Shown here piece by piece: positions 1 through 64,000 of a stretch of 64,000 nucleotides of DNA; positions within the stretch are counted from its first letter, which is position 1, and every line of letters starts with the position of its first letter. The stretch is from Colwellia sp. MB3u-45 (lineage in GTDB: Bacteria; Pseudomonadota; Gammaproteobacteria; Enterobacterales; Alteromonadaceae). The notes under the pieces were generated by a model that was given only the letters and a program-made list of their open reading frames with translations, did not search any database and was not told the DNA's origin. Position numbers and translations under genes: made by a program. The stretch covers positions 1 through 64,000 of the forward strand of contig NZ_JACGVC010000051.1 of assembly GCF_014077005.1 (NCBI RefSeq), in the 5' to 3' direction.

Positions 1-40
1 TGTGCTTTTTGTGCTTTTTGTGCTTTTTGTGCTTTTTGTG
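1..40. repeat. 9-bp tandem repeat at window edge
   Basis: Four exact copies of GTGCTTTTT follow one T and run into the first GTAGG of the palindromic array. The tract begins at the window edge, so its true length is unknown. Confidence 0.9.
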
Positions 41-1047
41 TAGGACGGACTTTAGTCTGTCAACTGCTTAGCAGGCAATTAACGTTATGGGTTAACAAAT
101 AGCTATCGCGGGTAATATTTTTTTATTGGTATTTGTGCTGTTAACGGTTAAATTTCATTTAACTTGTTGGACTGAAGTCCAACCTACAAAGGGCCTGCGG
201 GTGATAATTTGGCGTTGTGTGCAGGGATTTTTTTGTGTTTTTTGATTTTTGTAGGATGGACTTTAGTCCGTCAACTGCTTAGCGGGAAATTAACGAGGTG
301 GGTTAACCAATAGCTATCGCGGGTATTATTTTTTATTGGTATTTGTGCTGTTAACGGTTAAATTTCATTTAACTTGTTGGACTGAAGTCCAACCTACAAA
401 GTGCCTGCGGGTGATAATTTGGGGCTGGGCTTTTTTTTGTGAATTTTTTTGATTTTTGTAGGATGGACTTTAGTCCGTCAACTGCTTATCGGGCAGTTAA
501 TGTGATGGGTTAACAAATAGCTATCGCGGGTAATATTTTTTTATTGGTATTTGTGCTGTTAACGGTTAAATTTCATTTAACTTGTTGGACTGAAGTCCAA
601 CCTACAAAGTGCCTACGGGTGGTCATTTGGCGTTGTGTGCAGGGATTTTTTTGTGTTTTTTGATTTTTGTAGGATGGACTTTAGTCCGTCAACTGCTTAG
701 CGGGAAATTAACGAGGTGGGTTAACAAATAGCTATCGCGGGTATTATTTTTTATTGGTACTTATGCTGTTAACGGTTAAATTTCATTTAACTTGTTGGAC
801 TAAAGTCCAACCTACAAAGGCGTACGGGTGATAATTTGGGGGTGGGCTTTTTTTTGTGAGTTTTGTATGATTTCTTGTGAATTTCTTTTGATTTTTGTAG
901 GATGGACTTTAGTCTGTCAACTGCTTAGCGGGAAATTAACGAGGTGGGTTAACCAATAGCTATCGCGGGTAATATTTTTTTTTCGGTATTTGTGCTGTTG
1001 ACGGTTAAATTTCATTTAACTTGATGGACTAAAGTCCAACCTACAAA
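36..1047. repeat. Tandem array of five REP/BIME-like elements
   Basis: Five units of about 150 bp lie at 36-190, 248-400, 455-608, 666-818 and 894-1047. Each opens with GTAGG plus the palindrome GGACTTTAGTCC and closes with GGACTGAAGTCC (or GGACTAAAGTCC) plus CCTAC, so the ends are inverted copies. A GTAG tetranucleotide outside a short palindrome is the layout of REP sequences mobilised by RAYT (TnpA-REP) transposases, and two facing REPs form a BIME; a MITE is the alternative. No transposase is present in the window. Units are separated by about 60-75 bp spacers that are repeated too. Units and spacers 1 and 3 match each other better than 2 and 4, which form the second type, giving a 418-bp higher-order period. 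The array ends about 100 bp before the helicase gene. Confidence 0.85.
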
Positions 1048-1143
1048 GTGCCTAGTGCTTTTTATTTCTACCTGTTTACATGACTAATGTTAGAATAAGT
1101 TCTTTCCCTGTTTTCTCTCTCCAGTGTTAGGTTTTTGTTGTAA

Positions 1144-4092
1144 ATGAAATATATCCCTTCAAGTGTTTTTGGCCGTTTTATAGGTAAAAACACGACAATT
1201 AATATCAATGAAATTGGCTTGTCTTTTGATGTTGAAAACAATTTAATCGAAATTAAATGGCAAGATCTTCTAGCCCCTCCGATGTTTTGTATCAGTTTTT
1301 TTGGGCAAATTGTTACCTTAAAAACGGCTAATAAAAGCTATGTTCTTACTATGCTAGCTTATAGTTCAAGGCTTATGCAGCAGGGCCATTGTCAGCAACT
1401 TTGGGTCGCGGCTAACATGCAACGGCTTGACACATTATTAAGTGCGATAAAAAAAATCACCCATGAGCAATATCTACGACAATCGAGCATTAAACGCGTT
1501 CAATTAACGGTTAATCAAGAGGTTACGCGTTGGTTTCCTTGGGTCAACACCAGTAAAGCAAAAGCAATGGTGACTGAAAAACTGCAATTGCTTAACCATT
1601 ATCAACATTGGCAAGCGCATGATATAGATGATTGTCGTGAACGCTATATCAAGCGGCAGCTGCAAGTTCATCAACACTTTTTTGATAATGTTGAGTCTAA
1701 TCCTTTAACACTTCACCAGCGCCGAGCTTGTATTATCGACAATGATAATAATTTGTTGTTAGCGGGCGCTGGCACAGGCAAAACCAGTGTTATGGTCGGG
1801 CGGGCCGGGTATTTACTTAATAGCCAACAAGCGCAGCCTAGTGAAATGTTATTACTGGCTTATGGCCGTAAAGCCGCTGACGAAATGGATGAGAGAATAA
1901 AAGACAAACTGGCGACTACTGAAATAAGTGCGACAACTTTTCATAGTTTAGGCCTAAATATTATTGCTCAGGTGGAAGGGGTTAAACCTAGCTTGTCGGT
2001 ATTAGCGACAGATGAAAAAACTAAGGCTAAGTGGATCCAAAGCTGTTTTGAACGCTTAATTGATCAGCATGCTCAGTATCGATATTTACTCATCGAATAT
2101 TTTACTCAGTATTATTACGCTGAGCGAAATGACTTTGATTTTAATAGCTTAGGTGAGTACTACCAATATTTAACCGACAACGATATTCGGAGTTTAAAAG
2201 GCGATAAAGTTAAAAGTTTTGCTGAGCTCACTATTGCCAATTGGTTATTTAATCACGGTATAGAATACCAATATGAGGCTAGCTATGCACACAAGCTAAA
2301 AACCATAGCGCGTAAGCAATATCAACCAAACTTTTTTCTGCCTGAATTGAATGTTTATATTGAATATTACGCTATAGATGAGCAAGGCAATACCGCGCCT
2401 TTTATTGATAAAAAGGCCTACCATGAGGCGATAACATGGAAGCGCAATACTCATCAGCATTATCAAACCCCTTGTCTTGAATTAAGCTACGCGCAGCATA
2501 AACAAGGTCGGTTAATTAGCGCGTTAGCCGCGTTTTTTACTCGCCAAAAAATTGCCGTTGAAGTACTGCCTGATGAAGCGATACTGGAAAGTTTAAAAGA
2601 AAGTGGACGAATAACCGTACTCGCTAGCTTGTTTTGTCAGTTAGTTGGGCTTTATAAAGCGGCTGATGTCGACTCAAGCTTAGAGAGCACGTTAGAGCGT
2701 AGCTTAAAAGATAATGTTATTGCCCATTCTGCTGATCCACAGCAAACCGCCAAGGCACTGGTGTTACTTAAGCCCATTTTAAGGGCCTATGAGGCCCATT
2801 TAACACGCCAAGCAGAAATTGATTTTGAAGATATGATCAATAAAGCGCTAGTTTATGTTCAAACGGGGCAATTTAAATCGCCGTGGCGTTATATTATGGT
2901 GGATGAATTTCAAGATATATCAGCACCGCGGGCACGATTAGTGAAAGCATTACGTGATAATAATAAAGCCTGTTCAATTTTTGCCGTTGGTGACGACTGG
3001 CAAGCTATTTATCGTTTTAGTGGTGCAGACCTGAGGTTAACCACAGGTTTTGCTGATTTTTTTGGCGCCACCACGCAATCAGTATTAGATAAAACCTTTC
3101 GCTTTAATAATAAAATTGGCAAAGTCGCGACCAATTTTATTGGTAAAAATCCAGCACAAATTCATAAAAAAATTAACGCATTTAAACAGGTTCAAGCCCC
3201 TGCGGTTTCACTGCTGAAACGTGAGAATGCGGCTTTTAACTCATCAAACAAAAATGTGATTAATGAGCTGGAAAATGGCGCGGTTGATGAGGTTTTAGCC
3301 GCTATTTCAGCTAAAGTATCTCAGCCAGTGAGTGTTTACTTACTGGCGCGTTTTTGGTTTCAATTACCCAGTAAAGCAGCGTTAAAGCAATTAAATAATC
3401 AATACTCGCTATTAAACATTGAAGCGCAATCTTTTCATGCTTCAAAAGGTAAAGAGGCTGATTATGTGATTATTATCGGACTGAAAAAAGGCGCGCATGG
3501 CTTTCCTTCTGAAAAAGCAACGCCGGCACTGCTTGATGCACTGCTCGCTAAAAAAGAAGCTTTTGCTTATGCAGAAGAGCGGCGATTATTTTATGTGGCG
3601 CTAACCAGGGCTAAAGACAGAGTTTATATTATTGCCGATATGAGCAATGCTAGTTGCTTTGTTAAAGAGCTTATCGATGAACATAGCCTTGACCTTGAAC
3701 TGGATGAATTTGGCAGTGCAGTCAGCCAAGCATTTATTGATGAGCTAAACTGTCTGGTTTGTGAAACCGGCAGATTAAAAAAACGCGCCAGTCAGTATGG
3801 CGCTTTTTATTCCTGTTCACACTTTCCGCGCTGCGAGCATACAGAACAACCTTGCGCTAACTGTGCAAGCCCCATGAGCCAAAAACGTCATAAAGGCTTT
3901 AAAATTTGTTTAAATCCATCATGTCAAAATGTCATACCCACTTGTGAAAAATGTAATGCAGAGATGGTGTTACGTTCCAGTAAAAATGGCGAATTTTGGG
4001 GCTGTAGAAACTATAAAGGTAATGATCCTATGAGTTGTAAAAATGGTATTGATGGCTCAAAAATAAACTGGCCTGAAGTAGCAGCTGAATAA
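1144..4092 (+). CDS. HelD-like (helicase IV) superfamily 1 DNA helicase with inserted nuclease-like domain and C-terminal zinc fingers
   Basis: This 982-residue protein aligns by eye with E. coli DNA helicase IV along its N-terminal region and helicase core. Visible motifs are Walker A AGAGTGKTS (207-215), GRKAADEMDERI, TFHSLG, the Walker B VDEFQDIS (near 590), DDWQAIYRFSGADL, FHASKGKEADYVII and EERRLFYVALTRAKDRVY. E. coli HelD has about 684 residues; the extra length has two sources. An insertion at about 310-480 contains PNFFLPELNVYIEYY followed by a lysine, resembling PD-(D/E)XK-type inserts in some UvrD-family proteins. The C-terminus (about 865-970) carries several CxxC pairs like topoisomerase I C4 zinc fingers. 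It probably acts in DNA repair or recombination. No partner gene is adjacent. The family call is firm; nuclease activity is inference. Confidence 0.85.
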   Translation: MKYIPSSVFGRFIGKNTTININEIGLSFDVENNLIEIKWQDLLAPPMFCISFFGQIVTLKTANKSYVLTMLAYSSRLMQQGHCQQLWVAANMQRLDTLLSAIKKITHEQYLRQSSIKRVQLTVNQEVTRWFPWVNTSKAKAMVTEKLQLLNHYQHWQAHDIDDCRERYIKRQLQVHQHFFDNVESNPLTLHQRRACIIDNDNNLLLAGAGTGKTSVMVGRAGYLLNSQQAQPSEMLLLAYGRKAADEMDERIKDKLATTEISATTFHSLGLNIIAQVEGVKPSLSVLATDEKTKAKWIQSCFERLIDQHAQYRYLLIEYFTQYYYAERNDFDFNSLGEYYQYLTDNDIRSLKGDKVKSFAELTIANWLFNHGIEYQYEASYAHKLKTIARKQYQPNFFLPELNVYIEYYAIDEQGNTAPFIDKKAYHEAITWKRNTHQHYQTPCLELSYAQHKQGRLISALAAFFTRQKIAVEVLPDEAILESLKESGRITVLASLFCQLVGLYKAADVDSSLESTLERSLKDNVIAHSADPQQTAKALVLLKPILRAYEAHLTRQAEIDFEDMINKALVYVQTGQFKSPWRYIMVDEFQDISAPRARLVKALRDNNKACSIFAVGDDWQAIYRFSGADLRLTTGFADFFGATTQSVLDKTFRFNNKIGKVATNFIGKNPAQIHKKINAFKQVQAPAVSLLKRENAAFNSSNKNVINELENGAVDEVLAAISAKVSQPVSVYLLARFWFQLPSKAALKQLNNQYSLLNIEAQSFHASKGKEADYVIIIGLKKGAHGFPSEKATPALLDALLAKKEAFAYAEERRLFYVALTRAKDRVYIIADMSNASCFVKELIDEHSLDLELDEFGSAVSQAFIDELNCLVCETGRLKKRASQYGAFYSCSHFPRCEHTEQPCANCASPMSQKRHKGFKICLNPSCQNVIPTCEKCNAEMVLRSSKNGEFWGCRNYKGNDPMSCKNGIDGSKINWPEVAAE

Positions 4093-4618
4093 AGTTGGCA
4101 GCATCTCAATAAATATGGCAACACCCAATAGGCAAAATCAACTAAAGTTGGAAGCTCACTATGCTATGTGTTGAGCGGAAGCTAGTTATCGGTTACCTCT
4201 TAGGTCAGCGGACTAAAATTTATCTCAATATATAGTCCGCTTATCCACCATAGTCATTGAGTTACCATGAAATCAAATACCGGTCTGAATTACTGATGCT
4301 CGTTTTAAACACTCTATTGCATTAAAAATCTTAATAGAGAATTAATTATCGTAATTTATCCACAACAACCCCCTCTGTTAGCTTTTTTTGGCGACAAGTT
4401 GAAGTCAACCTCACTTGTTGGGTGTTTGGTGTGAGGTTAGCTATTTCATTCAGTATGTATTGTTCAGTATGTATTGCCGATTTTCGAGTTAGGTATATTC
4501 CCAATATTTCTATGCTTAGTTGCTGTCTATTTTCATTTTTCTGATGGCGACACTACGGCAATGTTGTAAAAAGCATTACCAATGTCGTTTAAATGATTTA
4601 GATGTGTTAATGGCTCTT
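4093..4618. other. Intergenic region upstream of nirK
   Basis: No coding potential was recognised. It holds an 8-bp inverted repeat (CAACCTCAC at 4406-4414 against GTGAGGTTA at 4431-4439) without a T-tract, and the 14-bp tandem duplication listed separately. Confidence 0.5.
4449..4476. repeat. 14-bp perfect tandem duplication
   Basis: TTCAGTATGTATTG occurs twice head to tail, about 140 bp upstream of the FNR box of nirK. Confidence 0.9.
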
Positions 4619-4632
4619 TTGATCTAAATCAA
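4619..4632 (+). promoter_or_regulatory. FNR/DNR-type box of the nirK promoter
   Basis: TTGATCTAAATCAA is a perfect TTGAT-N4-ATCAA palindrome, the consensus for FNR and the related NO-responsive DNR/NnrR activators. A -10-like TATGGT lies at 4654-4659, which would put the box centre near -41, the class II activator position. It precedes a nitrite reductase gene, so induction by low oxygen and/or nitric oxide is expected. Confidence 0.85.
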
Positions 4633-4712
4633 TGATATATAAAAGTTTTGAGGTATGGTTACGACTTAGCGTTGGTTATAACGTAATTGATAATAAACCT
4701 TGGAGACATAAT

Positions 4713-5834
4713 GTGAATCCTTTTAAAAAATTAGCCCTAAGTATCGCAGTTACTACAACACTGGTAACCTTTTCGGCAGGGTCATATGCTGGTGAGACAC
4801 TTGATACGGCTAAAGTAGGCCTTGCATCACAGGCGCAAGGACTTGAGCGCGTAACACAAATATTAGTAGCACCACCATTTTTACCTAAGCATGAGCAAGT
4901 GGCTAAGGGTGGCCCTAAAATTATTGCCATGACCATGGAAGTGGTTGAAAAAGAGATGGAAATATCACCAGGCGCATTTGTCCAAGCAATGACCTTTGAA
5001 GGTTCAAACCCCGGTCCAATGATTGTCGCGCATGTAGGGGATTATGTGGAGCTAACCCTGAAAAATCCTAAAACAAATACACTGCTCCATAACATAGATT
5101 TTCATGCGGCAACAGGTGCTTTGGGTGGGGGTGCTTTAACTGATGTATCTCCTGGCGAACAAGTTGTACTTCGTTTTAAAGCCACTAAAGCGGGTGTGTT
5201 TGTTTATCATTGTGCACCAGGTGGTGTAATGATTCCATTCCATATTGTTTCAGGTATGAATGGCGCTATTATGATTTTACCTCGTGAAGGTTTAAAAGAT
5301 GAAAAGGGTCAACCTGTAAGCTATGACAAAGCCTATTATATCGGCGAGCAAGATTGGTATGTGCCTAAAGATGACCATGGTAAATACAAACGTTATAACT
5401 CACCGGTAGAAGGCATGGCTGACACTATGGCTGTAATGCGAGGTTTAATTCCGACACATATTACCTTTAATGGCAAAGTGGGTGCTTTAACGGGTGAAAA
5501 TGCCATGACAGCCAAAGTAGGTGAAACGGTTTTATTCCTACATTCAGAAGCAAATCGTGACACCCGTATCCATTTGATTGGTGGTCACGGCGATCTTGTA
5601 TGGCCAGGTGGTTCATTTAATGACACACCGATCACTAATCAAGAAACATGGTCAGTACTTGGCGGTTCAGCTGTTGCAGCAATGTATACCTTTAAACAAC
5701 CTGGTAGTTATGCTTATGTTAACCATAACTTAATTGAAGCCGTTATGTTGGGCGCTTTAGCGCATGTATCGGTAGAAGGAAAATGGAATAATGATTTAAT
5801 GGAACAGGTTTCTAAACCTAGTCCTATTAAATAA
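4713..5834 (+). CDS. nirK: Copper-containing nitrite reductase (NO-forming)
   Basis: Reduces nitrite to nitric oxide in the periplasm as the key step of denitrification. I place the start at GTG 4713, preceded by GGAG at 4702-4705, because it yields a clean signal peptide ([13 protein letters not shown] to SYA, about 26 residues); the in-frame ATG at 4632 overlaps the FNR box and gives a non-signal extension. The mature protein has two cupredoxin domains. Ligands visible (GTG numbering): type 1 copper H126, C167, H177, M182; type 2 copper H131, H166 and H338 (VNHN); catalytic D129 and H292 (IGGHGD). The C167-H177 loop ([11 protein letters not shown]) is one residue longer than in Alcaligenes NirK. 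The gene stands alone, without visible accessory or NO reductase genes, and is followed by a terminator-like hairpin. Confidence 0.95.
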
Positions 5835-5980
5835 AACCTAGTAGTGAAACTGAATAATAAGCTTTAAAAAAATTCATGATGAAACCTATTTTAGTCATGA
5901 TGCTATTTTTGTAGGTGCTGCAAGTGCCACGTCCACAGAAGTAGAACAACGGATTGCATACACCTCATGAAGATATGTTT

Positions 5981-6012
5981 AAGCGGTAAATTTGTTAATT
6001 CACCGCTTTTAT
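5981..6012 (+). terminator. Probable terminator of nirK
   Basis: AAGCGGT (5981-5987) pairs with ACCGCTT (6002-6008), with further A/T pairs inside, and is followed by TTTAT. It lies between convergent nirK and the halogenase-like gene. Confidence 0.6.
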
Positions 6013-6087
6013 AAACGATAGCTTTGTTAGACTAATATTTTTAAGTTACTGGTTTTTAAGTTATAGGTTTGTTGTTACCAAACACGC

Positions 6088-7608
6088 TTATAGTGAACGT
6101 AAAAAATCATCATGGCTTGGCATTTTATCTACCGTGCGATTGATTAATATTTTTAAGTTTTTCATTAAATCGTCTACCTGTTCCTCTGATAAGGTATCCA
6201 CTAATGGGTGATGATCTTCGGGTATATTACCTTGACCTATCATGACTTGTTGCCATGCTGTTTCAGTAAATAAATCGTCAGGCTGACAAAATACTTTCCC
6301 TGTTTTTTTGAATAACTGAATTTTATTCATTAATGACTCAGGTACATCCATGCGCTGACAAGCCCGCCAAAATTCACTATCGCCGCGGTTATTGAGTTTG
6401 TAATGTAAAATAATGAAATCGCGAATACCTTCAGACTCCACCTTTGATTGACGATTGAATTCGTTAACTTCTTCAAGGTTAATACCTTGGTGAGGAAAAA
6501 ATTTAACTAAGCGCGTAGCAGCCGTTTGAATTAAGTGAATATTAGTGGCTTCTAAGGGTTCAAAAAAGCCACTAGATAAACCAATGGCAATAACATTTTT
6601 ATTCCATTGCTTACGGCGGCGACCGGTTTTAAATGAAATGATTTTTGGCTCAGCTAGCGGTTTACCGTCAATATTTTTTAGTAATAACGCTTTAGCCTCT
6701 TCATCACTCATGTGTTTACTGGCATAAACTAAGCCATTCCCTGTTCTATGTTGCAGTGGAATACGCCATTGCCAGCCAACTTTATGGGCAGTTGAGCGGG
6801 TGTAAGGTTCAATATTTTCGGTTTTTTCACAAGCCACGGCGATGGCACGATCACAGGGCAACCAGTGAGAATAGTCGTCATAACCGGTACTGAGTGTTTT
6901 TTCTATTAAAATAGCCGCTAGGCCCGTACAGTCAATAAATAAATCACCGCTAATACTGGTGCCATCTTCAAGTGTTACGCTGTTGATATCGCCTGATTTA
7001 TCATCTTGTGCTATGTCGGTAATCGTTCCTTCAATGCGCTTTACCCCTAAGCCCTCTGCGTGTTTACGTAAAAATTTAGCGTATAAACCGGCATCAAAGT
7101 GATAAGCGTAGGCTAACCCAGGTAAATTGGTATTGAGAATTTTTTTAATTGGCGCGAACTTACCTTGCTTAGCGGCTTGGTAGTTTAAGGAATAATCCCA
7201 GAAACTGTTACCGTCAATATTGTCGCTGCCATTTTGTAATTGTTGATGTTTTTGCCAGAAATGATGAAAATCACAGAAAGGGAATTTTTTACCTATGCTG
7301 CCAAAAGCATGCATATAGTGCTCACCGTCTTGATGCCAGTGATTAAATTCTATCCCCAGTTTCATTGTGCCTTTAGTGGCTTTAATAAACGCTTTTTCAT
7401 CAATGCCAATAGCGCTGTTAAAGTTAACGATAGGAGGTATGGTGGCTTCACCAACACCCACAATGCCAATGTTATCTGATTCAACTAAAGTAATATCAAG
7501 GGTTTTACCTAGTACTTTGGCGAGTAGTGAAGCTGTCATCCATCCAGCGGTACCACCACCGACAATAACGATATTTTTTATCTGACCTTGAGTGTTATTT
7601 TTATGCAT
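6088..7608 (-). CDS. Tryptophan-halogenase-family flavin-dependent protein
   Basis: A 506-residue FAD-dependent protein of the tryptophan halogenase family. The dinucleotide-binding motif VGGGTAGW is at 16-23, a lysine (K83, TMKLGIEF) sits where PrnA has catalytic Lys79, the halogenase signature WxWxIP is present as WQWRIP (279-284), and FFEPLEATNIH (348-358) contains the glutamate region matching PrnA Glu346. Family members normally chlorinate or brominate indoles using reduced flavin; no flavin reductase is nearby. It lies downstream of a TonB-dependent receptor on the same strand, a pairing common in Caulobacter- and Alteromonas-like genomes where the substrate is often unknown. A terminator separates the two, so it may have its own promoter. 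Family is certain; substrate and halide are unknown. Confidence 0.88.
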   Translation of the reverse strand: MHKNNTQGQIKNIVIVGGGTAGWMTASLLAKVLGKTLDITLVESDNIGIVGVGEATIPPIVNFNSAIGIDEKAFIKATKGTMKLGIEFNHWHQDGEHYMHAFGSIGKKFPFCDFHHFWQKHQQLQNGSDNIDGNSFWDYSLNYQAAKQGKFAPIKKILNTNLPGLAYAYHFDAGLYAKFLRKHAEGLGVKRIEGTITDIAQDDKSGDINSVTLEDGTSISGDLFIDCTGLAAILIEKTLSTGYDDYSHWLPCDRAIAVACEKTENIEPYTRSTAHKVGWQWRIPLQHRTGNGLVYASKHMSDEEAKALLLKNIDGKPLAEPKIISFKTGRRRKQWNKNVIAIGLSSGFFEPLEATNIHLIQTAATRLVKFFPHQGINLEEVNEFNRQSKVESEGIRDFIILHYKLNNRGDSEFWRACQRMDVPESLMNKIQLFKKTGKVFCQPDDLFTETAWQQVMIGQGNIPEDHHPLVDTLSEEQVDDLMKNLKILINRTVDKMPSHDDFLRSL

Positions 7609-7803
7609 AATATTTCTCGAACCTGATAGCAGTGTAGGTTAATTAATACTAATCTCACTCATTATCTGATCATTTTTACTGGTTAAAATAACCCACTACT
7701 GCGTTATTTATTTAATAATTAGAACAACTAGTTATTAAAATAAATGCCTTGTATTTGGCCATTTTTCCTGCGTATAAAGTAGACCACCTAATTAATGAAA
7801 TTG

Positions 7804-7843
7804 GTATAAAAAAGCCCTTGCAAGAGATTATCACAAGGGCTTT
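7804..7843 (-). terminator. Rho-independent terminator of the TonB-dependent receptor gene
   Basis: AAAGCCCTTG (7811-7820) pairs perfectly with CAAGGGCTTT (7834-7843). On the minus strand the stem is followed by a T-rich run reading TTTTTTATACC. Confidence 0.88.
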
Positions 7844-7867
7844 ACTTTATCGCACTAGACTAAAAAA

Positions 7868-10672
7868 TTACATTTTGTAGCTAAAGCCTAATAAATAAGA
7901 GCTACCGTAGTCTTGGTAATCACGGACTTGTAGTGCATTTTCACCTTGTAATGAGGTGAATGGCTCTTCAGTTAAGTTATAACCTTGTAAGAAGATAGAT
8001 AAACCTTCTAAGCTTTCAAAACCACCTTCAGCGAAGTCATAACCAATTTGTGCATCAAAAATAGTTTCACCGACAATATCAACTTGTACTGTATTGAAAC
8101 CTAGGCCGTAAACATCACCTTTAAAGGCATCACGTTTACGCATACTGGCACGAGCAGAGAAACCATTTTTGTCGTAATAAAAGGTCGCACTGGTAATACT
8201 TTTAGATAAACCAGGTAACTCGTAGTCATTATCATTTTGATCTTTCATATCAGATTCAATGCCAGTATAACTCGCAATAAGTCCGAAACCATCAAGATGC
8301 TCTGTTAGCATGTTAAGAGGTAAAGTGGCCGATAATTCATAACCCCAAAGTGTGCCTTCGCCACCATTGACTTTACCATTACCCGTACCTGATGTTGTTG
8401 CGGGTATTTCACCTGTAGCTGGGTTTGCTACGCCAGTCATATCCACGGCGTAACTACCATCAAAGATCCAGTTTTGTAAATCTTTGTGGAAAAGAGCTAC
8501 GGAAAAGTAACCTTCAGCACTGAAGTAATTTTCATAAGATAAATCAAGTCCAATGGCTTCTTTTGGCTCAAGTGAAGGGTTACCACCTGAGACACTCCAG
8601 TAGTTACCTTCGGTATCGGGTTGTTGATTATATGATGCGTTAAATGACGCATTCATTTCATCTAAACGTGCACGAGAAATAGTTTTTGCAGCACCAAAGC
8701 GTAATGTTTGAGTATCGTCAATTTGCATTGACAAGTTTACACTCGGTAAAAAGTGACTATAGTCATGGCTCACGTCAGTCGGTTGAGTAACCACTAAACC
8801 ATCAACGGTGTTAAAAGCATTACCTTGTGACGATTGGTCGGTATAAACATAACGTACACCCACATTACCGGTTAATGGCATACCCGCAATTTCAGAAGAT
8901 ATTTCAGCTTGTACAAAAGCAGACATTACTTTTTCATTGACCATCCAAGACTTGGTGGCATGGGTTGGATTAGTTAAGCTTTCTTGCATTAGGTTATAAT
9001 AACCATCTTTGATTAAGCCCATAGTGTCATAAGCGATCATATCGCCCATACCAATAAAGTCTAAGTTAGCAGTGCCTTCACGGTATTCTTCTGGTACAAC
9101 TTTCATGCCTGGATTATCAAGAGAAAAATCACTTAAGGTCATGAAATAACCTTCAGACTGCTTGGTTTTTTCACGTTCGCGATAAGCAACGCCGTAAGTA
9201 ATTTCAGTGATGAAGTTTGAATCAAGCTCTTGGCTAGCGGCAAACTTTAATGACATTAGCTCATCATCAATGCTTGGGGTATTGATAAAGCCATCTTGTA
9301 ATTGGTTTTCGTACTCAGTACCGGTAACGCCATACTGGTCATTTAATGCGCCACTCCAACCCCAACTTAATGGACCGCCTAGTTGCATTAGGTTGTAATC
9401 GCTATAATCTAAGCCGTGAGAGAAAGTAGCACCGGTATTGCCTGAGTTAAAAGTGTAACCTAAGTCATCACCAGCACCTCGACTATCACCACGACCCGTA
9501 CCAGCATAACTTTCAACACTGTACACATCACGTTCAACTTTTGAATAAGCTACATCAAAATCTAATGTCCAACCATCCGTTACGGCCCAGTTAGTATTAA
9601 AACCCAATGACATTAATTGTGCTTCACGTTCTTCATAGTCATTACGTACTACAACGCGTTGATCTTGTGTGATTGCACTGGTAACAAAGCCTGTTGCCGC
9701 GTCAATTACCGCGGTATCAGCCGAAATAGAACCTTGACCCCATGCGAAAGGTATTTCAATACCACGTAAAATTTTGGTATCTAAAAAGTCGACATAAAGT
9801 GCATCAAAGGTCATTTTTATGTCATCGGTTGGCGTAGCTTCAATCACTAACATAGCTGAGTCACGCTCTAAGTTAGATGAGCGAACGAATGGCTTAGCAC
9901 CACCTAAGATAGAACCTTTTGAGCCATCTTCATATTCAAATTCAGGATAACCCCATGCATTCCAACGCTTTTCTTGGTTAGGCGAGGCCATGGTGGTGTA
10001 GGCAAAAGCTACACCTAAGGTATCATCAGCAAATTGATCCATATAGAAGAAGGTGCCTTTTAAACCATCATTATCACCATCAGGGTTTAACTTATCAAAA
10101 CTGGTTTTTTCATAGGTACCATTAAATTGAATAACACGACCGTCTTGGTCTAACGGTTTAATGGTTTGTAAATCGATTACACCGGCGATACCTTCACCTT
10201 CAAGGCTAGCATTGGGTGTTTTATAAACGGTAACGCCGCTCATAATTTCAGAGGGGTACAGGTCAAATTCAACGCCGCGGTTATCACCAATCGACACTTG
10301 CTCACGACCATTTAAGGTGGTGCCACTTTCATTTTCGCCAAAACCACGAATACTGACTTTGCTCGCACGGCCATCAATACGCTGCGCTGCTAGGCCCGGT
10401 AAACGAGCAATGGATTCAGCAATTGAAGAATCTGGCAATTTACCTATATCTTCTGCTGAAATAGCCTCAACTACGTTTGATGAATAACGCTTAAGGTTGA
10501 TAGATTCGACAATACTTTTACGAAAGCCACTCACTTGAATGACTTCAATTTCTTTTTCGTCATTCTTTTTCGCTGCGGCGACTTCTTCAGCAGCAAACGT
10601 TGGTGTGCTTAAGGCGATAAGGCCACTTGAAATTAACGCTAACGTCATTTTACTTGGTTTAAAATTTAACAT
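7868..10672 (-). CDS. TonB-dependent outer membrane receptor (alpha-glucan/maltodextrin-type uptake likely)
   Basis: A 934-residue outer membrane receptor. It has a signal peptide (MLNFKPSKMTLALISSG to TFA), then a TonB-box-like segment near EIEVIQVSGF, a plug domain with EAISAEDIGKLPDSSIAESI and RIDGRASKVSIRGFGE, and a long beta barrel ending in the aromatic-rich YLLGFSYKM. The plug pattern matches the TonB-Xanth-Caul subfamily, which commonly imports oligosaccharides. The gene faces a pullulanase gene across a promoter with three palindromic operators, so import of maltodextrins or pullulan fragments is the best guess. The long intergenic leader contains a 34-bp tandem repeat immediately upstream of its start. 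Confidence 0.9.
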   Translation of the reverse strand: MLNFKPSKMTLALISSGLIALSTPTFAAEEVAAAKKNDEKEIEVIQVSGFRKSIVESINLKRYSSNVVEAISAEDIGKLPDSSIAESIARLPGLAAQRIDGRASKVSIRGFGENESGTTLNGREQVSIGDNRGVEFDLYPSEIMSGVTVYKTPNASLEGEGIAGVIDLQTIKPLDQDGRVIQFNGTYEKTSFDKLNPDGDNDGLKGTFFYMDQFADDTLGVAFAYTTMASPNQEKRWNAWGYPEFEYEDGSKGSILGGAKPFVRSSNLERDSAMLVIEATPTDDIKMTFDALYVDFLDTKILRGIEIPFAWGQGSISADTAVIDAATGFVTSAITQDQRVVVRNDYEEREAQLMSLGFNTNWAVTDGWTLDFDVAYSKVERDVYSVESYAGTGRGDSRGAGDDLGYTFNSGNTGATFSHGLDYSDYNLMQLGGPLSWGWSGALNDQYGVTGTEYENQLQDGFINTPSIDDELMSLKFAASQELDSNFITEITYGVAYREREKTKQSEGYFMTLSDFSLDNPGMKVVPEEYREGTANLDFIGMGDMIAYDTMGLIKDGYYNLMQESLTNPTHATKSWMVNEKVMSAFVQAEISSEIAGMPLTGNVGVRYVYTDQSSQGNAFNTVDGLVVTQPTDVSHDYSHFLPSVNLSMQIDDTQTLRFGAAKTISRARLDEMNASFNASYNQQPDTEGNYWSVSGGNPSLEPKEAIGLDLSYENYFSAEGYFSVALFHKDLQNWIFDGSYAVDMTGVANPATGEIPATTSGTGNGKVNGGEGTLWGYELSATLPLNMLTEHLDGFGLIASYTGIESDMKDQNDNDYELPGLSKSITSATFYYDKNGFSARASMRKRDAFKGDVYGLGFNTVQVDIVGETIFDAQIGYDFAEGGFESLEGLSIFLQGYNLTEEPFTSLQGENALQVRDYQDYGSSYLLGFSYKM

Positions 10673-10694
10673 TGAAAGGTTCCCCTGGCTGATT

Positions 10695-10762
10695 CTTAAT
10701 TAATTTTTATAAGCCATTTTCCCATGAGCTTAATTAATTTTTATAAGCTATTTTCCCATTAG
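10695..10762. repeat. 34-bp tandem repeat upstream of the TonB-dependent receptor
   Basis: Two adjacent copies (10695-10728 and 10729-10762), each starting CTTAATTAATTTTTATAAGC, differ at two positions; a third partial copy begins at 10763. They lie just upstream of the minus-strand receptor start, inside its leader or promoter. Confidence 0.85.
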
Positions 10763-10878
10763 CTTAATAATTATATTTTTTATTAGTCTTGTCATGTCAT
10801 CTGGTTAAATAAAGCTAAACAGACGGCCATTTCTGAACAACTTTAATATAAAGCGCTGACTGGCAGATGAATAGCGTA

Positions 10879-10892
10879 TGCATACGTATTCA
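10879..10892. promoter_or_regulatory. Putative MalR/LacI-type operator, copy 1
   Basis: TGCATACGTATTCA, a near-palindrome centred on TACGTA. It is the reverse complement of the copies at 10920 and 11237 and lies in the divergent promoter region between the receptor and pullulanase genes. Confidence 0.6.
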
Positions 10893-10919
10893 CTCGGTGT
10901 ATTTATCCAAAAAATCGAT

Positions 10920-10933
10920 TGAATACGTATGCA
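10920..10933. promoter_or_regulatory. Putative MalR/LacI-type operator, copy 2
   Basis: TGAATACGTATGCA, inverted relative to copy 1 and 41 bp from it (start to start), about four helical turns, so binding on one DNA face is possible. Confidence 0.6.
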
Positions 10934-11236
10934 ACGACAGTTATTAAAATAAGTAAGTCACTCTGTTGATGAGGGTGTTGATGAGAATGCTGATGAGAAA
11001 CTAAATAACGCGGTAAAAGTTGTTTTAGTCCGATCAGATACTTGCTTAAGCTAGGCCATTTTATGGTTGCGTCAACGCCATAGCAATAAGCTGATTTAAT
11101 TGATACAGCCCAAACTATAATGCTCAAATTAACCTGACTGATTGAAGTTGCATCGAGCAGCTTCAATGATACTCAGTAGCCATACAGTAGTCATATAGTA
11201 GCCATACAGTCGCCATACTAGCGGGTAATATTAAAC
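10934..11236. other. Divergent regulatory region without a recognised gene
   Basis: About 300 bp between operator copies 2 and 3. It includes short runs of CAGTAGCCATA-like direct repeats at about 11174-11220. An 87-codon minus-strand frame here has no recognisable features and overlaps the operators, so it is not called. Confidence 0.4.
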
Positions 11237-11250
11237 TGAATACGTATGCA
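11237..11250. promoter_or_regulatory. Putative MalR/LacI-type operator, copy 3, close to pullulanase
   Basis: TGAATACGTATGCA, identical to copy 2 and about 80 bp upstream of the pullulanase start. Three copies of the same 14-mer in one intergenic region argue for a dedicated regulator binding here. Confidence 0.65.
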
Positions 11251-11326
11251 AAATAGCAAAATGGGTTTTTTTATATGCCCTTAACAAGTAAGTTAAGGGC
11301 AAGGAAAACTTACTTGATTGGTTACA

Positions 11327-14185
11327 ATGAAAAAGAACTATAGATCACTTTTTATTTATGCATCATGTTTTGCGGCGCTACTGTTAACGGCTTGCAGTGA
11401 ACAGTCGAAAAAGAGCAATTCGCTTGCAGCGGTAGCTGAAGCAAACTCACTTGTACCTGCTGAGCTAGTTGCCCAAGCGAGTGATAGTTCAGTTCACTGG
11501 CTAACGCCAAATTTATTGGTTATGCCTAAAGCTAACCAACAGGTACTTTACCAGTTACTCAATTTAGCAAAAGCAGATATTGCGGCCCTTGATTTATTAG
11601 CGGTTAATTTACCTGATTATTTAATGAAAAAATTTCCACATCTTGCTGATTTTCAAGCCTATAAAGTTGAGTTATTACCTTCGCAAGCTAAAACATGGTT
11701 AAAGCAGCCATTAGTGGTTGTTGGGCTGGCGCAAAATAAGCAAATACAAGATGTGCATTTCGTACAAACGGGCGCGGTGTTAGACGCCCTTTATACGCAA
11801 GGTGAAAATGATGCCAATGAAGAAACAAACTTAGGCACCAAGATCACTGAAAATGACGTGAGCTTTAAGTTATGGGCTCCAACAGCGCAAAAGGTCAAAT
11901 TATTACTTTTTAATGACGATTTATCTCCCTCATCAACCGCTAGCCTAACAATGCTTGAAGATACCAAGTCTGGTATTTGGTCTGTTGTGGGTGATAGCTC
12001 ACTCGATGGCGCTTACTATCAATACCAAGTCACTGTTTATCATCCTCAATCAAAGCAAATAGAAACACTGATCACCACAGACCCCTATTCACTTAGCTTG
12101 TCTGTTAATAGTCAATATTCACAGGTAGTTGATTTAAATGATGCTAGTACGCAACCGCTTAACTGGCAAAACCAGACTGTGCCTAAGGTTGAAAACATTG
12201 AAGATAATATATTTTATGAAACGCACATTAGAGACTTTAGTTCTGATGATAATGCGCTGTCGAATAATAAATTTCGAGGAAAATACAAAGCGTTTAGCGA
12301 GCAAAATTCCAGTGGCATAAGCCATTTAAAGGCACTTAAAAAAGCGGGCTTAAACAATATTCATTTACTGCCCACTTACGATTTAGCCTCTATTAATGAA
12401 GACGACAGTCAGTCGGTGGATATCAATGATACTGTTGCTCAAGTAAAGGTAAAAGTATGTGATATTGCGCCAACTAGCCATATTTGTAGCACTGATTTTT
12501 CTTATTTAAATGATTTCAGTGAAGAACAAAGCTTGAAATCACTACTCGCTAGTTTTGATGCTAGCAGTGCTCAAGCGCAAAAAATGGTGAGTGAACTGCG
12601 TCAATTTGATAATTTTAACTGGGGTTATGACCCTTTTCATTACACGGTACCCGAGGGGAGTTATGCACTCAATCCAAAAGGTAAAAGCCGTTTAGTTGAG
12701 TTTCGTGAAATGGTGCAAAGTATTCACCGCCTAGGTTTTCGCGTCATTATGGATGTTGTTTATAATCATACTTATCAATTTGGTTTAAAAGAAAAGTCGG
12801 TGCTTGATAAAATTGTGCCCCATTATTATCACCGGCTTAATATCATCACCGGTGAAGTCGAACAGTCAACCTGTTACACCTGTGGCAATACCGCGACCGA
12901 GCGAGTAATGATGGCAAAGTTAATGTCAGATTCGTTGGTGACTTGGGCGCGTGATTATAAAATAGATGGCTTTCGTTTTGATTTGATGGGCCATCAAACC
13001 AAAAGTGCCATGCTGGCAGCGCGAGAAGCGGTGCGAGCAGTAGATGCGGATACTTATTTTTATGGCGAAGGTTGGAACTTTGGTGAAGTTGCGAACAACA
13101 CTCGTTTTGTTCAAGCCAGTCAACTAGAGCTAGGCGGCAGTGAAATAGGTACTTATAGCGACAGATTACGTGATGCCGTGCGTGGCGGTGGTAATAATAC
13201 GCGTGATTCACAAGGGCTAGGTAATGGTTTACTGATGCAGCCAAACGAGCGTCAAACACAAAGTATTTCATCACAAAAAAATAATGTGCAAGCATACCAT
13301 CTTCGCATGGATCAGCTACGCATTGGTTTAACGGGGAATTTATCAAACTTTCCGCTTTATCTTATTGAGGGTAAAGCGATACTAGGCAAAGATATTCCTT
13401 ATGGCGATCAGCCAACAGGCTACGCCTTAGACCCTGCGGATACTATTAATTATGTTTCAAAGCATGATAATCAAACGCTGTGGGATAACAGCCAGTATCG
13501 TTTGGCTTTTGATGTTTCAACCGCTGATCGCGTTAGAATGCATTTACAAAGCTTGTCGTTTGTTCTCTATGCTCAAGGTATTCCCTTTTTGCATATGGGC
13601 AGTGAATTTATGCGCTCAAAATCTTTTCTTAGAGACAGTTATGACTATGGCGATTGGTTTAATCGTGTTGATTTTACTCAGCATAAAAATTACTACCATG
13701 TTGGTTTGCCGCCCAGTGATAAAGACCAAGATAACTGGCCGTTAATTAACCAAGTACGTAAAGGTCATCAAGGGCGAGATCATGTTAGCGCTCAAGACAT
13801 TAGCTTTAGCGCTAAGATATTTGAAGAGATGATAGCTCTACGTATGAGCTCGCCATTATTTAGATTAACAACCGCTGAGGATATTATCGCCAAGGTGAGT
13901 TTTCTTAACCTAAGTCAGCCTTCAGTGGCTAATCAAGCTTTAGGTTTGTTGGTAATGAAAATAGATGACGCACTTGGCCAACGCGTTGATGAAAATGTGG
14001 AAAGTTTACTGGTGATTTTTAATACCAGCACTAAAGCACAAACATTTGCTTACCCTCAAGCTAACGATTATCAACTACATCCCATCCAACAAAATAGCGT
14101 GGATGCCGTGCTAAAGCAGAGTAGGGTAGATGAAAAAGGTTTTACTGTGCCGGCGTTATCAAGTGTGGTGTTTGTTAAATACTAA
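11327..14185 (+). CDS. pulA: Pullulanase-type alpha-1,6-glucosidase, outer-membrane-type lipoprotein
   Basis: Hydrolyses alpha-1,6 branches of pullulan, glycogen or starch (GH13). I start at ATG 11327, which gives a lipoprotein signal (MKKNYRSLF to LLTAC, lipidated Cys about 23); an in-frame TTG at 11318 would add three residues. An N-terminal CBM/CBM48-like region (FKLWAPTAQKVKLLLF) precedes the GH13 barrel. YNWGYDP-type and DVVYNHT motifs are present, with nucleophile D552 in DGFRFDLMGH, acid/base E581 in YGEGWNFGE and stabilising D714 in SKHDNQT. YDP-type and C-terminal features match bacterial pullulanase-type debranching enzymes. It sits divergent from a TonB-dependent receptor with shared operators: a surface or periplasmic enzyme producing oligosaccharides for import. 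Confidence 0.94.
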   Translation: MKKNYRSLFIYASCFAALLLTACSEQSKKSNSLAAVAEANSLVPAELVAQASDSSVHWLTPNLLVMPKANQQVLYQLLNLAKADIAALDLLAVNLPDYLMKKFPHLADFQAYKVELLPSQAKTWLKQPLVVVGLAQNKQIQDVHFVQTGAVLDALYTQGENDANEETNLGTKITENDVSFKLWAPTAQKVKLLLFNDDLSPSSTASLTMLEDTKSGIWSVVGDSSLDGAYYQYQVTVYHPQSKQIETLITTDPYSLSLSVNSQYSQVVDLNDASTQPLNWQNQTVPKVENIEDNIFYETHIRDFSSDDNALSNNKFRGKYKAFSEQNSSGISHLKALKKAGLNNIHLLPTYDLASINEDDSQSVDINDTVAQVKVKVCDIAPTSHICSTDFSYLNDFSEEQSLKSLLASFDASSAQAQKMVSELRQFDNFNWGYDPFHYTVPEGSYALNPKGKSRLVEFREMVQSIHRLGFRVIMDVVYNHTYQFGLKEKSVLDKIVPHYYHRLNIITGEVEQSTCYTCGNTATERVMMAKLMSDSLVTWARDYKIDGFRFDLMGHQTKSAMLAAREAVRAVDADTYFYGEGWNFGEVANNTRFVQASQLELGGSEIGTYSDRLRDAVRGGGNNTRDSQGLGNGLLMQPNERQTQSISSQKNNVQAYHLRMDQLRIGLTGNLSNFPLYLIEGKAILGKDIPYGDQPTGYALDPADTINYVSKHDNQTLWDNSQYRLAFDVSTADRVRMHLQSLSFVLYAQGIPFLHMGSEFMRSKSFLRDSYDYGDWFNRVDFTQHKNYYHVGLPPSDKDQDNWPLINQVRKGHQGRDHVSAQDISFSAKIFEEMIALRMSSPLFRLTTAEDIIAKVSFLNLSQPSVANQALGLLVMKIDDALGQRVDENVESLLVIFNTSTKAQTFAYPQANDYQLHPIQQNSVDAVLKQSRVDEKGFTVPALSSVVFVKY

Positions 14186-14194
14186 CGGCTGGCC

Positions 14195-14632
14195 TTAGCA
14201 GGAAGCTGGGAAGCCAGCTTGTTGCTCAAGTGGGGGGCATTTTTTATCTTGAAGATCGAAGCCCGAAGTTAAGGTGGCGATCTCAAACAAGCCGGCTAGA
14301 TTAAAGCCAATAGCATTCATCAATAATATTAAAGTCGCCATAACCCTAGGGCTTTGTAACTGAAAGCCCTAACTAATTTGATGCCCCAACACTCGTAATC
14401 CTAAGATCACTCACCTAATAAAACACAGACAAAAACCGCACTAAGGGCATAAGCTATCGCTCCTCTTTTGGCCTTTTTTTCAGAAATCTGACGTGAAAGG
14501 CTTAATGTTTTTAAACTTAAAATGGTGAACACACAGGGCATCACATTTAATAATAAACCAGCTAACATAGCCCCAAGCAAAGCGGTTATGCCAAGTAACC
14601 ATGTATTTTGGCTTGGGCTTTGGCAATGGTTA
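14195..14632 (-). pseudogene. Remnant of ScsB/DsbD-type transmembrane domain (3' part of broken scsB)
   Basis: Minus-strand translation continues the upstream ScsB-like ORF in a shifted frame. From about 14620 to 14407 it reads LLGAMLAGLLLNVMPCVF, the conserved N-MPC-VFP motif of DsbD-family membrane domains, ending at TGA (14407-14409). After a second frameshift it resumes as GFQLQSPRVMATLILLM and IGFNLAGLFEIATLTSGFDL, interrupted by a TAG at 14369-14371 where family members have Trp. Similarity stops at about 14245, next to the pullulanase end; the rest of the membrane domain and any thioredoxin domain are missing. There are thus two frameshifts, one nonsense codon and a 3' deletion. Confidence 0.85.
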
Positions 14633-15472
14633 TTACTGTTTACTGTTTACTGGGAACGAGACATGCTCAGTTTTATCTGCTTTAAAACTTAAGGCAATGC
14701 CATTATCTAGCACTAATACGCCCTGAAATAACGAGCCAAATTCATCGCCAACTTGAGTTTGCATCGTCAGCAAACCATCATGATGAATAAAGGCTTGCGG
14801 AGCATTATTTATTATCATGTTATTGATAACAGGATAAATATGCGCGTTGCTACTTGCTATTGAACTAGGTAAAGGCAAAGAAAGTGTAAAGCGCTTTTCA
14901 TCTGAGGAAAACTGTCCTTTTGAGTCTAATGGCTTGGGTAATTTGTTGCGCCATTGATTGAATTTAGCCTGATTATTATCACTAGTGCCATTACCCACAA
15001 CGAATGTGGTTGCAACTTTTTGCTGCTCAGGCATACAGCTTGTTGGGCTACAGGCTAAGTAACTGATATCAAGTTTTACGGTGATTTTTGTACCCATAGC
15101 AATACTTTTATCAATCGTTAGCGGTGCAAGCAGAACGAATTCATCGTGATAAATATAATTCATAAAATTTCTGGTCATAAGCTGACTTGGCGCAGGATAT
15201 TGAACCTCTGCTATGCTAACCCCTTTGGGTAACTGCCAATCATAACTCGCAGGAAATCCTGCATCACCAGGGTTACGCCAGTAACCATGCCATCCTTTAC
15301 GTGGTTTCATGATTAACGCTAACGTTTGTGCCTGCTCTGGGGCAGGTTTATCTGATGCCACAAGCATAGAAATAGCAATGAGCTTCTGTCTTTCACTGGC
15401 TTGTGTGTTCATGACGTTTGATGAGCAGATCAAGATGATAAACCATGCGATGACTTGAATAATATGTTTCAT
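14633..15472 (-). CDS. ScsB/DsbD-type N-terminal periplasmic domain, detached by frameshift
   Basis: A 279-residue ORF with a signal peptide (MKHIIQVIAWFIILICSS). It contains GWHGYWRNPGDAGFPASYDW and YLACSPTSCMPEQ, typical of the N-terminal periplasmic domain of ScsB (copper-tolerance thiol-disulfide reductase) with its redox cysteine pair. A full-length ScsB would continue into eight or so membrane helices, but the frame closes at the 7-bp repeat at 14635-14652 and the membrane domain follows out of frame. It is preceded by a TlpA-like gene 29 bp upstream, probably an operon. Alone it could not receive electrons from the membrane, so it is likely non-functional unless the repeat varies. Confidence 0.8.
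   Translation of the reverse strand: MKHIIQVIAWFIILICSSNVMNTQASERQKLIAISMLVASDKPAPEQAQTLALIMKPRKGWHGYWRNPGDAGFPASYDWQLPKGVSIAEVQYPAPSQLMTRNFMNYIYHDEFVLLAPLTIDKSIAMGTKITVKLDISYLACSPTSCMPEQQKVATTFVVGNGTSDNNQAKFNQWRNKLPKPLDSKGQFSSDEKRFTLSLPLPSSIASSNAHIYPVINNMIINNAPQAFIHHDGLLTMQTQVGDEFGSLFQGVLVLDNGIALSFKADKTEHVSFPVNSKQ
14635..14652. repeat. 7-bp tandem repeat at the scsB frameshift
   Basis: ACTGTTT occurs twice, followed by a partial third ACTG. Removing one 7-bp copy joins the N-terminal ORF in frame with the membrane-domain remnant (PVNSNNHCQ... into TWLLGITALLGAML), so copy number here sets the reading frame. Confidence 0.88.
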
Positions 15473-15501
15473 ACTGTCCTTATATTGCTAAATTACTGGG
15501 T

Positions 15502-16569
15502 TTACTTAAGTTTTGAAATAGTGTGTAAAGCCGCGGCAAAATCATCATCTTGAATGGAAGACTTTAGACTTATTTTTCCGTTAGCATCTATCAGGATAAT
15601 AGTAGGAAGCTGGTTGACATCAAACTGAGTAAACAAGTCACCTGTTTTGTCAAATACAATCGGCAAGGTTGTTTTATAACTCTTTCGGTAATCCTGCAAA
15701 TCGGCAACAGATGACCATAAGTTAGTTGAAATGTTTATCCACTGAATATTCGATTTTTTTGATTTACTCTCTAAGAGTTCACGAACCTGTTTACAGGCTT
15801 TAGAGGTTTTAGGCTCTGTTTCTTCTAAATACCATTCACACCAAGGGCCAAAGAAGACTAAGCCCACTTTTTTACTCTTAGGTCTATTAAAGAGTATATC
15901 GATAAGTACATCATCAATGGAAGATAAGGAAAGGTTTGCTACCGTATCACCCTGTTTATAACCCGAGTCGTTAGCGATAAAAGTAGGATTACTTACTGGC
16001 TGATTATTGACTTTTTCGGCTACTAGCTTGTTCAATGCATGATGAAATTTTTCATCATCTTTGTGTCCAAAATAAGCAAATTTGCCACGTTTATCGATTA
16101 ATAAATGCTGGGGAGTTACACGTAAATTAAATGCACGGGCTAGCTTGCCATCATCAATCGTTATTGGCATCGTCAATTGCATTTTTTCTCGAAAGGCATT
16201 GACTGATTTTAGATTGTCACTGATGCCAGTATTCACGGCAATGACCTGAACTTTTTCACCATACTTTGTATAAATGGCTTCAAAGCCTGGCATTTGTTGA
16301 CGACAAGGCACACACCAAGTTGCCCAAAATTTAATATAAACTGGTTTTTTACCATAAACGTTGGCTAAATCTATCGTCTGGCCGTCAATGGTGACAATCG
16401 TCATTTGAGGGGCTAAAGTGCCGACTAAAGACTGGCCTGCGGATTTGGCTCTTCGTTCTCCATCAGCTGAATAATCTTCAGCTTCTGCCTGTACAAAGTG
16501 CGTGCTTGATATTAGGCATAATAATGCCAGTAATGTTGCTTTGATCGATAAATAAATACGGGTATTCAT
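15502..16569 (-). CDS. Periplasmic TlpA-like protein with two thioredoxin-fold domains
   Basis: A 355-residue exported protein (signal peptide ending near FVQA). The first domain (about 45-185) is a TlpA/ResA-type thioredoxin with the active site WATWCVPCRQQMPGF and a cis-Pro loop RVTPQHLLID. The second (about 205-350) keeps the fold pattern (VGLVFFGPWCEWY, NQLPTIILIDANG) but has WCEWY in place of CxxC; a further Cys follows in SKACKQ. It is probably a disulfide reductase or isomerase in the periplasm working with the adjacent ScsB-like protein, whose gene is 29 bp downstream and broken. Role in copper tolerance is an inference from that neighbour. Confidence 0.8.
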   Translation of the reverse strand: MNTRIYLSIKATLLALLCLISSTHFVQAEAEDYSADGERRAKSAGQSLVGTLAPQMTIVTIDGQTIDLANVYGKKPVYIKFWATWCVPCRQQMPGFEAIYTKYGEKVQVIAVNTGISDNLKSVNAFREKMQLTMPITIDDGKLARAFNLRVTPQHLLIDKRGKFAYFGHKDDEKFHHALNKLVAEKVNNQPVSNPTFIANDSGYKQGDTVANLSLSSIDDVLIDILFNRPKSKKVGLVFFGPWCEWYLEETEPKTSKACKQVRELLESKSKKSNIQWINISTNLWSSVADLQDYRKSYKTTLPIVFDKTGDLFTQFDVNQLPTIILIDANGKISLKSSIQDDDFAAALHTISKLK

Positions 16570-16675
16570 ATAAACTTCCTAGCTTAGTAATATTTAGTAA
16601 TGTTCAGTAATTAAAATTTAAGTGATTTTGACAAAATAGGTACGGGCCTTGCTCAAATAATATTTGCATCAAGGC

Positions 16676-17284
16676 TTAAGAAAAGTGAGTAACTAAATGC
16701 TCACAAATTTCTCGCTTTAATTTATCTATCTGCGGTTGTACTAAGTTGTGACTTAACGCAGTACCTTCGAGGGCAAAAAAATGCATATTTTTAAGGCCAA
16801 TTGTCCCTAATACTTCCTTCATATAAGGTGTAAAAAAGTCGGGTTGAGTAGCGTTTGCATTTAAAAAAAAGCCGCCTGATGAAATCAGAATATACACCGG
16901 TTTATCGTTTAATAGCGCTTGTTTGCCAGTTGCAGTAATCTCAAAGGTTTTTCCTGCTCTAACAACATGGTCTATCCAGCTTTTTAAGCTTGAAGGTAAA
17001 AAGTAGTTATGCATCGGAGAGGCGATAATCACAACATCAGCAAACTCAAGAGATGCAATCAATCGATCTGAAAGGGCTAAGCTTCCTTGATTTGTGTCGT
17101 GTGGCTGTTGACCAGTACATACTGCATCGGCGTAAAGGCTATCTATATGTGGAAGCCTAGTTGCATCAAAATACTCTACTTCAATAGTGTTAATACTGGC
17201 TAACTGTTTGAGCATGGTTTGCGCTAAATTATAGCTGGAAGACTTTTGTTGCTGCGCACTACAAGTGATCACTAATACGTTCAT
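16676..17284 (-). CDS. azoR: FMN-dependent NADH-azoreductase (AzoR-like)
   Basis: A 202-residue flavodoxin-like NAD(P)H:quinone/azo oxidoreductase. The N-terminus (MNVLVITCSAQQQKSSS) is the FMN phosphate loop, ASPMHNYFLPSSLKSWIDHV and RAGKTFEIT match the AzoR signature (PMYNFxIPSxLKxWID, RAGxTF), and SSGG follows. These enzymes reduce azo bonds and quinones, often protecting against thiol stress. The gene is divergent from a MocR-type regulator whose start is about 70 bp away, which suggests that the regulator controls it. Confidence 0.88.
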   Translation of the reverse strand: MNVLVITCSAQQQKSSSYNLAQTMLKQLASINTIEVEYFDATRLPHIDSLYADAVCTGQQPHDTNQGSLALSDRLIASLEFADVVIIASPMHNYFLPSSLKSWIDHVVRAGKTFEITATGKQALLNDKPVYILISSGGFFLNANATQPDFFTPYMKEVLGTIGLKNMHFFALEGTALSHNLVQPQIDKLKREICEHLVTHFS

Positions 17285-17354
17285 ATTTCTCTCTAAAATT
17301 AGGTATCTTCATCTATTGGTTTCACCCATGAAGGCTTGTATGATACTAGTAAAT

Positions 17355-18788
17355 ATGGCTCTAAAAAAGAGCCATGAATTTACTTTTTTTATAGACCATA
17401 TTAAAGATGAGAAATTAATGGCTAAAATCCTGGCTTATCAAAAAGTGTATCAACGAATTCATGCTGCTATTTTGCAAGGTATATTAAAGCCGGGTGAGCG
17501 GATCCCAGCCGCTCGAGTGCTCTCAAAAGAAATGGGTGTTGCGCGCGGTACCGTAGAAGAAGGTTATGCGATATTAAAAGCCGAGGGCTATATTGAGTCT
17601 AGTGGTCAAGCTGGAACACGGGTCAGTGAAAAGTTACTTACGCCATCCAAAATTGAAAAACCTAAGGTTAATACCCGCCAGCCAGGGTTTACGGGTGAAA
17701 TTCAAACAGCTCAGCTTTTACCTTTTCAACTCGGTATTCCTGCCTTAGACGCTTTTCCCAGAAAAGCCTGGTCAAGAATGGCCGCCCGATGTGCGCGAAA
17801 TATTAATAAGGACGATCTAGCATATCCTTGTGCTTACGGGTTGGCGCCACTAAGAACCTCAATAGCACAATATTTACAGCTTTCTCGAGGAGTACAATGT
17901 GATCCAACGCAGGTATTTATCACCTCTGGCTATGTCAATTCAATCAACTGGATCACCCAAGTGCTTTTAAATACTCAGTCTACCATTGCCATAGAAGATC
18001 CGGGTTATCCACTCACGGCAAAGATATTAAAGGCTAAGTTCTCACATATTGTCTCAGTACCAGTTGATGAAGAGGGTATTAATCTTCCATCAAACATTGC
18101 AGCCGATGTGGTTATAGTTACACCCACTCATCAAAGTCCAACCTGTGTTTCGTTATCTTTGCGGCGCAGACAAGCATTATTAGATTGGGCAAACAGACAT
18201 CAAAGCTGGATTATTGAAGATGACTATGACGGTGAATATCGCCATACCGGACTGCCATTACCGGCATTAAAAAGTTTAGATAGCCAAGACAGAGTGGTTT
18301 ATTCAGGCACCTTTAGTAAGGTGCTTGTCCCAAGTTTGCGCATAGCCTACATTGTGGTGCCTAAAACTAAGGTCCAAGCTTTTGAGCAATGTGCTGAACT
18401 TTATGCTGGCAATGTTGCTGCGCTCACTCAAGCTTGTGTATTAGCTTTTATCGAGGAAGGGCAGCTGTCACGACATATTCAACGGATGAGAAAATTATAT
18501 CGAGAACGCCGAGAGTTAACTGCCAGAGTATTTAAGCAAATTTTGGGTGATAAAATTTCGATAGAAAATCAACCTGGAGGCATGCACATGATAGTAAAAC
18601 TTAACAATCCAGATATAAATGATGTTGAGCTATCAAACAAAATGATGGCTGCGGGTTTATTTGCTCAGGGGTTATCACAATGGTCATCAAGACCTATGCA
18701 TCCAAGTCTCATTCTAAGTTTTACCAACATCTGTACAGAAGAAGAGTGTAAAAAACTGGTATATAAAATAAAAGCAATTGGCATTTAA
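17355..18788 (+). CDS. MocR-family (GntR-aminotransferase fusion) transcriptional regulator
   Basis: An N-terminal GntR winged helix (VYQRIHAAILQGILKPGERI, LSKEMGVARGTVEEGYAILKAEGYI) is fused to a fold-type I aminotransferase domain. PLP-site features are visible: IEDPGYP, VIVTPTHQSPT, IEDDYDGEYR and the Schiff-base lysine in YSGTFSKVLVPSLRIAY. This is the MocR/PdxR architecture. The frame stays open upstream into the azoR gene; I choose ATG 17355 (MALKKSHEF), but 17328 and 17418 are possible as none has a strong RBS. Relatives control pyridoxal synthesis or amino-acid/GABA use; here the divergent azoreductase is the obvious target. Target and effector are inferred. Confidence 0.88.
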   Translation: MALKKSHEFTFFIDHIKDEKLMAKILAYQKVYQRIHAAILQGILKPGERIPAARVLSKEMGVARGTVEEGYAILKAEGYIESSGQAGTRVSEKLLTPSKIEKPKVNTRQPGFTGEIQTAQLLPFQLGIPALDAFPRKAWSRMAARCARNINKDDLAYPCAYGLAPLRTSIAQYLQLSRGVQCDPTQVFITSGYVNSINWITQVLLNTQSTIAIEDPGYPLTAKILKAKFSHIVSVPVDEEGINLPSNIAADVVIVTPTHQSPTCVSLSLRRRQALLDWANRHQSWIIEDDYDGEYRHTGLPLPALKSLDSQDRVVYSGTFSKVLVPSLRIAYIVVPKTKVQAFEQCAELYAGNVAALTQACVLAFIEEGQLSRHIQRMRKLYRERRELTARVFKQILGDKISIENQPGGMHMIVKLNNPDINDVELSNKMMAAGLFAQGLSQWSSRPMHPSLILSFTNICTEEECKKLVYKIKAIGI

Positions 18789-19630
18789 ACCGAAAAGGCT
18801 ACTTTTATTTTTGATAGGTAAGCTAACAATTTATTTATTCAACTCATGTTTTAAGCCTGGTTGATTGCAATACTGCCACCTTTTAGTATCAGCCTTTTCA
18901 CTTCAAAGTGATAATTTCAAAGAGTAACTTCAAAGAATAAAACGCAAAAATTTAACCCCGTGTTATGACATTTCATGCTGCCTTTAAAGGTTGAATACGG
19001 TAGCTTTTTTCATTTTAAGCTATTTTGGCAGATATTTTAATCATCAGGGCTTTCTCTAATCCTAGCTTAATCTGTGCTTAATTTTTAGCCTAATGCGTAG
19101 GAGGTTTTTTTATACCCAAACGCAGCTAAACAAAACTAAAAAATCTCATCAGTATGCCTGTTGTAAATAGAATGTTGCCCTATTCAATGGCGCTAATCTT
19201 AGTTTTAAAATGTCATTTTTACTTCATTCTCACTTCATTTGAACCTTATTTAAACCATATTATAACCACTTTTTATGCATGTTCTAATGCGAAAAGCACC
19301 GAGAAGCAAACATAAAATCGAAATATCCTATCTCTAATTTAGCTTTTTCATAAACTATATATGAAAATAATTAATTGAATTTAATGACTAATATTTATTT
19401 TATTAAAAAGCATGGGTCTTTTATGAACAAACAGGTTGACTATATAAATTTTGAGTGGGATTATGTTCAGCGCCTGAACATTTATACGAAAGATGGCTTT
19501 TGTAAGTTGACGGGTTCAAATGTAAATAAATTAATAAGTTTACAAATAACACATAAAATATACAGGGTTCACTATGTTAAAAAACATACAAACAACACTA
19601 ACTTTGTTAGCAGCTAAAAGGGGAATGAAT
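18789..19630. other. Long intergenic region upstream of the porin
   Basis: About 840 bp, AT-rich, with no recognisable gene. An 80-codon frame at 19375-19617 has no recognisable domain and runs into the porin start region, so it is treated as leader. The region presumably carries the porin promoter; no clear operator was identified. Confidence 0.45.
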
Positions 19631-20971
19631 ATGTCCAACTTAACAATCCGCAAAACTCATAAATTTGGTTTACTCGCAGCAGCGGTTATGGCCGCATCAG
19701 CACCGACGTACGTACAATCTGCCGAATTTCTTGACGGCCTTGCAGAAGTTAACTTCCTCGCCTTGCAAAACTACCAAGCCATTCAAGCGAAAGAGGGCGC
19801 ATTTCGTCCAGTAGACGAAGAGCAGTCTTCAGGCTTTGGTCGTATCAGAGTTAATTTACAATTTAAATTTCACATCAACGAGTATATCGTCGCTGATGTC
19901 GACATCGCAGAAGAGCCAAACGATTTTGGTAATAACGGCGACCGAGATTTCGCTTTTCACCAAGATTTCGCCGGGATTGAATTTGAACTACTGGGCCTTT
20001 CTGGCGCCGCGCGCGATAACGCTGACTTAACACTTCGCTTAGGTAACATAGGCGCATCACCTTTCCAATTTAAAGGTTTTCAAGATGGCGCTGACAACCA
20101 AGGCAATGCCCTTATTGGTAACGGTATTACAGACTATGCAACCGCAGAAAATGGGATGCAATTAAGCTACAGCGAGACACGCGATAGCGGTATGATCCGC
20201 GGCTATAATGTTGCCGGTCATGTCACTACATCAAGTTTTGGTGAAGCCTTCCAAGAAGATCGGGGCTTTAACTTTCGACTACAAGGAACACTTGAATTTG
20301 CTGGCGGGTTTAAAGCGGGTTTAAATTATTTCCAAGCCAACCAAGGCGACCAACTACGCTTTGAAAATGGTGTAGCCAGTCTTGCTGGTGTTACCACCAC
20401 TAACTATCGCTTTGGTGATGGTGAAAACTACAACTTTTCTGCATCAGGCTCGAGCGAGCGTGATACCCATGTTGGCGCTATGCCAGGGGTTGAACAGTCA
20501 ATTATTCAGTTAAACCTAGCGTATCAACCTACACCAGAAACTAGCCTAATTTTCATGTTAGGTAAGTCGACTGATGATTACACTTTCGCCGATGCTGCCG
20601 GTAACGCCGTAGCAGGCATTACTTACTTTGGTGTTGACGGTATTGCCGATGCTAATGGTACAACTTTCGACTCAAATAGTGTCATTAAAGGCGACTCTTC
20701 TGTTGAGTACTACACCTTTGAAGCACAGCACTACATAATACCGAACAAATTCTATCTAGCAGCGCGTTATTCAGAAGCGGAAAACACTTCAGATTTAATC
20801 GCACAAACTGACAACACGGTCGAGCGTATTCAAGTTGCCGCAGGTTACTGGTTTAATGACAAAACATTGTTGAAGTTTGAATATGTTGATCAAGAAGAAG
20901 GCGCTAATTCAGGTGGCCAAATCGGTACAGGCTTTGACGGCTTCACCTCAGAGATTTCGGTTAAGTTTTAA
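19631..20971 (+). CDS. Outer membrane porin-like protein (sugar/polyol locus)
   Basis: I start at ATG 19631, eight bases after an AGGGGA Shine-Dalgarno; the frame is open further upstream. The resulting 446-residue protein has a signal peptide (MSNLTIRKTHKFG to YVQSA) and alternating beta-strand patterns through to a C-terminal ISVKF, an outer membrane barrel signature with terminal Phe. No precise family was recognised; it resembles alteromonad carbohydrate porins. Its position directly upstream of the polyol ABC transporter, in the same direction, suggests that it lets the substrate cross the outer membrane. A hairpin follows the stop codon. Confidence 0.75.
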   Translation: MSNLTIRKTHKFGLLAAAVMAASAPTYVQSAEFLDGLAEVNFLALQNYQAIQAKEGAFRPVDEEQSSGFGRIRVNLQFKFHINEYIVADVDIAEEPNDFGNNGDRDFAFHQDFAGIEFELLGLSGAARDNADLTLRLGNIGASPFQFKGFQDGADNQGNALIGNGITDYATAENGMQLSYSETRDSGMIRGYNVAGHVTTSSFGEAFQEDRGFNFRLQGTLEFAGGFKAGLNYFQANQGDQLRFENGVASLAGVTTTNYRFGDGENYNFSASGSSERDTHVGAMPGVEQSIIQLNLAYQPTPETSLIFMLGKSTDDYTFADAAGNAVAGITYFGVDGIADANGTTFDSNSVIKGDSSVEYYTFEAQHYIIPNKFYLAARYSEAENTSDLIAQTDNTVERIQVAAGYWFNDKTLLKFEYVDQEEGANSGGQIGTGFDGFTSEISVKF

Positions 20972-20973
20972 AA

Positions 20974-20998
20974 AATTAGCCGGCGTTGTCGGCTAATT
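20974..20998 (+). terminator. Hairpin after the porin gene
   Basis: AATTAGCCG (20974-20982) pairs with CGGCTAATT (20990-20998), directly after the porin stop. No T-run follows, so it may be an mRNA-stabilising hairpin or partial terminator rather than a full terminator. Confidence 0.55.
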
Positions 20999-21005
20999 AA
21001 CGCTA

Positions 21006-21042
21006 GCCATGTTGACCTGGGCTTAAGCCCAAGCGGCATGGC
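21006..21042. repeat. Nested inverted repeat between porin and binding-protein genes
   Basis: The palindrome TGGGCTTAAGCCCA (21018-21031) is flanked by GCCATG (21006-21011) and CATGGC (21037-21042). It lies downstream of the porin hairpin; function unknown. Another small hairpin, GTCTCA with TGAGAC, is at 21101-21126 just before the next gene. Confidence 0.6.
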
Positions 21043-21153
21043 AAGTCTATTTTCTTATAGACTACAATAACTTACAATGACAATTATAATGATAATAAAA
21101 GTCTCATTTAACACCTTTGGTGAGACATTAACGTTGAATATGGGGAACACCTG

Positions 21154-22464
21154 ATGAAAAATAAATTAATGATGCTAGCTTGTGGCGTGATGACCATGAG
21201 TGCAGCAGCTGCAGCAAAAGAGACGATCACCATCGCCACAGTTAACAATGGTGACATGATCACCATGAAAGAACTCAGCAATGACTTCACCCGCCAAAAC
21301 CCTGATATCGCCTTAAAGTGGGTGACTTTAGAAGAGAATATCCTTCGTCAACGTGTCACGACTGATGTGGCCACCGGTGGTGGGCAATACGACGTGATGA
21401 CCATAGGCACATATGAAGTGCCAATTTGGGGCAAACAAGGTTGGTTAACTGAACTTGATAACCTAGGCGCCAGCTATGATGTTGATGATTTATTACCCGC
21501 GATAAGAAGTGGCTTAACCGTAGACGAAAAGCTTTTTGCCGCCCCATTTTATGGTGAAAGTTCGATGGTGATGTATCGCACCGACTTGATTGCAAAAGCG
21601 GGACTTGAAATGCCTAAAAAGCCAAGTTGGGGCTTTATTCGTCAAGCAGCTAAAGCCATGACAGATAAAGAAGCCGGTGTTTATGGTATCTGTTTACGTG
21701 GTAAAGCGGGTTGGGGAGAAAATATGGCCCTAATAACGGCTATGTCTAACTCATTTGGTGCCCGTTGGTTTGACGAAAACTGGCAACCACAATTTGACAC
21801 TCAAGAATGGCATGACACCTTGCAATACTATGTAGATGTGATGGCAGAGTCTGGTCCTCCGGGCGCATCAGCTAATGGTTTTAATGAAAACTTGGCCTTA
21901 TTCCAAACGGGTAAATGTGGTATGTGGATTGATGCCACTGTTGCCGGAGCCTTTGTTACTAACGAAAAAGATTCTGCAGTAGCAGACAAGGTTGGCTTTG
22001 CTTTAGCCCCGGATAAAGGTTTAGGCAAACGCGGAAACTGGTTGTGGGCTTGGACCTTAGCTATTCCGGCAAGTAGTGAAAAGTCTGCAGCGGCTCAAAA
22101 GTTTATTAGCTGGGCGACATCTAAAGACTACTCTGCGCTTGTGGCTAAAAATAAAGGCTGGGCAAAAGTACCACCAGGTACTAGAGCATCATTATATAAC
22201 AACCCTGAGTACATGAAAGCGGCACCTTTTGCACAAATCACTATAGATTCTATCCAATCGGCTGATCCTGTTAACCCAACCGTTAAACCTGTTCCTTATG
22301 TGGGTGTGCAATTTGTTGCTATCCCTGAGTTTCAAGGTATCGGCACGGCAGTTGGACAACAATTTGCGGCGGCACTGACCGGCACCATGACGGTGAAGGA
22401 AGCGTTAAAAGCCTCTCAGCGTTTAGTAGACCGTACTATGCGCAAAGCAGGTTATCCAAAATAG
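21154..22464 (+). CDS. ABC transporter substrate-binding protein, mannitol/sorbitol type
   Basis: A 436-residue periplasmic binding protein of the carbohydrate family 1 type. The signal peptide is MKNKLMMLACGVMTMSAAAAA. Conserved features include GQYDVMTIGTYEVPIWGKQGWL, AAPFYGESSMVMYRTDL, GKCGMWIDATVAG and GNWLWAWTLAIPASS, which resemble SmoE/MtlE polyol-binding proteins. GGGGAA at 21142-21147 gives a good RBS. It heads an operon with two permeases, an ATPase, a polyol dehydrogenase, a phosphatase and a SorC regulator, so mannitol or a related hexitol is the likely ligand. Confidence 0.87.
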   Translation: MKNKLMMLACGVMTMSAAAAAKETITIATVNNGDMITMKELSNDFTRQNPDIALKWVTLEENILRQRVTTDVATGGGQYDVMTIGTYEVPIWGKQGWLTELDNLGASYDVDDLLPAIRSGLTVDEKLFAAPFYGESSMVMYRTDLIAKAGLEMPKKPSWGFIRQAAKAMTDKEAGVYGICLRGKAGWGENMALITAMSNSFGARWFDENWQPQFDTQEWHDTLQYYVDVMAESGPPGASANGFNENLALFQTGKCGMWIDATVAGAFVTNEKDSAVADKVGFALAPDKGLGKRGNWLWAWTLAIPASSEKSAAAQKFISWATSKDYSALVAKNKGWAKVPPGTRASLYNNPEYMKAAPFAQITIDSIQSADPVNPTVKPVPYVGVQFVAIPEFQGIGTAVGQQFAAALTGTMTVKEALKASQRLVDRTMRKAGYPK

Positions 22465-22483
22465 AACATTAGTTTTTCTTAGT

Positions 22484-22520
22484 GGGCAAGTCGTAATGGC
22501 TTGTCCAAATTTTTACTTTT
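22484..22520 (+). terminator. Attenuator-like hairpin between binding protein and permease genes
   Basis: GGGCAAG (22484-22490) pairs with CTTGTCC (22500-22506) with one G-T pair, followed by AAATTTTTACTTTT. Such leaky terminators typically keep binding-protein transcripts in excess over the membrane components. Confidence 0.6.
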
Positions 22521-22534
22521 AAAAGGTTCTGGTG

Positions 22535-23407
22535 ATGGCGACGTCAAATTCACGAACACTAGCTCGATTAATGTTATTTCCTTCAGTTGTTTTACTGTTG
22601 GCTTGGATGTTGGTACCGCTATGCATGACATTGTATTTTTCATTTTTAGATTACAATCTACTTACCCCGGGCAATAATGCCTTCATTGGTTTTTTAAACT
22701 ATGAATTTTTCCTGACCGATCCGGCATTTTTTGCCTCATTTTTCAATACAATATTACTGGTGGGGGGTGTTTTACTGATCACCCTGGGCGGTGGTATTGG
22801 TTTAGCTATTTTGCTCGACCAAGCTATTTGGGGTCGTAACTACGTCCGTATTATGGTCTTAGCGCCCTTCTTTGTTATGCCGACGGTGTCTGCCTTAGTG
22901 TGGAAAAATATGCTGATGAACCCGGTGAATGGTTTATTTGCACATTTTGCGACTTGGCTTGGCATGTCGCCGATTGATTTCTTTGCTCAAATACCCTTAT
23001 TGTCCATCATTATTATTGTCTCGTGGCAGTGGTTACCGTTTGCCGCGCTGATATTACTGACGTCAATTCAATCATTAGATCGAGAGCAACTTGACGCCGC
23101 CGATTTAGATGGTGCGGGTCCCTTCAGTAAGTTTTATTACATCGTTTTGCCGCACTTATCGCGCGCTATTACCGCGGTAATTTTAATTGAAACCATCTTC
23201 TTACTGTCAATTTTCGCCGAGATATTAGTCACCACCAGCGGTGGTCCAGGCTATGAATCAACCAATATCACCTATCTGATTTACACCCAATCATTATTAC
23301 AATTTGACGTCGGTGGTGGCTCAGCAGGCGGCATTGTTGCTGTTATTATCGCCAATATAGTTGCTATTTTCTTAATGCGATTAATTGGTAAGAACTTGGA
23401 GGATTAA
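22535..23407 (+). CDS. Polyol ABC transporter permease (MalF-type)
   Basis: A 290-residue inner membrane permease with about six helices. The EAA loop, LDREQLDAADLDGAGPFSKF, which docks onto the ATPase, is near residue 190. I start at ATG 22535, nine bases after AAGG; GTG 22532 is in frame just before. Its resemblance to SmoF/MtlF fits the operon. The next permease starts 3 bp after its stop, so translation is probably coupled. Confidence 0.88.
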   Translation: MATSNSRTLARLMLFPSVVLLLAWMLVPLCMTLYFSFLDYNLLTPGNNAFIGFLNYEFFLTDPAFFASFFNTILLVGGVLLITLGGGIGLAILLDQAIWGRNYVRIMVLAPFFVMPTVSALVWKNMLMNPVNGLFAHFATWLGMSPIDFFAQIPLLSIIIIVSWQWLPFAALILLTSIQSLDREQLDAADLDGAGPFSKFYYIVLPHLSRAITAVILIETIFLLSIFAEILVTTSGGPGYESTNITYLIYTQSLLQFDVGGGSAGGIVAVIIANIVAIFLMRLIGKNLED

Positions 23408-23410
23408 GCA

Positions 23411-24241
23411 ATGTCGATAAAAAATAGTCATAGATCAAAAATTATTTATACCTTTTTAGCTTGGACGATCAGTAGCTTAATATTTTTCCCCATATTATGG
23501 ACCTTGATCACTAGCTTTAAAACAGAAGCGGAAGCTATCTCTGCTAGCCCAAGTTTATTTATGTTTGACTGGACGCTGGAGAATTATGAAGAGGTATTAG
23601 CCCGATCGCCTTACTTTAACCACTTTTGGAATTCTATCGTGATTTCACTGGGCTCAAGTATTTTAGGGCTACTCATTGCTATCCCTGCGGCTTGGTCCAT
23701 GGCATTTGTACAAACGAAACGCACTAAACATTTATTAATGTGGATGCTTTCAACCAAAATGTTACCGCCGGTGGGTGTGCTTATTCCCATTTACTTGTTG
23801 TTTCGTGATTTTGGTTTACTCGATACTAAAGTAGGTTTGGTGATTGTGATGACCTTAATTAACTTACCTATCATGGTGTGGATGCTCTACACCTATTTCA
23901 GAGAAATCCCCAGTGAAGTGCTTGAAGCATCACGCATGGATGGGGCCAATATTGCTGAAGAAATTTGGTATGTACTTTTACCTATCGCGTTACCGGGTAT
24001 AGCATCAACATTATTGTTAACGGTCATTTTAGCGTGGAACGAAGCCTTTTGGACGCTGATTTTAACCGCCGCCGACGCCGCGCCATTAACCGCCTTTATT
24101 GCTAGCTATTCAAGCCCCGAAGGTTTGTTTTATGCCAAGTTGTCTGCCGCGTCAATGATGGCGATAGTGCCGATCCTGATATTGGGTTGGTTTAGTCAAA
24201 AACAATTAGTGCGTGGATTAAGTTTCGGCGCCGTTAAATAG
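23411..24241 (+). CDS. Polyol ABC transporter permease (MalG-type)
   Basis: A 276-residue inner membrane permease with about six helices and an EAA loop, [20 protein letters not shown], near residue 175. It is the partner of the preceding permease, starting 3 bp after its stop; together they form the channel of the importer. The ATPase gene follows after 11 bp. It resembles SmoG/MtlG. Confidence 0.88.
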
Positions 24242-24252
24242 GAATTTTCAAG

Positions 24253-25281
24253 ATGGGCAGTATTAATTTAAAACAAGTAACAAAAGATTTTGGTGATGTT
24301 AGCGTCATTAAACCGATTGATTTAGCCATTAAAGATGGTGAGTTTATTGTTTTTGTGGGGCCGTCAGGCTGTGGTAAATCGACCTTATTAAGAATGATTG
24401 CGGGCTTAGAAGACACCACCAGCGGCAACATAGAAATTGATGGCCAAGATGCCACTGATACCCCACCGGCTAAAAGAGGCTTAGCCATGGTGTTTCAATC
24501 TTATGCTTTGTACCCTCATATGTCGGTGCGCAACAATATCGCTTTTCCCTTAAAGCGTGCGAAAGTTAGCAAAGCAGAGATTGAGAAAAAAATAGCGAGT
24601 GTCACCAAAACATTAAACCTATCTGATTACCTTGACCGTAAACCCGGGCAATTATCTGGCGGTCAACGCCAACGTGTTGCTATTGGTCGTGCCATCGTGC
24701 GTCAACCTTCTGCTTTTTTATTCGATGAGCCCTTATCTAATTTAGATGCGTCTTTGCGGGTCAATATGCGTTTAGAGATTTCTGAGCTGCATAAAACCCT
24801 TGCCACTACCATGATTTATGTTACCCATGATCAGGTAGAAGCCATGACAATGGCCGATCGTATTGCGGTATTTAATGCCGGCATCATCGAGCAAGTGGGC
24901 AGTCCACTTGAGCTTTACAACACGCCAGTGAATAAATTTGTGGCGGGTTTTATTGGCTCACCAAAAATGAACTTTATAGCTGTTGAGCCAACGGCTACCG
25001 ATGCCACTTGTTGCTTAGGCATAAGACCTGAGCATATCACTATATCAACAACATCAGGTACCTGGCCTGGAAAAGTAGGGGTTATCGAACATCTTGGCTC
25101 TGAAACTTTTTTACATGTGCATGTCGAAGGTAAAGCCACCTTTACCGTAAAAGCCGGTGGCGATTGCCCTTATGTTTATGGCGACAATATTTATTTAAGT
25201 GCCGTAGAAAACAAGATGCTACATTTTGATGCCGCAGGTATCACTTTGCCTCAACAACACGCTAGCCTTGTTGCTATTTAG
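24253..25281 (+). CDS. Sugar ABC transporter ATP-binding protein (UgpC/MalK family)
   Basis: A 342-residue ATPase powering the polyol importer. Walker [15 protein letters not shown] is at about 35-48, the Q-loop is in [14 protein letters not shown], the signature [14 protein letters not shown] at about 134-147, Walker [13 protein letters not shown], and the H-loop is [11 protein letters not shown]. The C-terminal part (FIGSPKMNF, then IRPEHI) is the TOBE domain of MalK-type subunits. It is slightly shorter than typical MalK (about 370) in the C-terminal regulatory region. Confidence 0.9.
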
Positions 25282-25309
25282 CCGGTTGAATACCTAAGAG
25301 CAGTTATAT

Positions 25310-26776
25310 ATGTCAATTAAGCTAAACAATCAAACCCTAGATACACTGCCAAGTAAGGTTGAAAAACCTCACTATAGTAGAGAATCTTTGTCGCCAGGCA
25401 TCATTCATATCGGTGTCGGTAATTTTCATCGTGCGCATCAAGCTATGTATATGCACAAATTATTTAACACAGGAACGGCTCACGATTGGGCTATTCGCGG
25501 TGCTGGCATTAAGTCATACGATGCGGCGATGCGAGATAAACTTAAGCAACAAGACTGGTTAACAACGGTTGTTGAATTAGATGATAATAACCTGACCGCT
25601 CAAGTTACGGCATCGATGATCGATTTTATTGAAAATGACGCCGCCACGTTAATTGCTGCGCTCAGTGAAAGTGAAATTCGCATCGTTTCATTAACCATTA
25701 CTGAAGGTGGTTACTTTATGGATGACAAAACAGGTGCTTTTAACCTGGCTCATCCAGAAATTCAAGCCGATATTGCCAATATCGACTCACCTTCAACCGT
25801 ATTTGGTTTAATTATTGCGGCACTTAAAATTCGCCGAGCACAAGAAATAGCCCCTTTTACGGTCATGTCTTGTGACAACATTCCACATAATGGCCGTGTA
25901 GTGCAACGTGTGGTTAATGAAATGGCCAATGCGATTGACCCAGAACTAGCCTTGTGGATCAACACTCATGTGACGTTTCCAAACTCGATGGTTGACTGCA
26001 TTACGCCTGCAACCTCGGCTCAAGAGCGTGAACGTTTAACCACATTGTTTGATATTGAAGACCAAGCGCCGGTTTTTTGTGAACCGTTCAGACAATGGGT
26101 ATTAGAAGACAACTTTGTCAATGGTCGCCCACCTTTAGAGCAAGTAGGCGTTGAATTTGTTGACGATGTCGCACCATTTGAATTAATGAAATTGCGCATT
26201 CTTAATGGCGGTCATGCCGCTATTGCCTACCCTGCCGCGCTGTTAAATATTGCTTTTGTGCATGACGTGATGGCCGATCCCTTGATCAGTAAATACCTTA
26301 AAAAGCTGGTCAGTGATGAAATTATCCCAACACTTGCACCGGTACCTGGGGTTAGTTTTGATGATTATTTTGCCATTATCGAAGCTAGATTTGCTAATCC
26401 AGAGATACGCGATACTGTGCCTAGGCTTTGCCAAGATGCATCAAACCGCTTACCTAAGTTTATTCTACCCATAATAGCCGCCAATATAGCAAATAATAAA
26501 GACGGTAAAGGCCTCGCGCTTGTGGTGGCTTTATGGTGCCGACTTTGTTTTGAAGGCGGTAATGTTGACAGTAACTTTACGCTTGATGATCCACAAGCAA
26601 CAAGGTTAATAACACAAGCGACTCTAGCCAAAGAAGACCCGTCAGTATTTTTACAAATGAATGATATCTTTGGTAATCTTAGTAATGATGACAACTTTAC
26701 TAAAAACTTTACCTTTTGGTTGGAAATGCTTTGGGATATCGGTACTCTTGCTACTCTAGAGAAGTATTTAAAATAA
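25310..26776 (+). CDS. Mannitol 2-dehydrogenase family (long-chain polyol dehydrogenase)
   Basis: A 488-residue NAD-dependent polyol dehydrogenase without zinc, close in layout to Pseudomonas fluorescens mannitol 2-dehydrogenase. The N-terminal dinucleotide region is IIHIGVGNFHRAHQAMY, and the catalytic signature KLRILNGGHAAIAY carries the Lys, Asn and His of the family (Lys295, Asn300, His303 in P. fluorescens). It would oxidise mannitol to fructose in the cytoplasm. It is encoded right after the importer ATPase and upstream of fructokinase, which fits a mannitol to fructose to fructose-6-P route. D-sorbitol or D-arabinitol are alternative substrates. Confidence 0.92.
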   Translation: MSIKLNNQTLDTLPSKVEKPHYSRESLSPGIIHIGVGNFHRAHQAMYMHKLFNTGTAHDWAIRGAGIKSYDAAMRDKLKQQDWLTTVVELDDNNLTAQVTASMIDFIENDAATLIAALSESEIRIVSLTITEGGYFMDDKTGAFNLAHPEIQADIANIDSPSTVFGLIIAALKIRRAQEIAPFTVMSCDNIPHNGRVVQRVVNEMANAIDPELALWINTHVTFPNSMVDCITPATSAQERERLTTLFDIEDQAPVFCEPFRQWVLEDNFVNGRPPLEQVGVEFVDDVAPFELMKLRILNGGHAAIAYPAALLNIAFVHDVMADPLISKYLKKLVSDEIIPTLAPVPGVSFDDYFAIIEARFANPEIRDTVPRLCQDASNRLPKFILPIIAANIANNKDGKGLALVVALWCRLCFEGGNVDSNFTLDDPQATRLITQATLAKEDPSVFLQMNDIFGNLSNDDNFTKNFTFWLEMLWDIGTLATLEKYLK

Positions 26777-26798
26777 CCACACAATAGGAAAAACAAAG

Positions 26799-27509
26799 AT
26801 GACTGAATCTATGGCTTTATCTCGGCATAACTCGATAAATCTAGTCATCTTTGATTGCGACGGAGTCTTAGTCGATAGTGAAATATTAAGCCAGCGCGTA
26901 TTACTTAATATGCTTGAAGAAATCGGTGTGGTGGTGTCAGAGGATTATTTTCTTACTCACTTCTTAGGGTTTAATTTTGAGCATGTTACCGCTAAAGTTT
27001 TCGCAGATTTCGCGGTTATTTTAACCAGTGAATTTCGCCAGCGTTATCGAGCAGCCTTGATAGAGGTGTTTGCCGCTGAGCTCCAACAGACGGATCATTT
27101 GCAGTGGCTATTATCTCAACTTAATGTCGACAGTTGTGTTGCTACCAGTGGCAGTCCAGAGAAAGTAAAACACTCACTGCATTATACCAAACTTGAACAG
27201 TATTTTGACGGCCAGGTATTTACGTCCTCTGAAGTAAAAAATGGCAAACCCGCACCAGATTTATTTTTACATGCAGCGAAAAAAATGGGCGTAGCACCGA
27301 AAAACTGTTTAGTGATAGAAGATTCTAACGCGGGTATCCGTGCTGCACTCGCAGCCAACATGCATGTCATTAGATATGTTGGCGCTAGTCATTTAAAAAA
27401 TAAAGATAGCGCTACTCAAATACTTGAGGGTGTTAGTACAATAGGACATTGGAACCAGTTGTTTGAACAGGTACCTTCGCTAAGTTCATCATTTAAAATC
27501 GAGAGGTAA
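26799..27509 (+). CDS. HAD-IA family phosphatase
   Basis: A 236-residue haloacid-dehalogenase-type hydrolase. Motif I is FDCDGVLVDSE (nucleophile and acid aspartates), motif II VATSGSPEKV, motif III lysine in SSEVKNGKPAPDLFL, and motif IV IEDSNAGIRAA. It belongs to the beta-phosphoglucomutase/6-phosphogluconate phosphatase-like group. Position in a polyol operon suggests a sugar- or polyol-phosphate substrate, perhaps as a repair function, but the substrate cannot be read from sequence. Its stop lies 3 bp before the SorC regulator start. Confidence 0.85.
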   Translation: MTESMALSRHNSINLVIFDCDGVLVDSEILSQRVLLNMLEEIGVVVSEDYFLTHFLGFNFEHVTAKVFADFAVILTSEFRQRYRAALIEVFAAELQQTDHLQWLLSQLNVDSCVATSGSPEKVKHSLHYTKLEQYFDGQVFTSSEVKNGKPAPDLFLHAAKKMGVAPKNCLVIEDSNAGIRAALAANMHVIRYVGASHLKNKDSATQILEGVSTIGHWNQLFEQVPSLSSSFKIER

Positions 27510-27512
27510 ACC

Positions 27513-28472
27513 ATGTTAAAGCGATCTAATGCAGAAACAAGAAAGCTAGACGATGCAGCTAAAGCCGGCTGGTTATATTACGTTGCCGGTAATACACAAG
27601 AAGAAATCGCCAAAAAGCTTAATGTCTCGCGTCAATCTGCACAACGCATGGTGGCGTTATCGGTTAGCGAAGGCTTGATTAAAGTCAGGCTAGAACATCC
27701 AATAGCTAAGTGCATGGATCTTCAAGTAAAGCTCAGAAATCGCTTTGGCTTAAAATCTTGTATTGTGGTGCCAAGTGACGATGGTGTACCGTCATCTACC
27801 TTAGGGCTTGCTCAAGCAGGTGCTCAGGAAATAGAAATGCACTTAAAATCATCTGAGCCCAAAGTGATAGCGATGGGAACAGGCCGAGTTTTACGCGCTT
27901 GTGTAGAAGAACTCTCCTTATTGAACTGTGAACAACATCAAATAGTGGCGCTATTGGGTAATATGGCTTCTGATGGTTCAGCCTCTTCATACGATGTTGT
28001 TATGCGTATGGCTGAACAAATTAACGCTAAGCATTACCCTATGCCATTACCGGTACTACCCAATAGTAAAGAAGAAAAAGAGCAGTTGCACGCGCAACAT
28101 TATGTCGCTAATAATTTAAAGTTAGCCGCGCAAGCTGATGTTACTTTTGTTGGCGTTGGTAATTTAGCTATTAATTCTCCACTTTATATCGATGGTTTTG
28201 TTACCCCAAAAGAACTCAAAGAGTTACAAACCAAAGGTGCTGTCGGTGAGTTAATTAGTTGGATTCTAGATATCAAGGGTAATTTGATTGACTGCTCCGT
28301 TAACCAACGGGTTGCTAGTACGCCTTTAAAAATAAACTCTGACAAGGCGGTATATGCTATTGCCGCTGGTGAAGAAAAGGTATTTGCCATACTAGGAGCA
28401 CTTAGATCTAAGTTAATCAATGGCTTAATCACCAATGAATACACAGCTGAACGCTTATTAAGCATAGATTAA
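27513..28472 (+). CDS. SorC/DeoR-family sugar-binding transcriptional regulator
   Basis: A 319-residue regulator with an N-terminal helix-turn-helix (GNTQEEIAKKLNVSRQSAQRMV, 28-49) and a C-terminal SorC sugar-binding domain (MGTGRVLRAC, GNMASDG, VGVGNLA). A GAGAGG Shine-Dalgarno precedes the ATG. It probably senses a phosphorylated sugar or polyol and controls the surrounding operon, including itself. It is the last gene of the tight cluster; a hairpin and a separate leader precede fructokinase. Confidence 0.88.
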   Translation: MLKRSNAETRKLDDAAKAGWLYYVAGNTQEEIAKKLNVSRQSAQRMVALSVSEGLIKVRLEHPIAKCMDLQVKLRNRFGLKSCIVVPSDDGVPSSTLGLAQAGAQEIEMHLKSSEPKVIAMGTGRVLRACVEELSLLNCEQHQIVALLGNMASDGSASSYDVVMRMAEQINAKHYPMPLPVLPNSKEEKEQLHAQHYVANNLKLAAQADVTFVGVGNLAINSPLYIDGFVTPKELKELQTKGAVGELISWILDIKGNLIDCSVNQRVASTPLKINSDKAVYAIAAGEEKVFAILGALRSKLINGLITNEYTAERLLSID

Positions 28473-28540
28473 AATCGACGGTATTTATATTCCTGTTCCA
28501 CCTCACAATGCCGATTTCAGCACATTAACAATTAAAACTA

Positions 28541-28572
28541 ACCTGTTGTGTTTTAACAAACCCGCAACAGGT
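28541..28572 (+). promoter_or_regulatory. Hairpin in the leader of fructokinase
   Basis: ACCTGTTG (28541-28548) pairs with CAACAGGT (28565-28572). No T-run follows and the RBS AAAGGA comes right after, so it is more likely a leader hairpin or operator than a terminator. Confidence 0.45.
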
Positions 28573-28588
28573 AAAGAAAGGAATTAAC

Positions 28589-29521
28589 ATGACATTTAAA
28601 GTAGCTGTTTTCGGTGAAGCGCTTTTTGATATGATCGAGCAAGAAAATGACGATTACCGTCCTTTTATTGGTGGTTCTCCCTATAACGTAGCAAGAAGCT
28701 TTTCTAGACAGGGACTTGACTGTAGTTACTTATCACCTATTTCAACTGATATATTTGGCGATAGAATTTTCCAGTCTGCCGTCAAAGAAGGTATCAATAT
28801 CCCGGTTAATAACCGCTCGATGCAAAAAACCTCGTTAGCGTTAGTGTATAAAGATGAACAAGGTAACCCAGACTACAGCTTGTATCGTAAGTCAGTTGCT
28901 GACTTAGATATTAGCGCTGAGCAGCTTTTAGACATGCTGCCAAAAGATTTAGATCTTTTTCATACCGGTTCTTTAGCACTCGTGCCTGAAATGCTTGAGG
29001 TATTGATTCCGGTGATGACCGAGCTGAAATCTAGAGGCGTAAAAATTAGTATCGATGTCAATGTCCGTAAAGGTGTTGAAATTGACCACAGTAAATATGT
29101 TGCCGCCATTGCACAATTTGTCACCTTTGCCGACATTGTAAAAGTCAGTGATGAAGACTTACAATTGCAAGGTTTAACGGGTGATCCAGAACATCTCGCT
29201 AGCGCTATGCTTAAGCAGATGACCAATGGCATGGTGGTACTAACCTTAGGTGAACAGGGTGCCCACTTTATTACCGAAAACCTTAATATTAAGCAAGATG
29301 TATTTAAAGCTGTGCCTATGGGCGATACCGTAGGCGCCGGAGATACCTTCTTTTCAGCAATGCTAGCTCAATTACTGCGTGATAATGCGCTAACACCAGC
29401 AGCAAAACAGCAAGACTTAGCTTACGCGTTAAAATTTGGCTCTTTGGCGGCGGCGATTAACGTCTCAAAAATAGGTTGCCAACCACCGACTCATCAAGCA
29501 GTGCTCAGTAAATTAGATTAG
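28589..29521 (+). CDS. PfkB-family carbohydrate kinase, probable fructokinase
   Basis: A 310-residue ribokinase-fold kinase. The N-terminal substrate motif is FIGGSPYNVARSFSRQGLDC, and the C-terminal PfkB signature is VGAGDTFFSAM with the catalytic Asp. It would phosphorylate fructose made by the upstream polyol dehydrogenase to fructose-6-P, matching MtlZ-type kinases. A strong terminator separates it from pgi. Fructose specificity rests on context. Confidence 0.87.
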   Translation: MTFKVAVFGEALFDMIEQENDDYRPFIGGSPYNVARSFSRQGLDCSYLSPISTDIFGDRIFQSAVKEGINIPVNNRSMQKTSLALVYKDEQGNPDYSLYRKSVADLDISAEQLLDMLPKDLDLFHTGSLALVPEMLEVLIPVMTELKSRGVKISIDVNVRKGVEIDHSKYVAAIAQFVTFADIVKVSDEDLQLQGLTGDPEHLASAMLKQMTNGMVVLTLGEQGAHFITENLNIKQDVFKAVPMGDTVGAGDTFFSAMLAQLLRDNALTPAAKQQDLAYALKFGSLAAAINVSKIGCQPPTHQAVLSKLD

Positions 29522-29573
29522 CGTTTTGGCTTGTTAAAGCCAATAGCACTAACATTGAATAGATAACACTGTT

Positions 29574-29616
29574 GTCGAGAGCAAAAATCATTTTTTGCTC
29601 TCGACTCCATTTTTTG
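29574..29616 (+). terminator. Rho-independent terminator after fructokinase
   Basis: GTCGAGAGCAAAAA (29574-29587) pairs perfectly over 14 bp with TTTTTGCTCTCGAC (29592-29605), followed by TCCATTTTTT. It closes the polyol operon, so pgi probably has its own promoter in the roughly 40 bp that follow or depends on read-through. Confidence 0.92.
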
Positions 29617-29652
29617 AAAAAACTTAAATTTTATTAGAAAGGCTTAATACAC

Positions 29653-31293
29653 ATGTTAACTAATTCACTGGCATGGCAAAACTTACAAATTCATTATTTA
29701 GACAGCAAAATAATACATTTAAAATCTTTATTTCGTATTGACCCTGAACGCTTTGATAAATTCACCATCACCGCATCAGGATTAACCTTAGATTACTCCA
29801 AGAATCATTTGGTACCAGAAACAAAGAACTTGCTTGTTGATTTGGCGAAACAGTGCGGTGTTGATGAAAAAATAGAAAAAATGTTTTCTGGCGCGCCAAT
29901 AAATACCACTGAGAATCGCCCAGTGTTACATACCGCCCTGCGTAATTTTTCTAATGAACCGGTTTATGTTGATGGCGAGAATATTATGCCCTTGGTTAAT
30001 GACACCTTAGAAAAAATCAAAGGTTTTGTGAATGATGTTTCATCAGGCGTTACCAAAGGTTATAGCGGCAAGGCTTTTAAAGATATTGTTGCTATTGGTA
30101 TTGGCGGCTCATTTTTAGGGCCTAAAATTATGTCTGAAGCCTTAAAGCCATATCGTCAAAAACACTTGAATGTACATTATGTCGCCAATGTGGATGGTTG
30201 TCATATTCATGATGTGCTGTCGGGTTTAGATCCAGCAACAACCTTGGTGATCACCTCATCAAAAACATTAACCACCCAAGAAACCCTAAGAAATACTGAA
30301 ACGGCGAAAGAATGGTTTTTAAAACAAGCTAAATTCAGTGATATTCAACATAACTTTGCTTGTGTATCGGCTAATATTGAAGCGGCTAAAAGTTTTGGTA
30401 TCAGTGAAAAAAATATCTTCCCCATGTGGGATTGGGTCGGTGGACGCTATTCTATTTGGTCAGCCATTGGTTTACCACTTGCTATCGGTATTGGCTTTGA
30501 TAACTACTTAGCGTTTTTACATGGCGCATTTGAAATGGATGAACATTTTAGACAAGCACCATTTGAAGAAAATATGCCGGTAATTATGGCACTATTAGGT
30601 ATTTGGTATCGAAATTTCCATGGTGCACAATCGCAAGTATTATTGCCCTACTACCACTATTTACGTGGTTTACCGGCATACATACAACAACTGGATATGG
30701 AAAGTAACGGTAAATCGGTCAACTTAGATAATAAAGAAACCAACTACGATACCGGCCCTATTATTTGGGGTAGTGAAGGAACCAATGGACAGCATTCTTT
30801 TCATCAGTTAATTCATCAAAGTAAAACGCCCATACCGGTCGACTTTATTCTTCCGCTTAACCCTCATGTTGATATTTCAGATCATCATGACATGTTAATT
30901 GCCAACTGTTTGGGACAAAGCCAAGCGTTAATGGAAGGTCAAACTGAAGAACAAGTTATTGCCGCGATGACCAAAGCAAAATGCAGCACCGATGAGATAA
31001 GTTACTTATCATCTCATAAAGTCATGAAAGGCAATAAACCCAGTAACACCATCTTAATGCCAAAATTAACCCCGAAAGCTTTAGGTAGCTTAATTGCCCT
31101 GTACGAGCATAAAGTATTTGTTCAAGGCGTTATCTGGCAAATAAACTCATTTGATCAATGGGGTGTAGAATTAGGCAAAGCGCTCGGGAATGACATATTT
31201 AGTAAGCTGTCAAATATTGATATACCTTTAGATATGGATGGCTCAACTAAAGGGCTGATCAACATTTGTCGAAAAAGACGTACTATTACTTAA
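29653..31293 (+). CDS. pgi: Glucose-6-phosphate isomerase
   Basis: A complete 546-residue cytoplasmic enzyme interconverting glucose-6-P and fructose-6-P. Conserved elements include IGIGGSFLGPKIM, SKTLTTQETL, the signature VGGRYSIWSAIGLPLAIGIG, the catalytic Glu region GTNGQHSFHQLIHQ, and KALGNDIF near the end. Its location just after fructokinase links the polyol route to upper glycolysis and the pentose phosphate or Entner-Doudoroff entry. Strong terminators flank it on both sides, suggesting a monocistronic unit. Confidence 0.97.
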   Translation: MLTNSLAWQNLQIHYLDSKIIHLKSLFRIDPERFDKFTITASGLTLDYSKNHLVPETKNLLVDLAKQCGVDEKIEKMFSGAPINTTENRPVLHTALRNFSNEPVYVDGENIMPLVNDTLEKIKGFVNDVSSGVTKGYSGKAFKDIVAIGIGGSFLGPKIMSEALKPYRQKHLNVHYVANVDGCHIHDVLSGLDPATTLVITSSKTLTTQETLRNTETAKEWFLKQAKFSDIQHNFACVSANIEAAKSFGISEKNIFPMWDWVGGRYSIWSAIGLPLAIGIGFDNYLAFLHGAFEMDEHFRQAPFEENMPVIMALLGIWYRNFHGAQSQVLLPYYHYLRGLPAYIQQLDMESNGKSVNLDNKETNYDTGPIIWGSEGTNGQHSFHQLIHQSKTPIPVDFILPLNPHVDISDHHDMLIANCLGQSQALMEGQTEEQVIAAMTKAKCSTDEISYLSSHKVMKGNKPSNTILMPKLTPKALGSLIALYEHKVFVQGVIWQINSFDQWGVELGKALGNDIFSKLSNIDIPLDMDGSTKGLINICRKRRTIT

Positions 31294-31312
31294 CGCCATA
31301 ATACCTTAAATA

Positions 31313-31368
31313 AATGCTAGAAAGCCTTTAACAACATGAGTTAAAGGCTTTCTAGCATTAAATTTTTT
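31313..31368 (+). terminator. Strong rho-independent terminator of pgi
   Basis: A 20-bp perfect stem, AATGCTAGAAAGCCTTTAAC (31313-31332) with its complement at 31340-31359, has a 7-nt loop and is followed by AAATTTTTT. Confidence 0.95.
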
Positions 31369-31370
31369 AT

Positions 31371-31648
31371 CTAATAAAAACATTGTGTTAAAGTTTTTTA
31401 TGTTGAAAGTTAAGGGTTTCATCGAGTACAAAGCTAAGGTGGATCGCGATAGCATGACTCTATTCACCAGAAAACTAGGCGCTAAAGTAAATGTTCAGCA
31501 AGATATTACTTAAGTAATTGAAAGAATCTCTTGCCGAACACTTCAAAATCTGCATTGAAATTTAATTTATAATTCAGACGGTTAAGTGCTGCTTGATGAT
31601 CAAAAACTCATGAGTTGATGCTAATGATCAAAAATCCATGAGACATTT
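31371..31648. other. Intergenic region with a direct repeat
   Basis: Lies between convergent pgi and the histidine kinase. It contains two 18-bp direct repeats of the type TGATCAAAAAyyCATGAG at about 31597 and 31625. A 37-codon frame (31400-31513) has no recognisable match and is not called. Confidence 0.45.
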
Positions 31649-33085
31649 TCAATTTGTATTTGTATTTGTATTTTGCTCAACATTGGGAAATTTAACAGAA
31701 ACACAACATCCTTCGCCCAGTTGAGATTCAATTAACACCCGCCCCTTGTGCTTATCCATAATTGTTTTCACGATCGTCAAGCCAACCCCACTGCCTTTTG
31801 TAGTGGATAATCTTTCAAATAGGTCAAAAATTAATTGGTGATATTTTGGGTCAATACCTATGCCATTGTCCTTGATATGAAGGGTGGTAGCAGACGAAGT
31901 TTTTGTGGTAAATATCTCAATAATTAAAGGGCGGGCGGGCTCTAAGTAACGTAGTGCGTTACTCAATAAATTTAATATTACTTCAGAGAGTAAGCGCTCA
32001 TTCGCACTCACGGGATCTAAATTTTTAGCAACATTGATCCTCGCATTCGCTTCTCCAATCGCTTCTTCTAAAGCAAGACATTGCTGTTCAATCACGACGT
32101 TAACATTGACATTAGTGGTGGTAATAGCTTGTTGTACTATACGAGATAAGTCGAGTAAATCGGCTAATAGTAGCTCCATGTTATCAGCATTTTGTATAAT
32201 ACGGTTCAATCGATAGCTTTGCTTTTCTGTCAAGGTATCAACAAGTTCTGCTTGCAACTTTTGGCTAAATGCTGCGATGGTAACTAAAGGTGATTTAAGA
32301 TCGTGAGACACGGTGTAGATGAACTGCTCCATCTGCTTGTTCTTATTGATTAATTTTTTATTAAGTGTGGTAGCCTGACGTTTTTCTTTTTCCACATCTT
32401 GCATCACACTCAATAAAATGGCTTGTGAACGTGCCATATCAATTTCGTGACTTTCCATTTTGACATTGAGCGCCTTACTTAGCTCGAGGGCTGCTTGTTG
32501 CTTTTTAAAGAAAAATCGGATTATGGCCACTAAGGTGAGTAACAAGGCAACCATCACCAATAAACCCAACTTAAGGCTTCGATCGAGTAAATCAGACAAT
32601 TGGCTTGCAAATAAGGCAGAAAGTTTCTGGTATATCGCTTCTATTTCCAAATGAGACGGTTCGTCGTCGTAACTCAAATAACTACCAAGTTCACGCACGT
32701 TGGTATTTTTATCAAGTAAACTAGGCAGCAAAGTTAAGCGTTCTCGGTAAGCTGTCAGCATATCTCTAGTCCCTGGCATTTTTAGCTCGCCAAGGATTAA
32801 CCCACCTTGCAGCTCAATCTTATACAATTGAATGGTGGCTACACGTAAATTTTCCGAAGCTTTGTCGATATAGAGGCTATCTTCAGCGCGCAAAATAGCG
32901 TTTTTAAAATTATCGATTAAACCAACGAAGCCAATCTGGCTTTTAAGTTCATTGATCTCTGTATAAATCGCAACGCGCTTTTGATTTAACTCTTTTTGTT
33001 TTGACTCATAATCTAGGGCAATTAGCACTTCAAGTGTGATAAAGAACAACAGCAAGGTAGTCAGTACAGCATTTTTGGTATTCAT
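31649..33085 (-). CDS. Membrane sensor histidine kinase
   Basis: A 478-residue kinase. Helix 1 is at about 6-24 and helix 2 at about 172-192, enclosing a helical periplasmic domain of unknown ligand; a coiled coil follows. The H-box is YTVSHDLKSPLVTIAAF, the N-box NLLSNALRYLEPA, then IKDNGIGIDPK and TKGSGVGLTIVK for ATP binding. No receiver or DNA-binding domain is fused. GGAG precedes the ATG. It is the last gene of a four-gene minus-strand signalling cluster, 59 bp after an ethylene-receptor-like sensor gene. Its kinase module closely resembles that of the GAF kinase two genes upstream, suggesting duplication. The C-terminus is an NTNTNTN tail made by a 6-bp repeat. Confidence 0.9.
   Translation of the reverse strand: MNTKNAVLTTLLLFFITLEVLIALDYESKQKELNQKRVAIYTEINELKSQIGFVGLIDNFKNAILRAEDSLYIDKASENLRVATIQLYKIELQGGLILGELKMPGTRDMLTAYRERLTLLPSLLDKNTNVRELGSYLSYDDEPSHLEIEAIYQKLSALFASQLSDLLDRSLKLGLLVMVALLLTLVAIIRFFFKKQQAALELSKALNVKMESHEIDMARSQAILLSVMQDVEKEKRQATTLNKKLINKNKQMEQFIYTVSHDLKSPLVTIAAFSQKLQAELVDTLTEKQSYRLNRIIQNADNMELLLADLLDLSRIVQQAITTTNVNVNVVIEQQCLALEEAIGEANARINVAKNLDPVSANERLLSEVILNLLSNALRYLEPARPLIIEIFTTKTSSATTLHIKDNGIGIDPKYHQLIFDLFERLSTTKGSGVGLTIVKTIMDKHKGRVLIESQLGEGCCVSVKFPNVEQNTNTNTN
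31654..31671. repeat. Hexanucleotide repeat encoding the kinase C-terminal tail
   Basis: TTGTAT occurs three times in a row and encodes the Asn-Thr repeats just before the stop codon of the minus-strand kinase. Unit gain or loss would keep the frame and change only tail length. Confidence 0.85.
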
Positions 33086-33144
33086 TTATACTCCTGACAA
33101 TAATGGCTCAGCATAAATAGCTTTAGCATAAGTATTTTTTTTCA

Positions 33145-33693
33145 TTAAACATCGTAGCTCTTTGCTCGATCGAGTTCGCTCATTAGCGCATTCACTTCTT
33201 TTTTCAACTCAAGTATCCGATCCTCTCGGTCAAGTGTGACTGAATAAATTGAGCTCATTTGCTTGTTTTTTTGTTTTATCACTTCAAGCTCTGCCATAGC
33301 GCTATGATATTTGACTTCCACACCTGGTAATCGGATAAGCTGAGGTAGTTTAGGCGCCAAGACAATCGCGGTTAAAATAGAGGTAAAAGCGGTCAAGGCT
33401 TTTATCCAACCTTGATATTCATAAGCGGGATACCAAGTGACATAAATCGCCACAAAATGTGTGGTACCACAAAAGAAAATAAACGCCATAAATAAGGCAA
33501 ATATGTCTTTGTGTGGCACGCTTTCTTTGCGTTTATACAGCAATATACCGATAATAAGGGTGATCAGATAATACGCAACACCAATGGTGATATCGGCTGT
33601 CACGTGGGTCCATAATATGTCAGGTCGCCAAAGGTAACAGTGTCCGTGAGGCATAAAATTGGGGTTAGCGAATTGTTGCAACCATTCGTTCAT
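33145..33693 (-). CDS. Stand-alone ethylene-receptor-like (ETR1-type) membrane sensor protein
   Basis: A 182-residue membrane protein. I start at the second ATG (33693), which has AAAGGA at a workable distance; ATG 33699 abuts the RBS. It begins with MPHGHCYLWRPDILWTHV, then three helices at about 32-52, 63-80 and 97-115, the second and third spanning FIFFCGTTHFVAIYVTWYP and GWIKALTAFTSILTAIVLAP. This is the plan of the ETR1/SynEtr1 ethylene-binding domain. D34, C75 and H79 fall where ETR1 has Asp25, Cys65 and His69; the last two bind Cu(I). After TM3 there is only a coiled coil (about 125-180), with no kinase, GAF or receiver domain. It sits between two histidine kinase genes, so it probably signals through one in trans. 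Family resemblance is strong; ligand (ethylene, another small molecule, or copper state) is inference. Confidence 0.85.
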   Translation of the reverse strand: MNEWLQQFANPNFMPHGHCYLWRPDILWTHVTADITIGVAYYLITLIIGILLYKRKESVPHKDIFALFMAFIFFCGTTHFVAIYVTWYPAYEYQGWIKALTAFTSILTAIVLAPKLPQLIRLPGVEVKYHSAMAELEVIKQKNKQMSSIYSVTLDREDRILELKKEVNALMSELDRAKSYDV

Positions 33694-33722
33694 CTGCATT
33701 CCTTTTATGGCTTATTTAATTG

Positions 33723-33749
33723 ATTGTTATTGTTATTGTTATTGTTATT
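33723..33749. repeat. Hexanucleotide repeat upstream of the ETR-like gene
   Basis: ATTGTT is repeated four times plus ATT in the 72-bp gap between the GAF kinase stop and the ETR-like start. Copy-number change would alter spacing in the leader or intercistronic region. Confidence 0.88.
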
Positions 33750-33765
33750 AGTAAAATGATAGTGG

Positions 33766-35001
33766 TTACGTTTTAGGGAAACGCAGTTCAAAGCAACTAC
33801 CCTGACCTAATTCAGACACTAAGCTTACCGAGCCATTATGTTTTTCCATGGCGGCTTTAACTAGACTCAAACCAATACCTGTGCCTTGGCCTGGATTAAT
33901 TTGCTCAAAGACATTAAAAACACGTTTATGATCGCTTTTTGCTATGCCTATGCCATTGTCACTAATAAACAAAGAGACTGAAGCTTCCAACTCTTCGGTA
34001 TGAATTTTTAATGTTAAATCGCGCTCAGCACTTCGGTACCGAATGGCATTACTTAACAAATTATCAATGCATTGAGACAACAGGGTTTGATTAGCCCCGA
34101 TGGCGTGCAGCGGCTTGGTTAACACCAATTCGACCTCCACCTCTTTGTACCCTGTTATCAATCTTTGCCAATTTTGCTCAATCAGCGTGGTGAGATCAAT
34201 CGGCGCTTTGCTTATTTCAGCTTTCATGACTCTTGAAAGCTCTAATAAATTAGTCAACAAATCCCCCATATGAGTTAAATTTTCAAGTATTCTTTGAAAA
34301 CGATGTTTCTGCTTTTCCGTGGTATGAGCTGATAACTCTTTGGCTAACATACTGGTGAAACCATTGATGGTCACCAAAGGCGATTTCAAATCATGGGATA
34401 CGGTATAGACAAACTGCTCTAGCTCTTTGTTTTTTACTTCTAAGCTTTTAGTTAATAACAGCGATTGCTCCAATGACCGTGATTGCGCCAAAAGATCATG
34501 TTGAATTCGCCCCGCTTTTCTCAGTTCTAATTGCGTAACCACTTGTTGAGCAATAATGATCAACTGCTTTTTTTGTAGTGCGGTCAAGTATGATGGTTTA
34601 TTGTCGATAACACACAAGGTGCCTAATCGCAGGCCACTAGGTGTTACTAGAGGCGCTCCGGCATAAAAAATCACTTGCGTGGGCCCAGTCACTAAGGGGT
34701 TATCATGAAAACGCTGGTCTTTGCGGCTGTCTTGTATTTCAAATAATTCATCATGGTGAATAGCATGCGCGCAAAAAGCAATCTCGCGCGGTGTTTCTTG
34801 CGCGTCAAGCCCGTGATGAGACTTAAACCATTGTCGCTTTTCATCAATTAAAGAAATCAAAGCAATGGGTGTACCGCAAACACTAGACGCTAGATCGGTT
34901 AGCTGATCATAAGCCTGCTCTGCTAGCGTATCTAAAATGTTATACTCATCCAAAGCGTTTAGACGAGCCAATTCATTATTGGGTATTGCCGCTGATTTCA
35001 T
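33766..35001 (-). CDS. GAF-domain histidine kinase (cytoplasmic)
   Basis: A 411-residue soluble kinase. The N-terminal GAF domain (about 10-160) includes ALISLIDEKRQWFKSHHGL, FCAHAI and GLRLGTLCVID, a common diguanylate cyclase/kinase-associated GAF subtype. The kinase part has H-box YTVSHDLKSPLVTINGF, N-box DNLLSNAIRYRS, ISDNGIGIAKS and GQGTGIGLSLVKAA. No membrane segment is present. Plant and cyanobacterial ethylene receptors have a GAF domain between sensor and kinase; here GAF-kinase and ETR-like sensor are separate neighbouring genes. Partners are unproven. Confidence 0.9.
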   Translation of the reverse strand: MKSAAIPNNELARLNALDEYNILDTLAEQAYDQLTDLASSVCGTPIALISLIDEKRQWFKSHHGLDAQETPREIAFCAHAIHHDELFEIQDSRKDQRFHDNPLVTGPTQVIFYAGAPLVTPSGLRLGTLCVIDNKPSYLTALQKKQLIIIAQQVVTQLELRKAGRIQHDLLAQSRSLEQSLLLTKSLEVKNKELEQFVYTVSHDLKSPLVTINGFTSMLAKELSAHTTEKQKHRFQRILENLTHMGDLLTNLLELSRVMKAEISKAPIDLTTLIEQNWQRLITGYKEVEVELVLTKPLHAIGANQTLLSQCIDNLLSNAIRYRSAERDLTLKIHTEELEASVSLFISDNGIGIAKSDHKRVFNVFEQINPGQGTGIGLSLVKAAMEKHNGSVSLVSELGQGSCFELRFPKT

Positions 35002-35076
35002 CTTTTTAGTTCACTCGGTTTAGTATTGACTTGTATGCTTAATATTGCGTCACATGATAAAGCGCCGCTTGGGTGA

Positions 35077-36780
35077 TTAACTTTGTTCAAGTAACTTTGC
35101 CTCTAACAAATCCGCTGGCATAGGCCGACCCAGTAAGTAACCTTGTATTTTGTCAATTTTCAACTTATGGCATAAAGCCAACTGACTGTCTGTTTCAATC
35201 CCCTCGGCAACAACGGTAAAATTGAGTAATTTCAGCATATGGGTGACCGCTTCCAACAAACATTTTTTAGTGCTGGCATCCGATTCATTTTTCTGTAGTG
35301 ATTTATCCAGTTTAACAATGTCAATCGGGAAATTGTTCAAATGGGCGATGGAGGAAAATCCCATGCCAAAGTCGTCTAAGGCAATTTTAAAGCCTAGTGA
35401 TGAAAGCGAATGCAGCGTATCTCGCGTCACCTCGTCATCTTCTAGTAATGCTGTTTCAGTAATTTCTAAGACAATGGTTTCGGGAAAAATACCATGCTCT
35501 TCGGTTTTAATTTTAATTTTTTGCGTCAATTGAGCATCCTGCAATTGCAGCGCTGAAATGTTAATTGCCATGGTAAAGTTAGGATCAAAACGCTTTTGCC
35601 ATGAGGCTAATTCAGTTAAGGCGGCATTAATAACCCACTGTCCTAAGTCATGAATTAAACGTGTTTCCTCTGCAATAGGAATAAACTCATCGGGTGTATA
35701 AAATTTTGGTGTATCAGGCCATCTAATCAGCGCTTCGACACCTTGTATTTTTTCGTTATGGGCAGAAAAAACCGGTTGATAGAATAACCTGAACGAAGAT
35801 TCTCTGAGAATGTCACTGATTTCACTTTGGATTAGGAAGCGACGGTTCAACTCATCCTGATAGTGTGACTGATAAAAGCGTAATGAGTTTTTACCGTTTT
35901 GCTTTGCTCGGTACATCGCGATATCAGCACACTTGACCAATTTATGACGGCTATCAGCATCATTAGGATACAAAGCGGCGCCAATACTTACCGTGCAATT
36001 GATGCGTTGGCCATCAATGTAGAAAGGTTCTTGCACTGACTTTAAGATGCGATTACCAATCATGTTAACTTCTTCAACCGAATGTATATTCGCCAAGGTG
36101 ATAGCAAATTCGTCACCACCGAGTCGTGCAAAGCCATCGTTATCTCGGAGATATTTTTTGGCTCGAGCAACCCATTCAACCAATAATTGGTCTCCTGCAT
36201 CATGACCTAAGGTATCATTAACGTACTTAAAGTTGTCTAAATCCAGCGCTAACATGCCCACTGAGACCTTCAGTCGTTTGCTATTGGCAATCATGAACTT
36301 AAGTGTCTCATCAAAATAGTAACGGTTATGCAAGCCAGTTAACTGGTCATTTTCCGCCATGTTTTTTACGGCTAGGTAGCTTTGATGCATTCTTTGTTCC
36401 ATCTCAAAGCGCTTAGTTGAATGAATAATCGCTTGATGGAGTTTAATATATGAAACATCACTTTTAGGGATAAAGTCTTGCGCACCCGCCTCAATGCAAT
36501 TAAGCGCGATTGATGAGCCTTGCGCTGCACTGATAACAATGATGGCAGTATTGCCTAAGTTGGGGCGGGAACGTATTTCGATAATCATTTCAATGCCATT
36601 AACTTCAGGCATGTGATAATCCAGCAAAATAATGTCGAAGGATTCGGCATCCATCATCGCAAGACCGCTGGCAACAGAGTCGGCGTATTTCACTTCATAA
36701 TTATTTTGCAAAGACGAGGTTAGCGCTCTTTTAACGATCGCCATATCTATTTCGTCATCATCAACAATTAGTATTTTCAT
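35077..36780 (-). CDS. Response regulator with GGDEF and EAL domains (c-di-GMP turnover)
   Basis: A REC-GGDEF-EAL protein of about 567 residues. I choose ATG 36780 (MKILIVDDDEIDM), because the upstream in-frame extension lacks domain sequence. The receiver (1-125) has phosphoacceptor Asp in DIILLDYHMPEVNG. The cyclase domain has an intact RLGGDEF with an inhibitory I-site RDND five residues before GGDEF. The phosphodiesterase domain has GVEALIRW, NISALQLQD, DDFGMGFSS and GYLLGRPMP, so both activities look possible. It is first in the minus-strand signalling cluster and likely converts phosphorylation by the adjacent kinases into c-di-GMP changes affecting motility or biofilm. Confidence 0.93.
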   Translation of the reverse strand: MKILIVDDDEIDMAIVKRALTSSLQNNYEVKYADSVASGLAMMDAESFDIILLDYHMPEVNGIEMIIEIRSRPNLGNTAIIVISAAQGSSIALNCIEAGAQDFIPKSDVSYIKLHQAIIHSTKRFEMEQRMHQSYLAVKNMAENDQLTGLHNRYYFDETLKFMIANSKRLKVSVGMLALDLDNFKYVNDTLGHDAGDQLLVEWVARAKKYLRDNDGFARLGGDEFAITLANIHSVEEVNMIGNRILKSVQEPFYIDGQRINCTVSIGAALYPNDADSRHKLVKCADIAMYRAKQNGKNSLRFYQSHYQDELNRRFLIQSEISDILRESSFRLFYQPVFSAHNEKIQGVEALIRWPDTPKFYTPDEFIPIAEETRLIHDLGQWVINAALTELASWQKRFDPNFTMAINISALQLQDAQLTQKIKIKTEEHGIFPETIVLEITETALLEDDEVTRDTLHSLSSLGFKIALDDFGMGFSSIAHLNNFPIDIVKLDKSLQKNESDASTKKCLLEAVTHMLKLLNFTVVAEGIETDSQLALCHKLKIDKIQGYLLGRPMPADLLEAKLLEQS

Positions 36781-37000
36781 TTTTGATCTCATCCCTGTAT
36801 GTATATTTGCTTTAAAACCTATTAACAAGGCTATTTAAAACTTTTGCAAAATCAGATCATATTAAGCGTGTATTGAAAGCCTTTTTTTCAAAATTAAAGC
36901 TGGGTTTGGCTAAATACGCAAAATATATTCTGATCCATTACGGGTAGTACTTTAGATCGCTCAATGCCTATTTCACACAAATTTTTCGCTGTGATATGTT

Positions 37001-37033
37001 TAGACATTATCAATATAAGTTGATAATGTCTAA
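37001..37033. promoter_or_regulatory. 13-bp perfect inverted repeat in the divergent signalling promoter
   Basis: TAGACATTATCAA (37001-37013) and TTGATAATGTCTA (37021-37033) are separated by 7 bp, midway between the divergent REC-GGDEF-EAL and REC-kinase genes. It could be a regulator-binding site or a hairpin in a leader; no known consensus was recognised. Confidence 0.65.
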
Positions 37034-37149
37034 GTATATTTTATATATAAATCGCTTTATATGTGTATATTTTGTATCTGATTTGTAAACACTTTGTGTT
37101 TGAATTATGTACAAGGTATTTGGATTAATGACCACGGATAACACTTGAT

Positions 37150-38220
37150 ATGAAAGTGATAGTAATAGAAGATAACCCCGATCATTTTGAGATTATTGAA
37201 GATACATTTGCGTCTATTACTTCAATACAGGCTCAAGTTGTTCGAGCTGAAACTTTAGCAGCCGGAAAATCACTGTTGTTTTCTGAGCACTTTGATATCT
37301 GCTTGTGCGACTTACAGCTTCCTGACTCAACAATAGCACAAACAGTAGAGTGGTTAAGTTCACAAACCCATCCATTGCCTATGGTAACATTGACCTCACT
37401 ACACAGCATTGAAATAGCCCAAAACTTACTCCATAAGGGCGTGCAAGACTATCTATCTAAAGACGAACTGACCGCACAATTACTCTACAAAACCTGCCAG
37501 TATGCTATTGAACGTTTCAGACACCAACAGGAAGCCACTAGATATAATCAAGACATGCAAGTATTCTGTGACAGTTTATCGCACGATTTCAATGGCCACA
37601 TTAACCGTATTAAAGGTGTCTCCAGAGCATTAAAGTCAGATTTGATGGAAAGAACCAGTTGCACAGCAGATGAATTGCAATGGTTTGATTATCTTGAAAC
37701 AAGTACCTCAGAAGTACAAAACTTAGTCTCTGACTTGCAAAGTTACTTATCGGTTGGCTATGTAAACCAGAGCTTTGAAACGGTCTGTTTGAAGTTGGTC
37801 GTCAAAAAAGTAGTGGCTTCCCTAAAAAGCGCTCTGCAAATTGATTTCGAAGCTAATATGCCAAACGAACTTGCAACCATTTCAGGCAACCCTGCGTTGT
37901 TGCAACTGCTGTTCCAAAATCTTATTGCTAACAGCATAAAGTTCAATAATAACCGACCAATTATCGACATAACGATGCAAGATAATGGTAATTATATTGA
38001 TATTATTTTACAGGATAATGGCATTGGATTTAATCCAATACACGCCCAAAAAATATTCTCGCCGTTTAATCGACTGGCTAATGGTAAGAAGTTTTCAGGC
38101 TCTGGCTTAGGCTTAAGTATCGTTAAGCGAATCGTTGCACACCACGATGGCAGTATCGAAGCAGACTCAGTATTAGGCGTAGGTAGTAAATTCACCCTTA
38201 AATTCAAAAAAGAAGCATAA
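37150..38220 (+). CDS. Soluble hybrid: N-terminal receiver plus histidine kinase
   Basis: A 356-residue cytoplasmic protein. The receiver (1-120) has IEDNPDHFE and phosphoacceptor Asp in CLCDLQLPDS. The kinase part has an unusual H-box, DSLSHDFNGHINRIKGV, where most kinases have HDLR/K-P; then NLIANSIKFNN, LQDNGIGFNP and GSGLGLSIVKRIV for ATP binding. A receiver in front of a kinase suggests regulation by phosphate from another kinase, such as those encoded divergently. The Rcp1-like regulator gene follows after 73 bp, probably co-transcribed. Confidence 0.9.
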   Translation: MKVIVIEDNPDHFEIIEDTFASITSIQAQVVRAETLAAGKSLLFSEHFDICLCDLQLPDSTIAQTVEWLSSQTHPLPMVTLTSLHSIEIAQNLLHKGVQDYLSKDELTAQLLYKTCQYAIERFRHQQEATRYNQDMQVFCDSLSHDFNGHINRIKGVSRALKSDLMERTSCTADELQWFDYLETSTSEVQNLVSDLQSYLSVGYVNQSFETVCLKLVVKKVVASLKSALQIDFEANMPNELATISGNPALLQLLFQNLIANSIKFNNNRPIIDITMQDNGNYIDIILQDNGIGFNPIHAQKIFSPFNRLANGKKFSGSGLGLSIVKRIVAHHDGSIEADSVLGVGSKFTLKFKKEA

Positions 38221-38293
38221 AAAGATTAATATTTAACGTATCAACAATGGGCTAATTTATCTTTAAAAAACCCAAACCAACAAGGAGACAAGT

Positions 38294-38737
38294 GTGGATG
38301 ATTTTAAACCTATTTCGGCATTAATGGTGGAAGACAATATCGATCATGCAGAGCTGATGATGGATGCTTTCAACGATTTTAATATTAAAAATACCATAGC
38401 ACATGTCATAGACGGTGAGCAGGCTATTGCCTATCTAAAAAACGCAGCACCTTATGAGAACAGGAGTAAATTTACCCGTCCAGATATTGTTTTTTTAGAT
38501 ATTAGAATGCCCAGACAAGGCGGTATTGAAACGCTAAAAATAATGAAAGCCGATGATGACCTGTGCAGTATTCCGGTTGTGATGATAAGTACCTCAAAAA
38601 CGGAGCCAGAAATAAAAGAGTGTTATCGTTTAGGTGCTAGTGGCTATATTACTAAACCACTGAAATTCGATGACTTTTCGAAAAAAATGAAGGAATTAAA
38701 CTACTATTGGGTACTAACATCTGAGTTACCAAAATAA
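38294..38737 (+). CDS. Rcp1-like single-domain response regulator
   Basis: A 147-residue receiver-only protein. The GTG start at 38294 is chosen because AAGGAG lies six bases upstream. Conserved positions are VEDNIDHAE (acidic pair), phosphoacceptor Asp in DIVFLDIRMPRQGG, STSKTE (Thr/Ser) and TKPLKF (Lys). Sequence pattern resembles cyanobacterial Rcp1, the partner of phytochrome kinases. It has no output domain and may shuttle phosphate or act by protein contact. A terminator follows. Confidence 0.9.
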   Translation: MDDFKPISALMVEDNIDHAELMMDAFNDFNIKNTIAHVIDGEQAIAYLKNAAPYENRSKFTRPDIVFLDIRMPRQGGIETLKIMKADDDLCSIPVVMISTSKTEPEIKECYRLGASGYITKPLKFDDFSKKMKELNYYWVLTSELPK

Positions 38738-38819
38738 AATATGGGCTGTTGTGATCTTGATTTAACTCGCATCTTGTATCAAGCGAGAAAATAATATCAA
38801 GACTTCAGCCATAGTAGAT

Positions 38820-38855
38820 AATCTCTGCTGGCGAAAACCAGTAGGGATTGTTTTA
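38820..38855 (+). terminator. Probable terminator after the response regulator
   Basis: A 12-bp stem, AATCTCTGCTGG (38820-38831) with CCAGTAGGGATT (38838-38849), contains two G-T pairs and is followed by GTTTTAC. Confidence 0.7.
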
Positions 38856-38979
38856 CTTATCAAACTACCAAGCAATTCACCTGATGTTCATCGAATGATT
38901 TCACTATTTCTCATATGATTTTCTATTCTTAACTGAGCTTTTCCTGAGCTTTAACTAAGCAAGCAGAACTTAAACTTAA

Positions 38980-39002
38980 CCTAAACCTAAACCTAAACCT
39001 AA
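38980..39002. repeat. CCTAAA hexanucleotide repeat
   Basis: Three full copies and most of a fourth, about 80 bp upstream of the MetJ-like site of the NhaC-family transporter gene. The rest of the 38.86-39.08 kb stretch shows no gene. Confidence 0.85.
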
Positions 39003-39078
39003 GTTCAGCATAAGCTCAGTAGTATTAGCCCCACAAGTAGTCTCCTTGTGCTAAAGGCAGCTATTGAAAAATAAAAAC

Positions 39079-39102
39079 GAACATCTAGACGTCTAGATTG
39101 AC
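39079..39102 (+). promoter_or_regulatory. Putative MetJ operator (met boxes)
   Basis: A perfect met box AGACGTCT at 39087-39094 lies in the 16-bp palindrome ATCTAGACGTCTAGAT (39083-39098). The preceding 8-mer GAACATCT matches the consensus at five positions; the following one matches only at three. The site overlaps the -35 element of the promoter next to it, as expected for repression by MetJ with S-adenosylmethionine. Confidence 0.65.
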
Positions 39103-39125
39103 AAATGAAATTTACACCATATAAT
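39098..39125 (+). promoter_or_regulatory. Consensus-like sigma-70 promoter of the NhaC-family transporter
   Basis: TTGACA (39098-39103) and TATAAT (39120-39125) are separated by 16 bp, both hexamers perfect. The met box overlaps the upstream side of the -35 element. Confidence 0.85.
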
Positions 39126-39202
39126 GCTATTCAATATAGACATTCCACCAAATACAGTTATTGTTTAGTTTGAATAAAATAATAACTAAAAAGATCCTAT
39201 TC

Positions 39203-40552
39203 ATGAGCCATAATATTTCATCTGAACCTACGCCAGCGTCATTGCCCAAAAACAACCCAAAACAAAGTTTAAAAAGCCTGTTACCTTTTGGCGCTTTTCT
39301 GGCAATATTTCTGGGTACGGGTATCGTTTTAACACTACAAGGCGTTGACTTTGCCTTCTACCAACTACCCGCCAGCATTGCCATTATTCCAGCCATATTA
39401 TTAGCTATTTATATGGGTAGAGAGACAGTAAATGAGCAAATTAGCCACTTTATAGCTGGGGCTGGTCATCAAAATATCATTACTATGTGTATTATTTATC
39501 TTTTGGCTGGCGCTTTTGCGACTGTGGCTAAAGCAACGGGTAGTGTTGATGCTAGTGTGCAACTAGGGTTATCTTTTTTTCCTGATTACTTTTTACTGCC
39601 TGGGCTTTTCTTAGTCGCGGCATTTCTTGCCACCGCCATGGGAACGTCAATGGGCACCATTGCTGCCATAGCGCCAATTGCTTTAGGCTTTATTGAGTCT
39701 GCTGATATCGATGCTAGCCTTATTGCTGGCTGTATTATATCTGGGGCTATTTTTGGTGATAATTTATCGATAATTTCTGATACCACGATAGCCTCGACCC
39801 GCAGCCAAGGCGCGCACATGAAAGATAAGTTTCGGGTAAACTTTAAGTTTGCTGTGCCTGCCGCATTAATTTGTTTAGCTATTTTAGCCGCCAATGGCGT
39901 TGCCTTAAACCACGAGGTTAGCCAAGACCTTGATGTTATCGGTTTCTTGCCTTATATCGTTATTTTGGTATTAGCGCTGTCAGGTGTGAATGTCTTTATG
40001 GTGCTCATTATCGGTATTATCTTAGCCGCGGCCATTGGTATGCTCAACAACGGTTATCAATTGGCGAGTTGGGTAAGTGATATCAATAAAGGCTTTGCCA
40101 GTATGCAAGATATCTTTATTTTGTCGTTATTTATTGGTGGTCTAAGTGAATTAATTAAACGCCAAGGGGGCTTAAGTGCTCTAACAGCGAGTATTGAAGG
40201 CTTAACGCATAAAATTAGCCCAAACAATAAAAAGCGTGCTGCTGGTATTGGTATTGGCGCTTTAGCCTTTTGTTGTAATTTTTTCACTGCAAACAATACT
40301 GTCTCTATTATTGTAACCGGTGAAACGGCAAAAGATTTAGCTACTGACGGTGAACTCAGTCCAGCTCATTCAGCCAGTTTATTAGATATTTACGCTTGTA
40401 TAAACCAAGGTTTATTACCCTACGGTGCTCAAGCTTTATTGCTAGGCGCCACCTTAAAAATATCCCCTTTAGAAGTGGTCGCCAATGCCTACTACCCAAT
40501 GATTTTATTTGTTGTGGCTAGTTTCGCTTTTTGGCGTATTACGAAAAAATAA
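39203..40552 (+). CDS. metT: NhaC-family transporter, probable methionine transporter MetT
   Basis: An inner membrane protein of about 449 residues with roughly ten or more helices, NhaC antiporter family (GTSMGTIAAIAPIALGF, GAIFGDNLSIISDTTIASTR). I choose ATG 39203 (MSHNISSEP); an in-frame TTG at 39161 is possible but lies close to the promoter. NhaC-family members under methionine control have been predicted as methionine transporters (MetT) in gammaproteobacteria. The met box over a consensus promoter here supports that reading against a plain Na+/H+ antiporter. Family is firm, substrate is inferred. Confidence 0.82.
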   Translation: MSHNISSEPTPASLPKNNPKQSLKSLLPFGAFLAIFLGTGIVLTLQGVDFAFYQLPASIAIIPAILLAIYMGRETVNEQISHFIAGAGHQNIITMCIIYLLAGAFATVAKATGSVDASVQLGLSFFPDYFLLPGLFLVAAFLATAMGTSMGTIAAIAPIALGFIESADIDASLIAGCIISGAIFGDNLSIISDTTIASTRSQGAHMKDKFRVNFKFAVPAALICLAILAANGVALNHEVSQDLDVIGFLPYIVILVLALSGVNVFMVLIIGIILAAAIGMLNNGYQLASWVSDINKGFASMQDIFILSLFIGGLSELIKRQGGLSALTASIEGLTHKISPNNKKRAAGIGIGALAFCCNFFTANNTVSIIVTGETAKDLATDGELSPAHSASLLDIYACINQGLLPYGAQALLLGATLKISPLEVVANAYYPMILFVVASFAFWRITKK

Positions 40553-40628
40553 GCGACTTGCTCAAGCTAAAAAAACCGCTGCGCTAATAGGGTCAATTAA
40601 CATGAACAAACATTAGCGTAGCGGCCCT

Positions 40629-40662
40629 AGTTTAGTTTCAAGCTTAAGTTTGAAACTAAACT
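40629..40662. terminator. Hairpin between convergent metT and loiP-like genes
   Basis: AGTTTAGTTTCAA (40629-40641) pairs over 13 bp with TTGAAACTAAACT (40650-40662). It has no clear T-run on either strand, so termination efficiency is uncertain. Confidence 0.55.
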
Positions 40663-40674
40663 TAACTTACCCAA

Positions 40675-40693
40675 TTAAGTTAAGTTAAGTTAA
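40675..40693. repeat. TTAAG pentanucleotide repeat at a stop codon
   Basis: Three TTAAG copies plus TTAA overlap the stop codon of the minus-strand M48 protease gene. Confidence 0.85.
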
Positions 40694-41484
40694 ATTGCCG
40701 GTTGTAGACATTTAGGCGCTATTGCTTGTTTGAAAATTGGCATTGATATAGGCAAGTGTGCGGTTAACTGTTTAATACGCGTGGCGTTTGACGGATGGGT
40801 CGACATAAATTCAGGTGGCGCAGCTTTTGATAATTTCGCCATATTTTGCCACAGCTTGATACTCGCTTTTGGATCAAAACCTGATGTTGCCATTAAGTCT
40901 TGGCCAACAATATCCGCTTCACTTTCATGGCTGCGACCATAGGGCATTAACACCCCATACTGCACACCTAAACCTAAACCTGCCATCACGGTATTTCGAC
41001 TTTCAACATTTTGGCTTTCAAGTACCCCGCTGACAATTGATAGGCCTATTTGGCTAACCTGATTTGACGATAAGCGCTCGTTAGAATGATGTTCGATTAC
41101 ATGCCCAACTTCGTGACCAATAATAGCGCCTAATTGGTCTTGATTTTCTGTAACTTTTAATATCCCGGTATAAACACCTATTTTACCCCCTGGCAGTGCA
41201 AAAGCATTGACTTGTTCTGAATCAAATACCACTACTTCCCAAGCGCCGTTATGAGCAGATTTTGGCACATTATTGGTGATCGCATTAGCAACACATTGCA
41301 CATAACGATTAATTTCAGGCGACTGGCTAATTTTTTCTTTGTTTTTCATTTCTTCAAATGATGCGCTCCCCATTTTATTAAGGTCACTTTCTGACATCAT
41401 CATTAACTGTGAACGACCCGTTGAAGACGTTGTACAACCGGTTAAGGTCATTATTGCTAGGCATAGTGCCAAGGTTAGTTTCAT
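40690..41484 (-). CDS. LoiP/YggG-like M48 metalloprotease, lipoprotein
   Basis: A 264-residue zinc protease. The lipobox LTGC (about 14-17) follows a short signal, so it is anchored in a membrane facing the periplasm. The catalytic motif GHEVGHVIEHHSNERLS holds HExxH, and a downstream zinc-binding Glu lies in RSHESEADIVGQDLM. E. coli relatives (LoiP, YcaL, BepA) act in outer membrane protein quality control. It is a single-gene unit convergent with metT. The exact family member is not certain. Confidence 0.9.
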   Translation of the reverse strand: MKLTLALCLAIMTLTGCTTSSTGRSQLMMMSESDLNKMGSASFEEMKNKEKISQSPEINRYVQCVANAITNNVPKSAHNGAWEVVVFDSEQVNAFALPGGKIGVYTGILKVTENQDQLGAIIGHEVGHVIEHHSNERLSSNQVSQIGLSIVSGVLESQNVESRNTVMAGLGLGVQYGVLMPYGRSHESEADIVGQDLMATSGFDPKASIKLWQNMAKLSKAAPPEFMSTHPSNATRIKQLTAHLPISMPIFKQAIAPKCLQPAI

Positions 41485-41597
41485 CTCTTCTCCTAAAATA
41501 CAGTCTAAAAATATAGCCTAAAAAAATGGCTTGAAAAATGGCGTAAAAAATTTATTTTAACATAAATACTTTAATCGCTTATGCTAAGTAATGAAAC

Positions 41598-42335
41598 TTA
41601 TTGGTTGATTAGCGTATCTTGGCCTTTACTGACCCCATAAATATCGTCAGGATAAAAACCTAAGGTGACATGAAAGTCTTTATTTTTTAACAATAAATTT
41701 TGACGAATAAATTGTCCATCCGCAGAAGAGGCAACCACAAAGTAGCTCTTTTTCTCATCATTTTCAACGCGGCCTAAACCATGTAAAACAACACGAAATT
41801 GCTCTGGTAATTTTAATTGTGCTTTATTAATCGTTTGATACTCATACGGATTGACCAAGGTAATATGAAAAGTTTGCTGATCACGCGCGGCTTGATACTG
41901 GCGATAAATAGCATATTGCTCTTCGCCTAATGCCGTTTTTAGTTGCTCTAAGTAACCGCTAAGGTCAGCGAGAGAAACTTTACCCCCTAAATAAACTAAA
42001 CCACTATTGTCTCTAAGTTCACTAATCTCTAAGCTTAATGTTTTATCTTCATTAAAGGTGTCGGCTGACAATTGATTTTCCGACTGCGCTAGCACTCTAG
42101 CTAAGGGCGTCGCTTTTTGTGCTTTGGCTGCTAGTTTAGGGTTTTCTTCTGCATGATTACTGACATCATTATTTATATAAGTAATGCCAGCAGTACTGGC
42201 AACTTGCTCAAAGCTTTGCACTGGTGAGTTTTTTTCTTGTGTAAGCACTAGATGCTTTGTTAAGGGTGTTGCGGTAGCAGAATTAGCTAGGGTGCTGATC
42301 ATGATGATCACAGCCCAATGTATTTTTTTATTCAT
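41598..42335 (-). CDS. Secreted 2H-phosphoesterase-like protein of unknown function
   Basis: A 245-residue protein with a signal peptide (MNKKIHWAVIIMISTLANS to ATA). The mature part has two HxT motifs, FHITLVNPYEY (about 152-162) and FHVTLGFYPDDIYG (about 220-233), spaced as in the 2H phosphoesterase superfamily (LigT, cyclic phosphodiesterases), where both His-x-Thr/Ser motifs line the active site. The N-terminal third (about 25-95) has no recognisable domain. Periplasmic location is unusual for this fold. Substrate unknown; a cyclic nucleotide or RNA end is possible. Confidence 0.6.
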   Translation of the reverse strand: MNKKIHWAVIIMISTLANSATATPLTKHLVLTQEKNSPVQSFEQVASTAGITYINNDVSNHAEENPKLAAKAQKATPLARVLAQSENQLSADTFNEDKTLSLEISELRDNSGLVYLGGKVSLADLSGYLEQLKTALGEEQYAIYRQYQAARDQQTFHITLVNPYEYQTINKAQLKLPEQFRVVLHGLGRVENDEKKSYFVVASSADGQFIRQNLLLKNKDFHVTLGFYPDDIYGVSKGQDTLINQ

Positions 42336-42703
42336 GCGATTAATTTCCTTTATGGCGCGCTCACCTTAATGTTATGTCATTTTTTGACCTAAGTTAGCAC
42401 TATGTTCACTAGACGTTTCAGTACACTTTTTTCAGCACAGTATTTTCGCGCTTAAATAGCACGTAAACAGGCAGCTAATATGCGGTATAAAGTTTACATA
42501 TACTAACGCAGACAAGTTAAATTTTTTATCTTACTGGCATAGTACCACTGACATTTCATCACGTTAATCGATATACTGAACCTGCGTCAGTATTTTGCCT
42601 AATAGCAAGGCAACAGCGACAATAAAAATTAATCACTTTGGGTTTTCTCAAGTCTTTATCTACATTAACTTAATAATAACGAGCAGGAGTTACTTTTCAC
42701 TTA
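42336..42703. other. Intergenic region between divergent genes
   Basis: About 370 bp between the 2H-like gene (minus) and a small membrane protein (plus). No gene, hairpin or recognisable operator was seen. Confidence 0.4.
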
Positions 42704-43072
42704 ATGCCATTTTCAATTACCCCAGAACTCTTTAATTATATTGCGATAACCTTTGCCCGTTTTAAATGGCAACTTTTAGCCTGGAGCCTATTCTTTTTTG
42801 TGCTTTATATTGCTTTGCAGTCACAAATTCAACTCAAAACCCCTAGTGTATTGGTTTGGTTAGCGATACTTATTTTATTTGTTGCGATTGAAAGCTTAGT
42901 GGTTTCAGCATTTATGTTTTTCTTTCAGGTGCTGCCCTCAACACGAGAAGAAAATGCTGCTTGGTTTAAGTTCTATCGAACCATTGAATGGTGTGAAACA
43001 ATACTATTTGCCATATTACTGCCCTTGCCCATAGTATTGTTTATTTATACCTTTTTGCGCTTAGCTATTTAG
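42704..43072 (+). CDS. Small membrane protein of unknown function
   Basis: A 122-residue protein with three predicted helices at about 20-40 (LLAWSLFFFVLYIAL), 49-73 (VLVWLAILILFVAIESLV) and 97-118 (TILFAILLPLPIVLFIYTFL), and a charged loop TREENAAWFKFYRTIEWCE between the second and third. No family was recognised. It is convergent with ligA; a GGAG lies rather far upstream of the ATG, so the start is uncertain. A 16-bp tandem repeat overlaps its stop. Confidence 0.65.
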   Translation: MPFSITPELFNYIAITFARFKWQLLAWSLFFFVLYIALQSQIQLKTPSVLVWLAILILFVAIESLVVSAFMFFFQVLPSTREENAAWFKFYRTIEWCETILFAILLPLPIVLFIYTFLRLAI

Positions 43073-43095
43073 TTGCTTGGCTATTTAGTTGCTTA
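43064..43095. repeat. 16-bp tandem duplication over a stop codon
   Basis: GCTATTTAGTTGCTTG and GCTATTTAGTTGCTTA are adjacent (43064-43079, 43080-43095); the first contains the TAG stop of the small membrane protein gene. Confidence 0.85.
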
Positions 43096-43108
43096 GCTAG
43101 TTAATGGC

Positions 43109-45193
<2,085 letters not shown>

Positions 45194-45216
45194 TTACTTT
45201 GAGAGTGAGTTTTTAC

Positions 45217-45259
45217 GGTCAATAATGTGCGGCAAGTTTACTAGTGCACATTATTGACC
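45217..45259. repeat. 14-bp perfect inverted repeat between zipA and ligA
   Basis: GGTCAATAATGTGC (45217-45230) and GCACATTATTGACC (45246-45259) enclose 15 bp. No T-run follows on the minus strand, so it looks like an mRNA-processing or stabilising hairpin, or an operator, rather than a terminator. Confidence 0.75.
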
Positions 45260-45284
45260 ATGAAATTTATCGAGCAGAAATTTT

Positions 45285-46346
45285 TTACTGTGAGCCGATG
45301 CGACTCTTGCGTTCAAACTCGCGAATAAGGCTAATATAATGCTGTTCAGTTTGTTTGGTCATCACACTACGCTTGTGATCAAGTAATTGCCCATGAAACT
45401 CTACCGCCAGTTGTTTAGCCGCATTTAACATTTGCTCAAACACTGAAAAAGCATCACCTGGATTAGGTAAGGTCATAAAAAGGGTAATGCCTTGGGTGCT
45501 AAAGTTTTCCATATCATCAAGATTAAACGTACCCGGATTCATCATATTGGCTAGGCTAAAGGTCACTTTTCCATTACCGGCGTTGTCTTGATGACGGTGA
45601 AATATATTCATTTCGCCATATTTCATCCCTAAAGTCAGTAATGTGGGTAATAACGCAGCGCCTGACATCACTTGTCCTTTTGGCATAACAACCGAGAGCA
45701 CGATAACTTGCGGCTCAATATCGATAGCGGCAGGTTTTTCACTTGCCGGTGTTGCCGACGGAGTAGGCTCATCTTTGTTAAGGGCAGCGGCTTTATTCAC
45801 TAATATGTCTGGCTTTGCCTGTGTCACCGGTTGTTGATAAACCGGTTTAGTTTGCAGAGCTTTTTTTCTATTAGCTTCAATGGTGGCCGTTTTATTAGCG
45901 GCTGTCTCTTCAAAGCAGTCTTTGTCATAATCAGCTGTCTCTGACAAGGCTTGTTGCTTTAAATGCTCTGGTACGGCTTCAGTATCGTTGTGCAGAGCAC
46001 CAAAATTTAGTCCTTGCTCTTGGCCTTTTTCGTCAAAGTCAGCCGGAGGAACATCATTTGGCATGGGTGCTTCGCTATAAAAATCTGCACTACCTTCAAC
46101 ACGATGAGACTTAACAGCAAGCTCATCATCTTGGGCGCTAGCGCCAACCACTTTTGGCTTACTCACCCCGTCTTGATCAAAACCTGAGCCATCAAACCCC
46201 CGTGGCTTTGATGCCACAGGATCTACTTTAGTTTTTAATTTATAAGGATTTTTTTGTTTTCTAATCGTCCAATAACCATGAATAAAAATAGCGACTATCA
46301 CAATAGCACTAATAATAATTAATGTGTTTCTGAAATTATTTTCCAT
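45285..46346 (-). CDS. zipA: Cell division protein ZipA
   Basis: A 353-residue inner membrane division protein that tethers FtsZ. A single N-terminal helix (LIIISAIVIVAIFIHGYW, 9-26) is followed by RKQKNPYK, a long Pro/Ala/charged linker (about 35-205), and the C-terminal FtsZ-binding domain (about 215-345: VLSVVMPKGQVMSGAALLPTL, LFMTLPNPGDAFSVFEQML, LDHKRSVMT). It begins 8 bp after the smc stop codon, so they are co-transcribed; ligA follows. Confidence 0.95.
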   Translation of the reverse strand: MENNFRNTLIIISAIVIVAIFIHGYWTIRKQKNPYKLKTKVDPVASKPRGFDGSGFDQDGVSKPKVVGASAQDDELAVKSHRVEGSADFYSEAPMPNDVPPADFDEKGQEQGLNFGALHNDTEAVPEHLKQQALSETADYDKDCFEETAANKTATIEANRKKALQTKPVYQQPVTQAKPDILVNKAAALNKDEPTPSATPASEKPAAIDIEPQVIVLSVVMPKGQVMSGAALLPTLLTLGMKYGEMNIFHRHQDNAGNGKVTFSLANMMNPGTFNLDDMENFSTQGITLFMTLPNPGDAFSVFEQMLNAAKQLAVEFHGQLLDHKRSVMTKQTEQHYISLIREFERKSRIGSQ

Positions 46347-46354
46347 TACCTTGC

Positions 46355-49300
46355 CTATACTTCTGCCATGGCGATTGCTTCGTCAATATCAACCGCTACC
46401 ATACGTGAAACACCGGGTTCAAACATAGTTACTCCGGTTAAATGTGACGCCATCTCCATGGCTATTTTATTATGACTTATATATATAAATTGCACTGTTT
46501 GCGACATTTCTCGCACTAGATTACAAAAACGACTCACATTTGCATCATCCAAAGGTGCATCCACTTCATCAAGTAAACAAAATGGTGCCGGGTTCAATCT
46601 AAAAATCGCAAAGACTAATGATAATGCGGTCAGCGCTTTTTCTCCACCAGATAATAGGTGAATTGTGCTATTTTTTTTACCTGGCGGTCTCGCCATGATG
46701 GTAACCCCTGTTTCTAGTAGGTCTTCACCGGTCAAGGTTAAGTACGCTTGACCACCACCAAAGACCTTAGGAAATAACACCTGTAGGTCTTTATTAACCT
46801 GATCAAAAGTCAGTTTAAACTTATGACGGCTTTCTTTATCTATTTTTGCAATTGCCGCTTCTAGGGTGCTTATTGCATTATTAAGATCTTGATCTTGTTG
46901 GTCAAGGTAACTTTTACGCTTGAATTGGCTTTCATACTCTTCAATAGCGGCTAAATTAATAGCCCCTAATAACTGTATATCTTTAGCCAATTTAATTAAC
47001 TGCGCTTGCCAGAGCGATTCTTTCGCATTGGCGGGCATGGCCTCAATGACACTATCAATATTTTGTTGTAACTCAGCTAGAATTTCCAAGCTACTTTCAG
47101 CTCTTAATTTAAAACCTTCGCTATCTAATTGTAAACGCGCTAACTGCTGATTAAGCGCACTAATTTTATTTTGACTACTTTTTTGCTGTAATTCTAAGGT
47201 CGCTAAACGTGTTTGACTGTCATTCAAAGTTTGCTGATTAAATTGCAGCTTGTCATTAATGGCGACTAGGTTCTCGAGCCATTCGGGTAATTGTTGCTCA
47301 AACTCTTGTATTGGCTGACTGTTATCGGTAAAAACTTGGCTATTACTGCTCAACCTTTGGGTCAGTAAATTAACATTTTCTTGATTAGAGCGAATATTTT
47401 GTTCACCTTGCATACGCTGACTTTTAAGTTGTTCAACCACTAAGCTCGATTGATGTCGTTGTTGATGCAATGCTTGGCTGCGCGTTTGAATTTGCTCAAT
47501 TGACGCTTGTAATCGTGTTTGTTGTTCAGAAAAATTATCCACACTATCGCCGCTGTCATCAGATACTTGTGCTATTTGCGCTTGAAAATCAGCTAACTTT
47601 TTTGTAGCTATATGCTCACTTTTTAGCAAGTCATCTATTTGCTCAGTTAATTTTTGCTGCTGACTTTGTTGTTGTTCATTCGCCTGAGCTTTTAATGAAA
47701 TCAAGTTGTTAAGCTCATTAAGTTTAGCGTGTTTTAAGGTTATATTTTGACTAATAGTACTTTTTTCACTTGCTAATCGCGCTTGCTGTTCGCTGGTTTG
47801 GCTTTGCTGCTGCTCGGTATTTTGTTTTGTGCTCGATAAATCCTGAATCGCGGTTTGCTCGCTGGCAAGCTGGCGTTGCAAGCTAATATAGTCGTAACCT
47901 TGTTCAAGCTTGCCTTTGGTTAGCATGTGATGATGCAACCAAGTGCCGTCTGGGCAAATAATACTTTGATAACTCGCTAAACTCGATAATTCTTGCTTAG
48001 CTTCACGATAATTTTCAGCCAGAAAAATAGTATTAAAATAGCGAGTTAGCGCGCTAACACCCTTCACTTTATGGGCTAAAGTATTAGCGTTAATTGTGCT
48101 TAACTCGATGCTATGTTTATCCATACTTTGATCACGGCTTTGATCAGAAATTTCAGCGCTGTTTCGATAAACAAAACACAAGTTATCTGCCGTTAAGTTG
48201 CCATCCGTATCAGCGCTAGGCAAGGCTTCAATAACATGGCCTGCTAACCAATGTGATAATACCACTTCAACCGCCTGCTCCCAGCCATGAGCCACATCAA
48301 GTTGACTCTGCAACGACACAACGTCAGTAATGCTTTGCTGACTAAACCATAGGGCTTGTTTTTCACTCCAAGGCGATGTGTCAGCAAGCTTTATCTGCAA
48401 TGCTGCAATCACTTGACTTTTAACCGTGTGCTGGCCAGCAGCTACTGCAAAGGTTTGACTTAATTCTTGAGACACTTGCTGCAGGTTTGCTGCTTTATCA
48501 GTGTTCTGATCCTGTTGTTTTTGCAACTGTTCAATAGCGCCTGTTACCAGCGTTTTTTGTTGCCCTAATGCCTGTTCAGCAGCAGGGTCTTGTTGTGGTA
48601 ATAAAGCTATTTGCTGACGCAATTTAATGCTTTGCTGAGTAACCTGTTCAATAATGGTTTGTTGTTGAGTAATATGAGCATGTATGGTCAATTTTTGCTG
48701 CTGATTTTTGTCGCGCTTTTGCTGGTGTTGTTGCCATTGGCTTTGCAATTCTTTCTGTTCTACTTGCTGTTCCGCCAATGCTGTTTGACAAGTTTTTAAC
48801 GCCGCCTCTGTCGCTTGCAGCTGCGGTTGTTGTTCATTTAATTGTGTATTATACAATTGCAACTGCGCTTGCTCGGTTAAAATTAACTGTTGTGCATTGA
48901 GTAATTGCTGTTGAGTGAGTTCGTTGTCGGTTTGACTTTTTTCTGACTGCTCTTTTAAGTACTTAACTTGCTGTTCAGCGCGGGCAATATTTTGCGTTAC
49001 ATTAAGCTTTTGCTGATGCAGTGTTTGATTATTATCATTGCATGCCTGCATGGTGGCTTTTAATTCAATCATCACTAAATCATTTTGACTTAGCTCAGCA
49101 TTTTGACTTTCAACTTTACTTTCAAGCGCTAGAATTCGCGTTTGATGTTGTTGACGTTGCTGATCAAATTTTTGCCAGCGTAACACCGCCAGCTCGGCTT
49201 TATATTTGCGTTCTTGTTGTTTCAAGGTACGAAAGCGTTTGGCTGCTTCTGCTTGTTGATGCAATTTGTCAATTTGTACATCAAGTTCAAGACGAATATC

Positions 49301-49885
49301 ACTGAGCCGTGCTAAGTTTTCTCTGGTGTGACGTATTCTAGTTTCGGTTTCTTTACGGCGTTCTTTATATTTTGATATGCCCGCCGCTTCTTCAAGAAAC
49401 ACCCGTAACTCTTGTGGTTTTGATTCGATTAAACGAGAAATAGTGCCTTGTTCGATAATGGCATAACTACGAGGCCCTAAACCGGTACCAAGAAAAATAT
49501 CGGTAATATCGCGACGCCGGCACTTTGTGCCATTTAAAAAGTAAGTATTGATACTCTCGCGATTAACGACACGACGCACAGAAACTTGGCTTCTGTCGGC
49601 CATCTCACCTTGAATGCGGCCCTGAGTATTATCAAAAACTAGCTCGACACTCGCTTGGCCAATAGGTTTTCGACTGGCTGCACCATTAAAAATGACATCA
49701 GTCATGGCTTCGCCACGCAGATTTTTCGCAGAACTTTCGCCCAAGACCCAACGCACAGCGTCAATAATATTGGACTTGCCACAGCCATTTGGTCCAACAA
49801 TGGCGGTCATTTGTTGTTCAAAGTGAACTTTGGTGGGATCAACAAAGGATTTAAAACCTGCCAACTTTATATGCTTGAGTCGCAT
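46355..49885 (-). CDS. smc: Chromosome segregation protein SMC
   Basis: A 1176-residue condensin ATPase. The N-terminal head has Walker A IVGPNGCGKSNIIDAVRWVL (about 30-49) and the Q-loop region, two long Gln-rich coiled coils flank a hinge (about 510-660, DVVSLQSQLDVAHGWEQAVE), and the C-terminal head carries the signature LLSGGEKALTALSLVFAIF and Walker B PFCLLDEVDAPLDD. It organises and separates chromosomes. An SMC rather than MukBEF in a gammaproteobacterium fits Alteromonadales. Head of the smc-zipA-ligA operon, divergent from cysZ. Coils are unusually rich in Gln. Confidence 0.97.
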   Translation of the reverse strand: MRLKHIKLAGFKSFVDPTKVHFEQQMTAIVGPNGCGKSNIIDAVRWVLGESSAKNLRGEAMTDVIFNGAASRKPIGQASVELVFDNTQGRIQGEMADRSQVSVRRVVNRESINTYFLNGTKCRRRDITDIFLGTGLGPRSYAIIEQGTISRLIESKPQELRVFLEEAAGISKYKERRKETETRIRHTRENLARLSDIRLELDVQIDKLHQQAEAAKRFRTLKQQERKYKAELAVLRWQKFDQQRQQHQTRILALESKVESQNAELSQNDLVMIELKATMQACNDNNQTLHQQKLNVTQNIARAEQQVKYLKEQSEKSQTDNELTQQQLLNAQQLILTEQAQLQLYNTQLNEQQPQLQATEAALKTCQTALAEQQVEQKELQSQWQQHQQKRDKNQQQKLTIHAHITQQQTIIEQVTQQSIKLRQQIALLPQQDPAAEQALGQQKTLVTGAIEQLQKQQDQNTDKAANLQQVSQELSQTFAVAAGQHTVKSQVIAALQIKLADTSPWSEKQALWFSQQSITDVVSLQSQLDVAHGWEQAVEVVLSHWLAGHVIEALPSADTDGNLTADNLCFVYRNSAEISDQSRDQSMDKHSIELSTINANTLAHKVKGVSALTRYFNTIFLAENYREAKQELSSLASYQSIICPDGTWLHHHMLTKGKLEQGYDYISLQRQLASEQTAIQDLSSTKQNTEQQQSQTSEQQARLASEKSTISQNITLKHAKLNELNNLISLKAQANEQQQSQQQKLTEQIDDLLKSEHIATKKLADFQAQIAQVSDDSGDSVDNFSEQQTRLQASIEQIQTRSQALHQQRHQSSLVVEQLKSQRMQGEQNIRSNQENVNLLTQRLSSNSQVFTDNSQPIQEFEQQLPEWLENLVAINDKLQFNQQTLNDSQTRLATLELQQKSSQNKISALNQQLARLQLDSEGFKLRAESSLEILAELQQNIDSVIEAMPANAKESLWQAQLIKLAKDIQLLGAINLAAIEEYESQFKRKSYLDQQDQDLNNAISTLEAAIAKIDKESRHKFKLTFDQVNKDLQVLFPKVFGGGQAYLTLTGEDLLETGVTIMARPPGKKNSTIHLLSGGEKALTALSLVFAIFRLNPAPFCLLDEVDAPLDDANVSRFCNLVREMSQTVQFIYISHNKIAMEMASHLTGVTMFEPGVSRMVAVDIDEAIAMAEV

Positions 49886-50103
49886 TAAATCGAAAAACCT
49901 AATCGCAATATTTTATTGGCTAAAATTAAAGCAAGCAACTCGCTAAATTCCTGTCAGCCAATAAAATTAAAATAAAACATCAGTAACTAAGCTTACTGTA
50001 TCAGAGATTGATGTACTTTGTAACATCACAATACTGTTCATATTAGCCTAAGGAACCTATAATCGGGCTATGAATATCAATTAGTTAGGTTAATAAAACA
50101 ACA

Positions 50104-50859
50104 ATGAACAATAATAATAAACCCCCTTTGGCCGACGGTGGTGCTGGATATTTTATCAAAGGCTTTGAGTTGATCCGCACACCTGGCATTCGACGTTTTG
50201 TATTTGTACCCTTAGCGGTTAATTTGATCCTTTTTAGTTATGCTTTTTATTATATGTTTTTGCAGCTCGAAAGTTATATGCTGACTTTAGACAATTGGCT
50301 GGGCGAATCGTTTTCTTGGCTCAGTAATTTTATTTGGCCATTAGCTGTGTTGTTTGTCTTAATTGTTTTTTCATTTATTTTCAGCTCTGTTGCCAATTGG
50401 TTAGCCGCCCCCTTTAATGGTTTGTTGTCAGAGAAAGTTGAGGCGTTATTAACAAATCAACCCTTAAATAATGCTGGGGCTTTCGACGTTGTTAAAGACA
50501 TTCCTAGAACGCTAAGTCGCGAGTTAACTAAACTGGGTTACTATTTACCACGCGCACTGGCTTTCTTTTTACTTTATTGGCTACTACCGGTTATCGGCCA
50601 AGTGCTTTGGTTTTTATTTCTTGCTTGGATGATGGCAGTTCAATATAAAGACTATCCGTTTGATAACCACAAAATTAGTTTTAACCATATGCGTCAAGCC
50701 TTGAAGCAACGCCAAGGTTTAAGTTATAGTTTTGGGATAACAACTGCCGTATTCTCGATGATCCCAATAGTAAACTTAGTTGTGATGCCTGTGGCTATTT
50801 GCGGTGCTACAGCACTGTGGGTTGACCATTATCGTGATGAATTTGTTGACCGTTCATAA
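50104..50859 (+). CDS. cysZ: Sulfate transporter CysZ
   Basis: A 251-residue inner membrane protein of the CysZ family, which mediates sulfate uptake for cysteine synthesis. Conserved features are GAGYFIKGFELIRTPGIRRFV at the N-terminus, SSVANWLAAPFNGLLSEKVE, the paired membrane hairpins and WMMAVQYKDYPFDNH, FGITTAVFSMIPIVNLVVMP near the end. Its position next to zipA/smc genes is conserved in gammaproteobacteria. It is divergent from smc with about 218 bp between the starts. Confidence 0.94.
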   Translation: MNNNNKPPLADGGAGYFIKGFELIRTPGIRRFVFVPLAVNLILFSYAFYYMFLQLESYMLTLDNWLGESFSWLSNFIWPLAVLFVLIVFSFIFSSVANWLAAPFNGLLSEKVEALLTNQPLNNAGAFDVVKDIPRTLSRELTKLGYYLPRALAFFLLYWLLPVIGQVLWFLFLAWMMAVQYKDYPFDNHKISFNHMRQALKQRQGLSYSFGITTAVFSMIPIVNLVVMPVAICGATALWVDHYRDEFVDRS

Positions 50860-51238
50860 CAAATCAAATAACAATCAATAAGTTGCTAGCTTTTAAACGA
50901 TAAGCCCAAACATTATGCATATTGTGATGTTTGTTTAAACGTGCGTTGACATGCGGTTCAATGCTCTCAACGAAGGTTTTACTATAATTTGACAGCAAAA
51001 AAATCAACGGGCACACTTAATACTCTACCTGTGTTATTAATTAAATGATCTAGATTACCGACTTTATTACAGCCTTTATTTAATGATTTGTCGTTCTAAT
51101 GATTAAATAAACAAGCCTATCATGGCTGATTTTATTTAGTCTAAGTGATCATAGTCTTGGTGATCTAGGTTAAAATTTATCATTCATATTACATTCATAT
51201 TACATTCACATTACATTGAAATTTAAAAGGAACTGGCA
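50860..51238. other. Intergenic region after cysZ
   Basis: About 380 bp without a recognisable gene. It ends in an 11-bp triple repeat just before the next start. No clear terminator for cysZ was found. Confidence 0.4.
51182..51214. repeat. 11-bp triple tandem repeat upstream of a small gene
   Basis: ATTCATATTAC occurs twice, followed by ATTCACATTAC, ending 24 bp before the next ATG, at promoter or leader distance. Confidence 0.88.
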
Positions 51239-51631
51239 ATGCAATCACTGGGCTATATACCCAAAACCTCATTTTTATCCCGTACTTTATTACTGCTGAT
51301 GTTAAGTTTTAGCATTAACGCCGCCAGTATTAAGTCAGAAAAAATTACTAGAGAAACAATTGATATTCCGGTCATTGAAGGCGCGCGCGTATTTGCCAAA
51401 TTTGATGATAAAACACCTGTGGTGATCAATTACTTCACCTCAGTAACTGAAAATGGCGTAATAGCCTTTTATAATAAAAGTTATGGTGAGCCGATTCAGC
51501 AAGAGCGCAAACGTGGCCGCTTAACTTTACACTACCAAAAAGATTTACAGCAAATACGTGTAGTTATTTCACAGCAAAACAAGCTGCGCCAAGTTGATAT
51601 CATTGTTGATAAACGCACAGTAGAGCCATAA
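51239..51631 (+). CDS. Small secreted protein of unknown function
   Basis: A 130-residue protein with a signal peptide (helix TLLLLMLSFSINA, cleavage after about residue 28) and a basic, beta-rich mature part without recognised domain (VINYFTSVTENGVIAFYNKSYG, then ERKRGRLTLHYQKDLQQIRVVIS). AAAGGAA precedes the ATG. A bidirectional terminator lies downstream. It is predicted periplasmic; no function can be assigned. Confidence 0.75.
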   Translation: MQSLGYIPKTSFLSRTLLLLMLSFSINAASIKSEKITRETIDIPVIEGARVFAKFDDKTPVVINYFTSVTENGVIAFYNKSYGEPIQQERKRGRLTLHYQKDLQQIRVVISQQNKLRQVDIIVDKRTVEP

Positions 51632-51670
51632 TTATTTGTATAAAAAATTCAAAAGCTAATGGCTAGACAT

Positions 51671-51702
51671 AAAAAAACATCGCAAATAGCGATGTTTTTT
51701 TT
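51671..51702. terminator. Bidirectional terminator between convergent genes
   Basis: AAAAAAACATCGC (51671-51683) pairs with GCGATGTTTTTTT (51689-51701), followed by T on the plus strand, and the A-run gives a T-run on the minus strand. It serves the small secreted protein gene and the M1 peptidase gene. Confidence 0.92.
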
Positions 51703-51791
51703 ACTTACTATTACCTTAACTTTTGAATATTAACTAGCTAACTCGATCATTAATGCAATCATTGCTCGCAACAACTGGACTTAAGTTGAAC

Positions 51792-53651
51792 TTAATTTAA
51801 CAAAATAGCGTCAACAGTACCCTGTGCTAATGGGTGATAACCTGGACGTGCCTTTTTATATACTGCTTGTGCCCAACGCTTGCCTTTTGCTGATGTTGCC
51901 AACTCTTTATATAAAGGCACAATGAGCTTACGTCTACCTATTGATTCTAAGTAGTTTGCCATCGCAGGATACACCACGTCATAACCAGAGCGTAATGCTA
52001 ACAAATACCAAGCATGAGCAACCTCGGCGTTGCTACTCTTGGTGAGGTTAAAGGCTTTATCTAAACTTGCCATACGCTGATTAGAAATACTCAAAGGCAG
52101 ATTATTAATAAAGTGTAACCATTCATGTAAGGTCCAGTTTTGGGTCGGTATTTGCGCCAACTCGAGCTGATCACTGGTCCATTTTGCAATAGTATCATCA
52201 ATTTTAATAAATGCATTTGAGCGTGGCTTAGGGGCGTAACTAGGTAAACCTTGCTCATAAATCCACTCATTGAGTTCGACATCACTCACGATATTGGGGT
52301 ATTTATCCGTTAAATTAGCTTTGAGATAAATAACAAAGTTTTTGGTACCTAAACTTTGAAAGGCGTGATCATCAAAATATTGCATGATGAAGGTATCAAA
52401 TTTGTCTCGGCCAAACTTTTCTTCTAAGTAAACTAAGAATAACTGCCCTTTGGTATAAGGTACGCCAGAAAAAGCATCATCAGGGTCACGACCTTTAAGG
52501 TCGATATACAACTGAGTATCGCCTGGTGGTAGTTCAGCCATTTCATAACTTAAATTTTGCGCATCTAATGCGCGTTCCATTAAGGCTCTATCGGCGCCAA
52601 ATACCGCTTCCATAATACGATTTTCAACATAACTGGTAAAACCTTCGTTTAACCATAAATCGCGCCAGCTTTCATTGGTCACTAAGTTCCCCGACCAAGA
52701 GTGTGCTAGTTCATGAGCAATTAAATTGACTAAACTTTTATCGCCCGCAATGACGGTTGGCGTAATAAATGACAATCTCGGGTTTTCCATGCCACCAAAA
52801 GGGAAACTTGGTGGTAATATTAATAAGTCATATCGACCCCAACGATAGGCGCCAAAAAGCTTTTCAGTTTCATCGATCATCAATTGCGTATCATCAAACT
52901 CAGCAACGGCCCGATCTAAAATATATTGTTCGGCATAAATACCGGTTTGCTTACTCATCGCTTTAAACTCTAAATCACCCACGGCAATAGCAATTAAATA
53001 AGCGGGAATAGCTTGCGGCATAGCAAAAGAATAATCGCCATCACGCAAAGCATCAGGTTCATTGTTTGCACTCATCACAGCTAACAAGTCATCTCTGGTG
53101 GTAATGCGAGCGTTGTAAGTCATGCGCACACTAGGCGTATCTTGTATGGGTATCCAAGAGCGGGCATGAATTGCTTGGCTTTGGCTAAACATAAAGGGTT
53201 TGTCTTTACCGGCGGTTTGCTCAGGAGATAACCACTGTAAGCCAGAGGCTTGCGGCAGTGAGTTATAATAAACTCTAATCATTGGCGTTTGAAAAGGTGT
53301 GTTAATGGTTAGCTTTGAACCCATCACATCATCACGCTTAGCCAAGTGGTAATTTAATTTTACCCACTGATCACTGGCATTTTTTGCCATCACACGATGA
53401 ATGTCTAAATCGCGGGTATCTAAATAAATATCAGCAACATCGTCATCTAGCCAGTTAAGGCTTAATTCAGCAAAGCCCTTTAATGACTTTTGCTCAAAAT
53501 CAACATTCAAGTCTAGATAAAGGTGGCTAATTTTTACTTGGTCATAGTTTGCATAAGTTAAGGCATCGGCTGCTTGCGCCGAGGCTAATTGAACCCAGGC
53601 AAGCTGTACAACGCAAAACGTAGTGGCAACAAGGCGAACTAAAAATTTCAT
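51792..53651 (-). CDS. M1-family aminopeptidase (leukotriene A4 hydrolase-like), exported
   Basis: A 619-residue zinc aminopeptidase with a signal peptide ([16 protein letters not shown] to AQA). The substrate motif [11 protein letters not shown] precedes the zinc site [10 protein letters not shown] and the downstream Glu in [11 protein letters not shown], and the C-terminal helical domain (about 480-610) is typical of the LTA4H/cold-active aminopeptidase group described from Colwellia. It trims N-terminal residues from peptides in the periplasm or outside. A terminator separates it from motY upstream, so it is probably transcribed on its own. Confidence 0.94.
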
Positions 53652-53667
53652 AAATCACATCCAAAGC

Positions 53668-53704
53668 TAAAAAGGCCTGTAGATTACAGTGAATATACAG
53701 GCCT
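53668..53704 (-). terminator. Terminator of motY
   Basis: AGGCCTGTA (53673-53681) pairs with TACAGGCCT (53696-53704). On the minus strand the stem is followed by TTTTTAGC. Confidence 0.82.
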
Positions 53705-53742
53705 CTTCAAGTGCTATTTATTTTTAACCGCTTAAGATAAAA

Positions 53743-54609
53743 TTATGGCTGTTCCATACGGATAACAACTCGACGGTTTTTGCCACGGCCAATAATGGTT
53801 TCATTAGACGCTACGTGGCGCTTTTCGCCATAACCATTCGCTTCAATGCGACTCGCGTCGATACCGCTGCTAACAATAAGTTCTCTGACATTATTTGCCC
53901 GGCGTTGTGACATTTTCAAGTTAGTGTTTCGGCCACCATAACTGTCTGAATAGCCATCAATTAGCACTAAGTCTAGCTTAGAATCAAGTGCTAAGTACTC
54001 AACAATCATATTCATCCGCTTTTGTGATGCTTTGGTTAATTTATCAGAGCCAAATTGATAGTTAAGCACGGTGTAAGAAATATCATCAAAGTTAAAGTCT
54101 AGTAAATTGCTCACGCAACTAACAAAGGCTTGATACGCTTGCTGAAAACGTGCGGTAGATAAACCAACGGTAATTTTATCGTCATCACTATACCAGTCGT
54201 TATAGTAAAATGTTGGGCTCATGCCTTGATCAAGCTCATTAAGCATATTCCAGGCAATTTTTTTCGGTAAGCCGGGAGAAAATTGTTTATGTAGTGTCAT
54301 ATTCGCTAACGTTCTACCGGCAATGCCAGGTCGCCAATTAGGCGCTTCAGAACGTACTTCGGCTAAAGAATAGCTGTCAGGCAGACGCATCATTTCCAGT
54401 TCAAATTCCATATTCATTTTTCGGTTCGCCGAACTATAAAATTTGGCTTGACCATAACGTGGAATTTGATGTGATAAGGTACATTGCAAGCGAGAATTAT
54501 CGGTTAACTGCCAGCTAGAATTTGAAATATCTGCACGATATTGCCTAGTCCCTGCATTTGTTTGGGCAATCAGTAATGATAATGTAACCAGCGTAATAGT
54601 TTTTTTCAT
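53743..54609 (-). CDS. motY: Sodium-type flagellar motor protein MotY
   Basis: A 288-residue periplasmic T-ring protein of the Na+-driven polar flagellum. A signal peptide (to about residue 19) precedes the MotY N-terminal domain (CTLSHQIPRYGQAKFYSSAN, WRPGIAGRTLANM, AWNMLNELDQG, then CVSNLLDFNFDDI) matching Vibrio MotY. The C-terminal OmpA-like peptidoglycan-binding domain (about 170-285) includes IDGYSDSYGGRNTNLKMSQ, RANNVRELI and GYGEKRHVASN. It stands outside any flagellar cluster, as commonly seen. Confidence 0.93.
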   Translation of the reverse strand: MKKTITLVTLSLLIAQTNAGTRQYRADISNSSWQLTDNSRLQCTLSHQIPRYGQAKFYSSANRKMNMEFELEMMRLPDSYSLAEVRSEAPNWRPGIAGRTLANMTLHKQFSPGLPKKIAWNMLNELDQGMSPTFYYNDWYSDDDKITVGLSTARFQQAYQAFVSCVSNLLDFNFDDISYTVLNYQFGSDKLTKASQKRMNMIVEYLALDSKLDLVLIDGYSDSYGGRNTNLKMSQRRANNVRELIVSSGIDASRIEANGYGEKRHVASNETIIGRGKNRRVVIRMEQP

Positions 54610-54804
54610 AAAAATAATTTCATGTCAATTTAGGTAAATTTTATAGCGACATCTTTACTATCGACAAAATCGTCAATAACTTTAACAGTTAATTAAAATA
54701 TAGCCAAAAATAAATTCACGCTTTTAGTGCTGGGTGATGTCTTAACCGTTTATTTCTGCGATAATCTCAAATAATATTTTTGCTAACCCGTACCCTTTGC
54801 CTTT

Positions 54805-55500
54805 ATGTCTGATAATAAAACAGCGACTAACACCACTACTGAAAAATCACTACTTGCTCAACGCTTTCGCGGCTACTTCCCCGTCGTTATCGATGTTGAA
54901 ACCGCCGGTTTTAATTCACAAACTGATGCTTTACTGGAAATTGCCGCCACCACACTGACCTTAGACGAAACTACTGGCCAATTAAGTTTAGATGAGACCA
55001 TACATTTTAATGTTGACCCTTTTGAAGGCGCTAACCTAGAGCCAGCCGCATTAGAATTTACCGGTATCGATCCCACTAATCCGTTACGTGGCGCAGTAGA
55101 TGAGAAAAAAGCGATTACAGAAATATTCAAACTTGTGCGAAAAAAAATGAAAGCGGCTGGTTGTCAGCGCGCGATTATAGTGGCACACAACGCGGCCTTT
55201 GATTTGGGTTTCGTTAATGCGGTCACTCAACGTTGTTCAATTAAACGCTCACCTTTTCATCCTTTTGTTAGTTTCGACACCACAACCTTGTCAGGCTTAG
55301 CATTAGGGCAAACGGTATTAGCAAAAGCCTGCGCAACAGCGCAAATTGATTTTAATAATAGTGAAGCGCATTCGGCACTATATGACACAGAAAAAACCGC
55401 TGAGTTATTTTGTTATATCGTGAATAAATGGCAACAATTAGGTGGTTGGCCATTAATTCAACCCGAAGAAACTGCACAGGAAAGTGCCGCTGAAGAATAA
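54805..55500 (+). CDS. rnt: Ribonuclease T
   Basis: A 231-residue DEDD-family 3'-5' exoribonuclease that matures the 3' ends of tRNA and other stable RNAs. Motifs: [20 protein letters not shown] (Exo I, catalytic D and E), [13 protein letters not shown] (Exo II) and [14 protein letters not shown] (Exo III, H and D). N-terminal [16 protein letters not shown] is typical of RNase T. A monothiol glutaredoxin gene lies nearby (2 kb away), as often found in gammaproteobacteria. Confidence 0.96.
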
Positions 55501-55560
55501 TTTCAGTTCTATTTTAACCCTATCGCTGTGCTACACATATCAACAGTTAACTGGCTAAAA

Positions 55561-55953
55561 TTAAAATAATGACTTTGCTTTTCGGCGATTGTTAACTCTG
55601 AAAAGCAAATTTCTTAATGCTAGCATCATTAAAAAAAAAGCTAAAAACTGTAAACTGGGTAAACTGGTGTTTAATAACATAACCGTAGCAAAAGCAAAGT
55701 AGGTATAAGGTAGGTATTCGTAAAGCCATTCAGGTAAAGTGTTTTTGTTATTTGGCTGCTTTTCATTAGCTTTATAACGGTCAAGGCGACGATAGCCTGA
55801 GCGCGTGACCAAAGTCGCACAACCCGCCAGATAGAATAAACCGACAGAGACAAACACAGGCCAAGTATCGTAAAAAGCAATTAAATAGCCACAAACTAAA
55901 AAATAAGCGTACGGCAGATTTTCATAAATGCATTTTGGATAAAACATCAACAT
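55561..55953 (-). CDS. Small membrane protein of unknown function
   Basis: A 130-residue protein with two similar halves. Each contains a motif of the form Y-ENLPYAYF or YEYLPYTYF followed by two hydrophobic helices (VCGYLIAFYDTWPVFVSVGLF; FATVMLLNTSLPSLQFLAFF), separated by a basic loop RSGYRRLDRYKANEKQ. This suggests an internal duplication with four membrane segments. No family or function was recognised. It is convergent with rnt. Confidence 0.65.
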   Translation of the reverse strand: MLMFYPKCIYENLPYAYFLVCGYLIAFYDTWPVFVSVGLFYLAGCATLVTRSGYRRLDRYKANEKQPNNKNTLPEWLYEYLPYTYFAFATVMLLNTSLPSLQFLAFFLMMLALRNLLFRVNNRRKAKSLF

Positions 55954-56144
55954 TCCTTGGTGAGTTTATTTTTTAGCTGGTCTTTGCAGTATTAGCTAGT
56001 CTTTGTAACAAAGAGTGATTTTTTCATACCAAACAAATTAATTCTCAGCGAGCTCGATATTAGCTTAGTTATAAAATGCTATTTTTCAATGGCTTTTATA
56101 TGCCTTTTATATGCCTTTTTAAATTTTCAGTAAATTTCAGCCAC

Positions 56145-56173
56145 AAAAAAAGCCGCTAAAAGCGGCTTTTTAA
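56145..56173. terminator. Bidirectional rho-independent terminator downstream of the peroxiredoxin gene
   Basis: AAAAAAAGCCGCT (56145-56157) pairs with AGCGGCTTTTT (56161-56171) across a 3-nt loop. It lies just after the minus-strand peroxiredoxin stop and is followed by T-rich sequence on that strand. Confidence 0.93.
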
Positions 56174-56193
56174 CTGATAAATTAACTTAACCG

Positions 56194-56799
56194 TTAAAGT
56201 TTATCGGCGTTATCTTTAAGGTAAGCAGCAACACCTTCTGTCGTCGCTGTCATACCTTTATCACCTTTATTCCAACCTGCAGGACATACTTCACCGTGTT
56301 CTTGGTGAAATTGTAAAGCGTCAACCATGCGGATCATTTCATCAACGTTACGACCAAGCGGTAAGTCATTAACCACTTGATGACGAACATTGCCTTCTTC
56401 ATCTATTAAGAATGAAGCACGAAAAGCCACACCAGCTTCTGGATGCTCAACATCATATGCTTTACAAATCTCATGTTTAACATCAGCAACTAAAGTATAT
56501 TGAACCGGACCAATACCACCATCGTTTATTGCGGTGTTACGCCATGCGTTATGAGAGAATTGAGAGTCGATAGAAACACCGATAACTTCAACACCACGGT
56601 TTTTGAATTCTTCAATACGGTGGTCGAAAGCTAATAACTCTGAAGGACATACAAAAGTAAAATCAAGTGGGTAGAAAAATACGACCGCTTTTTTACCTTT
56701 AATGGCTTGTGCAAGATTAAAGCTATCTACGATTTCACCTGATCCTAAAACTGCTGCTGCTGTAAAGTCTGGTGCTGCGCGACCTACTAATACACTCAT
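56194..56799 (-). CDS. Typical 2-Cys peroxiredoxin (AhpC/Prx1 type)
   Basis: A 201-residue thiol peroxidase. I start at ATG 56799 (MSVLVGRAAPDF), where GGAG lies correctly upstream; the in-frame ATG four codons earlier contains that GGAG. Peroxidatic Cys is in DFTFVCPSELLAF and resolving Cys in HGEVCPAGWNKG; VSIDSQFSHNAWR and DLPLGRNVDEMIRMVDA are conserved. It removes peroxides in the cytoplasm. It is followed by a strong terminator and lies downstream of grxD on the same strand, next to divergent sodB, forming an oxidative-stress group. Confidence 0.94.
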   Translation of the reverse strand: MSVLVGRAAPDFTAAAVLGSGEIVDSFNLAQAIKGKKAVVFFYPLDFTFVCPSELLAFDHRIEEFKNRGVEVIGVSIDSQFSHNAWRNTAINDGGIGPVQYTLVADVKHEICKAYDVEHPEAGVAFRASFLIDEEGNVRHQVVNDLPLGRNVDEMIRMVDALQFHQEHGEVCPAGWNKGDKGMTATTEGVAAYLKDNADKL

Positions 56800-56883
56800 T
56801 ATATTCTCCAATTTTTAAAATAAATTTAAATTACTTAATGTTAACTCCACCTGATATGGTGATGTTAGGTGATAATTCAATAG

Positions 56884-57225
56884 TTATTCTGAACTTTCTG
56901 CTGCGCCATGCTTAGCGGCAGATTCAGTGATCAAGGTTTGTAATTCACCTTGCTGATACATTTCCATGATGATATCACAACCGCCAACAAGTTCACCGTC
57001 AACCCATAGTTGTGGAAACGTTGGCCAATCAGCATATTTTGGTAATTCAGCACGGATATCAGGATTGAGTAAGATATCAACATAAGCGAATTTTTCACCA
57101 CATCCCATCAACGCTTGAGAAGCCTGTGAAGAAAAACCACAATTAGGTAATTTTGGTGAGCCCTTCATGTAAAGAAGGATGCTATTTTCACTGATTTGTT
57201 CTTTAATGCGTTCGATCGTATCCAT
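56884..57225 (-). CDS. grxD: Monothiol glutaredoxin GrxD (Grx4)
   Basis: A 113-residue monothiol glutaredoxin that binds and delivers [2Fe-2S] clusters. The active site is KLPNCGFSSQA (CGFS), with KGSPKLP upstream and TFPQLWVDGELVGGCDIIMEM carrying the glutathione-binding TFPQ and GG motifs. It is divergent from sodB, which is a conserved neighbour in gammaproteobacteria, and upstream of a peroxiredoxin gene. Confidence 0.96.
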   Translation of the reverse strand: MDTIERIKEQISENSILLYMKGSPKLPNCGFSSQASQALMGCGEKFAYVDILLNPDIRAELPKYADWPTFPQLWVDGELVGGCDIIMEMYQQGELQTLITESAAKHGAAESSE

Positions 57226-57343
57226 AATAACCTCAAAAATTAATACTTATTGTGCTCAGTACTTAAAGTAAAACTCATGAAAATAAACAGAACAATAAAT
57301 ACTAAAGCAAAAAACTTATATATTAAAACATAATAGCCTTGAT

Positions 57344-57416
57344 AAAACCTATGGTAATACCTATATACATGAGTAAACTATGTAAGCTTTAATACTTGAG
57401 TAGTTTACTAGGTTTT
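57344..57416. promoter_or_regulatory. Nested inverted repeats in the grxD/sodB divergent region
   Basis: AGTAAACTA (57372-57380) pairs with TAGTTTACT (57401-57409); outside it AAAACCTA (57344-57351) matches TAGGTTTT (57409-57416), sharing one base. They lie about 70 bp before the sodB start. A regulatory role is a guess. Confidence 0.45.
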
Positions 57417-57484
57417 AGAAAAACAAACTACCTCTTTAAATTTGCATAAGAATAATTTTTTATAATCACTATCTGGAGAATATA

Positions 57485-58066
57485 ATGACTATCGAGTTAC
57501 CCGCACTACCATATGCTATGGATGCACTAGTACCACATATTTCAAAAGAAACGCTAGAGTTTCATTATGGTAAGCACCACAATACTTATGTTGTAAAGTT
57601 AAACGGTCTTATTGAAGGTACTGATTTTGCAGGAAAATCTTTAGAAGATATCGTTAAAACATCAACAGCTGGTGTTTTCAATAATGCGGCACAAATTTGG
57701 AACCATACGTTCTACTGGAACAGCTTAAGCCCTAACGGCGGTGGCGAACCAACAGGTGCATTAGCAACAGCTATTGATGCAAACTTTGGCTCATTTGCAG
57801 AATTTAAAGAAAAATTCACTGCTAGCGCCATTAATAACTTTGGTTCAAGTTGGACGTGGTTAGTTAAAAATGCTGACGGCAGCCTTGCTATCGTTAATAC
57901 ATCAAACGCTGCGACGCCACTTACTGATGAAGGTGTTACACCACTTATCACAGTAGATTTATGGGAACATGCTTACTACATTGATTACCGTAATCTTCGC
58001 CCTAGCTACATGGAAGCTTTCTGGGCCTTAGCGAACTGGGATTTTGCCTCAGCAAACTTCGCTTAA
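57485..58066 (+). CDS. sodB: Iron superoxide dismutase
   Basis: A 193-residue cytoplasmic superoxide dismutase. Metal ligands are visible: His in [13 protein letters not shown], His in [11 protein letters not shown], Asp and His in [11 protein letters not shown]. The Gln in [11 protein letters not shown] and the FGSSWTWLV segment fit the Fe rather than Mn type. GGAG precedes the ATG. It is divergent from grxD and followed by a terminator. Confidence 0.97.
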
Positions 58067-58092
58067 TCGCTAAAGCAGATTAATTTCAATTT

Positions 58093-58124
58093 AAAAGGTC
58101 AGCATTAATTGCTGGCCTTTTTAT
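58093..58124 (+). terminator. Terminator of sodB
   Basis: AAAAGGTCAGCA (58093-58104) pairs with TGCTGGCCTTTTT (58110-58122) with one G-T pair; the right arm provides the T-run. Confidence 0.9.
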
Positions 58125-58398
58125 TTGCCTTAAATTCAACCAATACACCTTTTCAATCAACATACCTTAAAGTTGATCGTCTATTCAATAACATAGCTTC
58201 CTCACTACTACCCTCTGGTTACAATTCTTTTCGCTAATATTTAAGCGCTTTCATAATTAACATCTAGACTTATACATATACTAAGTAAAACAGTAATGCT
58301 AAAAAAAGTCACAGTATTATGTCGGGTTTGATAAGTAACATTTCTCAAGTAGTCGCATTATCAGCCCAACCTGAACGATTTATCTTCTGGAGGCGGTT
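58125..58398. other. Promoter region of the prkA operon
   Basis: About 270 bp, no gene recognised. The strong RBS GGAGG lies just before the ATG at 58399. No sigma-54 or other specific promoter was identified by eye. Confidence 0.4.
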
Positions 58399-60333
58399 AT
58401 GAGTATATTTCAACATTTCCAATCACGTTACGACGAAGCACAAGAAGAGTGCTATTCAATTCAAGACTTTCTTAGTCTATGTCGTCATGATCCTATGGCC
58501 TATGCTAGCGCAGCGCAGCGTTTGTTAAAAGCCATTGGCAAGCCAGACATGATAGATACTTCAAATGAGCCCTGTTTAAGCCGAATTTTCTCCAACCGGG
58601 TTATTGCCCGTTATCCCGCTTTTAAAGATTTTTATGGAATGGAGGAAGCCATAGAGCAAATTGTGGCCTATTTAACTCACGCTTCACAAGGCTTAGAAGA
58701 ACAGAAACAAATTCTCTATTTACTTGGCCCCGTTGGTGGCGGTAAGTCGTCATTGGCTGAAAAGTTAAAAGCGTTAATACAGCAAGAGCCAATTTATGTC
58801 CTGAGTGCAAACGGCAAACGCAGCCCAGTCAATGATCATCCTTTTTGTTTATTTGATGCCAATGCAGACGGAAAGATATTGCAACAAGAATACAATATAC
58901 CTGCACGTTACCTCAGTACCATCATGTCACCTTGGATTGCAAAACGTTTGCACGAGTTCAAAGGTGATATAGCAAAATTTGAAGTGATAAAAATTTATCC
59001 TTCCATTCTTGACCAAATTGCCGTGGCTAAAACAGAGCCTGGGGATGACAACAACCAAGATATTTCTGCGCTGGTCGGTAAAGTAGATATTCGCCAATTA
59101 GAGCACTTTGCCCAGAATGATCCTGATGCCTATAGTTACTCAGGTGCTTTATGTCGTGCCAATCAAGGATTAATGGAATTTGTTGAAATGTTTAAGGCAC
59201 CTATTAAAGTATTACATCCGCTTTTAACCGCCACACAAGAAGGTAACTACAATCCGACCGAAGGCCTTTCCGCCCTGCCATTTAATGGTATTTTACTGGC
59301 CCACTCCAATGAGTCTGAATGGACAACCTTTAGAAACAATAAAAACAATGAAGCCTTTTTAGACCGAGTTTATATTGTCAAAGTACCTTACTGTATGCGC
59401 GTTTCTGAAGAAGTAAAAATTTATCGAAAACTATTAGAAAATAGTGAATTAAATCATGCCCAATGCGCACCAGACACCTTAGAAACCTTAGCCCAATTCT
59501 CAGTGCTTTCACGCTTAAAAGAACCAGAAAATTCAAGCATATATTCTAAGATGCGCGTGTACGACGGCGAAAGCTTAAAAGATACCGACCCCAAAGCAAA
59601 GTCATATCAAGAGTATCGAGATTATGCCGGTATTGACGAAGGTATGTCAGGGCTTTCAACACGTTTTGCCTTTAAAATATTATCTCGTGTTTTCAACTTT
59701 GATCATTTAGAAGTGGCGGCAAATCCGGTGCATTTGTTTTACGTACTTGAGCAGCAAATAGAACGAGAGCAACTACCCAAAGAGATCAGTGAGCGTTATC
59801 TAGCCTTTATCAAAGGTTACTTATCACCACAATATATTGAGTTTATCGGTAAAGAAATTCAGACCGCTTATTTAGAGTCCTATTCTGAATATGGCCAAAA
59901 TATATTTGATCGTTATGTGACTTACGCTGATTTTTGGATCCAAGACCAAGAATATCGTGATGCTGAAACCGGGCAACTATTTGACCGTGAAGCACTGAAT
60001 AATGAGCTAGAAAAAATAGAAAAACCTGCGGGGATCAGTAATCCAAAAGATTTTAGAAATGAAATTGTTAACTTTGTCCTGCGTGCAAAAGCCAATAATA
60101 ATGGTAAAAATCCTTTATGGACTAGCTACGAAAAATTGCGCACCGTTATTGAGAAAAAAATGTTTTCAAATACCGAAGACTTATTGCCTGTGATTTCATT
60201 TAACAATAAAACCTCCAACGATGATCAACAAAAGCATGATGATTTCGTTGAACGCATGATGACTAAGGGCTACACAAAAAAACAAGTCAGATTACTTTCT
60301 GAATGGTATTTACGCGTTAGAAAATCTTCTTAG
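58399..60333 (+). CDS. yeaG: PrkA/YeaG serine protein kinase
   Basis: A 644-residue AAA+ protein of the PrkA family. The AAA domain has LLGPVGGGKSSLAEKLK (about 112-128) and GILLAHSNESEW; the C-terminal part (about 370-640) resembles the kinase region (RDYAGIDEGMSGLSTRF, EYRDAETGQLFDREALNNEL). In enterobacteria yeaG is induced in stationary phase and nitrogen starvation and acts in stress adaptation. It heads the conserved operon with yeaH (33 bp downstream) and ycgB. Confidence 0.95.
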   Translation: MSIFQHFQSRYDEAQEECYSIQDFLSLCRHDPMAYASAAQRLLKAIGKPDMIDTSNEPCLSRIFSNRVIARYPAFKDFYGMEEAIEQIVAYLTHASQGLEEQKQILYLLGPVGGGKSSLAEKLKALIQQEPIYVLSANGKRSPVNDHPFCLFDANADGKILQQEYNIPARYLSTIMSPWIAKRLHEFKGDIAKFEVIKIYPSILDQIAVAKTEPGDDNNQDISALVGKVDIRQLEHFAQNDPDAYSYSGALCRANQGLMEFVEMFKAPIKVLHPLLTATQEGNYNPTEGLSALPFNGILLAHSNESEWTTFRNNKNNEAFLDRVYIVKVPYCMRVSEEVKIYRKLLENSELNHAQCAPDTLETLAQFSVLSRLKEPENSSIYSKMRVYDGESLKDTDPKAKSYQEYRDYAGIDEGMSGLSTRFAFKILSRVFNFDHLEVAANPVHLFYVLEQQIEREQLPKEISERYLAFIKGYLSPQYIEFIGKEIQTAYLESYSEYGQNIFDRYVTYADFWIQDQEYRDAETGQLFDREALNNELEKIEKPAGISNPKDFRNEIVNFVLRAKANNNGKNPLWTSYEKLRTVIEKKMFSNTEDLLPVISFNNKTSNDDQQKHDDFVERMMTKGYTKKQVRLLSEWYLRVRKSS

Positions 60334-60366
60334 GTTGTACTTAGTACCTCTAAGTAAGGAGCATAA

Positions 60367-61647
60367 ATGACAAACTTTATCGATAGGCGATTAAATAGTA
60401 AAAACAAAAGCACGGTCAACCGACAGCGCTTTATCAGACGTTATAAAAGCCAAATTAAACAGGCTGTTTCTGAGGCGGTCAATAAACGTGGCGTCACTGA
60501 TATAACCAGTGGTGAAAATATTACCATCACTAAAAAAGATTTAAATGAGCCAGTTTTTCATCAAGGTAGTGGTGGCATTAAAGACCGCGTTTATCCAGGT
60601 AACGACCAGTTTACCAGTGGCGATCACATTGCTCGGCCACCACAACAGCAAGAGCAAGAGCAAGGCGGCCAAGGTGATGCAAGTGATTCTGGCGAAGGCG
60701 ATGATGACTTTGTCTTCACTATTTCCAAAGATGAATATCTACATTTACTTTTTGAAGATTTAGAGTTGCCTAACTTAGAAAAAAATAAGTTAGATAAAGT
60801 CACTAATTATAAAACGGTGCGTGCGGGTTATTGCGCTGAAGGCGCCGCTTCCAATATCGATATTGTGAAATCATTACAAGGCTCAATAGCGCGCAGAATT
60901 GCCATGACCGCGGATAAACGCCGTAAACTTAAAACACTCGAAGCTGAGTTAACCTTGCTAGAGCAAGATAGACACGATAACACTCTAGCTAAACATAAAC
61001 TTATTACGGCCATTGGCAATCTTAAAGAGAAAATCAGTAAAGTCCCTTTTATTGACTCCTTTGATTTACGTTATCGTCATTACGCCAAACAAGCGCTGCC
61101 AACATCAAAAGCGGTGATGTTTTGTATAATGGATGTCTCAGGTTCGATGGATCAAGCCACTAAAGATATTGCTAAACGTTTTTATATTCTTTTATACCTA
61201 TTTTTAACGCGTACTTATAAAACCATCGACGTGGTTTATATTCGTCACCATACCCAAGCAAAAGAAGTTGACGAACATGAGTTTTTTTATTCGCAAGAAA
61301 CTGGCGGTACCATCGCATCAAGTGCTTTAGAGCTAATGATTGAGATAATGACACAGCGCTATAATGAAAAAGAATGGAATGTTTATGGCGCTCAAGCGTC
61401 TGACGGCGATAATTGGGCCGATGACTCTCCGCACTGCCAGCAATTAATGCGCGAAAGTATACTGCCAAAAACCCGATACTTTAGTTATATAGAAATATCT
61501 CAGCGTGCTCATCAAAGCCTATGGCAACAATATGCTCAACTTGCTGATACCGATGATGCTTTTTCAATTGAGCACATTAAAACAGTAGCAGATATTTATC
61601 CGGTATTTAGAGCCTTATTCAAAAGAAAAAAAGTACAAGCCGCTTAG
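60367..61647 (+). CDS. yeaH: YeaH/YhbH-family protein (DUF444, VWA-like)
   Basis: A 426-residue cytoplasmic protein. N-terminal [21 protein letters not shown] and the disordered [20 protein letters not shown] stretch are typical. The C-terminal von Willebrand-like domain has the MIDAS-type [16 protein letters not shown] (about 255-270), then [19 protein letters not shown] and [13 protein letters not shown]. It is encoded between yeaG and ycgB (spacing 33 and 23 bp) and is thought to work with the PrkA kinase. Biochemical role not established. Confidence 0.95.
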
Positions 61648-61670
61648 GAATTCAATACATTGGAGCTTTT

Positions 61671-63197
61671 ATGACTAAACGTAAACCACTTGACGATAGC
61701 AGTGACTGGACATTTAATAAGCTTGAACAATACCAAAGTGAAATTGAGCGTGTTGCGCAACATTATCGTTTAGATACCTACACGAACCAAATTGAAGTGA
61801 TCACCGCCGAGCAAATGATGGACGCCTACGCGGGTGTCGGCATGCCTATTGGTTATAATCATTGGACCTTTGGTAAGAGGTTTATTCAAACCGAGCAAAC
61901 CTATAAACGCGGACAAATGGGCTTAGCTTATGAAATTGTTATTAACTCAGACCCCTGCATTGCGTATTTAATGGAAGAAAACACCATGGCGATGCAAGCC
62001 CTTGTTATGGCACATGCTTGTTATGGGCATAACTCATTTTTCAAAGGTAACTATTTATTTAAGTCATGGACAGACGCGAGCTCGATTATTGACTACTTAC
62101 TGTTTGCTAAAAAATATATTGCTGACTGCGAAAATAAACATGGTATTGACGAGGTTGAAGCTTGCCTTGATGCTTGCCATGCCCTAATGAATCATGGTGT
62201 TGACCGTTATAAACGACCACAAAAAATATCAATGGAAGCAGAACTAAAACGTCAAGAAGAACGTGAGACTTATCTGCAGTCACAAGTAAACATGTTGTGG
62301 CGAATTGGTGCAGATAATGAGACAGAAGGCAAAAAAATCAAGGCAACTTTTCCAACCGAGCCCCAGGAAAATATCCTTTATTTTATCGAGAAAAATGCCC
62401 CGCTATTAAAACCTTGGCAACGAGAATTAGTACGCATTGTCCGAAAAATTTCTCAGTACTTTTACCCTCAAAAGCAAACGCAAGTGATGAATGAAGGCTG
62501 GGCTTGTTTTTGGCACTACACTATCCTAAATCATCTCTACGATGAAGGCTTAGTAACAGATACCTTCATGCTGGAGTTTTTACATAACCATACTAATGTG
62601 GTTGCACAACTTGACTATAACAGCCGCTATTATTCAGGTATAAATCCCTATGCGCTAGGCTTTAATATGTTTATGGATATTAGGCGGATATGTGAAAATC
62701 CAAGCGAGGAAGACAAGCTTTGGTTTCCAGAAATAGCCGGCAGTAATTGGCTTGATACTGTGCATTTTGCTATGGAAAACTTTAAAGATGAAAGCTTTAT
62801 AAGCCAATTTTTATCACCAAAATTAATGCGAGATTTTAAACTATTTCATTTACACGATGACAGTGATAAGAACTATATTGAAGTGGGCGCTATTCATAAT
62901 CAAAGTGGCTATCAACAAATTCGAACTATGTTATCTGACCAATACAATTTAAGTAACCTAGAAGCAAATATCCAAATTTTTCATGCCGATGTCAGTGGCG
63001 ATCGTTCATTAACTTTACGCTATATTCCGCACCAAAAAATATCACTCGCTGACTCTAAAGATGAAGTATTAAAGCACTTATATTACCTGTGGAAGTTTGA
63101 TGTAAAGCTGCTGCAAGAGAATAAGTACGGGGTAGACGAAATTATTGCGCAATGCCCAGAGCCAGATGAGTTGGCAAAAAAAAAGGCAACTATTTAG
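61671..63197 (+). CDS. ycgB: SpoVR family protein YcgB
   Basis: A 508-residue protein of the SpoVR/YcgB family, found with PrkA and YeaH in many bacteria. Conserved segments: YAGVGMPIGYNHWTFGKRF, VMAHACYGHNSFFKGNYLF, LWRIGADNETEGKK, VMNEGWACFWHYTILNHLYD (HExxH-like region) and INPYALGFNMFMDIRRI. In E. coli the trio is RpoS-dependent. The 3' end overlaps a hairpin that terminates convergent fadR. Molecular function unknown. Confidence 0.95.
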   Translation: MTKRKPLDDSSDWTFNKLEQYQSEIERVAQHYRLDTYTNQIEVITAEQMMDAYAGVGMPIGYNHWTFGKRFIQTEQTYKRGQMGLAYEIVINSDPCIAYLMEENTMAMQALVMAHACYGHNSFFKGNYLFKSWTDASSIIDYLLFAKKYIADCENKHGIDEVEACLDACHALMNHGVDRYKRPQKISMEAELKRQEERETYLQSQVNMLWRIGADNETEGKKIKATFPTEPQENILYFIEKNAPLLKPWQRELVRIVRKISQYFYPQKQTQVMNEGWACFWHYTILNHLYDEGLVTDTFMLEFLHNHTNVVAQLDYNSRYYSGINPYALGFNMFMDIRRICENPSEEDKLWFPEIAGSNWLDTVHFAMENFKDESFISQFLSPKLMRDFKLFHLHDDSDKNYIEVGAIHNQSGYQQIRTMLSDQYNLSNLEANIQIFHADVSGDRSLTLRYIPHQKISLADSKDEVLKHLYYLWKFDVKLLQENKYGVDEIIAQCPEPDELAKKKATI

Positions 63198-63203
63198 TTG
63201 CCT
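63176..63203 (-). terminator. fadR terminator overlapping the ycgB stop codon
   Basis: AGGCAACTA (63184-63192) pairs with TAGTTGCCT (63195-63203). The nine A residues at 63176-63184 become a T-run on the minus strand, so the last codons and stop of ycgB serve as terminator for convergent fadR. Confidence 0.82.
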
Positions 63204-63270
63204 GATTTACTTTACATGATTTGCTTTACATAATAACGTTAACTTCAGCTTATTGCTGCTTGGTTATTAT

Positions 63271-63981
63271 TTATTCAGCAAGTTCTTTTAATACTTCGTC
63301 TTTTAGCTCAATCCAAAGTTTACCTGACTCAATACCATATTTTCTGACCGCAAATACAGCTTCGTCGCATTGGCCCGCTTTAGCTAGTTCAATCAGTTTT
63401 TTATAATAATTTCGTGATATTTCACGGCCGCGCGGATGAGAATAATACAAAGTACCTAAACGCGAATACAAACCTCTAAAACCATTTAGAATCAATAAAT
63501 AAATAGAGTTTCCTGAGGCTACAACCAAGTCTTTATTAAGCTTGTAATCAAATTCTGCAAACGCTTCACCAGTATCTTCAACATCTTCAATGGCTGACAA
63601 TAATTCAATGGTTTTTTCTGGATTATTCTTAATTGCCCCACGGACATATATCGCACTAATATTGGTACGCGCCGACATTAAATTATCCACTAAATCAGGA
63701 ATTCCTTCTTGATCAAGCTGCGCTAACGTTTCAAGAATGTTAAGGCTAGACGTTTCCCAAAAATTATTAACTTTTGTAGGCTTACCATGTTTAATGGTTA
63801 ACCAACCATCGCGTGCTAAACGTTGTAGCACTTCTCTTAATGTCGTTCTTGTGACGCCGATAAGTTCTGATAATTCACGTTCAGCGGGCAAAATAGTACC
63901 CGGTGGAAATCCACCATTCCAAATAGATTCTACAATATACTGCTCGGCAAATCCTGCTGGGCTGTTCGCTTTTATAACCAT
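63271..63981 (-). CDS. fadR: Fatty acid metabolism regulator FadR
   Basis: A 236-residue GntR-family regulator that represses fatty acid degradation and activates unsaturated fatty acid synthesis, released by long-chain acyl-CoA. I start at ATG 63981 ([16 protein letters not shown]), matching E. coli FadR and preceded by GGAG; the frame is open upstream. The N-terminal winged helix ([38 protein letters not shown]) is nearly identical to E. coli, and the C-terminal acyl-CoA-binding domain is complete ([19 protein letters not shown], then [20 protein letters not shown]). Promoter lies at the window edge. Confidence 0.97.
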
Positions 63982-64000
63982 GTGGCTCCACATCACTTAA

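Follow-up and report, generated by a model that had tools for sequence, protein, structure and literature searches.

How can a sensor domain of the ethylene-receptor type signal when its gene ends before any kinase begins? The question is raised by a gene cluster in the window that we analysed, the first 64,000 nucleotides of contig NZ_JACGVC010000051.1 of Colwellia sp. MB3u-45 (Table 1). On balance we favour a split ethylene-receptor-like sensor whose C-terminal tail would couple it to separately encoded kinases, a reading drawn from sequence comparison. All six genes lie where an earlier sequence-only reading had placed them and carry the Pfam domains that it had described, with the parts missing from the sensor encoded next door.

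Table 1. Features of the sensor cluster, in window coordinates.
Feature	Position	Strand	Basis or remark
Membrane histidine kinase, 478 aa, proposed main partner	31649..33085	-	HisKA+HATPase (Pfam)
Ethylene-binding-type sensor, stand-alone, 182 aa	33145..33693	-	PF25487 ETR1_N 8e-29; five orthologues 67-95% identical
C-terminal tail, residues 140-182, proposed coupling helix	33148..33276	-	Profile searches and tally
ETR1_N membrane domain, residues 26-122	33328..33618	-	Pfam
Pocket codons D34, C75, H79	33592-33594, 33469-33471, 33457-33459	-	
GAF histidine kinase, 411 aa	33766..35001	-	GAF+HisKA+HATPase (Pfam)
REC-GGDEF-EAL protein, 583 aa from TTG	35077..36828	-	Pfam
Palindrome AGACATTATCAA-N6-TTGATAATGTCT, arms 37002-37031	36993..37040	.	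Divergent intergenic region, possible operator
REC-histidine kinase, 356 aa, divergent	37150..38220	+	REC+HATPase; HisKA below cut-off (Pfam)
Single-domain receiver, 147 aa	38294..38737	+	REC (Pfam)

The sensor had been described as a three-helix ETR1-type domain with an Asp/Cys/His pocket and without GAF, kinase or receiver parts, and a profile search bore this out. The Pfam match to ETR1_N reaches 100.2 bits (cut-off 27), and it is the sole Pfam family over cut-off in the 182 residues; a kinase in the same chain, the mark of a receptor kinase, is absent. The coding strand is the minus strand, the plus strand of the same interval being interrupted by stops. In the window genome the sensor is the single ETR1_N match over the cut-off, and 14 control genomes gave none. 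NCBIfam models gave nothing over cut-off and no ethylene-type name, and a sequence search for relatives of solved structure found none at E<=1. A phage origin was considered and set aside, with no PHROGs match at E<=0.01. A structural model of low confidence (mean pLDDT 62.8, built on five sequences) predicts three helices of membrane length (residues 24-54, 61-87 and 94-120) followed by one long helix, 123-173, of which residues 131-170 score highest in the whole model (block pLDDT 73-80).

The Cu(I) site of the ETR1-type domain is formed by Asp, Cys and His, according to the available text of PMC12643061. The corresponding D34, C75 and H79 are present in all six sequences, the window's included, and the loss of the Cys/His pair in orthologues, named beforehand as a possible objection, did not materialize. 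In our alignment D34, C75 and H79 pair with D25, C65 and H69 of ETR1, and Y41, I44 and I72 with Y32, I35 and I62, these six being residues needed in that receptor. Conservation was tallied in 69 domains, these being the 70 distinct ones among 96 ETR1_N hits minus the divergent L083; the listed over-cut-off sites outside the set of 70 lie in frames of at least 419 aa, bar one 48-aa fragment (L063). Y41 is kept in 69/69, H79 in 68/69, C75 in 67/69 and D34 in 64/69, and all four occur in each of the eight stand-alone domains that bear the tail described below. On our reading the sensor would bind Cu(I) and ethylene.

What is newly found here is that the last 43 residues of the sensor, with the pattern RExRIxELKxEVNxL...Y, recur in other kinase-less bacterial sensors. 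Among short stand-alone ETR1_N domains the tail is present in eight of nine; the ninth, L083 (138 aa), lacks it. None of the 61 fused domains was seen to carry it within the stretches read, which often extended about 1.5 kb past the domain; a tail may lie beyond them. The distant stand-alones L081 and L082 carry it and are followed by a kinase gene and then by a gene for REC-PAS-GGDEF-EAL or a receiver.

The tail is not confined to ethylene-type domains. A phylum-level search returned 67 rows (the window's and 66 others), merged to 60 ORFs, and showed that it also terminates kinase-less Cache, PAS and GAF sensors. Within the best 40 of the 60 ORFs, 22 lack a kinase and have the tail as their C-terminus; the next gene encodes a kinase in 14 of them, the second-next does so in six, and neither does in two. 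A further 15 have the tail and then a kinase in one ORF, and three fit neither class, two of these with a kinase next. At class level eight tail proteins comprise six that lack a kinase and terminate in the tail, four of which have a kinase as the next listed same-strand gene, and two that are fused. For four of the 28 kinase-less tail proteins (22 and 6) no kinase gene turned up within a distance of two genes: in L136 a KaiC-like gene comes next, L141 is on a 5.4-kb contig, and L190 and L206 are at contig ends. Five positions of the tail alignment, R17, E18, N29, L31 and Y41, do not vary across 14 diverse tails.

In our view the tail is a helix that may couple free sensors to separately encoded kinases. 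The earlier proposal of kinases acting in trans thereby gained comparative support, both from kinase-less sensors that share the tail near kinase genes and from some fused proteins that place it ahead of their own kinase. Here the partner is probably the downstream membrane kinase. The tail was also compared with the kinase dimerization helix, of which it might have been a relic; we rejected this, as there was no detectable homology (hhalign probability 0.25%). A short stretch, KNKQM, is similar in the sensor and the membrane kinase at E=0.19.

Our model supposes that Cu(I) and ethylene, or another small pi-ligand, would alter the packing of the membrane part of the sensor and that this change would travel along its long helix. 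The tail would dock on a separately encoded kinase, with the membrane kinase directly downstream as first choice; its paralogue, the GAF-kinase, might be served as well. Phosphate would then pass to the single receiver, to the REC-kinase and, where encoded, to the REC-GGDEF-EAL enzyme. The tail may act as a general coupling helix among kinase-less sensors.

The kinase H/N/G boxes and the receiver Asp that define two-component proteins are found in the window's genes. The H, N, G1 and G2 motifs of the membrane kinase are present in 6/6 clusters, as is LDIRMP in the single-domain receiver, which we take to be Rcp1-like. Among the orthologues, the GAF-kinases of L033, L034, L035 and L037 and the L034 REC-kinase leave some strict kinase motifs unmatched. 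The kinase regions of the GAF-kinase and the membrane kinase are reciprocal best matches within the window genome, and a model of low confidence (mean pLDDT 54.7) predicts an all-helical N-terminal part for the latter. The REC-GGDEF-EAL protein may start at an ATG near 36780 (about 567 aa) and not at the TTG at 36828; its orthologues have 567-572 aa.

The cluster layout is common to six genomes, counting the window's, and kinases adjoin the sensor in 6/6; the lack of a conserved neighbourhood, another objection named beforehand, was not seen. Within the flanks compared, the six clusters occupy four different contexts. A single origin of all stand-alones was considered: the domain tree needs three changes of the stand-alone or fused label, at least two of them on starred branches, part of this being due to the divergent L083. 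Plasmid relatives match in 18 records; five were examined, four being kinase-fused, and one gene abuts IS1.

Control of c-di-GMP, the output originally proposed, drew weaker support. REC-GGDEF-EAL is encoded in five of the six clusters, where the RxxD...GGDEF, EALxR, DDFG and LEIT motifs are all present (the receiver motif DxHMP is unmatched in AS88, and EGIET in C1TZA3 and AS88). It is absent from the Cognaticolwellia sediminilitoris cluster, which keeps the other five genes, and c-di-GMP is therefore not an obligatory output. Loci L045, L046 and L086, with strings of EBD-kinase, receiver and REC-GGDEF-EAL genes (Pfam domains from L046 only), support the link, and an output through c-di-GMP may occur where the enzyme is encoded.

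The architecture may be as we propose and the ligand something other than ethylene: the domain might sense Cu(I) as such, or CO, an alkene of another kind or some further small pi-acceptor. We consider this unlikely but worth taking seriously. The split domains group apart, in a clade whose stem is long (1.19 changes per column), our literature search found no paper pairing 'Colwellia' with 'ethylene receptor', and a PHGxC motif, presumably absent from plant ETR1, precedes helix 1, with C19 in 68/69 domains. However, all six residues that we take to be required in ETR1 are retained. Relatives from Synechocystis (PMC6682694) and Azospirillum (PMC11819568) are, moreover, described in the accessible parts of those papers as functional ethylene receptors.

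Nor need the tail touch a kinase. Coiled coils commonly dimerize, and a tail predicted to lie inside one long helix could simply dimerize the sensor, the kinase genes being adjacent through the usual co-regulation of sensor and kinase. This is improbable in our judgement: the examined stretches of the 61 fused domains, presumably dimeric too, lack the tail, and five invariant positions in 14 diverse tails exceed what a plain coiled coil requires. It is less probable still that the stand-alone domain serves as a copper buffer, or is a remnant, and that the kinases respond only to their own input parts. Both flanking kinases do have an N-terminal input part of their own, but the sensor is retained in 6/6 clusters, is well conserved (its orthologues share 67-95% identity, those of the membrane kinase 53-82%) and has a tail which in other proteins adjoins or precedes kinases. 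Coupling of the split sensor through its tail remains our preferred reading. Tentatively, with the balance tipping slightly against it, we extend this to a portable docking helix that would define plug-in three-component systems, in which ethylene-type, Cache, PAS and GAF sensors would each be coupled to separate histidine kinases and this sensor could serve two paralogous ones.

Plant ETR1, SynEtr1 and AzoEtr1 share with the sensor the ETR1_N domain and its Asp/Cys/His pocket. In the fused relatives and, from the text available, in the Synechocystis receptor (PMC6682694) the domain belongs to a longer chain that includes a kinase and other parts, whereas in our cluster it makes up a protein of its own and ends in a tail that was not seen in the fused relatives. 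In the H-NOX/HnoK system, as outlined in the accessible portion of PMC12329717, an NO sensor acts on a separate kinase, which phosphorylates a c-di-GMP phosphodiesterase; H-NOX is a haem protein, whereas our sensor combines a Cu-type membrane domain with a helical tail, and Pfam finds no H-NOX domain in the six cluster proteins. The S-helix resembles the tail in being a conserved helical segment, some 40 residues long, that lies between sensors and kinases; it is nearly always flanked by two domains and has an ERT signature, as far as the consulted sections of PMC1592074 describe it. The tail has RExRIxELKxEVN and is often the end of the protein; judged by signature and place, with no ERT in its consensus, it is not an S-helix. 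QseG-QseE, an accessory-type system in which a third protein tunes the kinase, is similar in its described arrangement, QseG being a lipoprotein said to work in the periplasm.

This marine bacterium encodes, as a small protein of its own between separate kinases, the domain with which plant-type ethylene receptors bind the gas. If the sensor binds ethylene, the cluster offers a natural experiment in which perception of the gas and kinase output are set apart. In plant receptors the coupling of the two is difficult to approach, since full-length ETR1, in the available account, resisted crystallization (PMC12643061). The tail would serve as a sequence tag for tracing which kinases partner those bacterial sensors that apparently lack an output, and as a short helix usable in tests of receptor design.

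The sequence-only reading had proposed a six-gene split signalling cluster, and all six genes are present in the window (see table). Its assignment of the 182-residue sensor to the ETR1 type was borne out by a profile search (ETR1_N at 8e-29), and D34, C75 and H79 are the counterpart of the ETR1 Cu(I) site named in PMC12643061. The minus-strand genes run in the order REC-GGDEF-EAL, GAF-kinase, sensor, membrane kinase, and since the gaps between them are only about 59 to 75 bases, a single operon is suggested. The REC-kinase and single receiver have the opposite orientation. A palindrome with perfect 12-base arms, AGACATTATCAA-N6-TTGATAATGTCT, occupies the divergent intergenic region; it is kept in Colwellia sp. 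C1TZA3, with one arm in C. hornerae and genome G130 and none found in Pseudocolwellia AS88. Ahead of helix 1 the sensor carries a PHGxC motif, near-universal in the bacterial domains compared (H16 in 67 of 69, C19 in 68 of 69); no such motif is known in plant ETR1. Elsewhere in the window, PrkA and SpoVR genes lie on the same strand with one gene between.

Positions of the split clusters and of other features discussed
Feature	Locus	Genome	Position	Remark
Membrane kinase	window	Colwellia sp. MB3u-45	31649-33085	minus strand
Sensor	window	Colwellia sp. MB3u-45	33145-33693	minus strand
PHGxC motif	window	Colwellia sp. MB3u-45	33637-33651	sensor residues 15-19
GAF-kinase	window	Colwellia sp. MB3u-45	33766-35001	minus strand
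REC-GGDEF-EAL	window	Colwellia sp. MB3u-45	35077-36828	minus strand
Palindrome	window	Colwellia sp. MB3u-45	36993-37040	
REC-kinase	window	Colwellia sp. MB3u-45	37150-38220	plus strand
Single receiver	window	Colwellia sp. MB3u-45	38294-38737	plus strand
PrkA and SpoVR genes	window	Colwellia sp. MB3u-45	58399-63197	
Split cluster	L032	G1129, Colwellia sp. C1TZA3		
Split cluster	L033	G069, C. hornerae		
Split cluster	L037	G130		
Split cluster	L034	G046, Pseudocolwellia AS88		
Split cluster	L035	G091, Cognaticolwellia sediminilitoris		without REC-GGDEF-EAL
Tail-bearing sensor and following genes	L136		6193-11177	
Ethylene-type gene beside IS1	L214	Acaryochloris plasmid	4483-7922	

A conserved neighbourhood had been expected, and the layout recurs in five further genomes, complete except in C. 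sediminilitoris. Within the flanks compared, pgi and an NhaC-like gene are common to the window and C1TZA3 only, C. hornerae and G130 have other neighbours in common, and those of AS88 and C. sediminilitoris match no other cluster's. The distribution of ETR1_N in the family is patchy: it was found in 41 of 147 genomes, five of these with a frame of 185-194 residues. Ten same-genus genomes lacking the cluster, six of them judged sensor-less by tail search alone, gave one weak match to membrane-kinase residues 1-200 (21% identity, 1076-residue frame).

Ethylene-type domains are described as joined to kinases in the parts of PMC6682694 and PMC11819568 consulted. Searches of the open-licence literature found no stand-alone ethylene-type sensor (titles and abstract starts), no match to tail sequence strings and no paper combining Colwellia with an ethylene receptor, each weak evidence of absence. 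The domain is known and the split layout would be what is new. In a tree of 70 domains, built on few columns, the six split domains form one long-stemmed clade (support 100/100) within a larger group (97/86) that adds a distant stand-alone domain, L082, and six fused ones. A fused counterpart, EBD-kinase with receiver and REC-GGDEF-EAL, occurs at three loci (L045, L046, L086), the latter two genes being assigned by BLAST to the window's genes, with Pfam on L046; both forms occur in C. sediminilitoris (L036, L046). GeiEtr2 of Geitlerinema is reported to have a diguanylate cyclase gene beside it (PMC6682694), which is a precedent for linking ethylene domains to c-di-GMP. On an Acaryochloris plasmid an ethylene-type gene abuts one for an IS1 transposase, beyond which lies a kinase gene.

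The sensor ends in a 43-residue tail (residues 140-182), a proposed coupling helix that is possibly unnamed so far. A script run over 93 sequences, which with overlapping loci counted make up 610,639 bases, placed its motif only in stand-alone sensors. Against 98 relatives a six-tail profile gave four strong matches, all stand-alone sensors (E<=7.4e-20), and two further ones (E 0.025 and 0.088), by eye other kinds of protein. At class level, 14 of 321 genomes matched at E<=0.01, in 15 places. Two of these are the tails of the window and of L082, five are weak and look like chance matches, and the remaining eight, at E<=4.4e-7, belong to multi-domain sensors. In two of the eight (L138, L142) the tail precedes a PocR domain and kinase; the other six, with PAS and some also with Cache and GAF, end in the tail and lack a kinase. 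Among the genes listed on the same strand, the next is a kinase at L137, L139, L143 and, 814 bases further on, L140; at L141 it is a periplasmic binding protein, and at L136 a KaiC-like ATPase, then PAS-GGDEF-EAL.

A 14-tail profile matched 46 of 359 phylum genomes (E<=1e-5). Among the best 40 of 60 ORFs, 22 had the tail as C-terminus and no kinase, 15 carried the tail ahead of a kinase within a single ORF, and three fell outside both groups (L188 and L197, kinase next; L179, cut by a contig end). For the 22, in raw counts, a kinase is the next gene in 14 and the second-next in six, the remaining two, both at contig ends, having none nearby; as a rough background, the GAF-kinase query hit 34 places in the 4.17-Mb genome, three by GAF only. 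Neighbour kinases were called with a profile made from 13 kinases, and Pfam found HisKA and HATPase in all six checked. Two tail copies, internal and C-terminal, occur in six sensors (L183, L185, L193, L194, L198, L201).

Because a kinase lies downstream in most other tail loci, the membrane kinase would be the sensor's first candidate partner in the window. When kinase regions are compared within the genome, it and the GAF-kinase match each other best (42%; next best 31-32%), and both may therefore be clients. The tail would give a free sensor the means to reach a kinase without fusion.
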